From: Pseudomonas saliphila
GTDB lineage: Bacteria > Pseudomonadota > Gammaproteobacteria > Pseudomonadales > Pseudomonadaceae
Reading direction: 5' to 3'
Length of the DNA: 64,000 nucleotides
Assembly: GCF_008638345.1 (NCBI RefSeq)
Contig: NZ_VTVA01000011.1
Location: 1 to 64,000 of the forward strand
Position 1 is the stretch's first letter, and each line of letters starts with the position of its first letter. Position numbers and translations under genes: made by a program. Below the pieces are notes generated by a model. That model did not search any database, had not been told where the DNA came from, and saw only the letters and a program-made list of their open reading frames with translations. Below are positions 1 through 64,000 of the stretch, in pieces.

Positions 1-325
1 TGTGCGCCAGACAAAAGCATGGCGGATCCGAGGCTGGGTTGGGACAAGACCACACGGGTTGTCTAACTCTGTCTATAAGGAGCCAAGTCAAGGTCACGAG
101 TAGTTAAGAAGGTGAATGCACTAGCGTCACCAGCAAGCTCAAAAATATCTGCCGGCTAATCAAACCGTTCGCCGCCAATTTAACTGCTCGACTTCCGTAT
201 ATGCTTTAGTGTTTTAAGTAATAACCAAATACGTCTAAAAAACAATTTGTTCTATCTGTTGGGCTTAGGTAACCTTCCTGCTCCGATCGAATGTAAGAAT
301 GCGCGAGCATATATTTGGAGGTTTT
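1..325. other. Non-coding region upstream of sbp
   Basis: No convincing gene is visible here. Bases 195-260 are notably A+T-rich compared with the flanks and hold a short perfect dyad, AACAA-t-TTGTT, at 241-251. The region must contain the promoter of the sulfate transporter operon, presumably controlled by CysB as in other sulfur-starvation genes, but I cannot point to a convincing -35/-10 pair or CysB site. Confidence 0.4.
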
Positions 326-1348
326 ATGGTCAGTTTTGTCGCTTTATCCAAGCGTACGGGTTCAACAGTCGCAATGTTATGCCTTGGCATTGGGTTGTCG
401 ATGTCGCCTGCCCAGGCTGCTGACCAGGAGCTGCTGAACTCCTCCTATGACATCGCTCGCGAGTTGTTCTCCGAATACAACGAGCTGTTTGCCAAGCAAT
501 GGAAAGAGCAGACTGGCAAGACAGTCGAGATCAAGCAGTCCCACGCGGGCTCTTCCCGTCAGGCGCAGGCTATTCTTCAAGGCTTGCGGGCCGATGTAGT
601 CACGTATAACCAGGTGACCGATGTCGATATCCTGCATCAGCGCGGCAACCTGATTCCCGAGAATTGGCGCGAGCGCTTGCCAAACGCGAGTTCACCCTAT
701 TATTCAACGATGGCGTTTCTGGTACGCGAGGGGAACCCCAAGAATATCCGTAATTGGGACGACCTGGTTCGCGATGATGTCAGCTCAGTTTTACCTAATC
801 CCAAGACTTCGGGAAATGGTCGTTACACCTACCTTGCGGCTTTGGGCTATGCCCAGAAGACCTTCGGCGATGATCAGGATGCCATCGATGATTTTCTGCG
901 AAACATGCTTGGAAACGTAGCGGTCTTCGATACTGGCGGACGTGGCGCGACGACTACATTCGTTGAGCGAGGCATTGGTGATGTATTGCTCACCTTTGAG
1001 GCCGAGGTCAATAACATCGCGGCTCAGAACGAAGGCTACGAAGTCGTGGTACCTAAGATCAGTTTCCTGGCGGAATTTCCGGTGACCTGGGTTGACGAGA
1101 GCGTGAAGAAGAACGGTACTGAAGAATTGGCCAAGGCCTACCTTGAAAATCTGTATACCGAAGACGCGCAGCGCCTGATCGCGGGTTTCTATAACCGGGT
1201 GCACAACGAGACGGTCAAAGCCGAGTTTGCGGACCAGTTTCCCGAGGTGGAGTTGCTCCCTGTTGAGGAAATTGGCGGCAGCTGGGAGAAGGTGATGAAA
1301 GAACACTTCGCCAGCGGCGGCAAGCTCGACCAACTCCAACGTCGGTAA
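326..1348 (+). CDS. sbp: Periplasmic sulfate-binding protein of the ABC importer
   Basis: Solute receptor that captures sulfate (or thiosulfate) in the periplasm and hands it to the CysT/CysW/CysA importer encoded directly downstream. The chosen start is the ATG at 326, which has GGAGG at 317-321 with 4-nt spacing; an ATG at 299 in the same frame lacks this and would put a charged extension before the signal peptide. From 326 the protein is 340 residues, with a clear Sec signal peptide ending AQA|ADQ. The body has Sbp/CysP-family landmarks such as [19 protein letters not shown] and [10 protein letters not shown]. The length is normal for the family. Sbp and CysP cannot be told apart with certainty from sequence alone; Sbp-type is the better fit. 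Confidence 0.93.
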
Positions 1349-1360
1349 TACGTCCCTCAG

Positions 1361-2227
1361 ATGAATCAATCTCCCTCCGGCTTGTTGCCGGGCCGTTCCA
1401 GCCAACCCGGTAAGCGAGTCTTGCCGGGTTTCGCTTTGAGCCTTGGCGTTTCGCTATTCTTTATCAGCATCGTTCTCATCCTGCCAGTCACGGGTTTAAT
1501 CGTGCAAACGGCGGGCATGGGTTGGGCTGAATACTGGGCAGTGATTACCGATGAACGCGTGGTCGCCTCCTACAAGGTAACGCTTTGGGCCGCTGCTTTG
1601 GCCTCCATCATTAATGGCGTTGTTGGCTTGTTACTGGCTTGGGTTCTTGTGCGCTATGAGTTTCCCGGCAAGCGGCTGATGGACGCGCTTGTGGATCTTC
1701 CGTTTGCCCTGCCCACCGCCGTTGCGGGCATCACCCTAACCGCGCTTTTTGCACCGGATGGCTGGTACGGTCAGCTGTTCGCGTTGCTGGGCATCAAAGT
1801 TGCCTTTACGCCGCTAGGTATCATCGTAGCGATGTCTTTCACCAGTCTGCCGTTCGTTGTCCGCACGGTGCAGCCGGTGCTGGAGGATTTTGCGCCGGAA
1901 GATGAAGAGGCCGCCGTGAGTCTCGGTGCATCGGACTGGACGGTATTCCGGCGCATTCTGTTTCCTGCAATGTGGCCCGCTCTGATGACCGGTGTAGCAT
2001 TGTCATTCACCCGTAGCCTTGGGGAATTCGGCGCGGTCATCTTTATCGCAGGCAACATGCCCTACGTCAGCGAAATCATCAGTTTGATGATTTTTGTCCG
2101 CTTGCAGGAATTCGACCATGCCGCTGCGAGTGCGATAGCGTCCGTAGTGCTGCTCGCGTCGCTGATTCTGTTACTGGGTATCAATCTTTGGCAGGCGCGT
2201 TATTTGCGCCGGTTGCAGGGGCGATAA
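1361..2227 (+). CDS. cysT: Sulfate ABC transporter permease CysT
   Basis: One of the two inner-membrane subunits forming the sulfate/thiosulfate channel. The protein has 288 residues with about six hydrophobic helices and the cytoplasmic EAA loop that docks with the ATPase (EEAAVSLGASDWTVFRRI, about residues 186-203). It follows sbp by 12 nt and precedes cysW by 4 nt, so it is clearly co-transcribed. The N-terminal 25 residues are polar and Pro/Gly-rich before the first membrane segment, as is usual for CysT (also called CysU). Confidence 0.95.
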   Translation: MNQSPSGLLPGRSSQPGKRVLPGFALSLGVSLFFISIVLILPVTGLIVQTAGMGWAEYWAVITDERVVASYKVTLWAAALASIINGVVGLLLAWVLVRYEFPGKRLMDALVDLPFALPTAVAGITLTALFAPDGWYGQLFALLGIKVAFTPLGIIVAMSFTSLPFVVRTVQPVLEDFAPEDEEAAVSLGASDWTVFRRILFPAMWPALMTGVALSFTRSLGEFGAVIFIAGNMPYVSEIISLMIFVRLQEFDHAAASAIASVVLLASLILLLGINLWQARYLRRLQGR

Positions 2228-2231
2228 CCGC

Positions 2232-3095
2232 ATGGTTCAACGTAAAACGATGCGGGCGGGTGATCAGCCGTGGGTGAAGGCCACATTGATTGGTGCGGCG
2301 GTGGCCTTGACCGTGCTGATGCTGGTCATGCCGTTGGTGATCATCTTCACCCAGGCCTTTTCCGGTGGGTTACAGACGTATCTGGGCAACCTGACTGACA
2401 GCTTTACCTTGCGTGCCATTGGCCTGACTCTCTTCGTGGCGGCATTGACGGTGCCTATCAACCTGGTATTTGGTGTATTTCTCGCCTGGCTGGTCACGCG
2501 TTTCGAGTTTCCCGGGCGCAAGGCGCTGATCACGCTGATCGATATTCCCTTCGCCGTGTCACCCGTTGTAGCAGGCCTGTTGTATTTGCTGTTGTACGGC
2601 AGTAACGGCTGGTTGGGTAGTTGGCTGGCCGACCGTGATGTGCAGCTTATGTTCTCCTGGCCTGGCATTGTCATGGTCACAGTATTCGTTACTTGCCCCT
2701 TCGTTGCGCGCGAATTGATTCCGTTGATGCAACAGCAGGGGCGCGAGGAGGAAGAGGCCGGCGTGGTGCTGGGTGCCAGCGGTTGGCAGCTGTTTCGTCG
2801 GGTGACCCTGCCTAATATTCAATGGGCGCTCCTGTACGGCGTAGTGCTGACCAACGCCCGCGCGGTCGGCGAGTTTGGTGCGGTGTCGGTTGTATCAGGC
2901 AACATTCGCGGTGAGACCAATACCCTGGCACTGCATGTCGAGTTGTTATATCAGGATTACAACGTAGTTGGCGCCTTTGCCAGCGCCTCGCTCCTGGCGG
3001 GCATTGCGCTGATAACGATCGTTGTGAAGAGTTTTGTGGAGTGGCGGCAAGCGCGTCAGCGTGCCCCCTTGAATGATCAAACGGAAAACCGCTGA
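2232..3095 (+). CDS. cysW: Sulfate ABC transporter permease CysW
   Basis: Second inner-membrane subunit of the sulfate importer, 287 residues, paralogous to CysT. The EAA loop is visible as [19 protein letters not shown]. Its TGA stop (3093-3095) shares its last A with the ATG of cysA (TGATG), which indicates translational coupling. The C-terminus is polar ([12 protein letters not shown]). Confidence 0.95.
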
Positions 3096-4192
3096 TGAGT
3101 ATTTCCATCGAAGGTATCACCAAGCAGTTTGGCTCCTTTAAGGCGCTCGACAATATTTCCCTCGAGGTGCCAGACGGCAAATTGATCGGTCTGTTGGGCC
3201 CATCCGGCTCCGGCAAGACAACCTTGTTGCGGATCATTGCGGGACTCGAAACTGCCGATAGTGGTCGTATCCTCTTCCACGGTGAAGATGTCACGCAGTT
3301 GCATGTGCGCGAACGCCGGGTGGGATTTGTGTTCCAGCATTACGCGCTGTTCCGGCACATGACCGTGGCTCAGAACGTGGCCTTTGGCCTGGAAGTTCTG
3401 CCCGCCAAGGAACGACCCAAGGCGGCGGAAATACGGCAACGTGTGGACACCCTCCTGGAAATGGTTCAGCTGGGTCATCTGGCCAACCGGTATCCTGCAC
3501 AACTGTCCGGTGGACAGAAGCAGCGGATCGCGCTGGCTCGGGCTTTATCGATGAAACCGCAAATTCTGTTGCTGGACGAGCCCTTCGGCGCCCTGGATGC
3601 CAAAGTCCGCAAGGATCTGCGCCGCTGGTTGCGCACCCTGCATGACGAGTTTCACTTCACTAGCGTATTTGTGACCCACGATCAGGAAGAAGCGCTTGAG
3701 CTGTCTGATCAGGTCGCAGTCATGAGCGCGGGCAAGATTGAGCAGGTCGATTCGCCACAAGGTCTGTACGCTGAGCCGGATAGCCGTTTCGTGTTCGACT
3801 TTCTGGGGCACGTCAATGTATTCGCTGGCAGTCTTGAGGGTGTTCGGCTGGCACAAGGCGACGCATGGATAGATCTACTCCAGGCGTTGAGTGCGGTGAC
3901 GGCGCAGCTCTATATGCGGCCCCACGAGGTCAGGCTGCAGGATGAGCCTCATACGTCGGCCAATCTGCCACTGCGGATCGAGTCGATCAGCCTGGTGGGG
4001 GCCGAGGTCCGCCTGGAGCTAATCCCCTGCGGATGGACGGCCGAAGAGCCATGGGAGATTGGCATCAATCACGCCGAGTTCAATCGCTGGAAGCCGCAGC
4101 GGGGCGACCGCTGCTATGCTGTACCCTATGTCGGACATCTGTTCGATGATCAGGGCGGGCAGCCGCAGACGTTGAGCTGGATCAGGCGTTGA
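3095..4192 (+). CDS. cysA: Sulfate ABC transporter ATP-binding protein CysA
   Basis: ATPase that powers sulfate uptake through CysT/CysW. The protein has 365 residues. Walker A is GPSGSGKTT (residues 35-43), the Q-loop is VFQHYALF, the ABC signature is LSGGQKQR, Walker B is [12 protein letters not shown], and the switch histidine lies in [13 protein letters not shown]. After about residue 235 comes the C-terminal regulatory (TOBE-like) domain typical of CysA. It starts one base inside the cysW stop codon and is the last gene of the transporter operon. Confidence 0.96.
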
Positions 4193-4228
4193 GTGCGTAG
4201 CCGCCTTCCCCTGCGGAGGCTGGCCCGA

Positions 4229-4852
4229 ATGAATCTTTACGATCAATACCTGTTGCCCCGTCTTATTGATTTCTCCTGCAGCCTGGGCGATGTCATGGAT
4301 CTTCGCGCCCGCATAGTGCCCTACGCCGTTGGGGAGGTGCTGGAAATAGGCATCGGCACCGGGCTGAATCTCAAGTTTTACGATCCGCAACAGGTTACGC
4401 ACATCGTGGGCGTTGACCCCGCTGCGCAGATGCAGAAGCTGGCCGAGCAACGCGCAGCCGCGTTAACCATACCTGTCGATATGGTCGCATTGGATGTACA
4501 GGGAATCGACGCCGAAACAGCGCGCTTTGACACCATTGTCATGACCTTCACGCTCTGCAGCATCGCCGACCCGATCTCCGCGCTGGTGGAAATGCGGCGG
4601 GTCCTTAAGCCCGAAGGACGCCTGTTGTTCTGTGAGCACGGCCTGTCCCCGGATGCCTCGGTACGGACCTGGCAGGATCGTCTGACACCCCTGTGGAAGC
4701 CCCTCGCTGGTGGTTGCCACCTGAACAGGGATATACGGGCGTTGCTCGAAGCGGGTGGGTTTCGCCTAGGCGAGCTGCACACAGGATATATCAAAGGGCC
4801 CAAGCCCATGACGTATGTGTATCACGGCTGGGCAGCGCCATCCAGCGACTGA
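4229..4852 (+). CDS. Class I SAM-dependent methyltransferase
   Basis: Predicted SAM-dependent methyltransferase of 207 residues; the substrate is unknown. The start is the ATG at 4229, which has GGAGG at 4215-4219; an in-frame GTG directly after the cysA stop (4193) has no comparable ribosome site. Motif I is LEIGIGTGLN, followed by the acidic motif II end (VGVDP) and the post-I segment FDTIVMTFTLCSI. This is the UbiE/Methyltransf_11 layout. The fold is clear, but no substrate-specific feature is visible. It lies 36 nt after cysA on the same strand and may be read through from it, though a link to sulfur metabolism is only positional. Confidence 0.85.
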   Translation: MNLYDQYLLPRLIDFSCSLGDVMDLRARIVPYAVGEVLEIGIGTGLNLKFYDPQQVTHIVGVDPAAQMQKLAEQRAAALTIPVDMVALDVQGIDAETARFDTIVMTFTLCSIADPISALVEMRRVLKPEGRLLFCEHGLSPDASVRTWQDRLTPLWKPLAGGCHLNRDIRALLEAGGFRLGELHTGYIKGPKPMTYVYHGWAAPSSD

Positions 4853-4994
4853 GGCGCGAGCTGCATGGGGCAGGGCAGTGGCATCTTGGCAATGCCTCGG
4901 AGTACCATTGCGCGACCCGGACAGTGGATGCGCCGGGATGAAGGACGTGCTGCCACGAAGGCGGCCTATTACATCATCAGGAGATGACTTTTCA

Positions 4995-5660
4995 ATGTTC
5001 AAGAAAACACTGCTTGCTGCGCTGGTATCCGGCGTAATGATTTCTGGCGTTCAGGCGGCCGAGATTCAGCCGAATGGTTATTTGTTCGGTAATGTTGGTC
5101 AATCGGATGCGGATGCATCTGATATAGGAAATGGTCTAGACGCCCTTTCAGAAGCTATCGCTACCGATTTCGGGTTCGAAGGAAGTTCTTCTTTTGATGA
5201 AAAGGACTCTGCATTTAAGATCGGCGCAGGGATTCAGCTAAATCCTCATGTTGCCGTGGAATTCCAATACATCGACCTGGGAGAAATTGCTTACAAATCG
5301 AAGGGCGTGAATAGTTCCGGTGAAACCGGTGTTCTAAAAGCCACTTCTGGGACCGAGGGTTTCGGTGCAAGCCTGGTGGGTACGCTACCTTTTGACCGGT
5401 TCAAACTGTTTGGCAAAGTTGGTTATCACAAGCTGAAAACGGAAGTTAAAGCGAGCATCGATCTGAGATTGGTGGGAGGAGCACAATTTAGCGATGAAGA
5501 AAAAGACGACGCCACCGAATGGGTCAACTCCCTCGGCGTAGGCGCTTCCTTCGCCTTCACTCCTACGGTAGAGCTGGTCGCTGAGTACGAGCGCTACAGT
5601 GATGTAGCTGACGAGTACGATGTGGACTTCGCCTCCATCGGCCTCCGTTACAACTTCTAA
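4995..5660 (+). CDS. Small outer-membrane beta-barrel protein (OmpA/OmpW-like barrel)
   Basis: The chosen start is the ATG at 4995, preceded by AGGAGA at 4979-4984, giving 221 residues. A classical signal peptide ends GVQA|AEI. The mature part consists of alternating hydrophobic/polar strands (GYLFGNVGQ, VAVEFQYIDL, FKLFGKVGYHKL, VELVAEYERY, FASIGLRYNF) and ends in phenylalanine, the signal for outer-membrane assembly. This fits the 8-strand beta-barrel family (PF13505-like). Long acidic loops lie between strands. The function is unknown; such proteins are often porin-like or adhesive. The same ORF is open upstream to 4815, but that extension overlaps the methyltransferase gene and would bury the signal peptide. 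Confidence 0.8.
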   Translation: MFKKTLLAALVSGVMISGVQAAEIQPNGYLFGNVGQSDADASDIGNGLDALSEAIATDFGFEGSSSFDEKDSAFKIGAGIQLNPHVAVEFQYIDLGEIAYKSKGVNSSGETGVLKATSGTEGFGASLVGTLPFDRFKLFGKVGYHKLKTEVKASIDLRLVGGAQFSDEEKDDATEWVNSLGVGASFAFTPTVELVAEYERYSDVADEYDVDFASIGLRYNF

Positions 5661-5671
5661 GCACTAACCAA

Positions 5672-5705
5672 CCTGACTGTCCGGCCGCAGCGCCGGACAT
5701 TCAGG
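5672..5705. terminator. Hairpin after the outer-membrane protein gene
   Basis: Inverted repeat CCTGA-c-TGTCCGGC (5672-5685) / GCCGGACA-t-TCAGG (5692-5705) with a 6-nt loop, 11 nt after the stop codon. The stem is 13 of 14 paired. No U-tract follows, so it may be a weak terminator or a 3'-end stabilising structure. Confidence 0.5.
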
Positions 5706-5736
5706 CAGGTGACCATAGCCCACCGTTAAACTATTC

Positions 5737-5778
5737 CTTCCAGCTTCCAGCTTCCAGCTTCCAGCTTCCAGCTTCCAG
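5737..5778. repeat. Six perfect tandem copies of the heptamer CTTCCAG
   Basis: CTTCCAG is repeated exactly six times without interruption at 5737-5778, in the intergenic space between the outer-membrane protein hairpin and nspC. A 7-nt unit is not a multiple of three, but the array is non-coding, so slippage would alter only spacing. Confidence 0.95.
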
Positions 5779-5844
5779 CCCAAAGCCTACGAGCCCAGAA
5801 ATCCCTCGCCACATCTTTCGCTCGAAGCCACTTCCCATTTCCAC

Positions 5845-5850
5845 TATAAT
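5845..5850 (+). promoter_or_regulatory. Candidate -10 box for the polyamine operon
   Basis: A perfect TATAAT lies 61 nt before the nspC start codon. No good -35 hexamer is found 16-18 nt upstream, so the call rests on the -10 alone. Confidence 0.35.
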
Positions 5851-5910
5851 CGCGCGCTTTGTTCACGCCGGGGGCGACCCCCTGCTGCCGGGCTGGAAGG
5901 AGGTGACGCA

Positions 5911-7008
5911 GTGATCAACACGCCGTATTACCTGATCGACAAGAGCAAGCTGCTGCGCAATCTGGAAAAGATTGCCTATGTGCGGGAGCATTCCGGCGCC
6001 AAGGCATTATTGGCCCTCAAGTGTTTTGCGACCTGGTCGGTATTCGACCTGATGAGCCAGTACCTGGACGGCACCACGTCGTCGTCGCTGTATGAGGTTA
6101 AGCTCGGCAAGCTCAAATTCGGCGGCGAGACGCACGCCTATAGCGTGGCCTACGCGGATGACGAGATCCAAGAGGTTCTGGAGCATTCCGACAAGATCAT
6201 TTTCAACTCCATCAGTCAGTTGCAGCGCTTCGCCGACGCCTCCAGCAATCACGTCCGCGGGCTGCGTCTCAACCCGCAGGTCAGTAGCTCGGATTACCTG
6301 ATAGCCGACCCTTCGCGTCCGTTCAGCCGGTTGGGCGAGTGGGATGCGGAGAAGATCGCTGGCGTGATTGATCAGGTGTCCGGCTTCATGATCCACAACA
6401 ACTGCGAGAACAGTGACTTCGACCTGTTCGACCAGATGCTCACTCAAATTGAGCAGCGCTTTGGTTCCTTGCTGGAGAAGGTTGAGTGGGTCAGTCTCGG
6501 TGGTGGGATCCATTTCACCGGGGAAGGCTATCCGCTGGACAAGTTCTGCGCCCGGCTGAAGGCATTCGCCGAGCGGTACGGCGTGCAGGTGTTCCTCGAG
6601 CCCGGCGAAGCGGCCATCACCATGAGTACTACGCTGGAAGTCACGGTGCTGGACACCCTGTTCAACGGCAAGAACCTGGCGGTGGTCGACAGTTCCATCG
6701 AAGCCCATATGCTCGATCTGCTTATTTATCGTCAACCTGCCAAGATGGAACCCTGTGATGGGCAGCATTCCTACATGGTATGCGGTAAATCCTGCCTGGC
6801 CGGGGATATCTTCGGCGAATTCCAGTTCGATAAAGCACTGGCCATTGGCGACAGATTGTCATTTATCGACGCCGCCGGTTACACGATGGTCAAGAAAAAC
6901 TGGTTCAATGGCGTGAAGATGCCGTCTATTGCCGTGCGCCAGCTTGATGGCCAGGTCGAACTGGTCAAGGAGTTCGGCTTCGAAGACTTTGTTAACGGCC
7001 TCTCCTGA
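5911..7008 (+). CDS. nspC: Carboxynorspermidine/carboxyspermidine decarboxylase
   Basis: PLP-dependent decarboxylase that removes CO2 from carboxynorspermidine or carboxyspermidine to yield norspermidine or spermidine. It is 365 residues, normal for the family, and starts at a GTG preceded by a strong AAGGAGGTGA (5897-5906). The PLP lysine is Lys37 in LALKCFA at the start of the alanine-racemase-fold barrel; the glycine-rich SLGGGIHFTGEGY and the EPGEA segment bind the PLP phosphate, and CGKSCLAGDIFGE in the C-terminal barrel carries the second active-site half. The next gene encodes the matching dehydrogenase, which supports the assignment. Whether the product is norspermidine or spermidine cannot be read from sequence. 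Confidence 0.92.
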   Translation: MINTPYYLIDKSKLLRNLEKIAYVREHSGAKALLALKCFATWSVFDLMSQYLDGTTSSSLYEVKLGKLKFGGETHAYSVAYADDEIQEVLEHSDKIIFNSISQLQRFADASSNHVRGLRLNPQVSSSDYLIADPSRPFSRLGEWDAEKIAGVIDQVSGFMIHNNCENSDFDLFDQMLTQIEQRFGSLLEKVEWVSLGGGIHFTGEGYPLDKFCARLKAFAERYGVQVFLEPGEAAITMSTTLEVTVLDTLFNGKNLAVVDSSIEAHMLDLLIYRQPAKMEPCDGQHSYMVCGKSCLAGDIFGEFQFDKALAIGDRLSFIDAAGYTMVKKNWFNGVKMPSIAVRQLDGQVELVKEFGFEDFVNGLS

Positions 7009-7054
7009 GGCCATCACCCAAGCCTTTTCCAAGGAGGCGTTTCGAGGAAGAGAC

Positions 7055-8293
7055 ATGAAGAAAAACGTTCTGATTATTGGTGCCGGTGGCGTTGCACAGG
7101 TGGTTGCGCATAAATGCGCGCAACATAACGACCTTTTGGGCAACATCCACATCGCTTCGCGCACTGTCGAAAAATGCCAGCAGCTGGTCGACAGCGTGCG
7201 GGAAAAGGGCAGCCTCAAGGTTGCCGGTGAATTGCAAGCCCATGCTCTGGACGCGCTTGATATAGAAGCGACCAAGGCGCTGATTGCCAAGACACAGTCG
7301 CAGATGGTCATCAATGTTGGATCGGCTTTCATCAATATGTCGGTGCTGCAGGCCTGTATCGAGACGGGCGCGGCCTACCTCGATACTGCCATCCACGAAG
7401 AGCAGGACAAGATCTGTGAGACGCCCCCATGGTATGCCAACTATGAGTGGAAACGCCGGGAGTTGTGCGCCGAGAACAACGTGACCGCAATCCTTGGCAT
7501 CGGCTTTGATCCGGGCGTGGTGAATGCCTATGCGGCGCTGGCGGTGAATGAGTACTTCGACAAGGTCGACGAAATCGACATAATCGACATTAACGCCGGC
7601 AGCCACGGGCGCTATTTCGCCACCAACTTCGATCCGGAAATCAATTTCCGCGAGTTCACTGGTCGGGTGTGGTCCTGGCAGAACAGCCAATGGACGCAAA
7701 ACCAGATGTTCGAAGTCAAGCGTACCGATGATCTGCCGGTAGTGGGCCAGCAAACCAGTTACATGACAGGTCATGACGAGTTGCACTCGTTGTCGCAGAA
7801 CCTGAATGTGCCGAACATCCGTTTCTGGATGGGCTTTGGTGAGCATTACATCAACGTCTTCACTGTGCTGAAGAACCTCGGCTTGCTGTCGGAACAGCCG
7901 GTGACAACAGCCGAAGGGCTGGAAGTGATACCGCTCAAAGTGGTCAAGGCGGTATTGCCTGATCCATCTTCACTGGCGCCTGACTATCAGGGCAAGACCT
8001 GTATCGGCGATCTGGTGAAAGGGCAGAAGGACGGTAAGCAAAAGGAAGTGTTCATCTATAACGTCGCCGATCACGCAGAAGCCTATGCGGAAGTCGGCAG
8101 TCAGGGCATTTCCTACACGGCAGGCGTACCCGTGGTGGCAGCCGCCATTCTGATTGCGCAGGGAGAGTGGGACGTGCAGAAGATGGTTAACGTCGAGGAG
8201 CTACCGCCCAAGCCGTTCATCAATCTGCTCAACGAGCTTGGCCTGCCGTCGCGAATTCGCGATGAGCAAGGAGATCGTGCGCTGAGCTTCTGA
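7055..8293 (+). CDS. Carboxynorspermidine/carboxyspermidine dehydrogenase (saccharopine-dehydrogenase family)
   Basis: NADPH-dependent reductive condensation of aspartate-semialdehyde with diaminopropane or putrescine, giving the substrate of NspC. The ATG at 7055 (with GAGGAAG just upstream) yields 412 residues; the longer open frame to 6929 overlaps nspC and is rejected. The N-terminal Rossmann fold begins KNVLIIGAGGVAQ. The rest matches the saccharopine dehydrogenase (Lys9/Lys1) type, e.g. LGIGFDPGVVNAYAA. The 46-nt gap from nspC and the shared terminator indicate one operon. In Vibrio the two genes occur in the opposite order. Confidence 0.9.
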   Translation: MKKNVLIIGAGGVAQVVAHKCAQHNDLLGNIHIASRTVEKCQQLVDSVREKGSLKVAGELQAHALDALDIEATKALIAKTQSQMVINVGSAFINMSVLQACIETGAAYLDTAIHEEQDKICETPPWYANYEWKRRELCAENNVTAILGIGFDPGVVNAYAALAVNEYFDKVDEIDIIDINAGSHGRYFATNFDPEINFREFTGRVWSWQNSQWTQNQMFEVKRTDDLPVVGQQTSYMTGHDELHSLSQNLNVPNIRFWMGFGEHYINVFTVLKNLGLLSEQPVTTAEGLEVIPLKVVKAVLPDPSSLAPDYQGKTCIGDLVKGQKDGKQKEVFIYNVADHAEAYAEVGSQGISYTAGVPVVAAAILIAQGEWDVQKMVNVEELPPKPFINLLNELGLPSRIRDEQGDRALSF

Positions 8294-8304
8294 TTACGCG
8301 CGTC

Positions 8305-8340
8305 AAAAAAGCCGGCCTTGAGTAATCAGGCCGGTTTTTT
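8305..8340. terminator. Bidirectional rho-independent terminator
   Basis: Stem CCGGCCT (8312-8318) / AGGCCGG (8328-8334), flanked by an A6 run on one side and a T6 run on the other. It ends both the polyamine operon and the convergent OmpA-like gene. Confidence 0.92.
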
Positions 8341-8401
8341 CGTGTCTGACTATGCCGTGGGCATTTCCGCCGCGCCGCAAACTGGTCCGGCTGGCAGCGC
8401 T

Positions 8402-9877
8402 TCAGGGCAGACGGCTCACCAGTTCAACGCGACGGTTCTGTGTTCGGCCTTCTTCGGTGGTATTGCTGGCCAGTGGCGCATAGGGACCCATACCCGCCGA
8501 GTGCAAGCGCCCGGCAGCTACGCCGTAGTCCTTGACCAGCGCCTGGACCACAGATTCTGCACGCTCAGCTGACAGCCGCAGATTGAGCTCGAGCGAACCC
8601 ACATCATCGGTATGCCCGACCACATAAAATTGCAGCGCGGGATAGTCATTCAGTAGCTCGGCAACCGACTCCAGAGCAGGTTTGGACTCCGGTCTGATGG
8701 TCGACTTGCCGGTGTCGAACAACACCCCTTCTATTGAAGCCTTGCCGGATTCCTCAAGCTCGGTATGCAGCAGGTCCGAATCCACAGCAACCAGGCCCAT
8801 CTCGATGGGACCTGTTTCGATAATGGCCTGCTGCACGGCGGTATCGCCCCGGTATTCGCCAATAAACAGAGCGATATAGGCTTGGCCTTTTACTGTGTCG
8901 CGTCGGGCCACCAGATAATGCGGGTCACGATAATAGTTATAGACGTTGCCGGTATTGGCGATGAGTGCGCCAAGGGCGCGGATTTCAGTGGAATTGCCAC
9001 AGGCGTCCCGTGAGCATTCGTAAAGGATTTCAAATCCCGCATCCGCCAGGGCGGAGGTGTAATTGCGGTACACCTTGAGGGTCGACACCTTGGTCAGTTC
9101 GTAGAAATGCCGGGTAAGCTCGCCGGTCAGGTCGATCTTTTCGAACTCGTCGACATTGCGCGCAGCCGTGACAACACTCACGGGAATGCTGAAATGCTCA
9201 TAGTCACTGTGGGTGCGTTCGCGAATGCGTGCCCCCGGATAGCGCGAGAGCAAGGCATGATCACGCGCCCGCTGGGCTGGTGTTATGACGGCGATCTCGG
9301 TATCAAGGTCGCGTGGCTGGTCGAGATAGCTCAGATCGATGCTGATCAGATCGTCCCGTACCTGGGATTCCTCGATGATCACCTGTTGGACCGCAGCCTC
9401 ACCGTCGTCGCCACCAATGAACAAGGCCAGATGAGCTTTGCCTCCATCGGCTTCGGCGAGGATGTAATAGGGATCTTGCCAGAAGGTAAACACGCTATTG
9501 CTGATGGCCAGCTTCCCGCCGAGATCCTGTATCTGACGCTGATTGCCGCATTCATCGCCGCTGCATTCGAACAGAATATTCATGCCGGCACGCTCGATCG
9601 CCGCCTTGTAGTTCTGATATACCTTCAACGTCGAGGTGTTGCGGATGCGGTAGGTATGTCGGGTCATGTCGCCGATCAGCGTCAGTTCCGGAAAGTCCAT
9701 ACTGGCGGCTTCGGGCGGCAGGCCGGTCGGTAAGGAAAACCGTTCAAAGCTGACCTGTTGGTGATTGGTCGCCCGGGCTTCAGGGAAGCGACTCAGAAGG
9801 GGATGGTCAGGCGATTTTGCGACAGCACACATCGGCGCAGCAATCAGAATCAGGGTCAACACGGCGTAGCGAAACAT
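8402..9877 (-). CDS. OmpA-family protein with duplicated DUF4892-like domain
   Basis: Cell-envelope protein of 491 residues. The start is the ATG at 9877 (AAGGAT upstream), giving a signal peptide ending AVA|KSP; a longer frame to 9922 is possible but buries the signal. Two homologous ~185-residue modules follow, beginning DHPLLSRFP (about residue 24) and DHALLSRYP (about 208). Both share TLKVYxNY and a paired-cysteine segment (ECSGDECGN / ECSRDACGN) and match the DUF4892 type. The C-terminal ~110 residues are an OmpA peptidoglycan-binding domain (FDTGKSTIRP, GHTDDVGS, LSAERAESV, NRRVELV). A single DUF4892 followed by OmpA is the usual arrangement, so the internal duplication is notable. Function beyond peptidoglycan anchoring is unknown. 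Confidence 0.85.
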   Translation of the reverse strand: MFRYAVLTLILIAAPMCAVAKSPDHPLLSRFPEARATNHQQVSFERFSLPTGLPPEAASMDFPELTLIGDMTRHTYRIRNTSTLKVYQNYKAAIERAGMNILFECSGDECGNQRQIQDLGGKLAISNSVFTFWQDPYYILAEADGGKAHLALFIGGDDGEAAVQQVIIEESQVRDDLISIDLSYLDQPRDLDTEIAVITPAQRARDHALLSRYPGARIRERTHSDYEHFSIPVSVVTAARNVDEFEKIDLTGELTRHFYELTKVSTLKVYRNYTSALADAGFEILYECSRDACGNSTEIRALGALIANTGNVYNYYRDPHYLVARRDTVKGQAYIALFIGEYRGDTAVQQAIIETGPIEMGLVAVDSDLLHTELEESGKASIEGVLFDTGKSTIRPESKPALESVAELLNDYPALQFYVVGHTDDVGSLELNLRLSAERAESVVQALVKDYGVAAGRLHSAGMGPYAPLASNTTEEGRTQNRRVELVSRLP

Positions 9878-10142
9878 GAGGCTATATCCTTGGGCGAAAC
9901 ATTCCTGGGATGTCGGGCTCACCTACAGCATGCTCCGGAGGGAGCGGGGCCGCGAAAAGTCCATTGCATTGGCTAGGGAAGCGGCTGCTGAATGCATCGG
10001 ATCACCCGGAACTGACAGCCGAAAGCCTTGAATAGTTCCGCTGGTGGCTGCGACACCAATTGTCGTGGTCGGGCCTGATACTATTCGCCCATTAACACAG
10101 CCGTGCAACATCGCCGGCCGTACAGCATGTTACGGAGTATTG

Positions 10143-13100
10143 ATGCAGCATACTGAGCCGCTGGTATCAGGTCTGATGATTATTCACGGCAACCGCCTGG
10201 AGTCGCTTCGCCAGCTGGTGGTCAGCTGGGTAGCGGGTCATCCGCTGCGACCGCTCGAAAACGAAGTGGTGCTGGTGCAGAGCAATGGTATTGCTCAATG
10301 GCTCAAGCAGGCACTGGCGGCGGATGTAACGGATGATGATACCAGCGGTTGCGGTATTGCGGCGGCGTTTGATGTGCAGCTGCCGGCACGTTTTCTGTGG
10401 CAGGCCTATCGCAGCGTGCTGGGGGCCGAAGCGGTCCCCACCACGTCGCCGCTGGACAAGGCGCCGCTGACCTGGCGGCTGATGCGCCTGCTGCCAGCGC
10501 TGGTCGATCGTCCTGACTTCGAACCGCTGCAGCGATTTCTGGCTGACGACGATGACTGCCGCAAGCGCTATCAGCTTGCAGAGCGTCTGGCAGACCTGTT
10601 CGACCAATATCAGGTATACCGCGCCGACTGGCTGGCCGACTGGGCGGCAGGGCGAGACCAGATCCGCCATGCGCGCGAAGGCATCAAGCAACTCGAACCA
10701 GCTGATCGCTGGCAGCCGGCGCTGTGGCGCGCCTTGCTGGAAGATGTTGGTGCCGCGCGCCTGGCCGATAGCCGCGCCGGCATCCATCCGCGCTTCGTCG
10801 AGGCCTTGCACGCCGCAACCGAGCGACCTGCCGGTTTACCACGCCGGGTGATCGTATTCGGTATTTCTTCCCTGCCAGCACAATACCTTGAAGCCCTGGC
10901 GGCCGTCGGGCGCTTCAGCCAGGTGCTGCTGTGTGTACTCAATCCCTGTCAGCATCACTGGGGCGACATCGTCGGCGACCAGGATCTGCTGCGCCATGAA
11001 TATCAACGGCAACAACGGCGCCCTGGTACACCGGCGCAGCTGGACGAGTACAGCCTGCATCAGCATGCGCACCCGCTGCTTGCTGCCTGGGGCAAACAGG
11101 GTAGGGACTATATCAATCTGCTCGACAGTCATGATGACCGCGCCAGCTATGAAGCGCAGTTCACTGGACTCAACGGCGGCCGCATCGACCTGTTCGACAC
11201 GCCGGATACCGATCACCTGCTGGGCCAGCTGCAGGACGATATTCTCGACCTGCGGCCACTGGCGGAAACGCGGGCGTTATGGCCGGTAGTCGATCCGGCG
11301 ACCGACCAATCCCTGCGCTTTCACCTGGGCCACAGTCCGCAGCGCGAGGTCGAGATCCTCCACGATCAGTTGCTCGCCTGGTTCAACGAAGACCGCAGCC
11401 TGCGTCCCCGCGATATCATCGTCATGGTCCCGGATGTAAACGCTTATGCACCGCATATCCTCGCGGTGTTCGGTCAATACGGCGTTGAGGACCAGCGCTT
11501 CATCCCCTTCACACTGGCCGATCAGGGCCAGCGGGGGATTGATCCGCTACTGATTGCGCTGGAGCACCTGCTTCGGTTGCCCGAGAGCCGGCTGCCGGTC
11601 AGCGAAGTGCTGGATCTGCTGGATGTGCCGGCGTTGCGGCAACGCTTTGCTATCCATGAAAGCGACCTGCCCACGCTGCGGCGCTGGATCGAAGGCGCCG
11701 GCATTCGCTGGGGGCTCGATGCCGAGCGTCGGGCCGAACTCGGGTTGCCCAAGGGACTGCACGCCAATACCTGGCGGTTCGGCCTGCGCCGGATGCTGTT
11801 GGGGTATGCGGTCGGTACTGGCGATCCCTGCGGTGATATCGAGCCCTATGACGAAATAGGCGGTCTGGATGCGGCTCTGATTGGCCCACTGGTAGAGCTG
11901 CTCGATACGCTGGATCGCAGCAGCAGGCAACTGGCCGGGCAGGCCAGTTGTGCGCAATGGGGAGAGCGTTTCCGCAGTCTGCTTGAGGATTTCTTTGCCG
12001 CCGACACCGAACGCGACCAGCGTCTGCTGACCCAGCTCCAGGAAGGGCTCGATGGCTGGCTGGAACTCTGTGAGAGCGTGGCGCTGGAAGATGCGTTGCC
12101 ACTCAACGTCGCCCGCGAAGCCTGGCTCGGCGCGGTCGAACAGAGTCAGCTGAGCCAGCGCTTTCTGGCGGGTGCCGTCAACTTCTGCACGCTGATGCCA
12201 ATGCGCGCAATCCCGTTCCGGCGTATCTGCCTGCTGGGCATGAATGATGGCGATTATCCGCGCGCGCAGCCGCCGCTGGATTTCGATCTGATGGGGCGCG
12301 ACTACCGGCCCGGCGACCGTTCACGTCGGGAGGATGACCGTTACCTGCTGCTGGAGGCACTGTTGTCCGCCCGCGAACGGCTGTACATAAGCTGGATCGG
12401 GCACAGCATTCGCGATAACAGCGAGCGTCCCGCCTCGGTGCTGGTCGGGCAACTGCGGGATCACCTGCAGTCGGGCTGGCGCCTGGTCGAGCAGGGCGAT
12501 CTGCTTGATGCATTGACCATCCAACATCCGCTGCAGCCCTTCAGCAAGCGCTACTTCCAGCAAGATAGCAGGCTGTTCAGCTACGCCAGCGAATGGCTGC
12601 CGATGCATGAGGCCCCCTCCGAAGCGCAGACCGATACGGCGTTGCCGGCGATGCCGCCCGAAGCGCCTATCGAGCTTGAGGCGCTGCAACGCTTCCTGCG
12701 TAACCCGGTCGCGCATTTCTTCAGTGCCCGGCTCAAGGTATTTCTCGATGACCGCACCGAGAACCTGATCGATCATGAGCCCTTCGCCCTGGATGGACTG
12801 CAGAATTATCACTTGAGCCAGACGATTCTGGAGCTGAGCCAGCGGCTCGAACCGGAGGTGGATATTGACCAGGCCTTGCAAGGATTCGCCACCCGGCTCA
12901 AGGGCCAGGGCCAGTTTCCGCTGGCCGGGTTCGGCGAGATCGCGGCCAGCGAACTGTTAGCGCCACTGGCTGATCAGTTGCGCCGTTACCAAGCCCTGTG
13001 CGCCGGCTGGGGCGCCGTGCAGGAGACGCCGTTGCCCTTGCACGGTCAGCACGCTGCGCTGCACCTGGCCAGCTGGCTGAGCGGATTGCGCGGTGCGCTG

Positions 13101-13634
13101 CATGGAAGTGCGCTGGCGCGGATTCGCCTGGCGCCAGGCAGGGTTCTTGACAGGAAAACCAATGGGCCGAACTGGCGCAAACTGCTGGCGGACTGGACCA
13201 CCCACGTGGTTGCCTGCGCCAGCGGCTACGACCTGCACAGCTATGTGGTGGCAGGAGATGCCACCATGCACTTCAAACCGGTGCCGAAGGATCAGGCAAC
13301 AACAGTATTGGGTGTCTGGCTCGAAGACTATCAGGCCGGGCTGGAACGGCCCTTGCCCTGCGCACCCGAAGCGGCCTTTGCCTGGCTCAAGGGCCTGGCC
13401 AAAAAGGATGAGGCGCTTGCCGCAGGCGAGGCCGTCAAGGCCTACGAGGGCAACTGGAAATCACCTGGCGAAGTGGGCAAGAGCGCGGTACTGCAGCGCC
13501 AGTATCCGAATTTTGCCAGCCTCAGCCTGAACGGCGAGTTCGCGCTGTATTCCGAGCGGCTGTATGCCCCCCTGGTGCAGGCCAGCCTGGATAAGCTGGT
13601 CACGCTTGTCGAACCGATGGAGGAAACGGCATGA
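10143..13634 (+). CDS. recC: Exonuclease V (RecBCD) subunit RecC
   Basis: Subunit of the RecBCD helicase-nuclease that processes double-strand breaks; RecC holds the complex together and reads Chi. The start is the ATG at 10143, with CGGAG at 10133-10137, giving 1163 residues, close to other pseudomonad RecC. The protein begins with the family's typical MIIHGNRLESLRQLV after a short lead, has the helicase-like but ATPase-dead fold (e.g. VQSNGIAQWLKQAL), and the central RICLLGMNDGDYPR and SRREDDRYLLLEALLSARE segments. The recB ATG overlaps its stop codon (ATGA at 13631-13634). Confidence 0.96.
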   Translation: MQHTEPLVSGLMIIHGNRLESLRQLVVSWVAGHPLRPLENEVVLVQSNGIAQWLKQALAADVTDDDTSGCGIAAAFDVQLPARFLWQAYRSVLGAEAVPTTSPLDKAPLTWRLMRLLPALVDRPDFEPLQRFLADDDDCRKRYQLAERLADLFDQYQVYRADWLADWAAGRDQIRHAREGIKQLEPADRWQPALWRALLEDVGAARLADSRAGIHPRFVEALHAATERPAGLPRRVIVFGISSLPAQYLEALAAVGRFSQVLLCVLNPCQHHWGDIVGDQDLLRHEYQRQQRRPGTPAQLDEYSLHQHAHPLLAAWGKQGRDYINLLDSHDDRASYEAQFTGLNGGRIDLFDTPDTDHLLGQLQDDILDLRPLAETRALWPVVDPATDQSLRFHLGHSPQREVEILHDQLLAWFNEDRSLRPRDIIVMVPDVNAYAPHILAVFGQYGVEDQRFIPFTLADQGQRGIDPLLIALEHLLRLPESRLPVSEVLDLLDVPALRQRFAIHESDLPTLRRWIEGAGIRWGLDAERRAELGLPKGLHANTWRFGLRRMLLGYAVGTGDPCGDIEPYDEIGGLDAALIGPLVELLDTLDRSSRQLAGQASCAQWGERFRSLLEDFFAADTERDQRLLTQLQEGLDGWLELCESVALEDALPLNVAREAWLGAVEQSQLSQRFLAGAVNFCTLMPMRAIPFRRICLLGMNDGDYPRAQPPLDFDLMGRDYRPGDRSRREDDRYLLLEALLSARERLYISWIGHSIRDNSERPASVLVGQLRDHLQSGWRLVEQGDLLDALTIQHPLQPFSKRYFQQDSRLFSYASEWLPMHEAPSEAQTDTALPAMPPEAPIELEALQRFLRNPVAHFFSARLKVFLDDRTENLIDHEPFALDGLQNYHLSQTILELSQRLEPEVDIDQALQGFATRLKGQGQFPLAGFGEIAASELLAPLADQLRRYQALCAGWGAVQETPLPLHGQHAALHLASWLSGLRGALHGSALARIRLAPGRVLDRKTNGPNWRKLLADWTTHVVACASGYDLHSYVVAGDATMHFKPVPKDQATTVLGVWLEDYQAGLERPLPCAPEAAFAWLKGLAKKDEALAAGEAVKAYEGNWKSPGEVGKSAVLQRQYPNFASLSLNGEFALYSERLYAPLVQASLDKLVTLVEPMEETA

Positions 13635-16600
13635 GCACGGATGCGCGCCCACTGGCGCTGCGTTTCCCCCTGCGCGGGAGCCGGCTGATCGAGGCCAGCG
13701 CCGGTACCGGCAAGACCTTTACCATCTCCGCGCTGTATCTGCGACTGGTCCTCGGCCATGGAGGCAGCGAAGCAGGCCTGGGTCGCGAGCTGCTGCCACC
13801 GGAAATCCTGGTCGTGACCTTTACCGATGCGGCAACGCGCGAGCTGCGTGATCGTATTCGTGCCCGGCTGGTCGAAGCGGCGCAGGCATTTCGGGGTGAA
13901 CTGACCGGAGCTGACGCGGTACTGCAGAGTCTGCTGGATGATTACGCCGCAGCGGATTGGCCGGCCTGTGCGCGCCGGTTGGACATTGCCGCGCAGTGGA
14001 TGGATCAAGCCGCCGTCTCGACCATTCACAGCTGGTGTCAGCGCATGCTGCGCGAGCATGCCTTCGATAGCGGCAGCCTGTTTTCCCAGCAGCTGGAGAC
14101 CGATCACAGTGAATTGCTGGCCGAGGTGGTGCGCGATTATTGGCGGCAGCAGTGCTATAGCCTCAGCGCCGGTGCGTTGAGCTGGGTGCGCCAGTTCTGG
14201 GGCGAGCCTGATCATCTGATTTCGCAGGTCAAAGCCTTGTTTCAGGAGTCGCTGGAGCATTCCGGACAACCGCTGGATGAGCTGATAGTACCGGTGTTGG
14301 CCCAGGCCGAAGAGCGTCTGGCGCAATTAAAAGCGCCCTGGGCTGCCTGGGTCGATGAGCTGGAGTCGCTGCTTGATAAGGCGGTGGATGCCGGCTATGT
14401 GGACAAGCGCAAGGTGCAGAAACGCTACTACGCGCCCTGGTGCGAGAAGCTGCGCGGTTGGGCCGGCGATGCGCCGATGCAGTTGCTGGATCTGCCGGAC
14501 GCAGCCTGGAAACGTCTGTGCCATGACGGGCTTGCTGAAGCCTGGAAGAGCGGCGACGTGCCAGCGCATCCTGCGCTGGATGCGCTGGCCACGTTGCAGG
14601 CCGATCTTCAGGCGTTACCCAATCCCAGACAGACCGCGCTGCGTCACGCGGCTGCCTGGATCCGCCAACGGTTCGAGCAGGAAAAACGCCGCCGCGCCGA
14701 GATGGGTTTCGATGACATGCTGGTCCGTCTCGATGTCGCCTTGCATGGCGCCAATGGCGAGCGACTGGCGGACGTCATCCGCCGACAGTTTCCGGTGGCT
14801 CTAATCGATGAGTTTCAGGATACCGATCCGCTGCAGTACCGGATCTTCGATCGAGTGTACCGGGTAACGGATAACGATCCGGCGTACGGATTGTTTCTGA
14901 TTGGGGATCCGAAGCAGGCGATCTATGCGTTTCGCGGGGCGGACATCCATACCTACTTGCAGGCGAAAAAAGCCACCGCTGGACGCCACGAGAATCTGGA
15001 CACCAACTTCCGCTCCAGCCACTCGATGGTCAAAGCGGTCAACCGGGTGTTCAACCTTGCCGAGCAGCGCCCGGATGGCCGCGGCGCCTTTCTGTTTGCC
15101 GACGGCGATGAGCGGCCGTTGCCCTTCATTGAAGTTGCGGCCAAGGGCCGTCCGGAAGTCTGGACTGTGGGGCAGGAAACGCCGGCAGCGCTGACCGCCT
15201 GGCAGCTGTCCAGCGAAGAGCCGCTGGCCGGTGGCGCCTATCAGCAGCAAATGGCGGCGCGCTGCGCCAGCGAGATGGTCCGCTTGCTCAATCTGGGTCA
15301 GCAGAATCAGGCGGGTTTCCTGCATCCGGAGCATGGCATGCGCGCCCTGCGACCCGCTGACATGGCGGTGCTGGTAAGGAGTTTCCGTGAGGCACAGGCA
15401 ATACGCAGTGAGCTGGCGGCACGTGGCGTGCGCAGCGTCTATCTGTCGGACAAGGACTCGGTGCTGGCCACCGGCGAGGCGACGGACGTGCTGCGCTGGC
15501 TGCGCGCCTGCGCCGAGCCGGATAACGACCGTCTGCTGCGCGCGGCACTGGCCAGCGCGACGCTAGGTCTGACCTGGACGGTACTGGACGAGCTGAACCA
15601 GGATGAACGCATCTGGGAGCAGCGGGTATTCCAGTTCCGCGACTACCGTCGGGTCTGGCTGCGCCAGGGCGTGCTGCCGATGCTGCGCAGGCTCATCCAT
15701 GACTTTGACTTGCCGGCGCGTCTGCTGGCTGAAAGTGACGGTGAGCGGCGTCTGACCAATCTGCTGCATCTGGCTGAGCTGCTGCAACAGGCCTCCCGCG
15801 AGCTGGACGGCGAGCAGGCACTGGTGCGCCATCTGGCCGAGCTGCTGGCCAACCCCTCTGCCAATGCCTCGGATGAACAAATCCTGCGCCTGGAAAGCGA
15901 TGCAGCCTTGGTCAAGGTGGTGACCATTCACAAGTCCAAAGGCCTGGAATACCCGCTGGTGTTCCTGCCCTTCATCTGTGGCGTCAGGCCCGTCAATAAG
16001 GACGCGCCGGTACGCCTGCATGACGGCGACACCGCGAAGCTGATACTCGAGCCGACGGACGAGGACGTGAAGCAGGCCGATGCCGAACGCCTCGCCGAAG
16101 ATCTGCGCTTGCTGTATGTCGCGCTGACCCGTGCGCGGCATGCCTGCTGGCTGGGGATGGCAGATATCAAACACGGCAGCGCCAAGACCTCGATCCTGCA
16201 CCGTTCGGCTGTAGGACAATTACTCAATGACGGTCAGCCGCTGGCGGATTCCGCCGCTCTTACCGGCTTGCTGGCGCAGTGGAGCGCGCCGGGCATCGTC
16301 GAGACGCTGGCGGCGCCATCGGCCTTCGATGAAACCTTCCAGCCCGTGACGGGGCCTGAGCCGGAACTGCATGCCCGACATACGCAGCGCCGCGCGGCCG
16401 AGCATTGGTGGATAGCCTCATACAGTGCCCTGCGCCCGGACGACAAGGTGCTGCAGCGCACCCGCTCGGATGATGCCGCACCGGACAGCCCGGCGGCGCA
16501 GAAGGCCACCGATGATGACCGGCGTTCGGTCTTCGTGCCGCTAAGTGCGGGGGAGGTGGCAACCATTCATCGCTTCCCGCGCGGCCCCGGGCCCGGCACT

Positions 16601-17314
16601 TTCCTGCACGGGCTGCTTGAGCTGGCGGGCATGGAAGGTTTCGACAAGTTGGCGACCGCAAGCGCCTGTGAACCCTTGCTGCGCCCGCGCTGCGTGCGCC
16701 GTGGCTGGGAGCTGTGGACGGCGCCTCTGGCCGAGTGGCTGAGCGGGTTGATCAAGCGACGCTGGCCGTTGCCGGAAACTGAAGCGCTGAGTCTGGCAGG
16801 GCTGGCGCCCGAGCAGTATCAAGTCGAGATGGAGTTCCTGTTTGCCGCCAGCCGGGTGGATGGCCAGCAGCTGGATGCGCTGGTTCAGGCCCACGTGCTG
16901 CCCGGCCAGCCGCGCGCGCCGCTGGCGCCGGAGCGGCTCAACGGTCTGTTCAAGGGCTACATCGACCTGGTGTGTGAGCATGATTCGCGCTACTACGTGG
17001 TCGATTACAAATCCAACTGGCTGGGGCAGGACGAAACGGCTTATACTGAGACGGCGATGGCGTCGGCGGTGCTCGAGCACCGTTACGATCTGCAGTTTGT
17101 CTTCTATCTGCTGGCCCTGCACCGTCAGCTCAAGGCCCGTCTGCCAGGCTATGACTACGACCAGCACGTGGGGGGCGCCGTGTACTGGTTTGTACGGGGC
17201 GCTGCAGCGGATAACGCCGGCATCTGGCATTGCCGCCCGCCGCGCCAGCTCATTGAAGCGCTGGACCGCCTGTTTACCGGTGAAGCCATAGTGCTGGACG
17301 AGGTTCTGTCATGA
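13631..17314 (+). CDS. recB: Exonuclease V (RecBCD) subunit RecB
   Basis: 3'-5' helicase and the nuclease subunit of RecBCD, 1227 residues. Walker A is ASAGTGKTF (about residues 22-30), Walker B is LIDEFQDTD (about 390), the conserved FIGDPKQAIYAFRGAD-type motif follows (here LIGDPKQAIYAFRG), and motif V/VI is TIHKSKGLEYP and LYVALTRAR. The C-terminal nuclease domain carries VVDYKSNW (about residue 1123), in which the Asp and Lys are catalytic. All key residues are present, so it should be active. It is coupled by ATGA overlaps to recC before it and recD after it. Confidence 0.97.
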   Translation: MSTDARPLALRFPLRGSRLIEASAGTGKTFTISALYLRLVLGHGGSEAGLGRELLPPEILVVTFTDAATRELRDRIRARLVEAAQAFRGELTGADAVLQSLLDDYAAADWPACARRLDIAAQWMDQAAVSTIHSWCQRMLREHAFDSGSLFSQQLETDHSELLAEVVRDYWRQQCYSLSAGALSWVRQFWGEPDHLISQVKALFQESLEHSGQPLDELIVPVLAQAEERLAQLKAPWAAWVDELESLLDKAVDAGYVDKRKVQKRYYAPWCEKLRGWAGDAPMQLLDLPDAAWKRLCHDGLAEAWKSGDVPAHPALDALATLQADLQALPNPRQTALRHAAAWIRQRFEQEKRRRAEMGFDDMLVRLDVALHGANGERLADVIRRQFPVALIDEFQDTDPLQYRIFDRVYRVTDNDPAYGLFLIGDPKQAIYAFRGADIHTYLQAKKATAGRHENLDTNFRSSHSMVKAVNRVFNLAEQRPDGRGAFLFADGDERPLPFIEVAAKGRPEVWTVGQETPAALTAWQLSSEEPLAGGAYQQQMAARCASEMVRLLNLGQQNQAGFLHPEHGMRALRPADMAVLVRSFREAQAIRSELAARGVRSVYLSDKDSVLATGEATDVLRWLRACAEPDNDRLLRAALASATLGLTWTVLDELNQDERIWEQRVFQFRDYRRVWLRQGVLPMLRRLIHDFDLPARLLAESDGERRLTNLLHLAELLQQASRELDGEQALVRHLAELLANPSANASDEQILRLESDAALVKVVTIHKSKGLEYPLVFLPFICGVRPVNKDAPVRLHDGDTAKLILEPTDEDVKQADAERLAEDLRLLYVALTRARHACWLGMADIKHGSAKTSILHRSAVGQLLNDGQPLADSAALTGLLAQWSAPGIVETLAAPSAFDETFQPVTGPEPELHARHTQRRAAEHWWIASYSALRPDDKVLQRTRSDDAAPDSPAAQKATDDDRRSVFVPLSAGEVATIHRFPRGPGPGTFLHGLLELAGMEGFDKLATASACEPLLRPRCVRRGWELWTAPLAEWLSGLIKRRWPLPETEALSLAGLAPEQYQVEMEFLFAASRVDGQQLDALVQAHVLPGQPRAPLAPERLNGLFKGYIDLVCEHDSRYYVVDYKSNWLGQDETAYTETAMASAVLEHRYDLQFVFYLLALHRQLKARLPGYDYDQHVGGAVYWFVRGAAADNAGIWHCRPPRQLIEALDRLFTGEAIVLDEVLS

Positions 17315-19404
17315 GCGTCGAACAACTAAATCTGCTCAGCAATCCTGAGATTGACCCTAACCCGTTGGCCCAGCCGAGTGCGCAGACCTTGGTTGCACTG
17401 ACTGACACCCAAGCCACGCTGGGCTTGCTGGATCAGTGGGTAGCGCTTGGCTGGCTGCGCGCGCTGGATCGTGCGCTGGCCGCCTTCATGCTCGAACTGG
17501 ATGCCGATAGCTCGCCGTTAACCTTGATGGCCGCCGCACTGACCAGTCATCAGCTGGGACATGGGCACGTGTGTCTGGATATCGGCGAGACGCTGCGCGC
17601 CCCGGATTTTGCCCTGTCGCTACCACCGGAGGGCGACGAAGCGGCGCTGGGTGTGGCGCTGCCTTCACAGGTGCTCGCTCCGGTACAGACGGCGGACTGG
17701 CTGGCGCTGCTGGCGGCCAGCAGCCTGGTCGATAGCGGCATCAGTGGTGATTGCGGTCAACCGCTGGTGCTGCACGGAGCGCGGCTCTACCTGCGCCGAT
17801 ACTGGCGGTACGAACGCCAGGTAATGGATTCGCTGCGCCAAAGGCTCAGCCGGCCATCGCCGTTACCGGAAGGATTTCAAGCAGGCCTCGAACGGCTGTT
17901 TGCCAGCAGCCAGACGCAGCCGGATTGGCAGAAGCTGGCCTGCGCCGTGGCAGCGCGGGGCGCGTTCAGCATCATCACCGGCGGGCCCGGGACCGGCAAG
18001 ACCACCACTGTGGTCCGGCTGCTGGCGCTATTACAGGAGCCGGCCGTTAATGCAGGCCGACCCTTGCGCATCCGTCTGGCGGCGCCCACCGGCAAGGCCG
18101 CAGCGCGCCTGACCGAGTCCATCGGCAGACAGGTCGGGCAACTGACACTCAGCCCGGCGGTGCTCAGCGAGATTCCCACGCAGGTCACCACAGTTCACCG
18201 TTTGCTGGGCAGTCGCCCGGATACCCGGCATTTCCGCCATCACGCCGGTAATCCGCTGCCACTGGATGTGCTGGTGGTGGATGAAGCCTCGATGATCGAT
18301 CTGGAGATGATGGCCAATCTGCTGGGTGCGCTGCCGGCTCATGCACGGCTGGTGCTGCTCGGTGACAAGGACCAGCTGGCTTCAGTGGAGGCCGGCGCAG
18401 TGCTGGGCGATCTGTGTCGCGATGCTGAAGCGGGGCGTTATAGCCCCCAGACCCGCGAATGGCTGGAACAGGTTGGCGGGCAATCGCTGGCGCCGGTGGG
18501 CCTGGAGGAGGGCGATCCGCAGCAGCACCCGTTGGCGCAGCAGACGGTCATGCTGCGGCATTCACACCGCTTCGGTGCCAACAGTGGTATTGGCGAGCTG
18601 GCGCGGGCGGTAAATCGCAGTGATCCGCAGGCAGCACGTGCGGTATTGAGCGCAGGCTATGCCGATATTCGCAGTCGGCTGCTGGGTTCGGTCGAAGATG
18701 CGGCGTTGAGCAAACTGATACTGGGCACCTTTGTCGACGGCTTACCCGGGTACGCCCAGTATCTCGGCGTATTGGCTGACGAGCGCCCCAGTGCAGACAC
18801 GCCTGCGGCCAGTCCCGCGTGGGAGGAGTGGGCGCGCTCGGTTTTGATGTCCTTCGACAGTTTTCAGGTGCTCTGTGCGGTGCGCAAGGGCCCCTGGGGT
18901 ATTGAAGGACTGAACCGGCGTGTTGGTGACATTCTGCAGCAGCGCGGTCTGCTCGATACCAGTCAGGTCTGGTACGAGGGGCGGCCGGTGCTGGTGACGC
19001 GCAATGATTACAACCTGGGCCTGATGAATGGCGATATCGGCATCGCCATGAAGGTCAAGGACAAGCCCCTACGTGACGGCGAGCCGGAACGGCTGGTGTT
19101 GCGCGTAGCCTTTCCGCGTAACGATGGCTCCGGCACACTGCGTTTCATTCTGCCCAGCCGTCTGACCGAGGTGGAAACCGTGTTCGCCATGACCGTGCAC
19201 AAATCCCAGGGTTCGGAATTCGCCCATACGGTGTTGATCCTGCCCGAGACACGCAGCCCGGTATTGACCAAGGAGCTGGTCTACACCGGGATCACCCGTG
19301 CCAGTCAGCAGTTCACCCTGGTGGAAACCCGCCAGGGTATTTTTGAGGCGGCGGTGGCGCAGCCGGTGCGCCGCATCAGCGGCTTGAACCTGAGCACGAC
19401 ATGA
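17311..19404 (+). CDS. recD: Exonuclease V (RecBCD) subunit RecD
   Basis: 5'-3' helicase subunit of RecBCD. The protein has 697 residues, longer than the ~610 of E. coli RecD but usual for pseudomonads. Walker A is GGPGTGKTTT (about residue 224), Walker B is VLVVDEASMID, GDKDQLASVEAG is motif III, and TVHKSQGSEF plus LVYTGITRAS are the C-terminal motifs. The ATG lies inside the recB stop. The gene ends with TGA at 19402-19404, immediately abutting the stop codon of the convergent minus-strand gene (TCA at 19405-19407), with no room for a terminator. Confidence 0.96.
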   Translation: MSVEQLNLLSNPEIDPNPLAQPSAQTLVALTDTQATLGLLDQWVALGWLRALDRALAAFMLELDADSSPLTLMAAALTSHQLGHGHVCLDIGETLRAPDFALSLPPEGDEAALGVALPSQVLAPVQTADWLALLAASSLVDSGISGDCGQPLVLHGARLYLRRYWRYERQVMDSLRQRLSRPSPLPEGFQAGLERLFASSQTQPDWQKLACAVAARGAFSIITGGPGTGKTTTVVRLLALLQEPAVNAGRPLRIRLAAPTGKAAARLTESIGRQVGQLTLSPAVLSEIPTQVTTVHRLLGSRPDTRHFRHHAGNPLPLDVLVVDEASMIDLEMMANLLGALPAHARLVLLGDKDQLASVEAGAVLGDLCRDAEAGRYSPQTREWLEQVGGQSLAPVGLEEGDPQQHPLAQQTVMLRHSHRFGANSGIGELARAVNRSDPQAARAVLSAGYADIRSRLLGSVEDAALSKLILGTFVDGLPGYAQYLGVLADERPSADTPAASPAWEEWARSVLMSFDSFQVLCAVRKGPWGIEGLNRRVGDILQQRGLLDTSQVWYEGRPVLVTRNDYNLGLMNGDIGIAMKVKDKPLRDGEPERLVLRVAFPRNDGSGTLRFILPSRLTEVETVFAMTVHKSQGSEFAHTVLILPETRSPVLTKELVYTGITRASQQFTLVETRQGIFEAAVAQPVRRISGLNLSTT

Positions 19405-20085
19405 TCAGCTGACCGGTTGCTGTCCCTTACAGGCTGCCAGTAGCGCCTTGAATATGCGCCGCTGGCGGCTGATAAACAGCAGGAATTCGGGATGCCATTG
19501 CACACCGAGCAGGAACGGATGGCCCGGATCTTCGATCGCCTGGACGATACCGTCGAGGTCACGCGCGGTTACCTGCAAATCCACCCCCACCTGATCGATG
19601 GCCTGGTTGTGCAGACTGTTGATTCTGCACCGATGGGTGCGCAGCAGGCGACTGACAAAGGTGTCCGGCACGACCATCAGCGTCTTGAGCGGCAAAATGG
19701 TCCAGCGGTTGGAGGTCATTTTGCGGTGGGATTTGAGCTCCTGGAACAGATTGCCGCCGCGCCGTGCATTGAGCAACTGAGCCCCGCGGCAAATGCCGAG
19801 TAATGGCAGATGCCGTTTGAGCGCGTCGTCAATCACCGCGATTTCCAGCGCGTCGCGTTCAGCGTCGTATTTCGGGTGAACTTCTGGTTCGGCGGCATAC
19901 AGCACCGGATCAATATCATGACCGCCAGTTACCACGACGCCGTGGTATGTCAGCGACTCTATCTGATCGCCAGGGCGCACCTGTATCGGCTCGCCGCCGT
20001 ACAAGCGCACCACAGTGGCAACCAGAAATCGCGGGCCAAAGGCCCCTCGCATGGGACCGGTAATCGCAATAGTCGGTTTGCTCAT
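19405..20085 (-). CDS. Class I glutamine-amidotransferase-like hydrolase (peptidase C26 / PuuD type)
   Basis: Predicted gamma-glutamyl hydrolase, 226 residues. The nucleophile cysteine is in LGICRGAQ, the oxyanion segment is VVTGGHDIDP, and the catalytic His-Glu pair is in GVQWHPEF. This resembles gamma-glutamyl-GABA hydrolase (PuuD). However, its ATG overlaps the stop of the upstream amidoligase (ATGA at 20082-20085), so the two are translationally coupled. This pairing has been described for amidoligases and suggests the hydrolase trims, or supplies ammonia to, whatever the ligase makes. The PuuD-type activity is known for the family; the substrate here is not known. Confidence 0.82.
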   Translation of the reverse strand: MSKPTIAITGPMRGAFGPRFLVATVVRLYGGEPIQVRPGDQIESLTYHGVVVTGGHDIDPVLYAAEPEVHPKYDAERDALEIAVIDDALKRHLPLLGICRGAQLLNARRGGNLFQELKSHRKMTSNRWTILPLKTLMVVPDTFVSRLLRTHRCRINSLHNQAIDQVGVDLQVTARDLDGIVQAIEDPGHPFLLGVQWHPEFLLFISRQRRIFKALLAACKGQQPVS

Positions 20086-21086
20086 TCAGCTTTGCGCAAC
20101 CAATGCCTGCGAGTTTCCTCGGCCCAGCGTGACAATAGCCGCCCGACGCCACGCTCAAGATGATCGGAATAAGCCCTGCAACAGGCTTCGAGACGCGGCG
20201 CGTCGGCCGCCAGATACTCCACTTCAAGCCAGTCATTCCAGGCCAGATGCATGCCCCAGCCGGGCTGGTCAATACGGCAATCCGGCAGACGATAGTGCAG
20301 CGTGGGGCGTGGCTTGATCAGTTTGTCGCCGGTGTATGCCGCGACGCGGTGCGGATCCAGGTATTTGAACAAGGGCAACAGGTCCAACGCCCGGTTGCGC
20401 GTCGGGTTATCGCGCAGATAATCGCTGATCAGTGTGGGCAGATTCGGCCGGTAGGCCGGGTTGATCATCTGGCGGACATACACCGCCGGGAAGGGGTCGA
20501 CATAGGAGGTGAGCTTGCGGGTCATGTTGATATTGGCACGGGCGTGCAGCCAGTCGTACAAACACATGAAGGCCTTCAGGTAGGCGCAGATGGTGTCGGC
20601 GTCAGTGTCAGGCATCTCTGGGTTGAACTGCATGCCGAAGGCATTGGTCACGCGGTCGGCGGTCCCCTTGGCGCCGGCTTCGCGCAGTTCGACGATCAGT
20701 GTGTTGACCTCGCCGAGCCGGTCCATGGGCAGCGGCGGGCTGACCAGTTCCAGCGGTACCAGGCTGTCGGCGACCCACTTGAGCAGGTCTTCGGCGGAGG
20801 ACATGATCTCGTCGCCAAAATCCTCCTCCATGCGCTGTTCGCGCCCCATGTTCTTCAGCAGACGAAAATCCAGTTCCACCACCCAGTCGCCCGCCGGATC
20901 GCCATGCAAGGTGCGTTCATAGCGGCTGCTGGGCTCGACCGTACAATTAAGAAAATCAGCCGCAACGGATGCCAGCCGGTCGATATCCAGCCCGTTCATT
21001 TCCAGCTCTACACCGACCCGGCGCAGGTTGCCTTCGGCATTGGTTCGCCACGGCGGCAACGGAAAAGCAATATCCGATGTACTCAT
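20082..21086 (-). CDS. Putative amidoligase (glutamine-synthetase-like fold)
   Basis: Protein of 334 residues from the ATG at 21086, with GGGGAG upstream; a longer open frame to 21149 overlaps the ggt stop and lacks a ribosome site. It resembles the amidoligase family PF12224 (COOH-NH2 ligases): N-terminal VGVELEMNGLD is the first metal/nucleotide-binding strand, GDWVVELDFR the second, with ELVSPPLPM and FGMQFNPEMP further on, and a helical C-terminus (HLAWNDWLEVEYLA). The family is predicted to form amide bonds using ATP. It is coupled to a C26 hydrolase and lies 59 nt downstream of gamma-glutamyltransferase. Substrate unknown. Confidence 0.75.
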   Translation of the reverse strand: MSTSDIAFPLPPWRTNAEGNLRRVGVELEMNGLDIDRLASVAADFLNCTVEPSSRYERTLHGDPAGDWVVELDFRLLKNMGREQRMEEDFGDEIMSSAEDLLKWVADSLVPLELVSPPLPMDRLGEVNTLIVELREAGAKGTADRVTNAFGMQFNPEMPDTDADTICAYLKAFMCLYDWLHARANINMTRKLTSYVDPFPAVYVRQMINPAYRPNLPTLISDYLRDNPTRNRALDLLPLFKYLDPHRVAAYTGDKLIKPRPTLHYRLPDCRIDQPGWGMHLAWNDWLEVEYLAADAPRLEACCRAYSDHLERGVGRLLSRWAEETRRHWLRKAE

Positions 21087-21145
21087 GCAAGGCTCCCCGG
21101 ATTGTAAGTGTGGACAGACTCTAGAATACGACAGCGAAACAGAGT

Positions 21146-22900
21146 TCAATCTCCCAACGCAACGCCATCCAGCCGTGGGTCAGCCCCACCGCGCCAGTTG
21201 CCATCGATCCGCTCCATGCCATGCAGTCCACTGGTCATGGGGAGGATCCTGACTTCGTGGCCACGCTGCTCCAGCTCCGGGCCCAGGGCTTCAAGTTCGG
21301 TACCGGCTTCAAGTTCGATGCCCAAGCCGCGCTCGACCATGTTCGGCAGCGCCATGGCATCCTGGATATCCATCTCCCAGTCCAGCACGCCAATCAGTGT
21401 CTTGAGCACGTATCCGGGAATGCGACTGCCCCCCCGCGAGCCGATCACCATTCGAGGCCCGTTTTCATCGAACACGAACAGCGGCGTCATTGAACTGCGC
21501 GGGCGTTTACCCGGCCCCACCGCGTTGGGATGCGGGTGATCGTTCAGCAGTGGATCGAAGGTGAAGTCGCTCAGCTGATTGTTGATAACAAAGCCCTGGC
21601 TCAGCATGCGGCTGCCGAAGGGAGTTTCGTTGGAACTGGTCAGCGCAACCAGATTGCCGTCGCTGTCGACTACGCTGAAATGCGAGGTTCCCTGTTCCTC
21701 CGGTTCCGTCTCGGGGCTGAGCTCGCGCATTTCCACGCGTTGGCCCGGCTCGCCCGGTCGGGCAATTTCCATGGCCTTGCCTGGATCTATCAGCGCGGCA
21801 CGCTGGCGCAGGTACTGCCGGTCGAGGAGCTGATCGACCGGCACCACGACAAAATCCGGATCGCCGACATAATGGTTACGGTCGGCAAAGGCCAGGCGGC
21901 TGGCTTCGGCGATCAAGTGCACTGTGGCGGATGCATGCGGTGGCATATCCGCTAGCGGGAAATGTTCGAGCATGCCGAGCGCCTGCTGCACGATCAGTCC
22001 CCCGGCGGAGGGCGGACCAGCGCTGCATAGCCGCCATTGGCGATAGGGCGCGCACACCGCATCACGCTTGATCGCCTGGTAGCTGGCAACATCCTCGACG
22101 GCCAAGTCGGTTTGGCCCCAACGCGCGTCCTGTACGCGTTCGACCAGACGTTCGGCAATCTCGCCCTGATAGAACGCCTCGGGGCCCTGGGTGGCCAGCG
22201 TGCTCAAGGTGTCGGCCAGTTGCGGATTGCGCAGGGTCGGCGCGTTGCCTTCGAGCTGTTGACGAAAATAAGCGCGCGTATCGGCAAATAGGCGCAGGGA
22301 CCAGTCCGCTTCAATTTGCTTCTGCAGGCGCGGTGGCATGGGCAGGCCCTGCTCAGCGAGCGCAATGGCGGGCTCGAACAGTTCAGCCCAGGTCAGCTTG
22401 CCGTGCTCTCGATGGGCCTGCCCCAGCATAGCGATCAGGCCCGGCACGCCCACGGAGGAGCCGCTGGGGATAGTCAGCGCCCGGGGGTGGCTGACGCCTA
22501 AAGTCATAAAACGGTCGGCCTGGGCCGCGTGGGGCGCAGTTTCACGCCCGTCATACATGAGCGTGTGGTTATCCTCAGCATCATGCAGCAATAAAAAACC
22601 GCCGCCACCGATACCGGTCTCCGGCGATTCGATAAAACCCAGCACCATCTGCACCGCTATGGCGGCGTCGACTGCGTGCCCACCGCGGCGCAGCATGTCC
22701 AGTCCGGCCTCCACCGCGGCGGGGTGGGCCGCAGACACCATATGACGGGTTGCCAGACGCTGTTCGGCAGGTTGTTCGATGCGCTGGGTGGTGGCTGGAT
22801 CGCTCCCTGAGCAGCCTGCCAAAACTGTGAGTCCCAGGCCGGTGAGGGCGATAATCGACGTTTTCAGTGAACAGGAGGCGTAGAAGAGTGATCTGAGCAT
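21146..22900 (-). CDS. ggt: Gamma-glutamyltransferase, lipoprotein form
   Basis: Transfers or hydrolyses the gamma-glutamyl group of glutathione and similar compounds. The protein has 584 residues. The N-terminus ends in a lipobox LAGC with Cys30, so it should be lipid-anchored rather than freely periplasmic. The autoprocessing site and nucleophile is Thr405 in EEQGTSHFSV (TTH in E. coli; the Ser variant at the second position is tolerated). Further conserved segments are GIGGGGF, the substrate-binding ALTSSNETPFGSRM, and PRSSMTP near the C-terminus. It is probably the first gene of a three-gene unit with the amidoligase and the C26 hydrolase. Confidence 0.92.
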   Translation of the reverse strand: MLRSLFYASCSLKTSIIALTGLGLTVLAGCSGSDPATTQRIEQPAEQRLATRHMVSAAHPAAVEAGLDMLRRGGHAVDAAIAVQMVLGFIESPETGIGGGGFLLLHDAEDNHTLMYDGRETAPHAAQADRFMTLGVSHPRALTIPSGSSVGVPGLIAMLGQAHREHGKLTWAELFEPAIALAEQGLPMPPRLQKQIEADWSLRLFADTRAYFRQQLEGNAPTLRNPQLADTLSTLATQGPEAFYQGEIAERLVERVQDARWGQTDLAVEDVASYQAIKRDAVCAPYRQWRLCSAGPPSAGGLIVQQALGMLEHFPLADMPPHASATVHLIAEASRLAFADRNHYVGDPDFVVVPVDQLLDRQYLRQRAALIDPGKAMEIARPGEPGQRVEMRELSPETEPEEQGTSHFSVVDSDGNLVALTSSNETPFGSRMLSQGFVINNQLSDFTFDPLLNDHPHPNAVGPGKRPRSSMTPLFVFDENGPRMVIGSRGGSRIPGYVLKTLIGVLDWEMDIQDAMALPNMVERGLGIELEAGTELEALGPELEQRGHEVRILPMTSGLHGMERIDGNWRGGADPRLDGVALGD

Positions 22901-22995
22901 GCAAACGAGGCTAATAGCTGATGAGCTGGCCGTCTACCGCAATGTTTCTTGGTGTAGAATTGCCGGCTAATCATTTGATATTCAACAGGCAGGAT

Positions 22996-23181
22996 ATGAC
23001 GAAACTTGCAGAGTTCCGGGCCGCCGAGCGCAAGCTCGCCGAGCAACTGGCTCACTTGGAAGCCTTGCAGCAGGATACCCAACTGCAAAGCGAACTGGCT
23101 TTTAACGACGAACTGAAAACCTTGATGAAAGATTACAACATGCCGGCGCGAACTGTCCTGGCGATACTTCGCTCGGCATAA
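22996..23181 (+). CDS. Short MvaT-like protein: oligomerisation domain only
   Basis: Encodes 61 residues from the ATG at 22996 (CAGGCAGG upstream). The sequence matches the N-terminal half of MvaT, the Pseudomonas H-NS-type silencer: MTKLAEFRAAE.. aligns to MSLINEYRATE.., and ELAFNDELKTLMKDY to ELEFEEKLRTLMGEY. It forms the expected long coiled coil. MvaT normally runs to about 124 residues with a C-terminal AT-hook-like DNA-binding domain. Here a TAA stops the frame at the domain border, and I find no trace of the missing half in any forward frame downstream. It could be a natural dominant-negative partner of full-length MvaT, comparable in principle to short H-NS antagonists, or a decayed copy. 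The longer frame to 22921 has no ribosome site. Confidence 0.72.
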   Translation: MTKLAEFRAAERKLAEQLAHLEALQQDTQLQSELAFNDELKTLMKDYNMPARTVLAILRSA

Positions 23182-23511
23182 CGGCGGATCTTCAGTCCAG
23201 TTTCGGTAATGTTCTGATGCCAGGCACGCTATTGTCGGCGCGGGCGGCAATGCAATTGTCTTGCCCAATCGATTGATGGCGATGTCCCATCTGGCTTCAG
23301 ATCTATATCATGTGCGTCCTATTTAGCTAGCGAACCCTCACCAGGTTGCCCGGGTTCGGCAGCGGACGCAGATGCAGCGCACTTCCTTACGACTCTCAAG
23401 CCCCCGTGTGACGCTTGTCAGAGGGTTTGGGCTGAACTATGGTCCAGACAATCGTGATCGTCTCGCTTTATGTGCCGTGTTAACCGCGGCCGCCTTCAGG
23501 AGTATTCCCCC
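23182..23511 (+). other. Intergenic region before the BCCT transporter
   Basis: 330 nt without a recognisable gene. No remnant of an MvaT DNA-binding domain is visible. It should hold the promoter of the osmolyte transporter, but no confident -35/-10 pair was found. Confidence 0.4.
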
Positions 23512-25176
23512 GTGGAAAAAGAACGGCCCACTAATCAACCTGCCCCGCCGGAGCAGGACAATCTGGAAGGCATCCCGGCTCCCAGTGGCGAAACCAACCT
23601 TATCGATACCGATTATGTGATTGGTCAGGACAATATCACCGGCCAGTTTTCATTCTCACTGGATATCCATGGCAAGGTGTTCCTGATCTCGTCGCTGACT
23701 ATCCTGGTGTTCGTGATGCTGACGCTGGCATTGCAGAATGAGGTGGCGCCGATCTTCAACGCGATCCGTGACTGGATAACGGGGAACATGAGCTGGTTCT
23801 TCATCGGGGCCGCCAACGTATTCGTGGTGCTTTGTCTGTTTCTGATTGTCTCTCCGCTGGGCAAGGTGCGCCTGGGTGGCAAGGACGCCGTACCAGATCA
23901 CTCCTATCTGGGCTGGTTCTCCATGCTGTTTGCTGCGGGGATGGGGATCGGTTTGATGTTCTATGGCGTGTCCGAGCCCATGTCGCACTATTCCGCTGCG
24001 ATGGGTGGAACTGAACTTGCCGAAGGTGGCGCGCGTACGGATTGGGCACCGCTGGGCGGCGCCGAGGGCGACTCTGCAGCCGCAGCCCGGCTGGGTATGG
24101 CCGCGACTATCTTCCATTGGGGCCTGCATCCCTGGGCTATCTATGCCATCGTCGCGCTGGCGCTGGCCTTGTTCTCGTACAACAAGGGTCTGCCGATGAG
24201 TATCCGGTCGATCTTCTATCCGCTGCTGGGTGAGCGGGTATGGGGTTGGCCAGGGCACGTCATTGATATTCTCGCGGTGTTCGCCACGCTGTTCGGTCTG
24301 GCTACCTCGCTAGGGTTGGGTGCGGAGCAGGCCGCTGGCGGGATCGACTACCTGTTTGGCATTGCGTCGACGAATGCGGTCAAGGTACTGCTGATCGTCG
24401 CGATCACTGCAGTTGCGCTGGTCTCGGTTATGGCTGGGCTGGACAAGGGGGTCAAGCGCTTGTCGCAGCTGAATATGGGTCTCGCCATTCTGCTGTTGGC
24501 TTTCATCATAATCATGGGGCCAACGCTGGCCATTCTGTCCGGGTTCTTTGAAAACCTCGGCTCATACTTCATGCATCTGCCGGCGCTGTCCAATCCCATC
24601 GGTCGGGAGGATGCCAACTTCAGTCAGGGGTGGACTGCCTTCTACTGGGCCTGGTGGATCAGCTGGTCGCCCTTCGTCGGGATGTTCATTGCCCGGGTCA
24701 GCCGTGGTCGTACCGTCCGTGAATTCCTGATTTCGGTTCTGTTGGTGCCCACTCTGGTATCGGTGCTATGGATGACAGCCTTTGGCGGCAGTGGTATCAG
24801 CCAATTGGCGGGAGGCTTTACCGGTGTGCAGGATGCGGCGCTTGAGCTCCAGTTGTTCGTTATGTTGAGCGAACTGCCGTTGGCAGCGATCTCCTCATTT
24901 ATCGGCATCATCCTGGTGGTCGTGTTTTTTATCACTTCCTCTGACTCTGGCTCACTGGTGATTGACGCAATTACCGCTGGCGGCAAGATCAATGCTCCGA
25001 CCCCGCAGCGGGTGTTCTGGGTAATCATCGAGGGTGTGATAGCCATCGCCTTGTTGCTTGGCGGGGGACTGGTCGCATTGCAGGCCATGGCGGTATCCAC
25101 GGGTCTGCCATTCACCCTTGTGCTGCTGGTCGGGTGTGTGTCGATCGTCAAGGGGCTGCGCTCCGAACCGCGCTAA
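23512..25176 (+). CDS. BCCT-family osmolyte transporter (betaine/choline/carnitine)
   Basis: Secondary transporter for quaternary ammonium osmolytes, 554 residues, inner membrane. The chosen start is the GTG at 23512, with AGGAG at 23498-23502; the frame is open to 23470 but lacks a ribosome site there. A polar N-terminal tail of about 60 residues precedes twelve predicted helices. Family landmarks are GMGIGLMFYGVSEPMSHY, the amphipathic-helix segment IFHWGLHPWAIYAI, FYWAWWISWSPFVGMFIAR with the conserved tryptophans, and FFITSSDSGSLVIDA. It lacks the long cytoplasmic C-terminal tail of BetP/BetT osmosensors, ending soon after the last helix. Substrate cannot be specified. Confidence 0.92.
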   Translation: MEKERPTNQPAPPEQDNLEGIPAPSGETNLIDTDYVIGQDNITGQFSFSLDIHGKVFLISSLTILVFVMLTLALQNEVAPIFNAIRDWITGNMSWFFIGAANVFVVLCLFLIVSPLGKVRLGGKDAVPDHSYLGWFSMLFAAGMGIGLMFYGVSEPMSHYSAAMGGTELAEGGARTDWAPLGGAEGDSAAAARLGMAATIFHWGLHPWAIYAIVALALALFSYNKGLPMSIRSIFYPLLGERVWGWPGHVIDILAVFATLFGLATSLGLGAEQAAGGIDYLFGIASTNAVKVLLIVAITAVALVSVMAGLDKGVKRLSQLNMGLAILLLAFIIIMGPTLAILSGFFENLGSYFMHLPALSNPIGREDANFSQGWTAFYWAWWISWSPFVGMFIARVSRGRTVREFLISVLLVPTLVSVLWMTAFGGSGISQLAGGFTGVQDAALELQLFVMLSELPLAAISSFIGIILVVVFFITSSDSGSLVIDAITAGGKINAPTPQRVFWVIIEGVIAIALLLGGGLVALQAMAVSTGLPFTLVLLVGCVSIVKGLRSEPR

Positions 25177-25191
25177 TACGAGCGACAACAG

Positions 25192-25224
25192 AAGGGCGCG
25201 ATCAATGAGATCGCGCCCTTTTTT
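25192..25224. terminator. Rho-independent terminator between convergent genes
   Basis: Perfect 12-bp stem AAGGGCGCGATC (25192-25203) / GATCGCGCCCTT (25209-25220), with a 5-nt loop and a T6 tract, directly after the transporter gene. The left arm begins with only a short A run, so termination is strongest on the plus strand. Confidence 0.95.
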
Positions 25225-25246
25225 GTGCACGGTTATTCGCGTTCAG

Positions 25247-25978
25247 CTATCGCCAGAGCTCGCGCACGGGGATATCCGGGCGAAAATGCGTGGCCACCTG
25301 GGCCTGTAGCAGTTCTGCGGTGGCCAGTGCGTCAGTCAGAGCATGATGGGACTGATATTGCGGCAGGCCGTAGCGACTGCGACTGTCGGCCAGCCGAATG
25401 GATTCGGGCTGCCGACGCAGCAGCCAGTTGAATAGCCCGGTTTTCTGTCTGGGGTGAATCCGGGCTTCCAGGTCCATGGTATCGATGACCGGAAAATGGA
25501 TGCCTTCGCCCAGATAATGCCGCAATGCCTGATCGAGAAACGCACGCTCAATATTCCGGTAGTGCACCACCATCACCTTGCCAGCCATGGCCTCGAGCAG
25601 CTCGTCCAGCACTTCGATCAAGCGTGGCGCCGTCTCGATATCCGAATGCGTGATGCGGTGGAACGTGACGGATTCGCTGATCAGCTCAGACGGCGGCTTG
25701 ACGACCCGGTAGAGCGAGCCCTGGCAACGGATTCGTGCCAGATCCATCGGTACCAGACCGAAACTGAGGATGGCGTGTTTCTTCGCATCGAGCCCGGTGG
25801 TCTCCATATCGAGGGCCATCAGCGGCACCTCGTTCAAGGGCGTATCGGCTGCAACGGCCCCCGCCTGGTAATACTTCACCAGGTCCGGGTGGTGCGCGGT
25901 ATTGGCCAGACTGGCAAACAGGGTCCGCCAGTCGGGTGTGCTTTCAGGCTGGGCAGATCGTCGCTGACGTTCCTTCAT
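25247..25978 (-). CDS. DnaQ-like 3'-5' exonuclease (DEDDh)
   Basis: 243 residues. ExoI is ALDMETTGLD (Asp and Glu metal ligands), ExoII lies around VVHYRNIERAFLD, and ExoIII is HHALTDALAT with the DEDDh histidine. This is the proofreading-exonuclease fold used by DNA polymerase III epsilon and many stand-alone nucleases. The N-terminal ~50 residues are a helical extension. Its ATG overlaps the stop of the cNMP/CBS/DUF294 gene (ATGA), so the two are translated together; this pair is commonly neighbours in pseudomonads. The physiological substrate is unknown. Confidence 0.88.
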   Translation of the reverse strand: MKERQRRSAQPESTPDWRTLFASLANTAHHPDLVKYYQAGAVAADTPLNEVPLMALDMETTGLDAKKHAILSFGLVPMDLARIRCQGSLYRVVKPPSELISESVTFHRITHSDIETAPRLIEVLDELLEAMAGKVMVVHYRNIERAFLDQALRHYLGEGIHFPVIDTMDLEARIHPRQKTGLFNWLLRRQPESIRLADSRSRYGLPQYQSHHALTDALATAELLQAQVATHFRPDIPVRELWR

Positions 25979-27888
25979 AGCGTCCGTGTCGACTGCAGGC
26001 TGGGATAGCGGAAGCGCAGGAATTTCTGTGCATTGCTGAGAACCTGGAACGCTTCCTTGAGGTTGTGCCGTTCAGCCGTGGTGACCATTTCCGGTTCCAC
26101 ATTATTGTCCGGCTCGCGATCCTGCTCGATATCCATCGCCTGATGCCGGGTACGCACCGTGGACAGGAACTCGAGGGCGTAGCGTAGCCGGTTCACCGCC
26201 TCCGGGGGCATCAGCTTGGTCTTCGCGATCGCGTCGAGGCGTTCGAACGAGTTTTGCGCCTTCGAGCCACAGGCCAGCGCATGTACGCGTATCAGATCAG
26301 TCAGCGGAGCGGTGCCACGGCGCTTGAGATTGATCACATTCTTCTGCTCGCCGTCGGTTTCCATGACAAAGGTGCGGAAAAACCCAAGCGGCGGTGTACG
26401 GTTCAGGGCATTGCGCGCCATTGCGGCAAGGAAGCGCTCATTGCGGCTGGCCTTCTCCGCCACAAGATCCTTCAATGACTCGACCATCTCGGCTTCGCCA
26501 TACACGCTGTCCAGATCGAAGAAGATCGAGCTGTTCAACAGCGTTTCCGGGTTAGGCCGATCAATCCAGTTGTTGAAATAGGTCTTCCAGACGCTGAGCG
26601 GCTGCCGCCATTTGATATTGGTAGCCATGATTCCACCCTTGCAATAGGTATAGCCGCAGGCAGCCAGCCCGTCGCTGACCAGTGTCGCCAGCTCAAGGAA
26701 ATAGGCATCGTGCTGCTCGGGAACAAAGCGATCATCCAGGATAAGCGCGTTGTCCTGATCAGACACAATCAGTTGCTCGTCCCGGGCCATGGAGCCGAGC
26801 GCCATGAAGCAATAGGGCACGGGCGGCGGGCCCAGGTGTTGCTCGGCGAGCTCAAGCAGGCGCTGGGTGAAATTGCGACCGATGCTCGACATGGCACTGC
26901 CGATCATCTGGGCACTGGCATCTTCATTGACCATCCTGAGAAAGGTGGCGCGCACATCCGGCAGCAGCTTGGCCAGATCCTTGATGCTTTGCTTGTTGAA
27001 GATGTTGTTGACCAGATACAGGCTGCTCTGGGATTCGTACTTGATGATGTCCGACAGGTTGATTACCCCGATCGGGCGCCTGCGGTGCACAACCGGAAGG
27101 TGATGGATATTGTTGCGCAGCATGCACAACATGGCCTCGAACACCGAGTCATCGGCCTGCATGGTGATGGGATGCTCGGTCATGACCTCGCTGACCAGCG
27201 TGTCCGATGGAAGACCTTCGGCCACCACGCGGGTCCGGAAATCCCGATCAGTGATGATCCCGACCATGATCTGTTGGGCGGTTGCCGCTGAGGTGCTATC
27301 GGTAGCGGCGGGGCCGCTGTCAGGAACGACGATGACCAGAGACGACACGCTCTCCTCGGTCATGATTGCGGCTGCCTCGCGAATCGTCGCGGTTAATGGC
27401 GCGGTCACTGGCGTACGCGAGACAAGCCTGCGCACCTTGATCTTCATCAGCTCGCTGGCCTTGGCATGCGTATCTACGGCGGTCTTCAGGCGGGACTGGC
27501 CTTCGGCCTCGACGAAATCCGCGAAGCTGTCATGCTCTTCGCAGAGTCGTTTGAACAGTTTGTCAGGAATCAGGTAGAGCAGGCTGTCTTCGATCGCTCG
27601 AGCGGGAAAACGCACCTTGTTGTCGCGCAACAGACCGAAATGGCCAAAGATGTCGCCCTCGGTCAGACGGTTGTAAAGATCACCGTTGCGGCGATAAATC
27701 TCGACCGCTCCGCTGCGCACATAATACAGATGATGGCATTCTTCATCGAAGTGCAGAATGTCGGTGTGCGCGCGGACGTAGCTGACCTCGACCTGAGGTG
27801 CGACCTCATTGAGGACGTCCTCATCCAGCATATCGAATGGTGGAAAGCGACTCAGGTGGTCACGTATTTCGATGAATTCAACCTGCAT
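25975..27888 (-). CDS. cNMP-binding / CBS-pair / DUF294 nucleotidyltransferase-like protein
   Basis: 637 residues from the ATG at 27888 (AAAGGAAAG upstream); the frame stays open to 28086 but that extension has no ribosome site and an unusual composition. Domain order: cyclic-nucleotide-binding domain at about 20-130 (GDIFGHFGLLR, FPARAIEDS), a CBS pair at about 165-310 (VGIITDRDFRTRVV, IGVINLSDII), then the DUF294 putative nucleotidyltransferase (GSMARDEQL, SDQDNALI, resembling GlnD/GlnE-type domains) and a helical C-terminal domain. This is the architecture of bacterial signal-transduction proteins often linked to acetate or carbon metabolism and to an adjacent exonuclease, as here. Ligand and target are unknown. 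Confidence 0.87.
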   Translation of the reverse strand: MQVEFIEIRDHLSRFPPFDMLDEDVLNEVAPQVEVSYVRAHTDILHFDEECHHLYYVRSGAVEIYRRNGDLYNRLTEGDIFGHFGLLRDNKVRFPARAIEDSLLYLIPDKLFKRLCEEHDSFADFVEAEGQSRLKTAVDTHAKASELMKIKVRRLVSRTPVTAPLTATIREAAAIMTEESVSSLVIVVPDSGPAATDSTSAATAQQIMVGIITDRDFRTRVVAEGLPSDTLVSEVMTEHPITMQADDSVFEAMLCMLRNNIHHLPVVHRRRPIGVINLSDIIKYESQSSLYLVNNIFNKQSIKDLAKLLPDVRATFLRMVNEDASAQMIGSAMSSIGRNFTQRLLELAEQHLGPPPVPYCFMALGSMARDEQLIVSDQDNALILDDRFVPEQHDAYFLELATLVSDGLAACGYTYCKGGIMATNIKWRQPLSVWKTYFNNWIDRPNPETLLNSSIFFDLDSVYGEAEMVESLKDLVAEKASRNERFLAAMARNALNRTPPLGFFRTFVMETDGEQKNVINLKRRGTAPLTDLIRVHALACGSKAQNSFERLDAIAKTKLMPPEAVNRLRYALEFLSTVRTRHQAMDIEQDREPDNNVEPEMVTTAERHNLKEAFQVLSNAQKFLRFRYPSLQSTRTL

Positions 27889-28141
27889 GCCACTTTCCTT
27901 TATTGGAGTCTGGTCCAGACCATGCCCAACTGCCGGCCAATCAGCAACCCGGGAATGCTTTATCTGCCTCGATTGTAGTAACGGCGAGCCACGGTGCAAA
28001 TCCGGCTGACCAGCCAGCGTCCGGTTTTTTATCCACATGGCCATCATCAAGTCTCGACAGGGCCATCGCCTAAGCCACACAATCAATGCGCCTGAATGGC
28101 GGAAGTATCTCGGTTTATCAAACGTCGTAGGGATCGCCTGA

Positions 28142-29569
28142 ATGACCCGCTATTTCAAGACCGCAGAACGCCTGGTGCTCGCCGGTCTGCTCATCCTGCT
28201 CATCTGGTTGCCACTGCCGCTGGGCAGCAACCGAGACTGGTCTGCCGCATTATTGATCTTCGCTGTGGGGGGGCTGGCAAGCGTCTGGCTGGCGCTGCAG
28301 ATGCTGCAGAATCTCTCATTGGGTTCGGGCTTCAAAAAGAGCCTGCTGCCGCTCGGACTGTTGGTCGCAGCCCAGGGCTGGGTCGCTATCCAATGGGCTG
28401 CGGAGCTGACCATGGATTCAGCGGCAACCTTCCAGTATCTGATGTTAGGGTTGGCGTACTGCCTGCTCTATCTGCTCGTGATGGGTCTGTTCCGCACGCG
28501 CAAGCGCTTGTCGGTGTTGCTCGGTGTGCTGGTGGTCAGCGGCGTGGTACAGGCCTTCTACGGCACCATGATGACGCTGTCCGGGCTTGAATGGTTGATC
28601 GTCGGTCCGAAGGATTTCCACGTCGGCCACGCGACGGGCACCTTCGTTAACCGCAACCACCTGGCGGGCTATCTGGAGCTGACGCTGGCGGCAGGCATCG
28701 GATTGTTGCTCGCACTACGCCAGGTTGGCAGGTTCCGCTGGGCGGGTCTGTTCGACACCATGATGGGGCCGAAGATGCGGCTGCGTCTGGCGCTGATCAT
28801 CATGGTGATTGGCCTGGTCATGACCCATTCGCGCATGGGCAATACCGCCTTCTTTTCGAGTCTGCTGCTCGCCGGTGGACTGTTCCTGGTGTTCGACAAG
28901 CAGCACCGGCTGCGCAACGGGCTTCTATTGGCAAGTATTCTGCTGATCGACATGTTGATTGTCAGCCAGTACTTCGGCCTGGATCGCCTCAAGGAGCGGC
29001 TGGTCAACACGCGCTTCTCGGACGTCGTGGTGGATGGTGCGGTGGTGGAGCAGGCCAACGAATTGCGTGGCACTGTATTCAATCAAGCGCTGCCCCTGGC
29101 GACGGAGCGGCCATGGATCGGCCAGGGCGCAGGGAGTTTTGAGACGGTGTTTCCACCCTACGCCGGCAATTTACCGCTGCATTATGATCACGCGCACAAT
29201 GACTTTCTGCAGTTCTTCATTGAGTACGGCGTGATCGGAAGCCTGCCTCTGGCTCTGTTCGTACTGGTGTCACTGTTCTATGCGCTGAAAGCGATGACTC
29301 AGCAGCACTCACTCTACCGTAGCGGTGTGGGATGTGGGGCAGCGCTCGGTATAGTCGCGCTGATGCTGCATTCGCTGACTGATTTCAACCTGCAGATCCC
29401 TTCCAACGCCGCAACCTACGTCGTCATCTGTGCCATCGCTGTGTTGGCCAGTACGCACAGAGTTGGGTCGGGACGCAGCAAAAGGAAGCAGAGCAGCGAA
29501 GAGCAAGCAGAAGAAGGGAGCCTTGACCTGGCTGAAACATCAGTGCCAGTAGATCACTCGATTACATGA
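28142..29569 (+). CDS. O-antigen ligase / Wzy-type polymerase-like membrane protein
   Basis: 475 residues with about ten hydrophobic segments and the Wzy_C (PF04932) signature HAHNDFLQFFIEYG in a large periplasmic loop, together with GTFVNRNHLAGYLEL. Proteins of this type either polymerise O-units or ligate glycans to lipid A or protein. The C-terminal 35 residues are soluble and charged (KRKQSSEEQAEEGS). It lies on the plus strand at the edge of the polysaccharide locus and overlaps the end of the convergent WecG-type gene by 16 bp. The ribosome site is weak. Because a different Wzy candidate lies inside the main operon, a ligase role is plausible but unproven. Confidence 0.75.
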   Translation: MTRYFKTAERLVLAGLLILLIWLPLPLGSNRDWSAALLIFAVGGLASVWLALQMLQNLSLGSGFKKSLLPLGLLVAAQGWVAIQWAAELTMDSAATFQYLMLGLAYCLLYLLVMGLFRTRKRLSVLLGVLVVSGVVQAFYGTMMTLSGLEWLIVGPKDFHVGHATGTFVNRNHLAGYLELTLAAGIGLLLALRQVGRFRWAGLFDTMMGPKMRLRLALIIMVIGLVMTHSRMGNTAFFSSLLLAGGLFLVFDKQHRLRNGLLLASILLIDMLIVSQYFGLDRLKERLVNTRFSDVVVDGAVVEQANELRGTVFNQALPLATERPWIGQGAGSFETVFPPYAGNLPLHYDHAHNDFLQFFIEYGVIGSLPLALFVLVSLFYALKAMTQQHSLYRSGVGCGAALGIVALMLHSLTDFNLQIPSNAATYVVICAIAVLASTHRVGSGRSKRKQSSEEQAEEGSLDLAETSVPVDHSIT

Positions 29570-30339
29570 CGTTTGTTATCACGCGGGCCACTTCGGAACC
29601 CGTTGCGTCCGACATAATAAAAGAATTGCGGAATACCTATCACATAGCGTCTGAATAGCCGTTTTGGCTCCTTGCCAAGACGGTAGACCCACTCCATGCC
29701 GGTCTTGCGAAATATCATCGGCGCGCGGGTAAAACGCTCGGCAGAGAAGTCCAGAATCGCGCCGCCACAGATCAACAGAGCCGGCAGGTCGAGTTCACGT
29801 TTAATCCGGATAGCCACGTCTTCTTGTTTGGGCATGCCCATTGCAAGCACGATCACAGGAACTTTATTGCTATCACAATGCCTCTCAACGTATTGCGCGT
29901 AACTTTCTTCGGGCTGGAAGCCGTCCATTGCATGAAACGGTTGGCCTTGAAAGAGCTTGCGTGCGCCCTTGGATAACCAAGGCTCACGGGTTCCCAGTGC
30001 GAAGAACTGGTAGCGACTGGCATCGGTTCGGATCAGGTAATCAATTACCTTCGGAATGAAATCTGAACCGTTCATATTTGCTTTCGGCGATCGCCCATTC
30101 AGCTTGCACGCGATCTTGACGCCAATACCGTCGCGCAGAAGGTAAGACATCTGGGAAAAACGCCGGCGCATTGGCAGATTTCGCTGCGCAAGGTTATAGG
30201 CGTGCTGATTAAGGAACGCCAGCGTCGTGGGGGAGTCAATGGCTGCGAGTTTCTGCAGTAGGGCATCAGATTGACTCTCATCGATCAGCAGCAATTTATT
30301 GATCAGGGGGTCGTGACGCTTGAGCAGAGAGTTAGTCAT
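29554..30339 (-). CDS. WecG/TagA/CpsF-family glycosyltransferase
   Basis: GT26-family transferase of 261 residues from the ATG at 30339; the longer frame to 30429 is less likely. Family landmarks are TLAFLNQHAYNLAQRN, the DGIGV motif with the catalytic Asp region, ALGTREPW, GFQPEE, LAMGMPKQE and GGAILDFSAERFTRAP, ending in the basic MEWVYRLGKEPKRLFRRY membrane-contacting tail. Members add the second sugar onto an undecaprenyl-diphosphate-linked primer. This is the second such gene in the locus (see 34119-34865), and it stands alone on the minus strand, divergent from the GH5 gene. Confidence 0.85.
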   Translation of the reverse strand: MTNSLLKRHDPLINKLLLIDESQSDALLQKLAAIDSPTTLAFLNQHAYNLAQRNLPMRRRFSQMSYLLRDGIGVKIACKLNGRSPKANMNGSDFIPKVIDYLIRTDASRYQFFALGTREPWLSKGARKLFQGQPFHAMDGFQPEESYAQYVERHCDSNKVPVIVLAMGMPKQEDVAIRIKRELDLPALLICGGAILDFSAERFTRAPMIFRKTGMEWVYRLGKEPKRLFRRYVIGIPQFFYYVGRNGFRSGPRDNKRHVIE

Positions 30340-30550
30340 CGAGGACCTCGTATTACACAATGGTTCATATGAGTACGTTTCGACGGGTATTGGTTCAATT
30401 CGGACTGTGGAAATTAATGTCCAATACACAGGTTGTCGGATGACTCAATCGGGGTAGCCATTCAGCTGAGTCGTCGAATTCTCGGAGAAATTGTAGATGG
30501 CCTCGTGCTATGTGACTGGCCATCGATAAACCCATCAGGAGGATCTAGCA

Positions 30551-31603
30551 ATGAGACAACCAGGCCTGAAGACAGTTCGTAAATGGTTGATGTGCGGCAC
30601 CTTTGGTCTGCTTTCAGCAGGTGCAACGGTAGCGAGTGCATCGGTCGATCTGATCGGCATCAATGTGGCGGGCGCCGAGTTTACCGGGGGCAAGTTGCCA
30701 GGTAAGCATGGGACGCATTATTTTTTCCCGCCGGAGGGCTACTTCGAATACTGGAGTGAGCAGGGGATCCACACGGTAAGGTTCCCAGTCAAGTGGGAGC
30801 GGCTGCAGCCCAGCCTGAATGGCGAGCTGGATGACGTATACGCCTCGCTGGTGGACGACATGCTTGATCAGGCGAAGGAGTACGACATCAAGGTCATTCT
30901 TGACGTGCATAACTATGCGCGCTATCGCAAGAAGGTCATCGGGACCGAAGACGTCCCGGTCAGCGCTTATCAGGACCTGATGGAGCGGATTGCCAAGCGG
31001 TGGCAGGGGCACGACGCACTGTTTGCCTACGACATTATGAACGAGCCGTATGGGTCGGCCGACGAGTTGTGGCCGGAAGCTGCTCAGGCCGGGATTGACG
31101 GTGTTCGCAAATATGACAAAAAACGACCGCTGTTGATTGAAGGCGCTTCCTGGTCAAGTGCGGCCCGCTGGCCGCGCTATGCCGATGCGTTATTGGAGCT
31201 CGAGGATCCTGCCGACAATATGGTGTTTTCTGCGCACGTGTATATCGACGAGGATGCCAGCGGTAGCTACAAAAAAGGCCCTGGCAAGGATTTTGAGCCG
31301 ATGATCGGGGTGAAGCGTGTGGAGCCCTTCGTCAATTGGCTGAAGGAGCACGGCAAGAAAGGCCATATCGGCGAGTTCGGTATTCCTAATGATGACGAGC
31401 GCTGGTTGGATGCCATGGACAAACTCCTGGCCTATCTCAACGAGAACTGTATCCCCATTAACTATTGGGCAGCCGGCCCTTCGTGGGGCAACTATAAGCT
31501 GTCGATAGAACCAAAAGATGGAGAAAAGCGACCTCAGGTGGCGCTCCTGAAGAAGTACGCGGCCAAGGACAATTGCTCTGACTTCGGACCTGCCAAGGGC
31601 TGA
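30551..31603 (+). CDS. Secreted GH5 (cellulase-family) glycoside hydrolase
   Basis: 350 residues, with a perfect AGGAGG at 30538-30543. A signal peptide of about 30 residues ends near ASA|SVD. The TIM-barrel GH5 landmarks are DVHNYARYR, YDIMNEPYG with the acid/base Glu165, HVYIDEDASGSY and IGEFGIP with the nucleophile Glu275. It therefore should cleave beta-1,4-linked glucan or a related beta-glycan. It sits between the two arms of the polysaccharide locus, so a role in trimming or releasing the exported polymer is plausible, but cellulose degradation is equally possible. No carbohydrate-binding module is attached. Confidence 0.88.
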   Translation: MRQPGLKTVRKWLMCGTFGLLSAGATVASASVDLIGINVAGAEFTGGKLPGKHGTHYFFPPEGYFEYWSEQGIHTVRFPVKWERLQPSLNGELDDVYASLVDDMLDQAKEYDIKVILDVHNYARYRKKVIGTEDVPVSAYQDLMERIAKRWQGHDALFAYDIMNEPYGSADELWPEAAQAGIDGVRKYDKKRPLLIEGASWSSAARWPRYADALLELEDPADNMVFSAHVYIDEDASGSYKKGPGKDFEPMIGVKRVEPFVNWLKEHGKKGHIGEFGIPNDDERWLDAMDKLLAYLNENCIPINYWAAGPSWGNYKLSIEPKDGEKRPQVALLKKYAAKDNCSDFGPAKG

Positions 31604-31617
31604 ATGATGCTCAACGT

Positions 31618-31639
31618 CGGGCGGCAGATGAGCCGCCCG
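31618..31639. terminator. GC-rich hairpin between convergent genes
   Basis: CGGGCGGC (31618-31625) / GCCGCCCG (31632-31639) with a 6-nt loop, between the GH5 gene and the end of the minus-strand polysaccharide train. There is no T-tract on either side, so termination efficiency is uncertain. Confidence 0.5.
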
Positions 31640-31657
31640 GCGTGGCCTGCCGAGCCG

Positions 31658-32629
31658 TCAGCGTTCGGAGGGTAGATGGAATCCGGACATTAGGCGCCGT
31701 ATTTTGCTGATTGCCTTGCGTCTGAAGGTGAGTCCTTTGCGCATGACCTGGATCTTCAGCGCAGGCAGGCTCATGCCGGGTGCAAACATCTGGTTGGCCT
31801 GGATGCAAAACACCGGTTTGTTGGTCAGACGCATGATATACATGGCGACGTCTTCATCGTTCTCGATGAAGAGTATCGAATGCGGGTCCTGGTTGTAGAT
31901 CCGAGCCTTGAATGCGGTTATTGCCGCATCCGTCGGCCCCAGGGGGGCTGGGGTATCCAGCATATGCAACTGGCCGAACTCAACGCCATGGCGTTCTAGC
32001 CATCGCTCCGTTTGCGCGCGGTATTTTTCCGGCCGGCGGGTGATCAGATGCGCGACGGGTACTGATGGGGTGAACAGCGGTGTAGCGTTCTCGATAAAGG
32101 CTGCATAGCTGTTGTTGTCATGCATATCCGCTGTGGTCGGCTCTACATACAGTATTCCGTCGATATCCAGGCAGGCGTGCCGCATCAGATTGTGGTGCAG
32201 AATATTCCACTCGAATAGTCGTGGTTGCTCTACCGTTTCCAAATATAGGTCCACATTGCCGGTGTTCTCCTTCTGAGCAAAGGCGGCCATAGTGATCACC
32301 TCTCCCTGATAGACCGACTTGACCATTTCGACGGCAGCCAGCATGGAGTTACCGGAGGCAATGCTATCGTCTACCAGCAGGATTTTTTTTGCATCCCAGG
32401 GCTTAGCCAGCTGCGCATGTTTATAGGTCCTGGTATTGCCCTTTTTCAACTCGTCGTTGCGGTGGAAGGAATACAGATCAGTGAGTGGCAAATTCAACTT
32501 GAGCGAGATAATGCTGGCCACCAGAATGCCGCTCCGCGGAATCCCCACGACGAGATCGACGTCGTGGGGCACCTTGCTTGCGTATTTGTTTGTCAGATTT
32601 GCCAGGTCGCTGACACTTCGATAGTTCAT
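31658..32629 (-). CDS. Phosphoribosyltransferase-HAD fusion protein
   Basis: 323 residues, last gene of the minus-strand polysaccharide train. The N-terminal half is a type-I phosphoribosyltransferase: GIPRSG is the PPi loop and LLVDDSIASGN (84-94) the PRPP-binding motif. The C-terminal half looks like a HAD phosphatase: DIDGIL at 155-160 (motif I, two Asp), LITRRPEKY (motif II region) and FIENDEDVA (motif IV). Such a protein could make a phosphoribosyl product and dephosphorylate it. Neither half shows nucleobase specificity I can identify. Its place in the operon suggests modification of the polymer or its precursor, but this is inference. The gap to manC is 50 nt. Confidence 0.75.
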   Translation of the reverse strand: MNYRSVSDLANLTNKYASKVPHDVDLVVGIPRSGILVASIISLKLNLPLTDLYSFHRNDELKKGNTRTYKHAQLAKPWDAKKILLVDDSIASGNSMLAAVEMVKSVYQGEVITMAAFAQKENTGNVDLYLETVEQPRLFEWNILHHNLMRHACLDIDGILYVEPTTADMHDNNSYAAFIENATPLFTPSVPVAHLITRRPEKYRAQTERWLERHGVEFGQLHMLDTPAPLGPTDAAITAFKARIYNQDPHSILFIENDEDVAMYIMRLTNKPVFCIQANQMFAPGMSLPALKIQVMRKGLTFRRKAISKIRRLMSGFHLPSER

Positions 32630-32679
32630 TGGCGCTGCTCCTTGCGTGCTGTTAGCAGCTCGGGTGATTACCTATCAAT

Positions 32680-34116
32680 TCAGGTGGCGGAGGCCTTGGT
32701 ATTGGCTTCCGTAACCCGCCCATAGTTATCAGCAAAGCGAATAATGTCGTCTTCTCCAAGATAGGAGCCAGACTGGACTTCAATGAGCTCAAGGGGAATC
32801 ACACCGGGGTTTTCCAGAGAATGTACCTGGCCAATCGGGATATAGGTCGACTGGTTCTCGGTGACCATATAGGTCTCTTCTCCGTTAGTAACGCGGGCCG
32901 TGCCGGATACCACGATCCAATGCTCGGCACGGTGGTGATGCATCTGAACCGATAGCTTGGCACCCGGCTTCACGGTGATACGCTTGACCTGATAGCGCTG
33001 TCCGTTATCGATGGAGTCATACACCCCCCAAGGCCGGTACACTTCGCGGTGGTTAAGATGCTCGCCACGATCGTCGCGCTTGAGCTGTTCCACGATGCGT
33101 TTGACGTCCTGTGCCTGACTCTTGTGGGCGACCATGATCGCGTCTTTGGTCTCGACGATTATCAGATCCTCGACACCCACAGTAGCCACCAGGCGGTGTT
33201 CTGCATGCACATAGGTTCCCTTGGTGCTCTCGCTAAGTACATCTCCTTTGAACACGTTGCCCTGCTCATCCTTCGGGCTGACTTCCCACAACGCGGACCA
33301 GGAACCAATATCACTCCAGCCGACATCCAGCGGAACGACCACTGCATCGGTGGTTTTTTCCATGACGGCGTAGTCAATTGAGTCTTCAGGGCAGGCAATA
33401 AAGGCTTCCCGGTCGATACGCGTGAAAATCATGTCCTGGCTACTGCCGGCAATAGCTTTGCGGCAGGCGGCAAGGATATCCGGGCGGAATTTCTCCAGCT
33501 CTTCCAGGTAACGGCTGGCGCGGAACATGAACATGCCACTGTTCCAGTAGAAATCCCCCGATAACAGATAGTCCTTGGCGGTTTCAAGATCCGGCTTCTC
33601 GACGAACTTGGCGACTTTAAAACCACCAGGACCTTCAGAGGCGCCTTTTTGTACGTAGCCATAGCCGGTTTCCGGATGCGTGGGCACGATACCGAAGCTG
33701 ACCAGCTTGCCCGCTTCGGCAAACGGCAAGGCGACGCCGATACGTTCACGAAAACCTGCTTCGTCCTGGATCAGGTGATCGGCGGCAAGAATCAGCAGTA
33801 CGGGATCGTTACCGTCAGCAACAGCCTGCAGCGCAGCAAGCGCTACCGCAGGGGCGGTATTGCGGCCTGCGGGCTCGAGCAGGATCGGAGCCTGTTCCAT
33901 CTTTAGCTTTCGCATCTGTTCTGCGGCAAGAAAGCGATGTTCTTCATTACAGATCAGTCTGGGTAGCTCGATATCGAGACCTTCCAGACGCTTGATCGTC
34001 GCTTGCAGCATGGACAACGAAGCATCCGCGAGTGGCAGAAACTGCTTGGGATTCAGCTGGCGCGAAAGCGGCCAAAGGCGCGAGCCGGTGCCGCCCGACA
34101 TGATGATGGGGATCAT
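32680..34116 (-). CDS. manC: Mannose-1-phosphate guanylyltransferase / mannose-6-phosphate isomerase
   Basis: Bifunctional enzyme giving GDP-mannose, the precursor of GDP-fucose made by gmd and fcl in the same train. The protein has 478 residues. The N-terminal nucleotidyltransferase starts [16 protein letters not shown] with PKQFL, and has the FVEKPD motif. The C-terminal cupin-type isomerase has [20 protein letters not shown] (metal-binding His) and [10 protein letters not shown]. The ATG at 34116 is preceded by AAGGAG that overlaps the end of the upstream WecG-type gene. The alginate homologue AlgA is the same family; here the context is the EPS operon. Confidence 0.95.
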
Positions 34117-34118
34117 TT

Positions 34119-34865
34119 CTAGACTCCTTTATATGATAGCGGCTGTCTGTTTTTGAGCTGCTTTACGAGTATGGGGATGAACCGCAAGCCGTCCCGTGCG
34201 TAACGACCGGACAGCCTGCGTGGTTCGCTGCAGATGCGGTGCAGCCATTCGAGATACAGTTTCTGTACCCATTCGGGCGCACGCGGCACGGCGCCAGACA
34301 GAAAATTCAGGGAGCCGCCGACGCAGAGGCCCACCCCCTTGGCTTTGCCGGTCTGCAGTACCTTGTGCGCCAACACTTCCTGGGTAGGACAGCCAAGGGC
34401 AAATACCACCAGCTGTGCAGGGTGGGCGACAATGAAGTCCAGGCAAGCTGCAGTGGCCTGTTCATCCTTGATAAAACCCATGGGGGGGTAGTGGTGGTAA
34501 AAGGTGATGCCGGGGAATTTCTCCCGCAGGAGCGCCACATTGGGTGCATCACAACCCACCACGCAGACTTTCCAGTGATGCTGGTCTGCCAGGTGAATGA
34601 GGCGAGCCGTCAGCGTGCTGCCCGGAATGGCTTCGGGGATATCCAGGTTACAGATCTTCAAAAACGGCAGCAGAACGCGACTGTCGCATATTCGGTGGCT
34701 GGCCTGCTCGTAGGCGGCACGAAGTTCTGGGTCATCCTTGAGTTGAACGACGTGATTGACATTGGGTGTGACAATATAACTAAAGTCATCCTGGCTGGTC
34801 GTGCGGATTTCCTCGACCAGTTGTTCCTCGGAGCCTTCGTAGAATTCAATATCAAAAGCTTTCAA
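34119..34865 (-). CDS. WecG/TagA/CpsF-family glycosyltransferase (operon copy)
   Basis: 248 residues. The only sensible start is a TTG at 34865, since GGGAGG lies at the right distance before it and no ATG or GTG is near. The family core is present: [23 protein letters not shown] (in place of the usual DG(M/I)GV), [26 protein letters not shown] and [19 protein letters not shown], then the C-terminal basic amphipathic segment. It probably transfers the second sugar of the repeat unit. The CDSR variation at the catalytic Asp region also occurs in family members and keeps the Asp. It lies 2 nt before manC. Confidence 0.85.
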
Positions 34866-34924
34866 TGCAACCTCCCTGGCATTTGAAAACAGCCTACAAA
34901 TGCGTACGTGTGAATGTGCTGCGT

Positions 34925-35698
34925 TCAGGCTGCGCGCTTATCCCGCGCAGCCTTGATCGATTTGATATGGGCATGGACGTAGTGCAACCCATACAGGACG
35001 TAGTTCTTAAATGAGGATAGCTTGAGAAAACGCCTGCGGATGTGTACATCTTCCTTGATCGCGGCGAACCGGCGCTGCTCGGAAACGCCCGTCAGATCGA
35101 AGATGCACAGCGGTTCGGCAAGCTGCAGAACGTCGCGCGGTTTCTCGATACCGTTGGTAAATTCGATGATCATGCAATAATCGGCCGACAGCTTGTAATC
35201 GTCGCGAAAGCGCACGCTGCTCAGGTGTTCATTCTCGAAGTACATCGCCTGATGGCTTGAAGGCATGCCGATAAACAATCGATCGATCGGTTTGGCGAGT
35301 GATTCGATCAGTTTGCCGCTGCCCGTGCGCAAGTAAAAATCACCGTAGATGAATTTTGGACGAACCTCCGCCTTCTCGACCGCCGCAGCAACCTTTTCCA
35401 GGACGGTTTCGTCATAGAACATGTCGCCGCTGTTCAGAAAGATCGTATAGCCAGGCAACGCGGACCCTTTGACCAGCCCCTTGTTCATGGCGTCATACAA
35501 ACCCTTGTCAGGCTCAGACGTGATGTCTGCCTGTGGATCCTTAATGTGTCCAAGCCATTCGACCGCTCCGTCATTGGACGCACCATCGATCACTATCCAG
35601 GTAAAGTTCCGATGGGACTGCCGAACAACACTCTGATAGGTCTCCTTGAGGCCTGCCAGGTTATTCCAATTTATAGTTACGATACTGAAGTGGACCAT
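34925..35698 (-). CDS. Family 2 glycosyltransferase (WcaE-like)
   Basis: 257 residues. GT-A fold: the N-terminal FSIVTINWNN nucleotide-binding strand, VIDGASNDG, the metal-binding NSGD, and the WcaE-type GMPSSHQAMYF followed by LSADYCMI. The C-terminus is basic. It overlaps the start-side of the preceding polymerase gene (wzy stop at 35661) by 38 bp, which implies coupled translation. Predicted to add one sugar of the repeat unit at the cytoplasmic membrane; donor not determined. Confidence 0.85.
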   Translation of the reverse strand: MVHFSIVTINWNNLAGLKETYQSVVRQSHRNFTWIVIDGASNDGAVEWLGHIKDPQADITSEPDKGLYDAMNKGLVKGSALPGYTIFLNSGDMFYDETVLEKVAAAVEKAEVRPKFIYGDFYLRTGSGKLIESLAKPIDRLFIGMPSSHQAMYFENEHLSSVRFRDDYKLSADYCMIIEFTNGIEKPRDVLQLAEPLCIFDLTGVSEQRRFAAIKEDVHIRRRFLKLSSFKNYVLYGLHYVHAHIKSIKAARDKRAA

Positions 35699-36944
35699 TG
35701 CTCACCCGGTTGAGTTGTCGAGGCGACGTTGTTTCGGTTGCTTGCACCTTGGAGTAATAGAGGAAACAGGCTGTTGTAATACCCAGCATGTCTCCCCCGT
35801 ACATGATCGCGTTGGACATCACCATGTTGATGATGCTGAAAATGAAGCTCAGCTGGAAGGCTGCCAGCAGGTCGCCCTTGTGCTTGCAGCGCCGCATGAT
35901 GGTCAGATACATGCCGTAGAAAATGATGGCGATAAAGGGAGTCAGGAAGCCAAAGCGATGGTATACGCCGACAATACCAACATCCGATAAGTAGAAGTGC
36001 GGGTTGTACAGCGCGTGGAAGCCTTCGTTCCACTGCAGCGACAACGCGCCCTTGCCTATATAGTTGTTCTCCCTGATGGCCTGCATGATCGTGGCAATGG
36101 TGTTGTCCCGTACCCCTGGTCCGGTGGTGGCTTCTTCGAACAACATATTGAAGCGCACGATCTGCTCTGCCCAGAACTCCGGAATCAGGAAGAATGAGGC
36201 GACCAGAATCAGGCCCGCCATCGCCCCGACCTTGATCATCGAGTCGACACGGTTGCGGAAGATCCACAGCGCCGCCAGGGCCCATATAAGCATGGTGCCG
36301 CGGGTCTGGATGACCAGCCAGAGGTAGGCCGCGAAGTACAGGACCAAGGCCAGCTTGCCGATCGACAGCTTTTCCTTGAGCTGATACAGCAGCATGAATA
36401 CCGCAATCGTGACGTAACCCGAGCCTATGCGATAACGGTTCGGTCGCAGAGGGTTGTTACCCCAGTCGACCTCGTCCTTGGCGAAGGAAACCGACGCGTT
36501 GTCGGGGATGATGCTGAGGTAGTACATGAAGCCGATGACGGTCGCGAATACCGCCGAATACAGGAAGTACTTCTCGAGATGCTTTTGAGTTGGTGCCGTT
36601 TTGATCAACAGTAACAACGCAACAAAGAAACTCAGCCACATGAAGCTCCGGCGCTCTTCGAGCAAGCCGTAGACCAGCGGTTGGCCATAGTTGAGGTTGG
36701 CGAGGACCGCCGACGAGACGGGCAGCAGCAGTCCGAGAAAGATGATCCATAGGGCTGTTTTTGATTGATAAACCCGTCGCCAGGTAACAAACAGAGCGCC
36801 CGCTACAGCAATCACGCCCAGCAGATACAGTTCACGGAGAAAGGGGATGCCCGCCTTCTTATCGTCGGTCAGGAAGAAGACTTCCGAATTCAACAGAATA
36901 AGAATAAAAAGCAGGTTCCTGTACGCAAGCAATTGCTTGAACAA
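35661..36944 (-). CDS. Wzy-type polysaccharide polymerase candidate
   Basis: 427 residues, integral membrane protein with about 10-11 hydrophobic segments and a larger external loop between about residues 265 and 320 (FNMLFEEATTGPGVRDN, LQWNEGFHALYNPHFYLSD). The NPHFYLSDVGIVGVYHRFG segment resembles the HNxxL-type motif of Wzy/EpsG polymerases. Membrane polymerases are poorly conserved in sequence, so the call depends on topology plus its location among wzx, glycosyltransferase and wzc genes. It is the only polymerase candidate inside the operon. Confidence 0.72.
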   Translation of the reverse strand: MFKQLLAYRNLLFILILLNSEVFFLTDDKKAGIPFLRELYLLGVIAVAGALFVTWRRVYQSKTALWIIFLGLLLPVSSAVLANLNYGQPLVYGLLEERRSFMWLSFFVALLLLIKTAPTQKHLEKYFLYSAVFATVIGFMYYLSIIPDNASVSFAKDEVDWGNNPLRPNRYRIGSGYVTIAVFMLLYQLKEKLSIGKLALVLYFAAYLWLVIQTRGTMLIWALAALWIFRNRVDSMIKVGAMAGLILVASFFLIPEFWAEQIVRFNMLFEEATTGPGVRDNTIATIMQAIRENNYIGKGALSLQWNEGFHALYNPHFYLSDVGIVGVYHRFGFLTPFIAIIFYGMYLTIMRRCKHKGDLLAAFQLSFIFSIINMVMSNAIMYGGDMLGITTACFLYYSKVQATETTSPRQLNRVSNGPLQYRNYKLE

Positions 36945-37071
36945 TGGCGATTTCCCTTTCTGTGTTGAGACTAGTCACGGCTGCGAGGTAATGGACGACC
37001 ATTCGGCAACAGAATTTGGCCCTAAAGCTGACAAATAGTTCCCGCCATACGTCGGCCGGGGTTGTTCAGAG

Positions 37072-37524
37072 TCAGGCGACGTAGGCCTTGGTATGCAGAT
37101 GGACGTCCTGCGAGGCTAGCATCTCCGGCTCAGGCCACCATCGATAGGCGTCATGCTGGATCGATGGTGGTTGCAAATCGCAATCGGGCGGCAGCTTCAA
37201 TTCGTAGGCTACCACCACGTAATGGGTGTCTGGAGTGGCACCAAACACACTATCGCGATAAAAATGTTCGAAGATGCCAAGTAGGGTGGCACTCTCACGG
37301 GAGAATGCCTGACCCAATTCGACCTTCGTCAGCCGCTGGAAAGCGGCGTCGAGCTTTTCATTTTTATAGATCCGGCCTCCTGGCACAAACCATGACCCCT
37401 GGGCGGGGCGGTTTAACCGCTGGCCCAGGAGGATCTCGCCTTGAGGGTTACGCACAACCAGGTCAATCGAAACCAGCGGGGTGCCGACCACGACGGTGCG
37501 GAAGGCGTCTGCTTCGAGGAACAT
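37072..37524 (-). CDS. gmm: GDP-mannose mannosyl hydrolase (Nudix)
   Basis: 150 residues from the ATG at 37524, one base past the fcl stop; longer open frame to 37677 lies inside fcl. It hydrolyses GDP-mannose or GDP-glucose and may balance the GDP-sugar pool during fucose synthesis. The modified Nudix box, GGRIYKNEKLDAAFQRLT, lacks the usual REUxEE glutamates, as is characteristic of Gmm. VVGTPLVSIDLVVRN and WFVPGGR match the family. It is placed after gmd-fcl exactly as in colanic acid loci. Confidence 0.9.
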   Translation of the reverse strand: MFLEADAFRTVVVGTPLVSIDLVVRNPQGEILLGQRLNRPAQGSWFVPGGRIYKNEKLDAAFQRLTKVELGQAFSRESATLLGIFEHFYRDSVFGATPDTHYVVVAYELKLPPDCDLQPPSIQHDAYRWWPEPEMLASQDVHLHTKAYVA

Positions 37525-37525
37525 A

Positions 37526-38500
37526 TCAGCCGCGCGCCTCGTCCATGTGCTCGACAAACCAGCTATAGGCATCACGCAGACCGTCTTCCAGACCAATCTG
37601 CGCGGACCAGCCAAGTGCTGCCAGGCGCGATACATCCATGAGTTTGCGTGGCGTGCCGTCGGGCTTGCTGGCATCAAAGCTCAAACGGCCCTTGAAGCCG
37701 GACACCTGACTGATGGTTTCCGCCAGCTCGCGGATGGTGCAATCCTGACCGGTGCCCACGTTGATATGCGAGAGCATGGGTTGAGTATGCTGCTGATAGG
37801 TGCTGCTATCCAGGTTCATGACATGCACACTGGCGGCGGCCATATCGTCCACATGCAGAAACTCGCGCATCGGCTTGCCGCTGCCCCAGACCACCACTTC
37901 CTCATCACCACGCTGGGTCGCTTCATGGAAGCGGCGCAGCAGGGCAGGGATGACGTGGCTGTTTTCCGGATGATAGTTGTCATGCGGGCCATAGAGGTTG
38001 GTCGGCATCACGCTGCGGTAGTCACGACCGTACTGGCGGTTGTAGCTTTCGCAAAGTTTGATGCCGGCAATCTTGGCAATGGCGTAGGGCTCGTTGGTCG
38101 GTTCCAGCACACCGGTCAGCAAGGCTTCTTCGCGCATCGGCTGGTCTGCATTCTTCGGATAGATGCACGACGAGCCGAGGAACAATAGCCGCTGAACATC
38201 ATTGGCATGCGCTGCCTGAATGATGTTGGCTTCGATCATCAGATTCTCAAAGATGAACTCCGCCGGATAGCTGTTGTTGGCGTGAATGCCGCCGACCTTG
38301 GCGGCAGCCAGGTAGACCTGGTCGATGCGTTCTTCAGCGAAGAACGCATTCACCGCTGCCTGGCTGAGCAAGTCGAGCTCGTGCCGGCTGCGGGTGATGA
38401 TGTTGCGGTAGCCAAGGGCCTCCAGCCGGCGCACGATGGCTGAGCCGACCATGCCCCGGTGTCCCGCCACGAAGATTCGCTGGTCGAGATCCTGTTGCAT
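37526..38500 (-). CDS. fcl: GDP-L-fucose synthase
   Basis: Converts GDP-4-keto-6-deoxymannose into GDP-L-fucose (epimerase/reductase). 324 residues from the ATG at 38500. Rossmann motif [12 protein letters not shown], catalytic YAIAKIAG (YxxxK), substrate segment [20 protein letters not shown], and [14 protein letters not shown]. It lies 2 nt after gmd and 1 nt before gmm. Confidence 0.96.
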
Positions 38501-38502
38501 AC

Positions 38503-39627
38503 TCAACCCTCCACGGTAACCGGAATGTCGTGGCCGTGTTCTTTGAGCAGGGCGTGACGCTTGGCAACCTTGAGATCCTCGCGGACCATCTCGGCGCACA
38601 TTTCCTGAACCGTTATTTCAGGCGTCCAGCCTAGCTTGGTCTTGGCCTTGGTCGGATCACCCAGCAGGGTTTCCACTTCGGCCGGCCGGAAATAACGCGG
38701 ATCGACTCGCATCAGCACATCCCCTACCTTGACGCCTGGGGCCAGATCGCCTTCGACGCTTTCGACGATGGCTTGCTCATCAACACCGGTGCCCTCGAAA
38801 CGCAGGGTGATGCCCAGCTCGGCGGCCGACCAGCTGATGAATTCGCGCACTGAATACTGCACGCCGGTGGCGATCACGAAATCCTCAGGCTGGTCCTGTT
38901 GCAGCATCATCCACTGCATACGCACGTAGTCCTTGGCGTGTCCCCAGTCCCGTAGCGAATCGATGTTACCCATGTACAGGCAGCTTTCCAGGCCCTGGGC
39001 GATGTTGGCCATACCGCGGGTAATCTTGCGCGTCACGAAGGTTTCACCGCGACGGGGCGATTCGTGGTTGAACAGGATGCCGTTGCAGGCATACATGCCA
39101 TAGGCTTCGCGGTAGTTCACAGTGATCCAGTAGGCATACAGCTTGGCCACCGCGTAGGGCGAGCGCGGGTAGAAGGGGGTGGTTTCCTTCTGCGGTGTTT
39201 CCTGCACCAGACCGTACAGCTCGGAGGTGGACGCCTGATAGAAACGGGTCTTCTTCTCCAGACCCAGCAGACGGATCGCCTCAAGAATACGCAGGGTACC
39301 CATGGCGTCAACATCAGCGGTGTATTCCGGTGCTTCAAAGCTCACGGCTACGTGGGACTGTGCGCCCAGGTTATAGACCTCATCGGGCTGCACTTCCTGC
39401 AGGATGCGGGTCAGGTTGGACGAATCAGACAGGTCGCCATAGTGCAGCACGAAGTTCTTGTTCTCGACATGCGGGTCCTGATAGATGTGATCGACGCGCT
39501 GGGTATTGAACAGCGAAGCCCGGCGCTTGATGCCGTGCACTTCATAACCCTTCTCGAGCAGGAACTCTGCGAGGTAAGAACCATCCTGCCCGGTGATACC
39601 TGTGATCAAAGCCTTTTTGCGTTCCAT
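38503..39627 (-). CDS. gmd: GDP-mannose 4,6-dehydratase
   Basis: First enzyme of GDP-fucose synthesis. 374 residues. NADP-binding [14 protein letters not shown], substrate-binding [17 protein letters not shown], catalytic [15 protein letters not shown] (YxxxK) and [16 protein letters not shown]. All key residues are present. With manC, fcl and gmm it forms a complete GDP-L-fucose route. Confidence 0.97.
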
Positions 39628-39686
39628 TTTCTTAATACTCCGGTCGTAATTGCAATGAGTTGAATTCGTTTGAATCTGGTCGTCGT

Positions 39687-40847
39687 CTATCGTGATCTGG
39701 CGCTGCGAAGCAGAATTTGAACGCGCTCGCGGAAGCCGAAAAGAATGACCTGTACCGATGGGAACTTGTAAAAAAAGCGGTACATGTCGTATTCGGTTTT
39801 CGGCGTAGTCAGGCTGGCGCCATTCAGTTCGGCAGAATCGATCAGGGCAATGCCGTCGCCCTCTATGTCATGCATGACGCTGAGCTCCATGGGCTTCATA
39901 GATAAGCTGAAGTTGAACAATCCCTTCTGACTGGTGCGGGTCAGTTGCAGCCCGCTGCGGCAATCCTTGCAACCGTAGAGGTTTACGGTGAAGTCGTAGG
40001 CGGCAAGCCTTTCATTCTGCTTCTTGACGCTGGCGGGGAGCAGTTCGCTGAACGCGTCGTACATAGCCAGGCTGCCTTCCCGAGGCGCGAACTGGTAGTC
40101 GATACTCTGCTGCTGGATGGCAACCTGAAAGCGTGAAGAAGCGATGTTGAAATGTTGGCCCGGGTCGCCAAAATTAGTGGTAAGCGACCGATAGGGGTAC
40201 ACGAAGAACTTGTTGCGCGAAATGATATAAGCGTTGTACAGCTTGAGCCACGACGATTCCGGCCAGCTGCGGATGTCCGCGGGAATATTGTCGATGTGCG
40301 CGATATCCGTGCCGTTCTTTTCCATCCATGTGCGAAACCCGGTCCATTGATTCCGCGACCAGGCCTGCCCCCAGGAGGCCGCCAACTGCATGAAATAGAC
40401 ATCGGCATTGCCGTTGTCGATGGGGGTGAACGGAAGATTTGCCGTCTGGTTAAACTGCAGGCTATACAGGCTTATGCCGGCAATTTCCGGATCGTTGGCA
40501 TAAAAGCCAAGGGCGGCCGTGGTGTATTGATAGAAGTAGGGCGACGCAAAGAGGTCGTCCTCGAGAATGATGACGTCCCCATACTCTTCGGTCAGATCGC
40601 CACAGCTAAGCACGTGCTCTCGCAGCCCAAGACGGGTCTTGTGCGCGATGATGCGCTTTTCGCCAAACGGCCAGTCGAACTCCTCTGCGACCTCGCGCGG
40701 TTCATCCATGCCGGAGTTATCCAGGCTGATGACCAGCCGCACGTTACCAGGCGGATAATGTGCCTTGCGCAGCGAGCCCAGCAAGCGGCTCAGACTCTTC
40801 GGTCGGTTGTACCCGATGACAATAATGGTAGGTAAATTCAGGGGCAT
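39687..40847 (-). CDS. GT-A fold glycosyltransferase
   Basis: 386 residues from the ATG at 40847 (a TTG at 40859 in frame is an alternative; neither has a strong ribosome site). The N-terminal 230 residues are [29 protein letters not shown], and the metal-binding [14 protein letters not shown], similar to GT2/GT13-like enzymes. A central [10 protein letters not shown] and a distinctive C-terminal domain of about 120 residues, with YGCKDCRSG, follow. Probably one of the transferases assembling the repeat unit. Sugar specificity cannot be given. Confidence 0.78.
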
Positions 40848-40901
40848 AACGTCTCGCAACCAGAGTTGAGGAAAATTGATAAAGGTGCACCGGTCAGGTA
40901 A

Positions 40902-42287
40902 TCAGGCACTACGGTACCCCCGGGCAAACCTTCTGCGCGATTCAACAGCTGTCAGCACAACCAGACACAAATAAATGGCGACACTGGCGATGGTGAAAGC
41001 GATCACCGTGCTCAGTGAATCCTCTAGTAGCGCCGCACCGATGAACAACGCGGATATACGCAGGGTGGTGCTGACGATTTCAAATACCAGTGACAATCTC
41101 TGCATAGAAAGAGCAGGGAAGGCTACGGTGCAGGGGCGGCTGACAAAAATGGCGTATTCGGCCAGTGCCAACCAGCTGGCGAATTCGCCCGCTGAGGCCC
41201 ACTCTGAGCCGAATACCAAGGCAAACATCCAGGGCCCGAAGAAGAACACCGCGCCAAAGGGCACAAGACCCACAATCGCCAGCCCGGCAACTGCCTTCAT
41301 CAACATCGCGGTGATGGGTTCCTGGCGGTGGATGGCCTGAGTGATTTTCGGGTAATACACGTCCGCGACCGATTTGCCGATCAGATGTGTCGGCATGCTC
41401 AACGCTTGTTTGCAAAGCGTGAAGTAACCGGCGGCAGCCGGCCCGAAATAGGCGGCGAGCACGAGTGTCGGAAGGTTCTGCGATACGGTGTTGATAAACA
41501 TCTGTGGTGCGCGGAACAGCGGAAAGTCACTGTAGCGCTTGGCAACCTCAAGGGTGTCGCCTTTCACGTGCTGCTCGCGAGGCGAATCATCGACCGTGCT
41601 GGCGCCGCCGCTCCTGCGAATGCCAAACAGCAGCATCAGGGCATGCAATAGCGGACCGAGCGCGGTGGTAATGACCAGCACCGCGGCGGAGGCGTGAATC
41701 CAGCCCGCCGCGCTGCGGATCAGGTTATGTAGTAGGGAATGCGTTATGGCCACCTTGGCCGTGACCCGGAACAGCTGATGGCGGATCAGCCATTGCTGTG
41801 CAATTTCCAGGGCTGCGCCAAAGAACATCGTCAGCGGCAACAGCATCAGGAAAGGCGTGATTTCGTCGACGCCCATCTTCTGCACCAGTGGCGCGCCGAA
41901 GAAGTACAGCAACAGTGCCGAGAGCCCGGCCATGCCGACGGCAATCATCAGGGACAGCCTGACCACCGCCCCGGCATCTGCGTTGCGTTTGGGCAACACA
42001 ATGGCCATCGGATAAGACAGGGCGGCAGCAGGGACGATCATCATGACCACACCCATGAACACCCCGAGAACGCCGTAACTTTCCGGGCCGTACAGCCGGG
42101 TAATAACCGGCATGAACAGCATGGTCAGCACCTGCGCGCCGGCGGTACCCGAGACGACGGTGAGGATGTTGCGAAGCAGTTTGCTACGCATCTGCTGGCG
42201 CAGCCGCTCGCTAAACCTAGACCATCGGGATCCGGGTTGTCCGTTTGCGTTGATGTCGACCTCCACTGTCGGCGCGCTGTTAGGCAT
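40902..42287 (-). CDS. wzx: Wzx-type repeat-unit flippase
   Basis: 461 residues with about twelve predicted membrane helices after a basic N-terminal stretch of ~35 residues. Matches the polysaccharide-export MATE/MVF superfamily: LLRNILTVVSGTAGAQVLTMLF, LYGPESYGVLGVF, and FGPAAAGYFTLCKQALSMPTHLIG. It should flip the undecaprenyl-linked repeat unit to the periplasm. Its start overlaps the end of ugd by 8 bp. Confidence 0.88.
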   Translation of the reverse strand: MPNSAPTVEVDINANGQPGSRWSRFSERLRQQMRSKLLRNILTVVSGTAGAQVLTMLFMPVITRLYGPESYGVLGVFMGVVMMIVPAAALSYPMAIVLPKRNADAGAVVRLSLMIAVGMAGLSALLLYFFGAPLVQKMGVDEITPFLMLLPLTMFFGAALEIAQQWLIRHQLFRVTAKVAITHSLLHNLIRSAAGWIHASAAVLVITTALGPLLHALMLLFGIRRSGGASTVDDSPREQHVKGDTLEVAKRYSDFPLFRAPQMFINTVSQNLPTLVLAAYFGPAAAGYFTLCKQALSMPTHLIGKSVADVYYPKITQAIHRQEPITAMLMKAVAGLAIVGLVPFGAVFFFGPWMFALVFGSEWASAGEFASWLALAEYAIFVSRPCTVAFPALSMQRLSLVFEIVSTTLRISALFIGAALLEDSLSTVIAFTIASVAIYLCLVVLTAVESRRRFARGYRSA

Positions 42288-43626
42288 TGATACTCATGCG
42301 GCCGATGCCGTAATAATCAAACCCGGCACGCTTGATCTGAGTCAGGTCGTACTGGTTGCGGCCATCAATGATCAGAGGCTGCTTCAGCAGCTTCTTCAGG
42401 GCTTTGAGGTCTGGGCGACGGTAGGGTTTCCACTCTGTAACCAGGATCAGCGCGTCGGCATCGATTGCGGCTTCGTACTGACCTTCAACGATCTCCAGCT
42501 TGCCGTCGGCGAACCACTCTTCAGGGAACTCGCGCCGAGCGGTTTCATGCGCCACAGGGTCACAGGCTTTGACCGTCGCGCCGGCATTAATCAGGCTGTT
42601 GATCAGCACCACGCTTGGCGCTTCGCGCATATCATCAGTGCCTGGCTTGAACGCCAGACCCCAGACTGCAAAGCTCTTGCCGGCCAGATCGCCGTTGAAA
42701 TGCCCGTTGACCTTGCTGAATAGTGACTGTTTCTGCAGGTCGTTCCTCGCTTCCACAGCCTGGAGCAGCTTGGGCTCGAAATCGTTCTTATGGGCCATAC
42801 TGATCAGTGCTTTGACGTCTTTCGGAAAGCAGGAGCCGCCATAGCCGCAGCCGGCGTAGATGAAGTGGTAGCCGATCCGCTGATCCGAGCCGATGCCCAG
42901 GCGAACATTTTCCACATCCACATCAAGCCGCTCACACAGGCTGGCGATCTCGTTCATGAAGGAGATCTTGGTGGCGAGCATGGCATTGGCTGCGTATTTG
43001 GTCATCTCTGCGTCACGCACACCCATGAACATCATCCGCGGGTGGTTGCGGATGAAGGGCGCGTAAAGCTCGTTCATGATCGTGCGGGCCCGCTCGCTGT
43101 CGGTACCGATAACGATGCGGTCGGGATGCATGAAATCATCGACGGCAGCGCCTTCCTTGAGAAACTCCGGGTTCGACACGACGTCGAATTCGATATCCAG
43201 GCCGCGTTTCTCGAGCTGTTCGGCTACAGTAGCGCGAACCATATCGGCGGTGCCGACTGGGACTGTGGACTTGTTGATGATGACGGACGGGCGGGTGATC
43301 AGGCTGCCGATCTCCCGTGCTACGTCGACGACATACTGAAGGTCCGCGGAGCCGTCTTCGCCGGGCGGCGTGCCAACGGCGATAAAGAACACCTCGGAGT
43401 CGTCGATGGTGTCCTTGAGCGACGTCGTAAAGCGCAAGCGGTCTGCTGAAAAGTTGTCAGTGACGATATCTTCCAGACCGGGCTCGTAGATCGGCAAGAT
43501 GCCCTTCTTCAAGTTATCAATCTTGTTCGGGTCGATATCGACGCAGTAAACGGTGTTGCCCATCTCTGCAATACAAGCGCCCGTTACGAGTCCTACATAG
43601 CCGGTTCCAACAACAGTAATATTCAT
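42280..43626 (-). CDS. ugd: UDP-glucose 6-dehydrogenase
   Basis: Oxidises UDP-glucose to UDP-glucuronate, supplying an acidic sugar for the polymer. 448 residues with AAGGAAG before the ATG. NAD-binding VVGTGYVGLVTGAC, catalytic Cys in YGGSCFPKD, and GLAFKPGTDDMREAPS. Full-length, with all key residues. Confidence 0.96.
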   Translation of the reverse strand: MNITVVGTGYVGLVTGACIAEMGNTVYCVDIDPNKIDNLKKGILPIYEPGLEDIVTDNFSADRLRFTTSLKDTIDDSEVFFIAVGTPPGEDGSADLQYVVDVAREIGSLITRPSVIINKSTVPVGTADMVRATVAEQLEKRGLDIEFDVVSNPEFLKEGAAVDDFMHPDRIVIGTDSERARTIMNELYAPFIRNHPRMMFMGVRDAEMTKYAANAMLATKISFMNEIASLCERLDVDVENVRLGIGSDQRIGYHFIYAGCGYGGSCFPKDVKALISMAHKNDFEPKLLQAVEARNDLQKQSLFSKVNGHFNGDLAGKSFAVWGLAFKPGTDDMREAPSVVLINSLINAGATVKACDPVAHETARREFPEEWFADGKLEIVEGQYEAAIDADALILVTEWKPYRRPDLKALKKLLKQPLIIDGRNQYDLTQIKRAGFDYYGIGRMSINA

Positions 43627-43734
43627 GGCGCTTCCTTAAAATTGAACGAAATCTACTTGCACACCCCGGCGGTGGCCGGGGCTGCGTTTCATGTCTGGGG
43701 GTGTCTTTCTATCAACCCGAGTAGCGGTAGCCGG

Positions 43735-45129
43735 TCAGTACACGTCCCGCGAGAACAGCGTAAAGGGCGTGCGGAACAGGATCTTGATATCCAGCCACAG
43801 TGACCAATTGTTGATATATGCCAGGTCCTGTTCAACGCGTTGCTGCATCTTCTCGATGGTCTCCGTCTCGCCGCGATGTCCGGTGACCTGGGCCAGCCCG
43901 GTAATGCCCGGCTTGATGCGGTGACGTGCCATATAGGCAAGGATCTTGTCGCTGTAATAATCGTTGTGCGTCACAGCGTGCGGACGAGGGCCGACCAACG
44001 ACATTTCGCCGCGTAACACATTGAATAGTTGCGGAAGTTCATCGATTGAGGTGCTGCGCAAGATCTTGCCCACCGGCGTAACGCGCGGATCGTCGCGGGT
44101 AGCCTGTTTGACGATGGTGTCATCGTCATGCATCCGCATGGACCGGAATTTCATCACATGGATGATCTCGCCATTCCAGCCATGGCGAGGCTGGCGGAAC
44201 AGTACCGGGCCGGGCGAGGACATCTTGACGGCGATAGCTGCGCCGATCAGCAGCGGGCTGAGTGCAACTATTGCCAGCAGCGCAACACCTCTATCGAGCA
44301 ATTCCTTACTGAACACAGAAGCAGGATGAGAGCTGAGCGGCGTCTCATTCAAATAGATGGCAGGTAGTTGCTCTATCTGCGAAATCGACTGATTCAGGAG
44401 CGGCATCCGACCGAAATCAGGAATCCAGACCACGTCGACACTGAGATCGAGCAGGGTGATGTACAGTTTCTCGATATAGGCGACCTCATCGAGGCTCAGT
44501 GCGATGTAAACGCGACGGATACCGTACTGTTCGACCAGTTCGCGAACCTTGGACAGATCGCCAAGGACCGGGAAACGCGGGTCCAGGGTCTCGGTATCAG
44601 GCTTCGATGTGATCAACCCGACCAGCGGAACGCGATTGGAGCCGTGCAACCGCTTCGCCAGCTCATAGGCGGCAGGACCGGAACCGATAATAACGGAGGT
44701 TCTGCCAAGCCGGAGCTTGCTGGAGTGGCTGTTCCCAAAGTAGCGCAGGGGAATATAGGCCGCTGCCTGGATCAGGTAGCCGAGTACCGCCCACTGCAAC
44801 AGGATCTCGGAAGAAAACAGATGCATGCTCTGACTGGCATAGGTAATCGCCATCAAGCCCGCCAGCAAGGTCGCCCACCCACCCATCAGATGCACCAGGC
44901 CGGACAGGTAGCTATGCCGTTTGTGGTAGACATGAAGCAACATATACGCAGGCACGGACCCGAAAACGGTGATGACGATCAGCAGTCGGTACTGAGTGGA
45001 AACCACGCCCAGATGCTGGTAAACCAGATAGCAAAGTAGTCCGCTGACCAGAAAGATAGCGCACAGCCATTGGCCCCAGAAGGTAAGCCCCCGACGATTC
45101 ACGGCGGGGTTGGTGCGTTTGGCGATCAT
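43735..45129 (-). CDS. wcaJ: Undecaprenyl-phosphate glucose phosphotransferase (WcaJ-type)
   Basis: Initiating enzyme that moves a hexose-1-phosphate (usually glucose) to undecaprenyl phosphate. 464 residues. Five hydrophobic helices up to about residue 285, with a CoA/NAD-binding-like Rossmann domain in the middle (SVIIGSGPAAYELAKRLHG). The C-terminal catalytic PHPT domain contains VMKFRSMRMHDDD, STSIDELPQLFNVLRGEMS, GPRPHAV and PGITGLAQVTGHRGET. Its ATG overlaps the stop of the VpsP-like gene (ATGA at 45126-45129). Confidence 0.92.
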   Translation of the reverse strand: MIAKRTNPAVNRRGLTFWGQWLCAIFLVSGLLCYLVYQHLGVVSTQYRLLIVITVFGSVPAYMLLHVYHKRHSYLSGLVHLMGGWATLLAGLMAITYASQSMHLFSSEILLQWAVLGYLIQAAAYIPLRYFGNSHSSKLRLGRTSVIIGSGPAAYELAKRLHGSNRVPLVGLITSKPDTETLDPRFPVLGDLSKVRELVEQYGIRRVYIALSLDEVAYIEKLYITLLDLSVDVVWIPDFGRMPLLNQSISQIEQLPAIYLNETPLSSHPASVFSKELLDRGVALLAIVALSPLLIGAAIAVKMSSPGPVLFRQPRHGWNGEIIHVMKFRSMRMHDDDTIVKQATRDDPRVTPVGKILRSTSIDELPQLFNVLRGEMSLVGPRPHAVTHNDYYSDKILAYMARHRIKPGITGLAQVTGHRGETETIEKMQQRVEQDLAYINNWSLWLDIKILFRTPFTLFSRDVY

Positions 45130-45887
45130 TGTGAACCTTCCTCCTTACATATCTGCTGTTTAGCTTTGGTAGCCGAGCCGAGACTCCAGCACAGCGGGGT
45201 GGCGAGACCTGAAGTGCTGGCCAGGTTATACATCTGCAATGCTTCCCTTTTGCTGACCGCGGCTGAACGGCTCGCGGCCTGGAGTGTGATGGCACGCTGG
45301 TGCGTATTCAGATCGCTCCATGCCGAGAATCCCAGCGCCGCGAGATCACTGTCCAACTCAACGCGGCCCGCGCCCAGTTCGCTGGTGCGACGCAGGGCCA
45401 GATCAAATTCATCATCCAATTGCTGCAATCCCTGTTTTGCATACGCCAGCCTGAGCCATGACCACGGCCAGGCTGGACGTACCTCAACTGATTTACGGAA
45501 GGCTAGCAGCGCGTCTCGTTTCTGAGCCTCGATCCCGGAACCCTCGGGTGCGACCAGAGGCCCCCATAACAGGATCCTGCCCAAGCGATCCAGATACTCG
45601 CCATTGGCGATGGGAGCGCGCGCGACGGCACTTTCGGCTCGCTGTAAAGACATGTTCCAGTAGCCCTCGCTGGGCGGTTGGTCCGAGTTTTGCCAATAAC
45701 GCAAGGCCAACTCCGCATGCTCGCTGGCTACCCCTGCGTATAACATCGGAACCGAGAGCATCAGGCAGACGATGGAGGCCGGCAACGCAACGATAAAAGC
45801 CAGCTTCTGCGCGAACGGCGCCTGCTCGGAGACGCGGCGGGGGGGCGTGCTTTTTGTATATGGGCCGTTAACAGCGGATATGGTCAT
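45126..45887 (-). CDS. VpsP-like polysaccharide biosynthesis protein
   Basis: 253 residues. One membrane segment near the N-terminus (LAFIVALPASIVCLMLSVP, about 29-47), then a periplasmic helical, TPR-like region (ALLAFRKSVEVRPAWPWSWLRLAYAKQGL). It resembles VpsP of Vibrio exopolysaccharide clusters in length, topology and gene neighbourhood (beside the WcaJ-type transferase); this is recognition from memory, not an alignment. Two cysteines near the C-terminus (LCWS, QQICKEEG). The biochemical role is unknown. Confidence 0.6.
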   Translation of the reverse strand: MTISAVNGPYTKSTPPRRVSEQAPFAQKLAFIVALPASIVCLMLSVPMLYAGVASEHAELALRYWQNSDQPPSEGYWNMSLQRAESAVARAPIANGEYLDRLGRILLWGPLVAPEGSGIEAQKRDALLAFRKSVEVRPAWPWSWLRLAYAKQGLQQLDDEFDLALRRTSELGAGRVELDSDLAALGFSAWSDLNTHQRAITLQAASRSAAVSKREALQMYNLASTSGLATPLCWSLGSATKAKQQICKEEGSQ

Positions 45888-46266
45888 TTCCTAACATCCT
45901 TGCCTTTGTCCTTCGCCAAGTTGGCATCACACATCTGATCGTCCGCGATCAGTAATTTCCAGTATTCCGTAATGCGCTCATGCAGGATGAGCCGTGATGT
46001 ATCTACGACAAGCCATTGCACGTTGTGTTCCCTAAACAATCAGATGGACTTGGCAATTTTTGCTACCGGCCAGATAGACGGTAATCACGCAGCCGGATCT
46101 GCTTCCAGGCTAGTCTCTGGAGGCATAGCTCAGGTGGGCTCAAAGCAGCGTACGCAGGATAAAGTCGAGGTTGCCAGTGTCGTGCCGTGCCACCGTCAGG
46201 TGGACCGCACGAAGGCAAAGGAAATGAGAAGGCTCGTATGTTTACCTTGAATATTAACGGTAGAGC
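45888..46266 (-). other. 379-nt non-coding gap inside the polysaccharide gene train
   Basis: No gene is recognised on either strand. Elsewhere in the train genes overlap or are separated by 1-140 nt, so this gap stands out. It may house an internal promoter or transcript-processing site between the export genes (wza, wzc) and the sugar-assembly genes. No convincing -35/-10 or ops-like element was seen on the minus strand here. Confidence 0.4.
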
Positions 46267-48489
46267 TTAAGCGTTCTGCTCGCTGTAACCGTAATGATCG
46301 TAGTAACCACTGTATTCACCCTTCTTGGCGGCTTTCTTTACATCGACCTGGTTGAGCACTACGCCGACGATGGATGCGCCGCTCTGCAGCAATTGGCCCA
46401 CACCCTTCTGCGCCATATTAATGGAGGTGTGCTCCGACTTGATGACGTAGATAACCGAGTCCGCGTAGGTCGACATCAACACCGAATCGCTGACTGCCTG
46501 GGTTGGAGGCGAATCGATGAGGATGTGGTCGTATTGCTCCTTGGCGCGCTCGAGGAACTTGGCAAAGCGCGGCGATGCAAGCAGCTCCAACGGGTTCGGC
46601 GGTACGGCACCCGCAGTCAGCATATCCAGCTGATTATCGACAGTCTGGATGCAATCCTCGGCCTTTGCGGTACCCGAGATCAGGTTCGCCAAGCCAGGCG
46701 TGCCAACCGGGAAGTCGAAGTTTTTCGCCAGTGTTGGACGACGCAGATCGGCGTCAATCAACAACACGCGTTGCAGCTGACTCAATGCGAATGCCATATT
46801 TGCCGCCACCGAGCTCTTACCTTCGGAAGGCACAGAAGAGGTCACCACGATGACTTTCTGCGGCCGGCTCATATCGGCCAGCATCACACTGGTACGAATG
46901 GTCCGGATCGCCTCGCAGAACCGCATGTCGTCGCCTTTCTCGAACAAGTGTGCCACCTTCTTCTGCTGCTTCTTGGCAACCAGAGGCACGATACCCAGTA
47001 CTGGCAGGTTGAGGTTGTTCTCAACGTCCTCGGCACTCTTGAAGGTGTTGTTGAGGAAGTCAGCAATCAGCGCTATAGCTACCCCGGCAATGAATGACAG
47101 CACACTGGCCAGCATGATCAGCAAGCGCGTATTAGGTGCAGCAGGCGTGGCTGGTGGCAAAGCCTCATCGACAATGCGCGCATTAGTGCTGCTCAGGTCC
47201 TGTGTCGCAGTGGTTTCACGCAAGCGGTTCTGGAAGGTTTCGTACAGTTCCCGGTTACTTTCCACGTCACGCTCGAGCTCCCGAACCTTGAACTCCTTGC
47301 GGGAAATATCCTGGATCTCTTCCTTATTCTGGTCGAAGGAGGCGCGCAGTGAGCTTTCGTTCGCTACGGCGAGCTGATAGTTACGCTCGATACCTGCTAC
47401 CACCTGTTCAACCTGCGCTCGCAAGCTTGCGGTGGCCGCAGCCAGATCAGACTGGGCCGCTTGCATGGCGGGGAAGCGTTCGCCATAACGGCGGGACAAT
47501 TCCTCGACCTTTGCACGGGCGCGCGCCTGCTCGGATTTGAACTGCTGGATCAGAGGATGGCCCAATACGGCTGGCACGCTAGCCATCCGTTCCCAGCCCT
47601 GGTCTTCCATTGCCTGAACCTGGCGATACTGACTTTCCGCCTCAGCACGCTGGCTGCGGGCATCAATCATACGGTCGCCGGTCATTGCGAGATTATCTGC
47701 GCTAACGGTGCCTACGCCACCGACATCTACCAGGCCTTCTTCTTCACGAAACTGCTGAAGACGGTTTTCTGCTTCCTTAAGGGAGGTACGCAGCTCGGCA
47801 AGACGGCTATTCATCCAGGTGGTTGCCGCCATGGACATTTCCATCTGGGCCTCGAGCTGACCTTCGATGTAGCTGTTGGCCAGGGAGTTGGCTGCCTGCG
47901 CCGCAGTCAATCGATCGGCCATTTCCACGGAGATCCTGACCAACTGACTCTTGCCTTCAACATCTGCAGTGGTGCGTGTCATGAAGTCACGTGTGACGGC
48001 GTCCATGATGTCCGCTTCGGTCATCGGAGCGGCCGTTTTTGACGGATCTTCTCCAAGTACCATGCTCTTGGTGCGACGCACCATGCCCTTGACGTCGATC
48101 AACGGCTGGGGACGCTGACGCGGGTCGAATTCAGGGTGTTCGGTAAGATTAAGCTCGCGCACCACACGTTCAGCAACGCCGCGGCTGTTAATCAGACCAA
48201 GCTGAGTTTGCAGATATTCGCTTAGTTGTCCGGTGTTGTCGTAAACGCGCTGAAAATCTACCAGCTGATCGCCTTTGGATTCGATCATCATGGTGACGCT
48301 GGCCCGGTAGATGGGTGTCATCTGCATGACAGCCAGCGTAGCCAGCATGGTGACGACCAGCACGAGCGAAATAATGCTCCATTTACGGGACCATAGCGCG
48401 TGCCAGATCTTTTTCAGGTCGATATAGTCTGCGTCGTCGTCAGTCTGCATAGGCTGCCACTGGCGGTCAGGTCGTATGGAGCTGTTCAT
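46267..48489 (-). CDS. wzc: Wzc-type polysaccharide co-polymerase / tyrosine autokinase
   Basis: 740 residues. The N-terminal Wzz chain-length domain (membrane segment at about 35-55, then a long periplasmic coiled-coil region with RFPAMQAAQSDLAAATASL) is followed by a second membrane segment near 455-475. The cytoplasmic BY-kinase has Walker A VPSEGKSSVAANMAF near residue 558, Walker A' LLIDADLRRPT, and Walker B ILIDSPP. The tail GEYSGYYDHYGY is the tyrosine cluster that is autophosphorylated. It controls chain length and export with the Wza-like protein encoded 2 nt upstream. No cognate Wzb phosphatase gene is seen in this window. Confidence 0.95.
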   Translation of the reverse strand: MNSSIRPDRQWQPMQTDDDADYIDLKKIWHALWSRKWSIISLVLVVTMLATLAVMQMTPIYRASVTMMIESKGDQLVDFQRVYDNTGQLSEYLQTQLGLINSRGVAERVVRELNLTEHPEFDPRQRPQPLIDVKGMVRRTKSMVLGEDPSKTAAPMTEADIMDAVTRDFMTRTTADVEGKSQLVRISVEMADRLTAAQAANSLANSYIEGQLEAQMEMSMAATTWMNSRLAELRTSLKEAENRLQQFREEEGLVDVGGVGTVSADNLAMTGDRMIDARSQRAEAESQYRQVQAMEDQGWERMASVPAVLGHPLIQQFKSEQARARAKVEELSRRYGERFPAMQAAQSDLAAATASLRAQVEQVVAGIERNYQLAVANESSLRASFDQNKEEIQDISRKEFKVRELERDVESNRELYETFQNRLRETTATQDLSSTNARIVDEALPPATPAAPNTRLLIMLASVLSFIAGVAIALIADFLNNTFKSAEDVENNLNLPVLGIVPLVAKKQQKKVAHLFEKGDDMRFCEAIRTIRTSVMLADMSRPQKVIVVTSSVPSEGKSSVAANMAFALSQLQRVLLIDADLRRPTLAKNFDFPVGTPGLANLISGTAKAEDCIQTVDNQLDMLTAGAVPPNPLELLASPRFAKFLERAKEQYDHILIDSPPTQAVSDSVLMSTYADSVIYVIKSEHTSINMAQKGVGQLLQSGASIVGVVLNQVDVKKAAKKGEYSGYYDHYGYSEQNA

Positions 48490-48491
48490 GC

Positions 48492-49028
48492 TCAGAAGAA
48501 TCCTTGGTCAATAGTAATGGTGTCACCTGGCTGAACGATAGTGCCCAGTGACGCCCGCTCTGCGGCACGATTTTCATCAGATCCGCGAACGATGGTTATG
48601 CGGCGCGTCGAGGCGCGCTCGGTAAGCCCGCCCGCGAGCGCGATGGCGCGGTCAAGCGTCAGGCCCGGCTGGTAGGGATATCCACCAGGCTGTTTGACCT
48701 CACCGCTGATATAAAATTCGCGATAATTGATTACGCTTACTGACACCCGTGGGTCGACCAGGTAACCGTCTTTCAGAGCCTCGGTGATCAGTTGCTCGAT
48801 TTCTCGTGGGGTCTTGCCCTTCGCTTCAACCGCGCCGAGGAAGGGATAAGAGAAGGTCCCTGCATCGTTCAGCCGGATTTCTGCAAAGGTGAGATCAGGC
48901 TCGCCAAAGACGCTGATGCGCAACACGTCTCCGGAGCTGAGGCGATATTGTGTATTTGCTGTAGCCTGAAAACTCAGGCCGAGCATTAATAGGATTGTTG
49001 CTGTTCTAAGAATATGTTGGATAGACAT
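48492..49028 (-). CDS. Short Wza-like polysaccharide export protein (Poly_export + SLBB)
   Basis: 178 residues from the ATG at 49028 (GGAGAG upstream). Signal peptide ending TANT or ATA|N, then a Poly_export domain (YRLSSGDVLRISVFGEPDLT, FSYPFLGAVEAKGKTPREIE) and one SLBB domain (FYISGEVKQPGGYPYQPGLTL broken at the turn; AIALAGGLTERAS). It is far shorter than E. coli Wza (about 380 residues), has no lipobox, and lacks the C-terminal amphipathic helix that forms the outer-membrane pore. It therefore may need another protein for the outer-membrane channel; the neighbouring BBP2-type barrel is a candidate. Confidence 0.88.
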   Translation of the reverse strand: MSIQHILRTATILLMLGLSFQATANTQYRLSSGDVLRISVFGEPDLTFAEIRLNDAGTFSYPFLGAVEAKGKTPREIEQLITEALKDGYLVDPRVSVSVINYREFYISGEVKQPGGYPYQPGLTLDRAIALAGGLTERASTRRITIVRGSDENRAAERASLGTIVQPGDTITIDQGFF

Positions 49029-49166
49029 GTTTGCTCTCTCCATCTAGCTGTTTTTCAGCGCTGTGGGGGATGTCATCCCCATAGCCTGGCCTGAATCCGT
49101 TTACGGATTCAGGCGTTGCGGCAGGTGTTAATGTTATCGAAGCAGCGCTCAGCCGGACGCTGAGCG

Positions 49167-50363
49167 TCAAAGGCTCATGTTAAGGCTAACTAGATAGACA
49201 TTGCGTTCGTAGCTATTGAAGTAACGTGACGAGTCATTTTCCGACCGACGGTACCCGACGGTGATGTCAGCCCAGCGATCAAATGCATAGTTGACCCCAA
49301 CACTGTAGGCAGTCCGTTCGTCGTCACGGTCACTGGCCTTGTATTCCCGATCGGAGAACTGATACTCGAGCTCAGTACTGATACGCGGCGTCCAGCCATG
49401 TGTCCAGCTGAGCGCCGTGGTGACATCTTCGACGGTTGAGGCATCATCTTCACCCTCGTCGAAGGCGCGGCGGGCATTGACCTCGAACGTTGAATAGGTG
49501 CGTGGGGACCAGGCGACACCCACTTCCCACATGGGGCTGGTGAAATCGTCGCGCGCGTCACTGTCGAACTTCTTGCGTTCAGCACCAACGCGGACTGTAC
49601 CAGTGGTTTTCGCTGTAGCATCCCAAGTGGCGCCCACCAGGCCTGCCGTGTTGGTTCCGTCGCGGCTGAAGCGGTCGTCAACGTAATCGTGTTGAGTGTG
49701 GCGGACCTCAACGATTGAGCGCGTGCGGCCACCGATACGGTGGAACCAGGTGCTGCTGACGCCGAGGCTGTCGCGTTCCTGATCTTCGTTGATATTGCCG
49801 CTGTTGTGGTACCGGCGCTGCTCGTAGTTGGTGGCGAAGTCGAGCTGGTTGGAGGCGCTAACGGCACCAAAGGTATAACCCAGACCGGCTATTGTACGAC
49901 TGTATTTGTCGTTGTAAAAGTCACGTCCGGACAAGTCGCCAGCTAGCTCGTCGGTGCGGCTTTTGGTGTCATCGTTGATGGTGTCTTCAATGCGGTGATA
50001 GCCGATATTGCCGCGCACTCGGTGGCGAGAGGTCAGTGCCAGGGCGCTCTTGAGTGTGAGGTGATGGTCTGTATTGGAAGCGTCGCTGTCATCGTGATAG
50101 ATGTCACTATTGAAGGAGTACTTCAACTCGTGCTGGCTGTTGCGATTTTCCGCGCTCAGAGCAAAGGTCGGCTCAATGCCCGTAACCCATGAATCTTCTG
50201 CGTCGTCACGCACGCCGCGATAGTTGTCATCGTAGGCTTCGGAAACGAGCAAGGTTGGCGTGAACTGAAAGCCGCGGACATCAATGCTCATTGGCTCGAT
50301 TGCCCAACTATAGGCAGATACGGAGGTCGCGAGCGAAGCGGTCAGAAATTTGGAGAGCCTCAT
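49167..50363 (-). CDS. Outer-membrane beta-barrel of the EPS locus (BBP2-type)
   Basis: 398 residues with signal peptide (SAYSWA|IEP). The rest is made of alternating strand-like segments with acidic turns: FTPTLLVSEAYDDNYRG, GIEPTFALSAENRN, HRVRGNIGYHRIED, ELEYQFSDREY, YAFDRWADITVGYRRSE. It ends VSLNMSL. This matches the putative beta-barrel porin 2 (PF10082) type commonly found in Wzx/Wzy exopolysaccharide loci. It could supply, or help form, the outer-membrane exit for the polymer, since the Wza-like protein next to it lacks a pore helix. AAGGAAG precedes the ATG. Confidence 0.8.
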   Translation of the reverse strand: MRLSKFLTASLATSVSAYSWAIEPMSIDVRGFQFTPTLLVSEAYDDNYRGVRDDAEDSWVTGIEPTFALSAENRNSQHELKYSFNSDIYHDDSDASNTDHHLTLKSALALTSRHRVRGNIGYHRIEDTINDDTKSRTDELAGDLSGRDFYNDKYSRTIAGLGYTFGAVSASNQLDFATNYEQRRYHNSGNINEDQERDSLGVSSTWFHRIGGRTRSIVEVRHTQHDYVDDRFSRDGTNTAGLVGATWDATAKTTGTVRVGAERKKFDSDARDDFTSPMWEVGVAWSPRTYSTFEVNARRAFDEGEDDASTVEDVTTALSWTHGWTPRISTELEYQFSDREYKASDRDDERTAYSVGVNYAFDRWADITVGYRRSENDSSRYFNSYERNVYLVSLNMSL

Positions 50364-50418
50364 AAAGCAGTCTTCCTTCTCGGAAATGAAAGATTGTTGT
50401 TCTCTTGAACGGTAGTGA

Positions 50419-50892
50419 TCAGCTGGAACTAGCGGTGGTTCCGCCGCCGGTTCCGCCCCCTGAGCCGCCTCGTGGGACGTTCAGGGAGGATGGCGCCAGG
50501 ATCTTCGAGGGTGCCGCGCCAGCAGCGGCGGGCAGTCTGTCAGTCACTGCGCTGACAATTTCCTCGGCTTGATCAGGTGCTGCTGCTACCGCCGCTTCCA
50601 CAATCTCTGCAATCTGATCGGGCGCTGCATCGATAGCGGCCAAAGCGATATCGCTGGCCAGCTCGGGAAAAGCTTGAACGGCCCGCGTGACGATGTCGAC
50701 GACTTCATCGTTACATTCCGTGATGCGCTGCTGAACCGCGACAGTTACCGCCTGCCGTTTATTAGCAGTGTTGTTGAACTGGTGCTCTGCAGAACTCGCA
50801 CAAACGTCCGCCGCCAGGGCTGGCAGGCTGGTAAAGCCTAGGCCCGACATAGCGAGCGCCGTAAGTGGCACAAGCAAAGTTTTCCTCATCAT
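50419..50892 (-). CDS. Secreted Ala-rich helical protein with Gly/Ser tail, first gene of the EPS train
   Basis: 157 residues from the ATG at 50892, with AAGGAG seven bases upstream; the in-frame TTG at 50895 and the ATG at 50889 are less suitable. Signal peptide ending ALA|ADV. Two cysteines (DVCASS, ITECND) could form a disulfide. The middle contains helical repeats of about 14 residues: AIDAAPDQIAEIVEAAV followed by AAAPDQAEEIVSAV. The tail is low-complexity (GGSGGGTGGGTTASSS). I do not recognise a characterised family. It lies 55 nt before the BBP2 barrel and is the first gene after the ops-like leader, so it is probably an envelope accessory factor for export. Confidence 0.7.
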   Translation of the reverse strand: MMRKTLLVPLTALAMSGLGFTSLPALAADVCASSAEHQFNNTANKRQAVTVAVQQRITECNDEVVDIVTRAVQAFPELASDIALAAIDAAPDQIAEIVEAAVAAAPDQAEEIVSAVTDRLPAAAGAAPSKILAPSSLNVPRGGSGGGTGGGTTASSS

Positions 50893-51038
50893 CAACTATC
50901 TCCTTGGTAGATATAGACTACCCATGCTGACGCCGTAGCGTTGTTGACTCAGTCACAGATGCAGGAAAGTGCGCAGTGCGCCTCACCCGCTCTCAGTTTC
51001 AGGTCATGCCTTGTTTCAGTGCGTTCACCTAACCAACA

Positions 51039-51068
51039 GGCACGCTACCGCCCAAAGGTAACACCTTT
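51039..51068 (-). promoter_or_regulatory. ops/JUMPstart-like element in the leader of the polysaccharide operon
   Basis: On the minus strand the leader reads AAAGGT-gtt-ACCTTT (6-bp hairpin, 51068-51054) followed immediately by GGGCGGTAGCGTGCC (51053-51039). The second part contains the enterobacterial ops core GGCGGTAGCGTGC, the site at which RfaH is loaded onto paused RNA polymerase. The element lies 146 nt before the first gene of the train, the expected place for an ops in a long untranslated leader. This supports RfaH-type antitermination of the ~19-kb operon. Confidence 0.8.
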
Positions 51069-51138
51069 GTTTTCAGCGGGTTGATCAGCCGATAGGTCGC
51101 AATTTGTACGCCCTCCGGTTTCCCTGTTATCGCTCAAT

Positions 51139-51465
51139 TCAAAACGCTGCAAAATGTGCACCCGCCCTGTTAATCATGCTCGTCAAAGATTTCTGGCCGC
51201 AGCCACTGACAACGCGCGAAATATCGCGGGTCGCAGGAAGGGCAGCCCAGTTGTCCTGAGTTTTTATTATTGCGAAGAGGTTACCGGGAAACATAGGCTG
51301 CTCCTGCCGCTTCACCTTGCCGGCGGGAAGCTTTTCTACCCGACTGCTCGGGTTGAAGCGCTCGAGGCCTTGATGCGCGAGGTGCTCGCCCGTACGATCT
51401 TGCTGTCGGGTTCTGCACTGTATGGGAGACCAGGCGACTTCCGGCATTTCCCTATGGTTGTTCAT
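51139..51465 (-). pseudogene. RfaH/NusG-like fragment: NGN domain without KOW
   Basis: 108 residues from the ATG at 51463-51465, with a good AGGAGG (51470-51475) four bases upstream. It resembles the N-terminal domain of RfaH: W-x-x-IQCRTRQQDRTGEHLAHQG (matching WYxxxCKxRQ-type starts), then VEKLPAGKVKRQEQPMFPGNLF (RfaH: EPLFPNYLF), DNW, and ATRDISRVVSGCG (RfaH: ATRGVSHFVRFG). The reading frame then runs into an unrelated tail and stops where the linker and C-terminal KOW domain should be. I found no KOW remnant in the following 250 nt. Either a degenerate rfaH paralogue or a stand-alone NGN protein; it lies directly upstream of the ops element. Confidence 0.65.
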
Positions 51466-51479
51466 AAGCCCTCCTAGCC

Positions 51480-52105
51480 TTGAGGCACATACCGCGGAAC
51501 ATGTTTGCTGCCATTAAATCCGTTGAGGCATCAAATCGCTATCAGCGGATTCGATCGCTCCGAAAGACTAGACAGAGCTTTGATCGAAGAGTTCCAAAAG
51601 TTTTATCCAGCGAAGCATGCTTTTCGATGGCTGGCATTCTGGCAAATTGGTCCCAACTGTCAGGCGAGGTCCGGTGAGTATTCATGGACGACTTAGGTGA
51701 GGAAAAACCTGGTTTGAAAAGCTGTTGCGAATCAGTGGGATGGGGTTCGAAGCCGCGCAGTGCGGGGGTTGGCGCCACGTTTCTGTCGCCTGGAGTCAAG
51801 TGGGTTTGAGCATCCTCAGCGCTGCCGAACACAGCGCAACGCTTAGCGCGCCTTGACAGACAATCGCTTTCCGTTCATTGCCAATCAGGCCCGTCCACGC
51901 GCCGTCTATTCCTGAGGGTGCAGCGAACGCCACTTTTGCCGAGCTCGGTTACCGAGCGGGGCGTTCCATCGCTCGCTCACCAAGGCATAATGATGGCATC
52001 TCGGGGTTGGGTGCGCGGCTCTTCAGGCGAGGCCTCCTTGCTTGAACGCCTTTACCTGATCGGTTTCTATTCCTATGGTGAGTATCAGACAGCTCGGGAG
52101 TGCCC
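51480..52105. other. Non-coding or unrecognised region between the RfaH-like fragment and fdhD
   Basis: 626 nt with several short open frames on both strands, none matching a family I recognise and none with a convincing ribosome site. Lower coding quality than the surroundings suggests decayed sequence at the border of the polysaccharide locus. It must carry the fdhD promoter. Confidence 0.35.
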
Positions 52106-52939
52106 ATGTCAGAGAAATTGAGCGAACAAGATGAGCAACCCTCTGCGCCGGCTTGCACCCTTGACTATATGGAGCTGGGCGTGGAGCTCGGCGAGCCAGT
52201 TCGGACGAGCCAAACCTTGCCTGAAGAGGTCGCTCTCGCGGTGAGTTACAACGGCATAAGCCAGGCGGTGATGATGGTCACGCCTGATGCGCTTGAAGAC
52301 TTCGTGATTGGATTCAGCCTGACCAGTGCCATGGTGGTCTCACTTGGGGATATCTATGACATCAGGCTGAGCGGTGAGGGCGAAGAGCGACGAGCGGACC
52401 TGGAAGTGAGTAGCCGTGCGTTCTGGGCCATCAAGCAGCAGCGTCGTCATCTGGCGGGTAACAGCGGTTGTGGGTTATGTGGTGTAGAGGCCCTGGACCA
52501 GGCGCTGCCGAAACTGACCCCGCTCGAACGGGGCGCGCTGCCTGATTCTGCTCTATTAGAAAATATGCGTGATCGCATCGCCGATGCGCAAATACTTGCA
52601 CGCCAGAGTGGTGCACTGCATGCCGCGGTATTCGTCGACCGAGCGACTGGTGACATCCTGTTATGTCGCGAAGACATCGGCAGACATAACGCCCTCGATA
52701 AACTCATAGGGGCTATCTATCGAAGCTCGCTGAGTCCGAGTGCTGGTTTCGCGGTAGTGACCAGCCGCTGCAGTCTCGAACTCATACACAAAGCCGTGCG
52801 TGGACGAATCTCCACCCTGGTGTGTCTGTCCGCGCCCACCGCCTTGAGCGTACAGTGGGCACGGGCGCACGGGCTGAACCTGATTCACATTCCACATCGC
52901 AGCAGGCCACGGGTGTATAGCCCCGCGCCTTCGAGTTAG
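52106..52939 (+). CDS. fdhD: Formate dehydrogenase accessory sulfurtransferase FdhD
   Basis: Delivers sulfur to the molybdenum cofactor of formate dehydrogenase. 277 residues from the ATG at 52106, with CGGGAG upstream (an in-frame GTG at 52100 is an alternative). The sulfur-transfer loop has GCGLCG (CxxC, both Cys present). Other FdhD segments are EDFVIGF, GALHAAVF, LLCREDIGRHNALDKLIG and TSRCSLELIHKA. It lies beside the arsenic island, with Moco synthesis genes on the island's other side. Confidence 0.93.
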   Translation: MSEKLSEQDEQPSAPACTLDYMELGVELGEPVRTSQTLPEEVALAVSYNGISQAVMMVTPDALEDFVIGFSLTSAMVVSLGDIYDIRLSGEGEERRADLEVSSRAFWAIKQQRRHLAGNSGCGLCGVEALDQALPKLTPLERGALPDSALLENMRDRIADAQILARQSGALHAAVFVDRATGDILLCREDIGRHNALDKLIGAIYRSSLSPSAGFAVVTSRCSLELIHKAVRGRISTLVCLSAPTALSVQWARAHGLNLIHIPHRSRPRVYSPAPSS

Positions 52940-53012
52940 ATTCATTGCTGCGTTGCTGCAGATGCAAGAGCCCGTGTGCAAAGACTTCCCGATGGTGCTT
53001 TGTTTGTTTGGC

Positions 53013-53249
53013 TCACTGAGCCTTGAGCAGCGCCTCCACTTCGCCAGGCGTAAGTACCTTGCCTACCGATACGACCTTGTCGTCGATCGCCAGGGCAGGG
53101 GTAGACATCACGCCGTGGGCGGCGATATCGACCACATCGGTTACTTTGATGATCTCTGCGTCAATGCCCAGATTGCGTGATGCCTGCTGAGCGTTCTCAG
53201 TGAGCGCGACGCATTTCTTGCAGCCGGACCCGAGTATTTTGATGATCAT
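53013..53249 (-). CDS. Small thioredoxin-like (redox-active disulfide) protein
   Basis: 78 residues, thioredoxin_3 type: MIIKILGSGCKKC (CxxC at 10-13), then a conserved cis-Pro in MSTPALAIDD. It is the third gene of the acr3-permease-thioredoxin unit, 21 nt after the permease. This small protein is the standard partner of ArsP/DUF318 permeases and probably handles thiol or arsenic redox steps. Confidence 0.85.
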   Translation of the reverse strand: MIIKILGSGCKKCVALTENAQQASRNLGIDAEIIKVTDVVDIAAHGVMSTPALAIDDKVVSVGKVLTPGEVEALLKAQ

Positions 53250-53270
53250 GGATAGTGCTCCTTGAATGGA

Positions 53271-54275
53271 TCAGAGAAACAGATAGCTGAAGGTGTTGAA
53301 CAGATAACCAATCAACATGATGCCGATCACCACAATGCTGAAAAACATTACCAGCAGGGGCGTCTTGACGACTTTTTTGAGCATGATCAGTGCGGGCAGC
53401 GACAGTGCGGTCACCGCCATCATGAATGCGAGCACGGTGCCGAGGCCGACTCCCTTGGCCACCAGCGCCTCCGCAATCGGTAAGGTCCCGAATATGTCGG
53501 CATACATCGGCACGCCGACCAAGGCGGCCAAGGGCACCGACCACCAGTTGTCCTGACCTATCGCGGCAGAGATCAGATCTTGTGGAATCCAATTGTGAAT
53601 TGCCGCGCCAATACCTACGCCGATCAGGATATACAGCCAGACTTTCTGGATGACATCGGCGACCTGCTCTCGCGCATAGCTTAGGCGGTCGCCAAGCGTC
53701 AGTTGTTCCAGCGGAAGATCCAGCGCCTTGTGCTGGGTAACGAACGCTTCGACGTATTGTTCCATCCGTGCCTTGCCTATCAGCGAGCCGCCGACGACGG
53801 CCAGGACGATACCGACCACCACGTAGGCCAGCGCGATAGACCAGTTGAAGATGCTGGCAAGCAGGATCATGGATGCCAGATCGACCAGCGGCGATGAGAT
53901 CAGGAAAGAAAAGGTGACTGCCAGTGGGAGTCCCGAGCTGGTGAAGCCGATGAATAAAGGGATCGATGAGCAGGAGCAAAACGGTGTGACCGTACCGAGC
54001 AATGCGCCGGTCAGGTTTGCCCTGAAGCCGCGCATACCGCCGAGAATTTGCCGGGTGCGCTCAGGAGGAAAGTAGCTCTGCACCCAGGAAATCGCGAAAA
54101 TGAGCACCGACAGCAAAATGAAAATCTTGATCACATCGTAGATAAAGAAGTGCAGGCTCCCGCCCAGACGGCTGGACATGTCCAGGCCGAACACGTCTTC
54201 GACCAGCCGTTGCACCAGATAGACGAGCCAGTCCATGCGCAACAGCTGGTCATTCAGCCACTGGAAAACAGCCAT
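53271..54275 (-). CDS. ArsP/YraQ-family (DUF318) permease
   Basis: 334 residues with about eight to ten membrane helices. The family signature TPFCSCSSIPLFIGFTSSG is present, followed by FSFLISSPLVDLASM; a second repeat is PMYADIFGTLPIAEAL. ArsP members export trivalent organoarsenicals. The gene is 10 nt after acr3 and precedes the thioredoxin-like gene, which fits an arsenic-resistance role. DUF318 also covers other permeases, so ArsP function is inferred from context. Confidence 0.8.
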   Translation of the reverse strand: MAVFQWLNDQLLRMDWLVYLVQRLVEDVFGLDMSSRLGGSLHFFIYDVIKIFILLSVLIFAISWVQSYFPPERTRQILGGMRGFRANLTGALLGTVTPFCSCSSIPLFIGFTSSGLPLAVTFSFLISSPLVDLASMILLASIFNWSIALAYVVVGIVLAVVGGSLIGKARMEQYVEAFVTQHKALDLPLEQLTLGDRLSYAREQVADVIQKVWLYILIGVGIGAAIHNWIPQDLISAAIGQDNWWSVPLAALVGVPMYADIFGTLPIAEALVAKGVGLGTVLAFMMAVTALSLPALIMLKKVVKTPLLVMFFSIVVIGIMLIGYLFNTFSYLFL

Positions 54276-54285
54276 TGTCGTTCCT

Positions 54286-55365
54286 TCAGCTAGCGGGCAG
54301 AGCGCGCTCGTACCAGGCGCGGCTATTGTTCACAGTGCGTACCAGCCAGAGCATAACTGGCACTTCGATCAGCACACCCACGACGGTAGCCAGCGCTGCG
54401 CCAGAGTTGAAGCCGTAGAGCACGATCGCCACCGCCACTGCGAGTTCGAAGAAGTTCGATGCGCCGATCATGGCGGAGGGTCCGGCGATATCATGCCGCA
54501 CCTTCAGCTGGCGGTTGAGCCAGTAGCCCAGCGCGGCGATGAACAGCGTTTGCAGCAGGATGGGTACCGCGAGCATGGCGATGATCAGCGGCTGTTCGAC
54601 AATGGCTTCCCCCTGGAAGGAAAACAGCAGCACCAGCGTGGCCAGCAGGGCGATGGTAGAAAATGGCTGGATGCGAGACAGCGTGGTCTGAAAGACGTCC
54701 TCGCCCCGCTTGCGCAGACGGTTCCGGATGAACTGAGCGATGCTCAACGGGATGACGATATACATCACCACCGACAGGATGAGCGTGTCCCAGGGGACGG
54801 GAATTGACGAAACGCCGAGCAGCAATGCAACGATGGGCGCAAAGGCGAAGACCATCACTACGTCGTTTACCGCTACCTGAGTAAGGGTGAAGTTGGCGTT
54901 GCCGTTACACAGGTTGCTCCAGACGAAGACCATCGCGGTGCAAGGGGCCGCGCCGAGCAGGATCAACCCCGCCACGTAACTGTCGATCTGATCAGCCGGC
55001 AGCCAGCCGGCGAACACGTGACGTAAAAACAACCAGGCCAGAAAGGCCATGGTGAAGGGCTTGATGGCCCAGTTCACCACCAGGGTGATACCCATTCCCG
55101 CCCGGTGCTGGAAAACCTCATGCAACGCACTGAAGTCGATTTTCATCAACATCGGAATGATCATCACCCAGATCAGTACGCCGACCGGAATGTTTACCTT
55201 GGCGATCTCGAGGGCACCGACGGCTTGGGCCGCTTCCGGGGCGAACAGGCCGATCAAAGTGCCGGCAACAATGCACAGAAAAACCCATAGGGTCAGGTAG
55301 CGCTCGAAAAAGCCGATCGGTGCACCGGCAGCTTTTTTGCCAAGGGTTTCGCATTGGGTAGACAT
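54286..55365 (-). CDS. acr3: Arsenite efflux transporter, ACR3 family
   Basis: 359 residues, about ten membrane helices. Exports As(III) using the proton gradient. The ACR3 signatures are GAAPCTAMVFVWSNLCNGN (catalytic Cys) and IGASNFFELAVAVAI. It is the first gene of the minus-strand arsenic unit, divergent from arsR. ArsB is ruled out by sequence type. Confidence 0.93.
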   Translation of the reverse strand: MSTQCETLGKKAAGAPIGFFERYLTLWVFLCIVAGTLIGLFAPEAAQAVGALEIAKVNIPVGVLIWVMIIPMLMKIDFSALHEVFQHRAGMGITLVVNWAIKPFTMAFLAWLFLRHVFAGWLPADQIDSYVAGLILLGAAPCTAMVFVWSNLCNGNANFTLTQVAVNDVVMVFAFAPIVALLLGVSSIPVPWDTLILSVVMYIVIPLSIAQFIRNRLRKRGEDVFQTTLSRIQPFSTIALLATLVLLFSFQGEAIVEQPLIIAMLAVPILLQTLFIAALGYWLNRQLKVRHDIAGPSAMIGASNFFELAVAVAIVLYGFNSGAALATVVGVLIEVPVMLWLVRTVNNSRAWYERALPAS

Positions 55366-55531
55366 AGAGCGTCGCTTATCTCAAAGGGTGAAACGGGTCT
55401 TGGGTAAGGAGTGGCGCGGCGTTGAGCTAGCAGCTGTCGCCTAGCTCGCTACGCATATACGTTTTTTCGAATATGAACCGCTGGCCGGTATTATGCAAGC
55501 GGTTGTTATCGCACGGGGGCGTCTTATATCG

Positions 55532-55573
55532 TGTAAATATTCGCTTTACAGTATATATGCAAATCAATATATT
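55532..55573 (+). promoter_or_regulatory. arsR-operon promoter with overlapping dyad operator
   Basis: TTTACA (55545-55550), 17-nt spacer, TATATT (55568-55573): a good sigma-70 promoter facing arsR. The -35 box is the right half of a perfect dyad TGTAAA (55532-55537)-N7-TTTACA, so an ArsR dimer binding there would block polymerase. It lies in the divergent region between acr3 and arsR and may control both directions. Confidence 0.7.
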
Positions 55574-55690
55574 CGGCTCTTGCGATAGCGCTGTCCGTTC
55601 GCACCGGTACGTCAGTTGCGTACCGGTCCACTCGCCATCAAGCAGCGAGCGGGTGAGGATCAGGGTGAAAAGCGCGTGACGAGGTAAATC

Positions 55691-56047
55691 ATGGTTGAAC
55701 ATCTAACGCCAGCCACTGTGTTCAAGTGTCTGTCCGATGAAACCCGGGCCCGCATCACATTGTTGATTGCCGGTGAAGGGGAGTTATGCGTCTGTGAGCT
55801 GACCGCTGCGCTGGAGCAGAGCCAGCCCAAGATATCGCGGCATCTATCGCTGCTGAGAGGGTGCGGCATCCTTGAGGACCGGCGGCAGGGTCAGTGGGTC
55901 TACTACCGTCTGCATCCGCATTTGCCGGACTGGGTGCATGACATGCTGCAGGTGGTGCTGTTGGCCAACAAACGATGGATGCGCCCTGATGCCGAGCGAC
56001 TCGAAGGCATGCGCGACCGCCCTGGGCGGTTGGCGGCCTGCAGCTGA
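55691..56047 (+). CDS. arsR: Arsenic-responsive ArsR repressor
   Basis: 118 residues. Winged helix typical of ArsR/SmtB: LSDETRARITLLI, then the metalloid-binding GELCVCELTAAL (two cysteines in the CxC sensor motif), DNA-recognition helix QSQPKISRHLSLLRGC, and the wing DRRQGQWVYYRL. It represses the ars promoters and leaves DNA on binding As(III). First gene of the plus-strand arsR-arsH-gap-arsJ group. Confidence 0.92.
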   Translation: MVEHLTPATVFKCLSDETRARITLLIAGEGELCVCELTAALEQSQPKISRHLSLLRGCGILEDRRQGQWVYYRLHPHLPDWVHDMLQVVLLANKRWMRPDAERLEGMRDRPGRLAACS

Positions 56048-56130
56048 TAGAGCGGCGCCCAGGAAGGCTATGTCCCGGCTTGAAGCAATACTGAAATAGC
56101 GCGAATCGGCGCCCTGATGCGGAAAGAGAT

Positions 56131-56844
56131 ATGAACGACACCTTGCCCAATATCGATCCTGAGCTTATCGACCTGCCAAGCGCGGACAAGCTCGGGCTGT
56201 CTGGAGACCTGGCGCATAAGCCGCGCATCTTGCTGCTGTACGGCTCCAACCGTGAGCGGTCGTTCAGCCGTTTGCTGGTTCGGGAGGCGGCCCGCCTGCT
56301 GCAAAGCTTCGGCTGCGAAACGCGGATATTTGATCCATCCGGGCTGCCACTACCCGACGACGCGCCAGATACCCACCCCAAAGTGCGGGAGCTGCGCGAC
56401 CTCATGCTCTGGTCTGAGGGGCAAGTGTGGTGTTCGCCGGAGCGTCACGGCGCGATGAGTGCGGTGTTCAAGGCACAGATCGACTGGGTCCCGCTGAGTC
56501 TTGGCGCGGTGCGGCCTACCCAGGGCAAGACCCTTGCGGTGATGCAGGTCTGTGGTGGCTCGCAATCGTTCAATGCGCTGAACCAGATGCGCGTGCTGGG
56601 GCGCTGGATGCGCATGATCACCATCCCCAACCAGTCATCGGTGCCCAAGGCGTTTCTGGAGTTTGACGAGGCGGGGCGCATGAAGCCTTCGGCCTATTAC
56701 GATCGGGTAGTCGACGTGATGGAAGAATTGGTCAAGTTCACGCTACTGACACGGGGGCGCGGTCATTATCTTGTCGATCGCTACTCGGAGCGCAAGGAGT
56801 CGGCCGAGGCGCTGTCATCACGGGTCAATCAGCGCTCGATCTGA
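56131..56844 (+). CDS. arsH: ArsH NADPH-dependent FMN reductase
   Basis: 237 residues, ArsH family of flavodoxin-like reductases; oxidises organoarsenicals and relieves oxidative stress. The FMN phosphate loop is [15 protein letters not shown], and the family hallmark segments [21 protein letters not shown] and [23 protein letters not shown] are present. It follows arsR by 83 nt. Confidence 0.94.
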
Positions 56845-56895
56845 GATCTGGCAAACATATCATCGCGCCGCAGGCGCCTGACGTAAGGATTCAGC

Positions 56896-57903
56896 ATGAC
56901 CATCAAAGTAGGCATCAACGGCTTTGGCCGCATCGGACGACTGGCCCTGCGGGCCGCATGGGACTGGCCGGAATTCGAGTTTGTGCAGATCAACGACCCG
57001 GCAGGTGATGCAGCGACCCACGCGCACCTGTTGAACTTCGATTCCGTGCACGGCCGGTGGCAGCATGAGGCGACAGCTGAGGGCGATCACATCCTGATCG
57101 AGGCCAAACGCATCCAGGTCACCGCCAACAAGGCGATTGCCGATACCGACTGGTCCGCCTGCGATCTGGTGATCGAGTGCAGCGGGAAGATGAAAACCGT
57201 TGCGGTGTTGCAGGGCTATCTGGATCAGGGCGTCAAGCGCGTGGTCGTCAGTGCGCCGGTGAAGGAGCCTGGCGCGCTGAACGTCGTGATGGGCGTCAAC
57301 GATGAGCTGTTCGATCCCGCGCAACATCGGATCGTCACCGCTGCGTCCTGCACCACCAACTGCCTGGCGCCGGTGGTCAAGGTGATTCATCAGAATCTCG
57401 GTATTCGGCATGGCTCCATCACGACCATCCACGATCTGACCAACACCCAGAGCATTCTTGATCAGCCGCACAAGGACCTGCGTCGCGTCCGCGCTTCAAG
57501 CATGAGTCTGATTCCGACCACCACGGGCTCGGCCACCGCCATCGCCGAGATATTTCCCGAGCTGCGCGGCAAGCTCAATGGCCACGCCGTGCGCGTCCCG
57601 CTGGCCAATGCCTCGTTGACCGATTGCGTTTTTGAGGTCGAGCGGGAGACCACGGTGCAAGAGGTCAACGATCTGTTCAAGGCGGCGGTCAGCGAAGGGT
57701 CGTTGAAAGACATCCTGGGCTACGAGGAGCGCCCTTTGGTCTCCATCGATTATCGCACCGACCCACGTTCCTCGATTATTGATGCACTGTCGACCATGGT
57801 GGTTAACGGGACCCAGGTGAAAATTTATGCCTGGTACGACAACGAATGGGGCTACGCCAACCGCACTGTTGAGCTGGCGCGCAAGGTCGGGCTGGCCGGC
57901 TAA
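56896..57903 (+). CDS. Arsenic-associated glyceraldehyde-3-phosphate dehydrogenase
   Basis: 335 residues, full GAPDH: NAD-binding [14 protein letters not shown], catalytic Cys152 in [11 protein letters not shown], and the C-terminal [11 protein letters not shown]. In ars operons next to arsJ, this enzyme adds arsenate to glyceraldehyde-3-phosphate, giving the unstable 1-arseno-3-phosphoglycerate that ArsJ exports. It lies 51 nt after arsH and 33 nt before arsJ. A housekeeping role cannot be excluded, but the position is decisive. Confidence 0.93.
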
Positions 57904-57936
57904 TTCGTCGCTGTCAAAATAACTCGGATCCGATTC

Positions 57937-59160
57937 ATGCAAGCCATTGCTCTCCTTTCCCCGGAAGTCCGCCAATACCTGGTGGTGACAGGAAACTACT
58001 GGGCCTTCACCCTGACTGACGGGGCGTTGCGCATGCTGGTGGTGCTGCATTTTCACCAGCTGGGGTATCTGCCCCTGCAGATTGCGATGTTGTTTGTCTT
58101 TTATGAGATTTTCGGCGTCATCACCAATCTGGTCGGTGGTTGGCTAGGCGCGCGCCTGGGTTTGAACCGGACGATGAACATAGGCCTGGCCCTGCAGGTG
58201 GTGGCGCTGCTGATGCTCACCGTCCCCAGTGTCTGGCTGGCGGTCCCCTGGGTCATGGCGGCGCAGGCGATGTCCGGTATTGCCAAGGACCTCAACAAGA
58301 TGAGCGCCAAAAGCTCTATCAAGTTGCTGGTTCCCTCCGCTGCCCAGGGCACGCTGTACAAGTGGGTGGCACTGCTCACCGGATCGAAGAATGCACTGAA
58401 AGGCGTAGGCTTCTTTCTCGGTGGCGTGCTGCTGGTGTGGCTGGGATTCCGCGGGGCCGTGCTGGCCATGGCCGTGGTGCTGGCGCTGGTCTGGATTAGC
58501 AGCCTGGTATTGCTGAAAAAGGATCTCGGCCGGGCGAAAGCCAAGCCGAAGTTCAAGGACATCTTGTCCAAGAGCCGGGCAATCAACGTGTTGTCGGCCG
58601 CACGTATGTTTCTGTTCGGGGCGCGGGATGTCTGGTTCGTGGTCGCGCTGCCGGTTTACCTGGCGAGCACCTTCGGTTGGGATCACTGGCGCGTAGGCGG
58701 CTTTCTGGCGGCCTGGGTCATCGGCTACGGTATCGTGCAATCCTTCGCGCCGTTGATAACCGGGAAGGCGCGGGGCCATGTTCCGGATGGTCGGGCTGCA
58801 TTGGTGTGGGCATTGCTGCTGGCCGGATTGCCGGCAGCTATTGCGCTGGGTCTGGGCGCTGAGCTCCCGGCGCAATGGGTGCTGCTCGGCGGTCTGATGC
58901 TGTTTGGCGTGCTGTTCGCGGTCAACTCCTCACTGCATAGTTACCTGATCGTTTCCTATGCCAAGGAAGACGGGGTGTCGCTGGATGTGGGCTTTTATTA
59001 CATGTCGAACGCCATGGGCCGGTTGATTGGGACGGTGCTGTCGGGCTGGGTATTTCAAGCCTACGGACTGGAAGCCTGTCTCTGGGTTTCAAGTGTCTTT
59101 GTGTTGTTGGCCGCTTTGATCTCGATTGCGTTACCGCGGCACGTGCCGGTGGAATCCTGA
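57937..59160 (+). CDS. arsJ: ArsJ organoarsenical efflux transporter (MFS)
   Basis: 407 residues, twelve-helix major facilitator. It begins YLVVTGNYWAFTLTDGALRMLV and has GIAKDLNKMSAKSSIKLL after helix 4, both characteristic of ArsJ. It pairs with the preceding GAPDH gene to detoxify arsenate by exporting 1-arseno-3-phosphoglycerate. Last gene of the plus-strand unit. Confidence 0.93.
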   Translation: MQAIALLSPEVRQYLVVTGNYWAFTLTDGALRMLVVLHFHQLGYLPLQIAMLFVFYEIFGVITNLVGGWLGARLGLNRTMNIGLALQVVALLMLTVPSVWLAVPWVMAAQAMSGIAKDLNKMSAKSSIKLLVPSAAQGTLYKWVALLTGSKNALKGVGFFLGGVLLVWLGFRGAVLAMAVVLALVWISSLVLLKKDLGRAKAKPKFKDILSKSRAINVLSAARMFLFGARDVWFVVALPVYLASTFGWDHWRVGGFLAAWVIGYGIVQSFAPLITGKARGHVPDGRAALVWALLLAGLPAAIALGLGAELPAQWVLLGGLMLFGVLFAVNSSLHSYLIVSYAKEDGVSLDVGFYYMSNAMGRLIGTVLSGWVFQAYGLEACLWVSSVFVLLAALISIALPRHVPVES

Positions 59161-59181
59161 GCGTTGTCTTGATTCGTTGAA

Positions 59182-59211
59182 GCGGGACCGGCAGATGGCA
59201 AGCCGGCCCGC
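59182..59211 (+). terminator. Hairpin after arsJ
   Basis: GCGGG-a-CCGGC (59182-59192) / GCCGGCCCGC (59202-59211): 10 bp with one bulged A and a 9-nt loop, followed by a weak CTTCTTGT. It lies 22 nt after arsJ and before the convergent moaE. Likely terminator. Confidence 0.55.
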
Positions 59212-59282
59212 ACTTCTTGTGTCCATGCGGCGAGGTCTCAATTGCCTTTCAAAGGCTCAGCCCGGGTATTCGAATACCGCGT

Positions 59283-59753
59283 TCATGGTGACTCCTGGTC
59301 GTCGGCCCAGCGGTCGGCGGCCTCAAGGTCGCTGAACCGGCCTTCCACCCAGTGGCTACCGGCTGCGGTGTGTTCCTTTTTCCAGAAGGGCGCGCGGGTT
59401 TTCAGGTAGTCCATGATAAAGGCACAGGCTTCGAAGGCATCCTGCCGGTGGGCGCTGGCGGCAGCAACGAACACAATGGGTTCGGCCAGTTCCAGCTGCC
59501 CGACACGATGTACTACGTGTACTGCCTGCAGTGGCCAGCGTTCGCCAGCCAGCTCGGCAATACGTTGGAGAGACTTTTCGGTCATGCCGGGGAAATGCTC
59601 GAGAAAAAGCCCCTGCACCGTCTGCTGTTGATTGAAGTCGCGTACATAACCGGTGAAGCACACCAGCGCGCCGATAGCTGCATCGCCGGCATGCACGCTG
59701 TTGGTCAGTTCACCCGGATCGAATGGTGCAGTCTGCACCTTGATAGTGATCAC
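59283..59753 (-). CDS. moaE: Molybdopterin synthase catalytic subunit MoaE
   Basis: 156 residues with a GTG start at 59753 (GGAGG upstream inside moaD). Adds sulfur to cyclic pyranopterin monophosphate using MoaD thiocarboxylate. Family landmarks: VCFTGYVRDFN, LEHFPGMTEKSL, VHRVGQLELAEPIV, and catalytic lysines in FWKKEH. Last in mobA-moaC-moaD-moaE, 2 nt after moaD. Confidence 0.94.
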   Translation of the reverse strand: MITIKVQTAPFDPGELTNSVHAGDAAIGALVCFTGYVRDFNQQQTVQGLFLEHFPGMTEKSLQRIAELAGERWPLQAVHVVHRVGQLELAEPIVFVAAASAHRQDAFEACAFIMDYLKTRAPFWKKEHTAAGSHWVEGRFSDLEAADRWADDQESP

Positions 59754-59755
59754 GA

Positions 59756-60004
59756 CTAACCTCCGGTAACCATGGGGAAGAACACCACTTCATCGCCTGC
59801 CTTGACCGGCGTGTTCAGCGAGCACATTTCCTCGTTCAGCGCACACATCAAGGTGGAGTCTTCGAGGATGGTCCAGGGTGCGCCGCGTCTTGCGAGGTGA
59901 TCGCGCACATCTCCGAGGGTCCGCCAGTCCTGCTGCCAGTCCAGTTGCAGCCGTTCAGTCTGCAGCTCTTCCTTGTATTTAGCGAAAAACAATACGGTGA
60001 TCAT
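59756..60004 (-). CDS. moaD: Molybdopterin synthase sulfur-carrier subunit MoaD
   Basis: 82 residues from the ATG at 60004 (CAGGAG upstream; GTG at 60007 is an alternative start). Ubiquitin-like fold ending in the essential diglycine (FFPMVTGG), which is thiocarboxylated. Sits between moaC and moaE. Confidence 0.93.
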   Translation of the reverse strand: MITVLFFAKYKEELQTERLQLDWQQDWRTLGDVRDHLARRGAPWTILEDSTLMCALNEEMCSLNTPVKAGDEVVFFPMVTGG

Positions 60005-60016
60005 CACGGGCTCCTG

Positions 60017-60493
60017 TCAGTCCTGGTTGTTGCGCAGATAGTGGCCGGATTTGCCGCCAAGCTTTTCCTGCAGATGGACATGTTGGATCTGCATATCCTT
60101 GTCCACCGCCTTGCACATGTCGTACAGCGTCAGTGCGGCGATCGAGGCGGCAGTGAGGGCTTCCATTTCAACGCCAGTTTGGCCGGCCAGCTTGCAGGTA
60201 GCGGTGATCAGCACATGCTCCGGCGGCCGGGCTTCCAGATTGACCTTGATGCTGGTCAGCAGCAGCGGGTGGCAGAGGGGAATCAGTTCATGGGTGCGTT
60301 TTGCGGCCTGGATGCCGGCGATACGCGCGACGGCAAACACGTCCCCCTTGGGATGGCCGCCGTCCTGGATCATGGCCAGTGTCTGCGGCCTCATCTGCAC
60401 CAGCGCCTCGGCGGTGGCCTGGCGTTCGGTGACTGATTTGGCCGTGACATCAACCATGTTGGCGCGGCCCTGGTTATCGAGATGGGTAAGCAT
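60017..60493 (-). CDS. moaC: Cyclic pyranopterin monophosphate synthase MoaC
   Basis: 158 residues from the ATG at 60493, with AGGA six bases upstream; a TTG two codons earlier is less likely. Second enzyme of Moco synthesis. Landmarks: [67 protein letters not shown] broken by its own helices, and [10 protein letters not shown] with active-site lysines. Confidence 0.95.
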
Positions 60494-60501
60494 GTGCAAT
60501 C

Positions 60502-61101
60502 CTATGGTGGCGCCTGGGCCAGCAGTGCGAGTTCGTTGAAGTTGCCCAGTCGCGGGTCGTCGGGCGGGTAATCCAGCGCGACGGGTTCAAGGTCAAGCAA
60601 GGCCCGCTGAACGCTGCGCTGCCCGGCCTGCCACTGCGCCTGCAGATTCAACAACAGGGCCGTGGGTAGCAGACTGAACAGCGGTTGCCAGTAACCCTCT
60701 TGGCGAATCATTACCGGGCGCTTGCCTGCGTGTCGTTGCAGATCCTGCAGGAGCTGACTGTCGATCAGGGGCGCATCGCAGGGCAGCACTAACAGGTATG
60801 GGTGCTGCGCGATTTTCAGCGCTTCAATGATGCCGATAAGCGGTCCGGGAAAATCGTCACTGGGGTCGCTGATCAACTGGTCGGCCAGCGTGCGGTAACG
60901 CTGGTGGTTGCGATTGCAGGAAATGATCAGGTCATCGGTCAGCGGCTGGGCCACGCGCTGCACATGTTCAATCAGCGCATGCTCGCCCCAGCGTACCCAG
61001 CCTTTGTCCTGTCCACCCATCCGCTGCCCGCGACCGCCGGCCAGCAGCAGGATGCTGCAGCGTGCCAGAGCTAGAGGGGTAGGGCGGTGAGTGCCGGACA
61101 T
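60502..61101 (-). CDS. mobA: Molybdenum cofactor guanylyltransferase MobA
   Basis: 199 residues. Attaches GMP to Mo-molybdopterin, giving the bis-MGD form needed by formate dehydrogenase and nitrate reductase. Nucleotide-binding [18 protein letters not shown], then [15 protein letters not shown] and LPCDAPLID. First gene of the four-gene unit, 8 nt before moaC. Confidence 0.93.
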
Positions 61102-61445
61102 GCTCAGTAGTACCTGTTCGAGGGGTTATGGATGTTCGCTATGCTCAATAGTGTGTCACAAACGGCTGTATTTGAAGCGTGGCCCCATCCCGGCGTTGAA
61201 ACAAAAAATATACATTCGCAACACCGTTCCGTGAAGCCAGGCCTTGCGCTGCACTCAAATGCCTGGGGGAGTCAGTAGTATGGCCTCTACCCGGTCGATG
61301 GCTTAGGTCGCACGTCGACTGCGTGCGAATGTCGGTGACCGATTGCTGCGTCGCTGTATTTACTGCATATCCGAAGACATGACCTTTCTGCCGCGCCAAC
61401 AGGTGCTGACGTTGTAATGAGAGCAGCGGTCGACCGGCGCGTTAT
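61102..61445. other. Region upstream of mobA
   Basis: 344 nt with no recognisable gene; short open frames on the minus strand (e.g. around 61145-61399) have no family match. It should contain the mobA promoter and possibly further decayed sequence belonging to the moaA remnant that follows. Confidence 0.35.
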
Positions 61446-61766
61446 GTGCGCCTGCAGCATCACCCGCAAACCCGTATTGGTTTCATCTCCCCGCATAATC
61501 ATAACTTCAGCCGTACCCGCAACCGGGTACGGCTGACCGCCGAGGGTCGCTTGCTGTTATATCTGGGCAACGATCATGACCTGGATATGCGTGCCTTACT
61601 GCGGTGGCATCCGCTGGCTGACCCTTCGGTGCTTGAGGCAGTCAAAACAGCCCTGAAATACAAGCTAGAACGCCATGGTATGCGAAGCTTTTCCGGTGCA
61701 TTTTCGCGGGTGGTGGGCTTGGATGCGGCTCACTCTCGTGACTTGGCAACATCTGGCTATACTTGA
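61446..61766 (+). pseudogene. Decayed C-terminal fragment of moaA
   Basis: About 106 residues in frame from a GTG at 61446. TRIGFISPHNHNFSRTRNRVRLTAEGR (split here: TRIGFISPHNHNF, then SRTRNRVRLTAEGR) lines up with the C-terminal cluster region of the radical-SAM enzyme MoaA (ISPHSHNFCxxCNRVRLTAEG). All three Fe-S ligands are gone: the two Cys of CxxC are Ser and Arg, and the third (LLLCLG) is Tyr in LLLYLG. The N-terminal radical-SAM part is absent. The homology continues through LDMRALLRWHPL and KYKLERHGM, then becomes unrelated. Non-functional; it marks an ancestral moaA next to the moa/mob genes. Confidence 0.75.
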
Positions 61767-61837
61767 GCGGTGAGGGTGCCCGCTTGCTCTGAAGTCAGGT
61801 CAAGATGGCTAGCACCGTCCATAACAGGAGCGTTCCC

Positions 61838-62173
61838 ATGTCAGGCACATTTGAAGTTTACGAGGACAAGAAAAATGAGTTCCGTTTCCGGCTCAAGGCC
61901 GGCAATGGCCAGGCGCTTCTCTCCAGCGAAGGGTATAAGAACAAATCCAGCTGCTTGAATGGTATTGAATCGGTCAAGAAAAATGCGCTAGACGCAGCCC
62001 GCTACGAAAGCAAGGACACCGCCGCCGGCAAGTTCATGTTTAATCTCAAAGCGGCAAATCACCAGGTGATTGGCACCAGTCAGTCCTATGCCTCGGCTGC
62101 TTCTCGCGACAACGGGATCGAGTCAGTGAAAAACAATGCCCCCGAGGCGAAGGTCGTTGATGTTGACGGCTGA
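61838..62173 (+). CDS. YegP-family protein, two DUF1508 repeats
   Basis: 111 residues from the ATG at 61838 with CAGGAG at 61825-61830. Two tandem ~48-residue repeats: FEVYEDKKNEFRFRLKAGNG..NGIESVKKNA and YESKDTAAGKFMFNLKAANH..NGIESVKNNA. This is the UPF0339/YegP fold, usually small and widely distributed; the molecular role is unknown. Confidence 0.9.
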   Translation: MSGTFEVYEDKKNEFRFRLKAGNGQALLSSEGYKNKSSCLNGIESVKKNALDAARYESKDTAAGKFMFNLKAANHQVIGTSQSYASAASRDNGIESVKNNAPEAKVVDVDG

Positions 62174-62213
62174 CCGGTGACGAGGGCGCGGCCATTCTGT
62201 GCGTCCCTGATAC

Positions 62214-62441
62214 CTATCGACAGCTCGCTCGGCGGTTTCGGACAGTAGCTTGCCGTAGGTCATTGATTCCCCTTTGTACCAGACACAAAAAAGACGCCTG
62301 TAGATTGCTCTTGAGTAATCCGGCGATATGACGCTGAGCGGTGCGTCGAGCGATCTCTGGGTGCAGAGCAAGTAGCTCTCCCAAGCTCAGGCCGTCATTG
62401 GTTGCCTGGATGCTGCTCAATCGTTTGGTGCTGGATGACAT
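62214..62441 (-). pseudogene. Remnant of a helix-turn-helix gene
   Basis: 75 residues from the ATG at 62441. The first 50 (SLGELLALHPEIARRTAQRHI) form a recognisable winged-helix-type HTH like those attached to Fic-family or similar regulator proteins, in which the segment is normally followed by (I/L)...G..RRY and a longer catalytic or sensor domain. Here the frame becomes unrelated and stops shortly after. Exact family membership is uncertain. Because the inverted-repeat operator candidate lies just upstream, it could be a broken autoregulated gene. Confidence 0.45.
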
Positions 62442-62450
62442 GACAGAAGT

Positions 62451-62477
62451 GGCGCCATATTTGAACAATATGGCACC
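62451..62477. promoter_or_regulatory. Inverted-repeat operator candidate
   Basis: GGCGCCATATT (62451-62461), 5-nt spacer, AATATGGCACC (62467-62477): 10 of 11 bases symmetric. A third half-site TATGGCGC follows at about 62480. It lies 10 nt upstream of the ATG of the HTH remnant, the usual place for autoregulation. Confidence 0.55.
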
Positions 62478-62648
62478 GTTATGGCGCGGTTTGAGGAATC
62501 GCGCCCTATGCGGAGTAGATTGTGGCGCGGTTCTGCTTGCAAGCACCTTGAGTGGAATACCCCATGGCATACCGGAGCTCATGGGCCGTCGTGGGCGCTA
62601 TCAAATATTGATGATGCCGAAATCCCGTGCTCACTGGATTGCAGGCAC

Positions 62649-62674
62649 AAAAAAAGACGCCCGGAGGCGTCTTT
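62649..62674 (-). terminator. Rho-independent terminator of tmRNA
   Basis: On the minus strand AAGACGCC-TCCG-GGCGTCTT (stem 62673-62666 / 62661-62654) followed by a T run, 13 nt after the tmRNA 3' end. Confidence 0.93.
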
Positions 62675-62686
62675 ATTTGCTTTATT

Positions 62687-63074
62687 TGGTGGAGCCGGGG
62701 GGATTTGAACCCCCGTCCGCCAGTCCGCCGCTGTCGGTTCTACATGCTTAGCCATCTCAACTGAGTTAACTCCTCACCGCCCGAGTGGCAGGGTGTTTGG
62801 AGCGAGTTGTGTAAGTTTTTAGCCGCTTCGTCCACAACGTACTAGGCGACGATTCTGTTCTATATGACAATCATTTCGAGTTTACAGAAATCCTCTAATG
62901 ATTGCTGGAGCCGAAGCTACCAGTAGTGCGACTAGGCTGCTTACGCAGCTAGTTGAGCACCGTAATTGTCATCATTGGCAATTATAGGTTTTGCAACAGT
63001 TTATTTACGAGTTCTGTTACCAACTCGGCATGCCCCTCAAGTTTTGTAACCGTCGTCGAATCCTAATCGGCCCC
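62687..63074 (-). ncRNA. ssrA: Transfer-messenger RNA (tmRNA)
   Basis: 388 nt. 5' end GGGGCCGATTAGG (63074-63062) and 3' end GGTTCAAATCCCCCCGGCTC followed by CACCA (3'-CCA at 62689-62687) pair into the tRNA-like domain; the T-loop GGTTCAAATCC is intact. With SmpB it rescues stalled ribosomes. The tag frame starts at the resume codon GCC (62979) and reads ANDDNYGAQLAA then TAA (62943-62941). The tag ends LAA, as needed for proteolysis, and begins ANDDNY like Pseudomonas tags. Confidence 0.97.
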
Positions 63075-63097
63075 AAAACCATCTTGGTACGGGACGG

Positions 63098-63126
63098 AGT
63101 GTAACGTAAGCGGAGAGTGTTACCAA
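63098..63126 (-). promoter_or_regulatory. tmRNA promoter
   Basis: TTGGTA (63126-63121), 17-nt spacer, TACACT (63103-63098) on the minus strand. The -10 is 23 nt before the mature 5' end, so the primary transcript would carry a short leader of roughly 16 nt that RNase P removes. Confidence 0.75.
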
Positions 63127-63259
63127 GGGGGGGGATGTTTCAAAAAGCTACCAGCGCAAAGAGGGGAGCGTCTACCTCACGGACTGAGTTACCAGAGACT
63201 TCCCGGCTACGCGAGCATGCCAGGCGAGGGCCGGTCATGCGACGCGCAACGTTTATATA

Positions 63260-63742
63260 TCAGCGGTGATTTTCGCGCACTATCCTGGCTTTGTCACGCG
63301 CCCAGTCGCGATCTTTTTCAGTTTCGCGTTTATCGAAATCCTTCTTGCCGCGTACCAGGGCGATTTCACATTTCACAAGGTGTCGCTTCCAGTACAGCGC
63401 GATGGGCACACAGCTAAAGCCTTTCTGCTGAACGCCAGTGAGCAGCTTGTCCAGCTCGCGCGCCTTGAGTAGCAACTTGCGGGTGCGTGTCGCGTCGGCA
63501 TACACATGGGTGCTGGCGGTCGTTAGCGGCGTGATGTGTGCGCCAAGCAGGAATGCCTCGCCGTCCTTGAGCAAAATGTAGCTGTCGACCAGCTGGACCT
63601 TCCCGGCCCTCAAGCTTTTGACTTCCCACCCGGTCAGGGCAACGCCCGCCTCGAAGCGATCTTCGATGAAGTATTCGTGTTTGGCCTTCTTGTTCAGCGC
63701 GATGGTGCCGCTGTTGGCCTGGGGTTTCTTTTGGTTGCTCAT
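63260..63742 (-). CDS. smpB: SsrA-binding protein SmpB
   Basis: 160 residues from the ATG at 63742. Binds tmRNA and delivers it to stalled ribosomes. Landmarks: [40 protein letters not shown] broken at the strand turn, and the basic C-terminal tail [21 protein letters not shown]. Longer open frame to 63901 is rejected because it crosses the promoter. No Shine-Dalgarno sequence precedes the ATG. It lies 186 nt upstream of tmRNA on the same strand. Confidence 0.96.
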
Positions 63743-63751
63743 AGGCGGCGT

Positions 63752-63757
63752 ATTATA
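63752..63757 (-). promoter_or_regulatory. -10 box of smpB
   Basis: Perfect TATAAT on the minus strand, nine bases before the smpB ATG. Transcription would start at or within about three bases of the start codon, so the mRNA may be leaderless. No strong -35 was found. Confidence 0.55.
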
Positions 63758-63861
63758 GGGAGTGAACATTGATTCGGCTATCACCGTCATCGCCCGCTCT
63801 TGTGGCGACTGCGCAGAATCTGGACAATGCCGTTCTTTTCCAATATGGATCGGGCATTCAG

Positions 63862-64000
63862 ATGGCCAACGAAAGCGTATCGATACATGGAATCTGGTCA
63901 AGTCGGTGGGTGTTTATCCTGGCGGCGACTGGATCGGCGGTGGGCCTGGGCAATATCTGGAAGTTCCCTTACATGGCGGGTGCATACGGCGGCGGTGCCT
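63862..64000 (+). CDS. Sodium-dependent transporter, SNF family (partial, runs off the window)
   Basis: Only the first 46 residues are present. The start is the ATG at 63862. The N-terminal signature [20 protein letters not shown], followed by [11 protein letters not shown], is the first helix of sodium:neurotransmitter-symporter homologues (LeuT-like), which import amino acids with Na+. Divergent from smpB. Substrate unknown. Confidence 0.9.

Follow-up and report, generated by a model that had tools for sequence, protein, structure and literature searches.

A retained ops element behind a putative rfaH remnant at the head of an EPS operon in a Pseudomonas relative

The EPS operon in the 64-kb stretch of DNA analysed here (the window, from genome G000) probably keeps an ops/JUMPstart RfaH loading site whose resident RfaH has decayed, with an unlinked RfaH having taken over. 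In the sequences compared, the ops element is present and conserved, the operon's own RfaH gene is decayed, an intact second RfaH is encoded elsewhere and ops is associated with RfaH-headed operons. Since the resident RfaH has decayed and the loading signal has been kept, the RfaH encoded elsewhere probably acts here. The mechanism is known in kind; what is new is the retention of ops behind a lost resident RfaH.

The EPS leader, its ops element and the remnant gene

The leader and the operon behind it have the following features:

51569..51594, minus strand: promoter-like pair GAACTC-N15-GTCTA(G), the only match in the window
51421..51555, minus strand: 5' leader, Shine-Dalgarno sequence and first 15 codons of rfaH-L, with high three-way identity
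51139..51465, minus strand: putative rfaH-L remnant, an NGN-only ORF of 108 aa (Pfam NusG, partial RfaH model, tree, changed conserved positions)
51053..51069, minus strand: JUMPstart-like hairpin CAAAGGTgttACCTTTG, a 7-bp stem directly 5' of ops
51041..51052, minus strand: ops element GGCGGTAGCGTG (exact motif match, recurrence in the genus, kept in relatives)
50419..50892, minus strand: first EPS gene, coding for a small protein whose start resembles a signal peptide (by eye)
49167..50363, minus strand: outer-membrane beta-barrel protein, BBP2_2/EpsL-like (profile matches)
48492-49043, minus strand: polysaccharide export protein (profile matches)
46267-48489, minus strand: Wzc-like chain-length/tyrosine kinase protein (profile matches)
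31658..45887, minus strand: rest of the co-directional EPS block (family matches)

The element GGCGGTAGCGTG at 51052-51041 on the minus strand, part of GGGCGGTAGCGTGCC (minus strand, 51053-51039), matches the ops core of JUMPstart/ops (RF01707) exactly and contains C3, G4, G5, T6, A7 and G8, the bases described for the ops DNA hairpin in the cited part of PMC6391919. The 13-mer GGCGGTAGCGTGC, for which one exact match was found in the window against 0.004 expected under a dinucleotide model, agrees in its letters with the last 13 of the Rfam JUMPstart consensus (GGGCGGUAGCGUG, read one base earlier). The whole JUMPstart match in the window scored 17.9 bits, below the Rfam gathering score of 35 (RF01707), and at gathering level Rfam gave no JUMPstart/ops match in the window or in the 18 loci scanned. 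Further ops sites, a search for which had been proposed in the preliminary description, were found: across 37 genomes of the genus the exact 14-mer GGCGGTAGCGTGCC was counted 60 times and its reversed pattern 4 times, and a second copy in G000 lies on contig C9. A plasmid search with the leader found no relative.

The hairpin that precedes ops in JUMPstart/ops (RF01707) is present in the window as a 7-bp stem. A stem as good was found at 7% of 3000 control positions, each control being followed by GG, and the 65-nt stretch containing the hairpin folded no better than shuffles (z -0.16). In G023 and G020 the stem is mostly kept and the loop altered. The three remnant genomes keeping ops (G000, G023 and G020) share without a difference a 22-nt block, CCTTTGGGCGGTAGCGTGCCTG, that spans a hairpin arm and ops; as the arms hardly vary among these three, the window stem shows no compensating changes. 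Across 19 other sites with a hairpin before ops, most of which follow unlinked RfaH genes, pairing holds in 97.8% of cells and two of the eight pairs change on both sides (A-U to G-C), with the covariation score reached by 0/500 shuffles and the pair count by 28/500, in a test covering one hand-picked spacing type and 17 distinct rows, the window's row not among them. The ops element lies ~150 bp ahead of a co-directional EPS block of ~19 kb, and the ops-core match with a small hairpin before an EPS operon that had been claimed from the window was thus borne out.

The minus-strand ORFs of this block, from 50895 to 31658, belong to polysaccharide export, chain-length, sugar-transferase and glycosyltransferase families. 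Its distal part (31658..45887) encodes a VpsP-like protein, a WcaJ-like sugar transferase, a UDP-sugar dehydrogenase, a flippase, glycosyltransferases, a GDP-mannose dehydratase/epimerase, a WecG-type transferase, a ManC-type enzyme and a phosphoribosyltransferase-domain protein, and most of these genes were also found in G020, G023, G026, G012, G001, G030 and G022. Upstream of the leader, fdhD (52100-52939) runs in the opposite direction. A glycosyl hydrolase family 5 gene (window 30551-31603, plus strand) converges on the end of the block, and a tmRNA gene (187.9 bits) is located at window 62687-63074 on the minus strand.

Conservation along the leader was expressed as three-way identity among G000, G023 and G020. 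It was highest over the first 45 nt of the remnant ORF (0.91), followed by the leader (0.86), hairpin plus ops (0.86) and the promoter (0.85); it was 0.80 between ops and the first EPS gene, 0.62 in the remainder of the NGN region and again 0.62 from there to the hairpin, and lowest (0.32) in the distal intergenic stretch. The whole leader (0.62-0.91) is better conserved than the distal intergenic stretch, which is not what one would expect from plain decay of the gene part. The promoter-like pair with its spacing recurs upstream of rfaH-L in six of nine genus loci, window included, with a very different spacer sequence in two of the six, and was found in 0/12 named loci outside the genus; we take it to resemble sigma-E/AlgU promoters. 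A stretch of around 90 nt that leads into the first EPS gene (window 50867-50956, minus strand) is nearly invariant in the three genomes and holds small inverted repeats around the Shine-Dalgarno sequence; translational control is possible there.

The 108-aa ORF, which starts at an ATG at 51465 with a Shine-Dalgarno sequence and stops 86 nt before the hairpin, matched Pfam NusG over residues 11-91 (42.5 bits, cut-off 22.2) and the NCBIfam RfaH model TIGR01955 over residues 12-87, its N-terminal half only, with 48.5 bits, short of the equivalog score of 144.5. Family profile searches recognised nothing beyond the NGN domain, and no KOW domain, so the preliminary description of a 108-residue protein similar to the RfaH NGN domain but lacking KOW holds. 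A NusG-family search of the G000 genome missed this ORF and a protein search found it. At 24 conserved NGN positions, each shared by at least 90% of 36 aligned linked-class (operon-linked) relatives, G000 carries 12 changes, among them Y13S, L14P, K18R, Y62N and G81D (numbered as in L120); there are 7 each in G023 and G020 and none in two intact relatives. The G000 protein is 56% identical to that of G020 and 66% to that of G023; EPS proteins among the same genomes are 75-99% identical, most EPS enzymes above 88%. Pairwise dN/dS values among the three remnants were 0.46, 0.55 and 0.67, against 0.02-0.21 for seven EPS genes of these genomes and 0.02 and 0.09 in two close pairs of intact linked RfaHs. 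An excess of synonymous changes was weak and seen in two of the three remnant comparisons (p = 0.020, 0.044 and 0.22), which speaks against wholly free decay. The frame is lost within the NGN region in G030 and beyond it in G023. The 12 changed positions together with this weak constraint argue that the ORF is a remnant of the operon's own RfaH.

Linked and unlinked RfaH genes in the genus

A survey of 37 genomes of the genus found the linked class at full length in five (G026, G022, G011, G001 and G012), broken in four (G000, G023, G020 and G030) and not at all in 28. An unlinked RfaH-class gene was found in 27/37, with a stop inside the gene in one case and a position at a contig edge in another, and neither class in eight. 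Against the RfaH model (cut-off 144.5), five intact linked RfaHs that were tested scored 161.7-173.7 bits. In the tree the four remnants form one clade (support 95/89) that falls within the linked class; linked and unlinked classes separate at 88/98, although the tool warned of long branches. Only the linked class was found in G026, a single contig, and in G011, whose contig ends before the EPS operon so that no link to EPS is seen there; given these two genomes the classes look interchangeable, and we read the pattern as two RfaHs replacing each other at a single type of site.

In relatives, a full-length RfaH gene and then ops stand at the head of the same EPS operon; of eight relatives inspected, seven have the larger part of this EPS gene set behind the linked gene. 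Among 39 named loci with a BBP2 relative, ops was present in 9/10 with a linked gene and 1/29 without (Fisher p = 8e-7, two rows with <100 bp upstream being dropped from the test). The one locus with ops for which no upstream linked RfaH was found is that of Serpens gallinarum (L133, 4918), where the linked gene may have been lost independently. Hairpin and ops are nearly invariant in three of the four genomes with a broken linked gene; G030, which has an unlinked RfaH and has kept the EPS operon, lost ops (best match 4 mismatches). Conservation of the element among relatives, an expectation of the earlier description, was therefore confirmed for most genomes with the linked class, with loss in G030.

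The presence of an intact RfaH paralogue was likewise confirmed. Contig C32 of G000 encodes a 169-aa RfaH scoring 167.1 bits over residues 11-165, thus reaching the TIGR01955 equivalog score (144.5) over its full length; the NusG of G000 scored 55.5 bits on this model. With full-length relatives of the fragment heading the same operon, this agrees with the earlier suggestion of a decayed local regulator and another elsewhere. The C32 gene has an ops of its own, 129 nt after its stop. Among 35 unlinked-class relatives, a count in which G000's own row and position I93 do not figure, the DNA-reading and autoinhibition positions of RfaH are largely kept: K10 in 33, R73 in 35, E48 in 30, F130 in 34 and R138 in 35 (E. 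coli numbering). By eye the C32 protein has the same letters at all five. At the E48 position 26/36 aligned linked-class relatives have Q and 30/35 unlinked-class ones E. According to the cited part of PMC7593976, E48 is needed for autoinhibition in E. coli RfaH, and its change to Q fits a less autoinhibited, cis-acting linked class, judged from the aligned residues. AlphaFold modelled a beta-type C-terminal domain in the linked class and also, at lower confidence, in the unlinked-class relative P0098; the two models neither separate the classes nor bear on this reading.

An ops lies within the 3-kb stretch of 11 of the 21 unlinked-class genes shown, two of which come from other families. Genes tested after it match Wzz in G023, GlmS-type and sugar-dehydrogenase families in G008 and an epimerase in G035; the gene tested after it in G022 and in G001 had no Pfam match. 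In G018 a KOW-only RfaH remnant (C11:84292-84450; L111 14278-14460) still has ops behind it, so that here, too, ops would have survived an adjacent rfaH. The remnant adjoins a gene that by eye is metallo-beta-lactamase-like and that also neighbours the unlinked rfaH of G000, and G018 has another RfaH on C13.

Proposed mechanism, alternatives and known systems

The operon would once have held its own RfaH gene between promoter and ops, a gene since reduced to an NGN-only remnant inside the leader. We infer that RNA polymerase starts at the sigma-E/AlgU-type promoter near 51570, crosses the remnant and pauses at ops after the hairpin. The paused polymerase would take up the unlinked RfaH from C32 and then transcribe the long operon with less Rho/NusG-dependent termination. 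Promoter use, pausing, loading and antitermination are all predicted from sequence.

The preliminary description had also raised a stand-alone NGN protein. Continued production of such a protein, with a working role in competing with RfaH or NusG on the polymerase or acting as their decoy, appears very unlikely: half of the conserved NGN positions are altered in G000, the frame is lost in G030 and G023, and the remnants have diverged to 56 and 66% identity where most EPS enzymes exceed 88%. The open ORF, the weak synonymous excess in two of three pairs, and a Shine-Dalgarno sequence and first 15 codons that are the most conserved part (0.91) speak for it, so that this proposal is disfavoured by the altered positions and keeps the slight constraint on its side. 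An operon no longer dependent on RfaH, with gene and element both decaying and ops a fossil, would account for G030, which lost ops and keeps the operon, and for the 28 of 29 named BBP2 loci lacking both linked gene and ops. This, too, seems unlikely for a hairpin and ops that are 0.86 identical in three genomes against 0.62 for the leader just before, although identity after ops is also high (0.80). Conservation in the start region, and in the stretch that precedes the first EPS gene, roughly equals that of ops, as would be the case if the leader were kept for some other reason, such as an RNA-binding regulator or leader-peptide translation, and ops were incidental; the excess of the exact 14-mer over its reversed pattern in the genus and the occurrence of ops behind RfaH genes of both classes make this most improbable.

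Retention of ops with replacement of the resident RfaH can be set beside several known systems. As far as the cited parts of PMC7593976, PMC6391919 and PMC2864571 describe it, the E. coli RfaH/ops regulon with JUMPstart leaders is alike in its ops core, the stem-loop before it, the long polysaccharide operon and an unlinked protein passing the RfaH equivalog cut-off; it differs in that here, in a Pseudomonas relative, the operon has its own, decayed rfaH between promoter and ops, and a further ops closely follows the unlinked rfaH. UpxY, TaA and the Shewanella CL7 RfaHs, as presented in part of PMC7593976, are specialised NusG paralogues at their own polysaccharide operons, like the intact relatives here, but here a canonical ops lies between gene and operon and stayed when the resident decayed. 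The putative monomorphic cis-acting RfaHs of a preprint (PMC13015549, in the part cited) resemble the linked class in operon linkage, the predominance of Q at E48 and a beta C-terminal AlphaFold model. Here, however, ops is present and the unlinked-class model is also beta, so these models do not tell the two classes apart. The recruitment of operon-resident NusG paralogues is called unknown in the cited part of PMC7593976, and together with the relation of cis- to trans-acting RfaHs it is discussed as open in those of PMC7593976 and PMC13015549. The genus appears to hold side by side an intact resident with a second RfaH, the linked class only, a broken resident with ops kept and a broken resident with ops lost, and points to RfaH/ops control outside enterics.

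ops sites at integrons

Besides the EPS and rfaH sites, two GGCGGTAGCGTG sites of G000 are located outside long open frames; four of its eight 11-mer sites (L005, L007, L008 and L010) lie inside long open frames and were set aside as chance. At C9:78177-78164 (L006, L100), the only other exact 14-mer in the genome, ops is followed by a 37-residue match to the C-terminal end of an integron integrase (TIGR02249, 58.6 bits), transposase debris (Y2_Tnp) and four attC-model matches on the ops strand (L100). At C1:425693-425683 (L003) one weak attC-model match (23.3 bits) lies beyond ops, and the 1.5 kb upstream is 82% identical to G025 (L074) up to ops and no further; in G025 two attC-model matches follow ops. 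This check places the L003 site with the integron type.

Among the best 30 loci per search, a cassette-strand ops (<=1 mismatch) was found <=100 bp from where intI ends (3') in 19/28 genus stretches, two stretches without an intI C-terminus having been dropped, or 18/27 distinct ones (L206 and L212 being one site), in 7/30 of the order and 0/30 of the class; on the opposite strand it was found in 0/88 across all three. At L154-L182 and L184-L213 ops was seen ~30 bp beyond the intI 3' end, or without intI, facing attC arrays, and the intI of L168 scored 408.6 bits (cut-off 265). An attC covariance model, used after three home-made attC scans had returned no or few sites, gave 71 matches, 13 of them its own seeds, all downstream of ops and on the same strand. 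Matches occurred in 17/19 non-polysaccharide ops stretches (16 without seeds) and 0/15 polysaccharide-classed ones (L109 among the 15 lacks ops), part of the loci having been classed by gene families and the others by the bases that precede ops. Of 11 stretches first left out, L163, L181 and L183 had matches, and L101, L102, L110, L111, L152, L153, L171 and L175 had none.

An ops beside intI was found at 16/19 distinct sites in genomes with RfaH and 2/8 in those without (Fisher p 0.006), an association that is only indicative since the loci are related; G015 (81% complete) and G027 (93% complete) have ops by integrases and no RfaH was found in them. The idea that non-polysaccharide ops sites head defence islands was dropped because PADLOC support went little beyond HerA-type matches of one protein, and in view of the integron evidence. 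Literature searches combining integron with RfaH, JUMPstart or operon polarity suppressor, or cassette array with antitermination, showed no such link among the titles listed, and the terms RfaH, NusG and antitermin were absent from two integron reviews. We tentatively propose that ops may be a portable RfaH loading site serving both polysaccharide operons, at which resident and unlinked RfaHs swap while ops stays unchanged, and integrons, at which an RfaH-modified polymerase would run antisense through intI and then into the cassette array. If true, RfaH would regulate the expression of integron cassettes, perhaps along with the integrase, and so add elongation-level control to cassette expression. 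A further sequence around GGCGGTAGCGTGCC, inside an opposite-strand ORF, is present in two identical copies in G020 (L152 and L153) and is probably a repeated mobile element.
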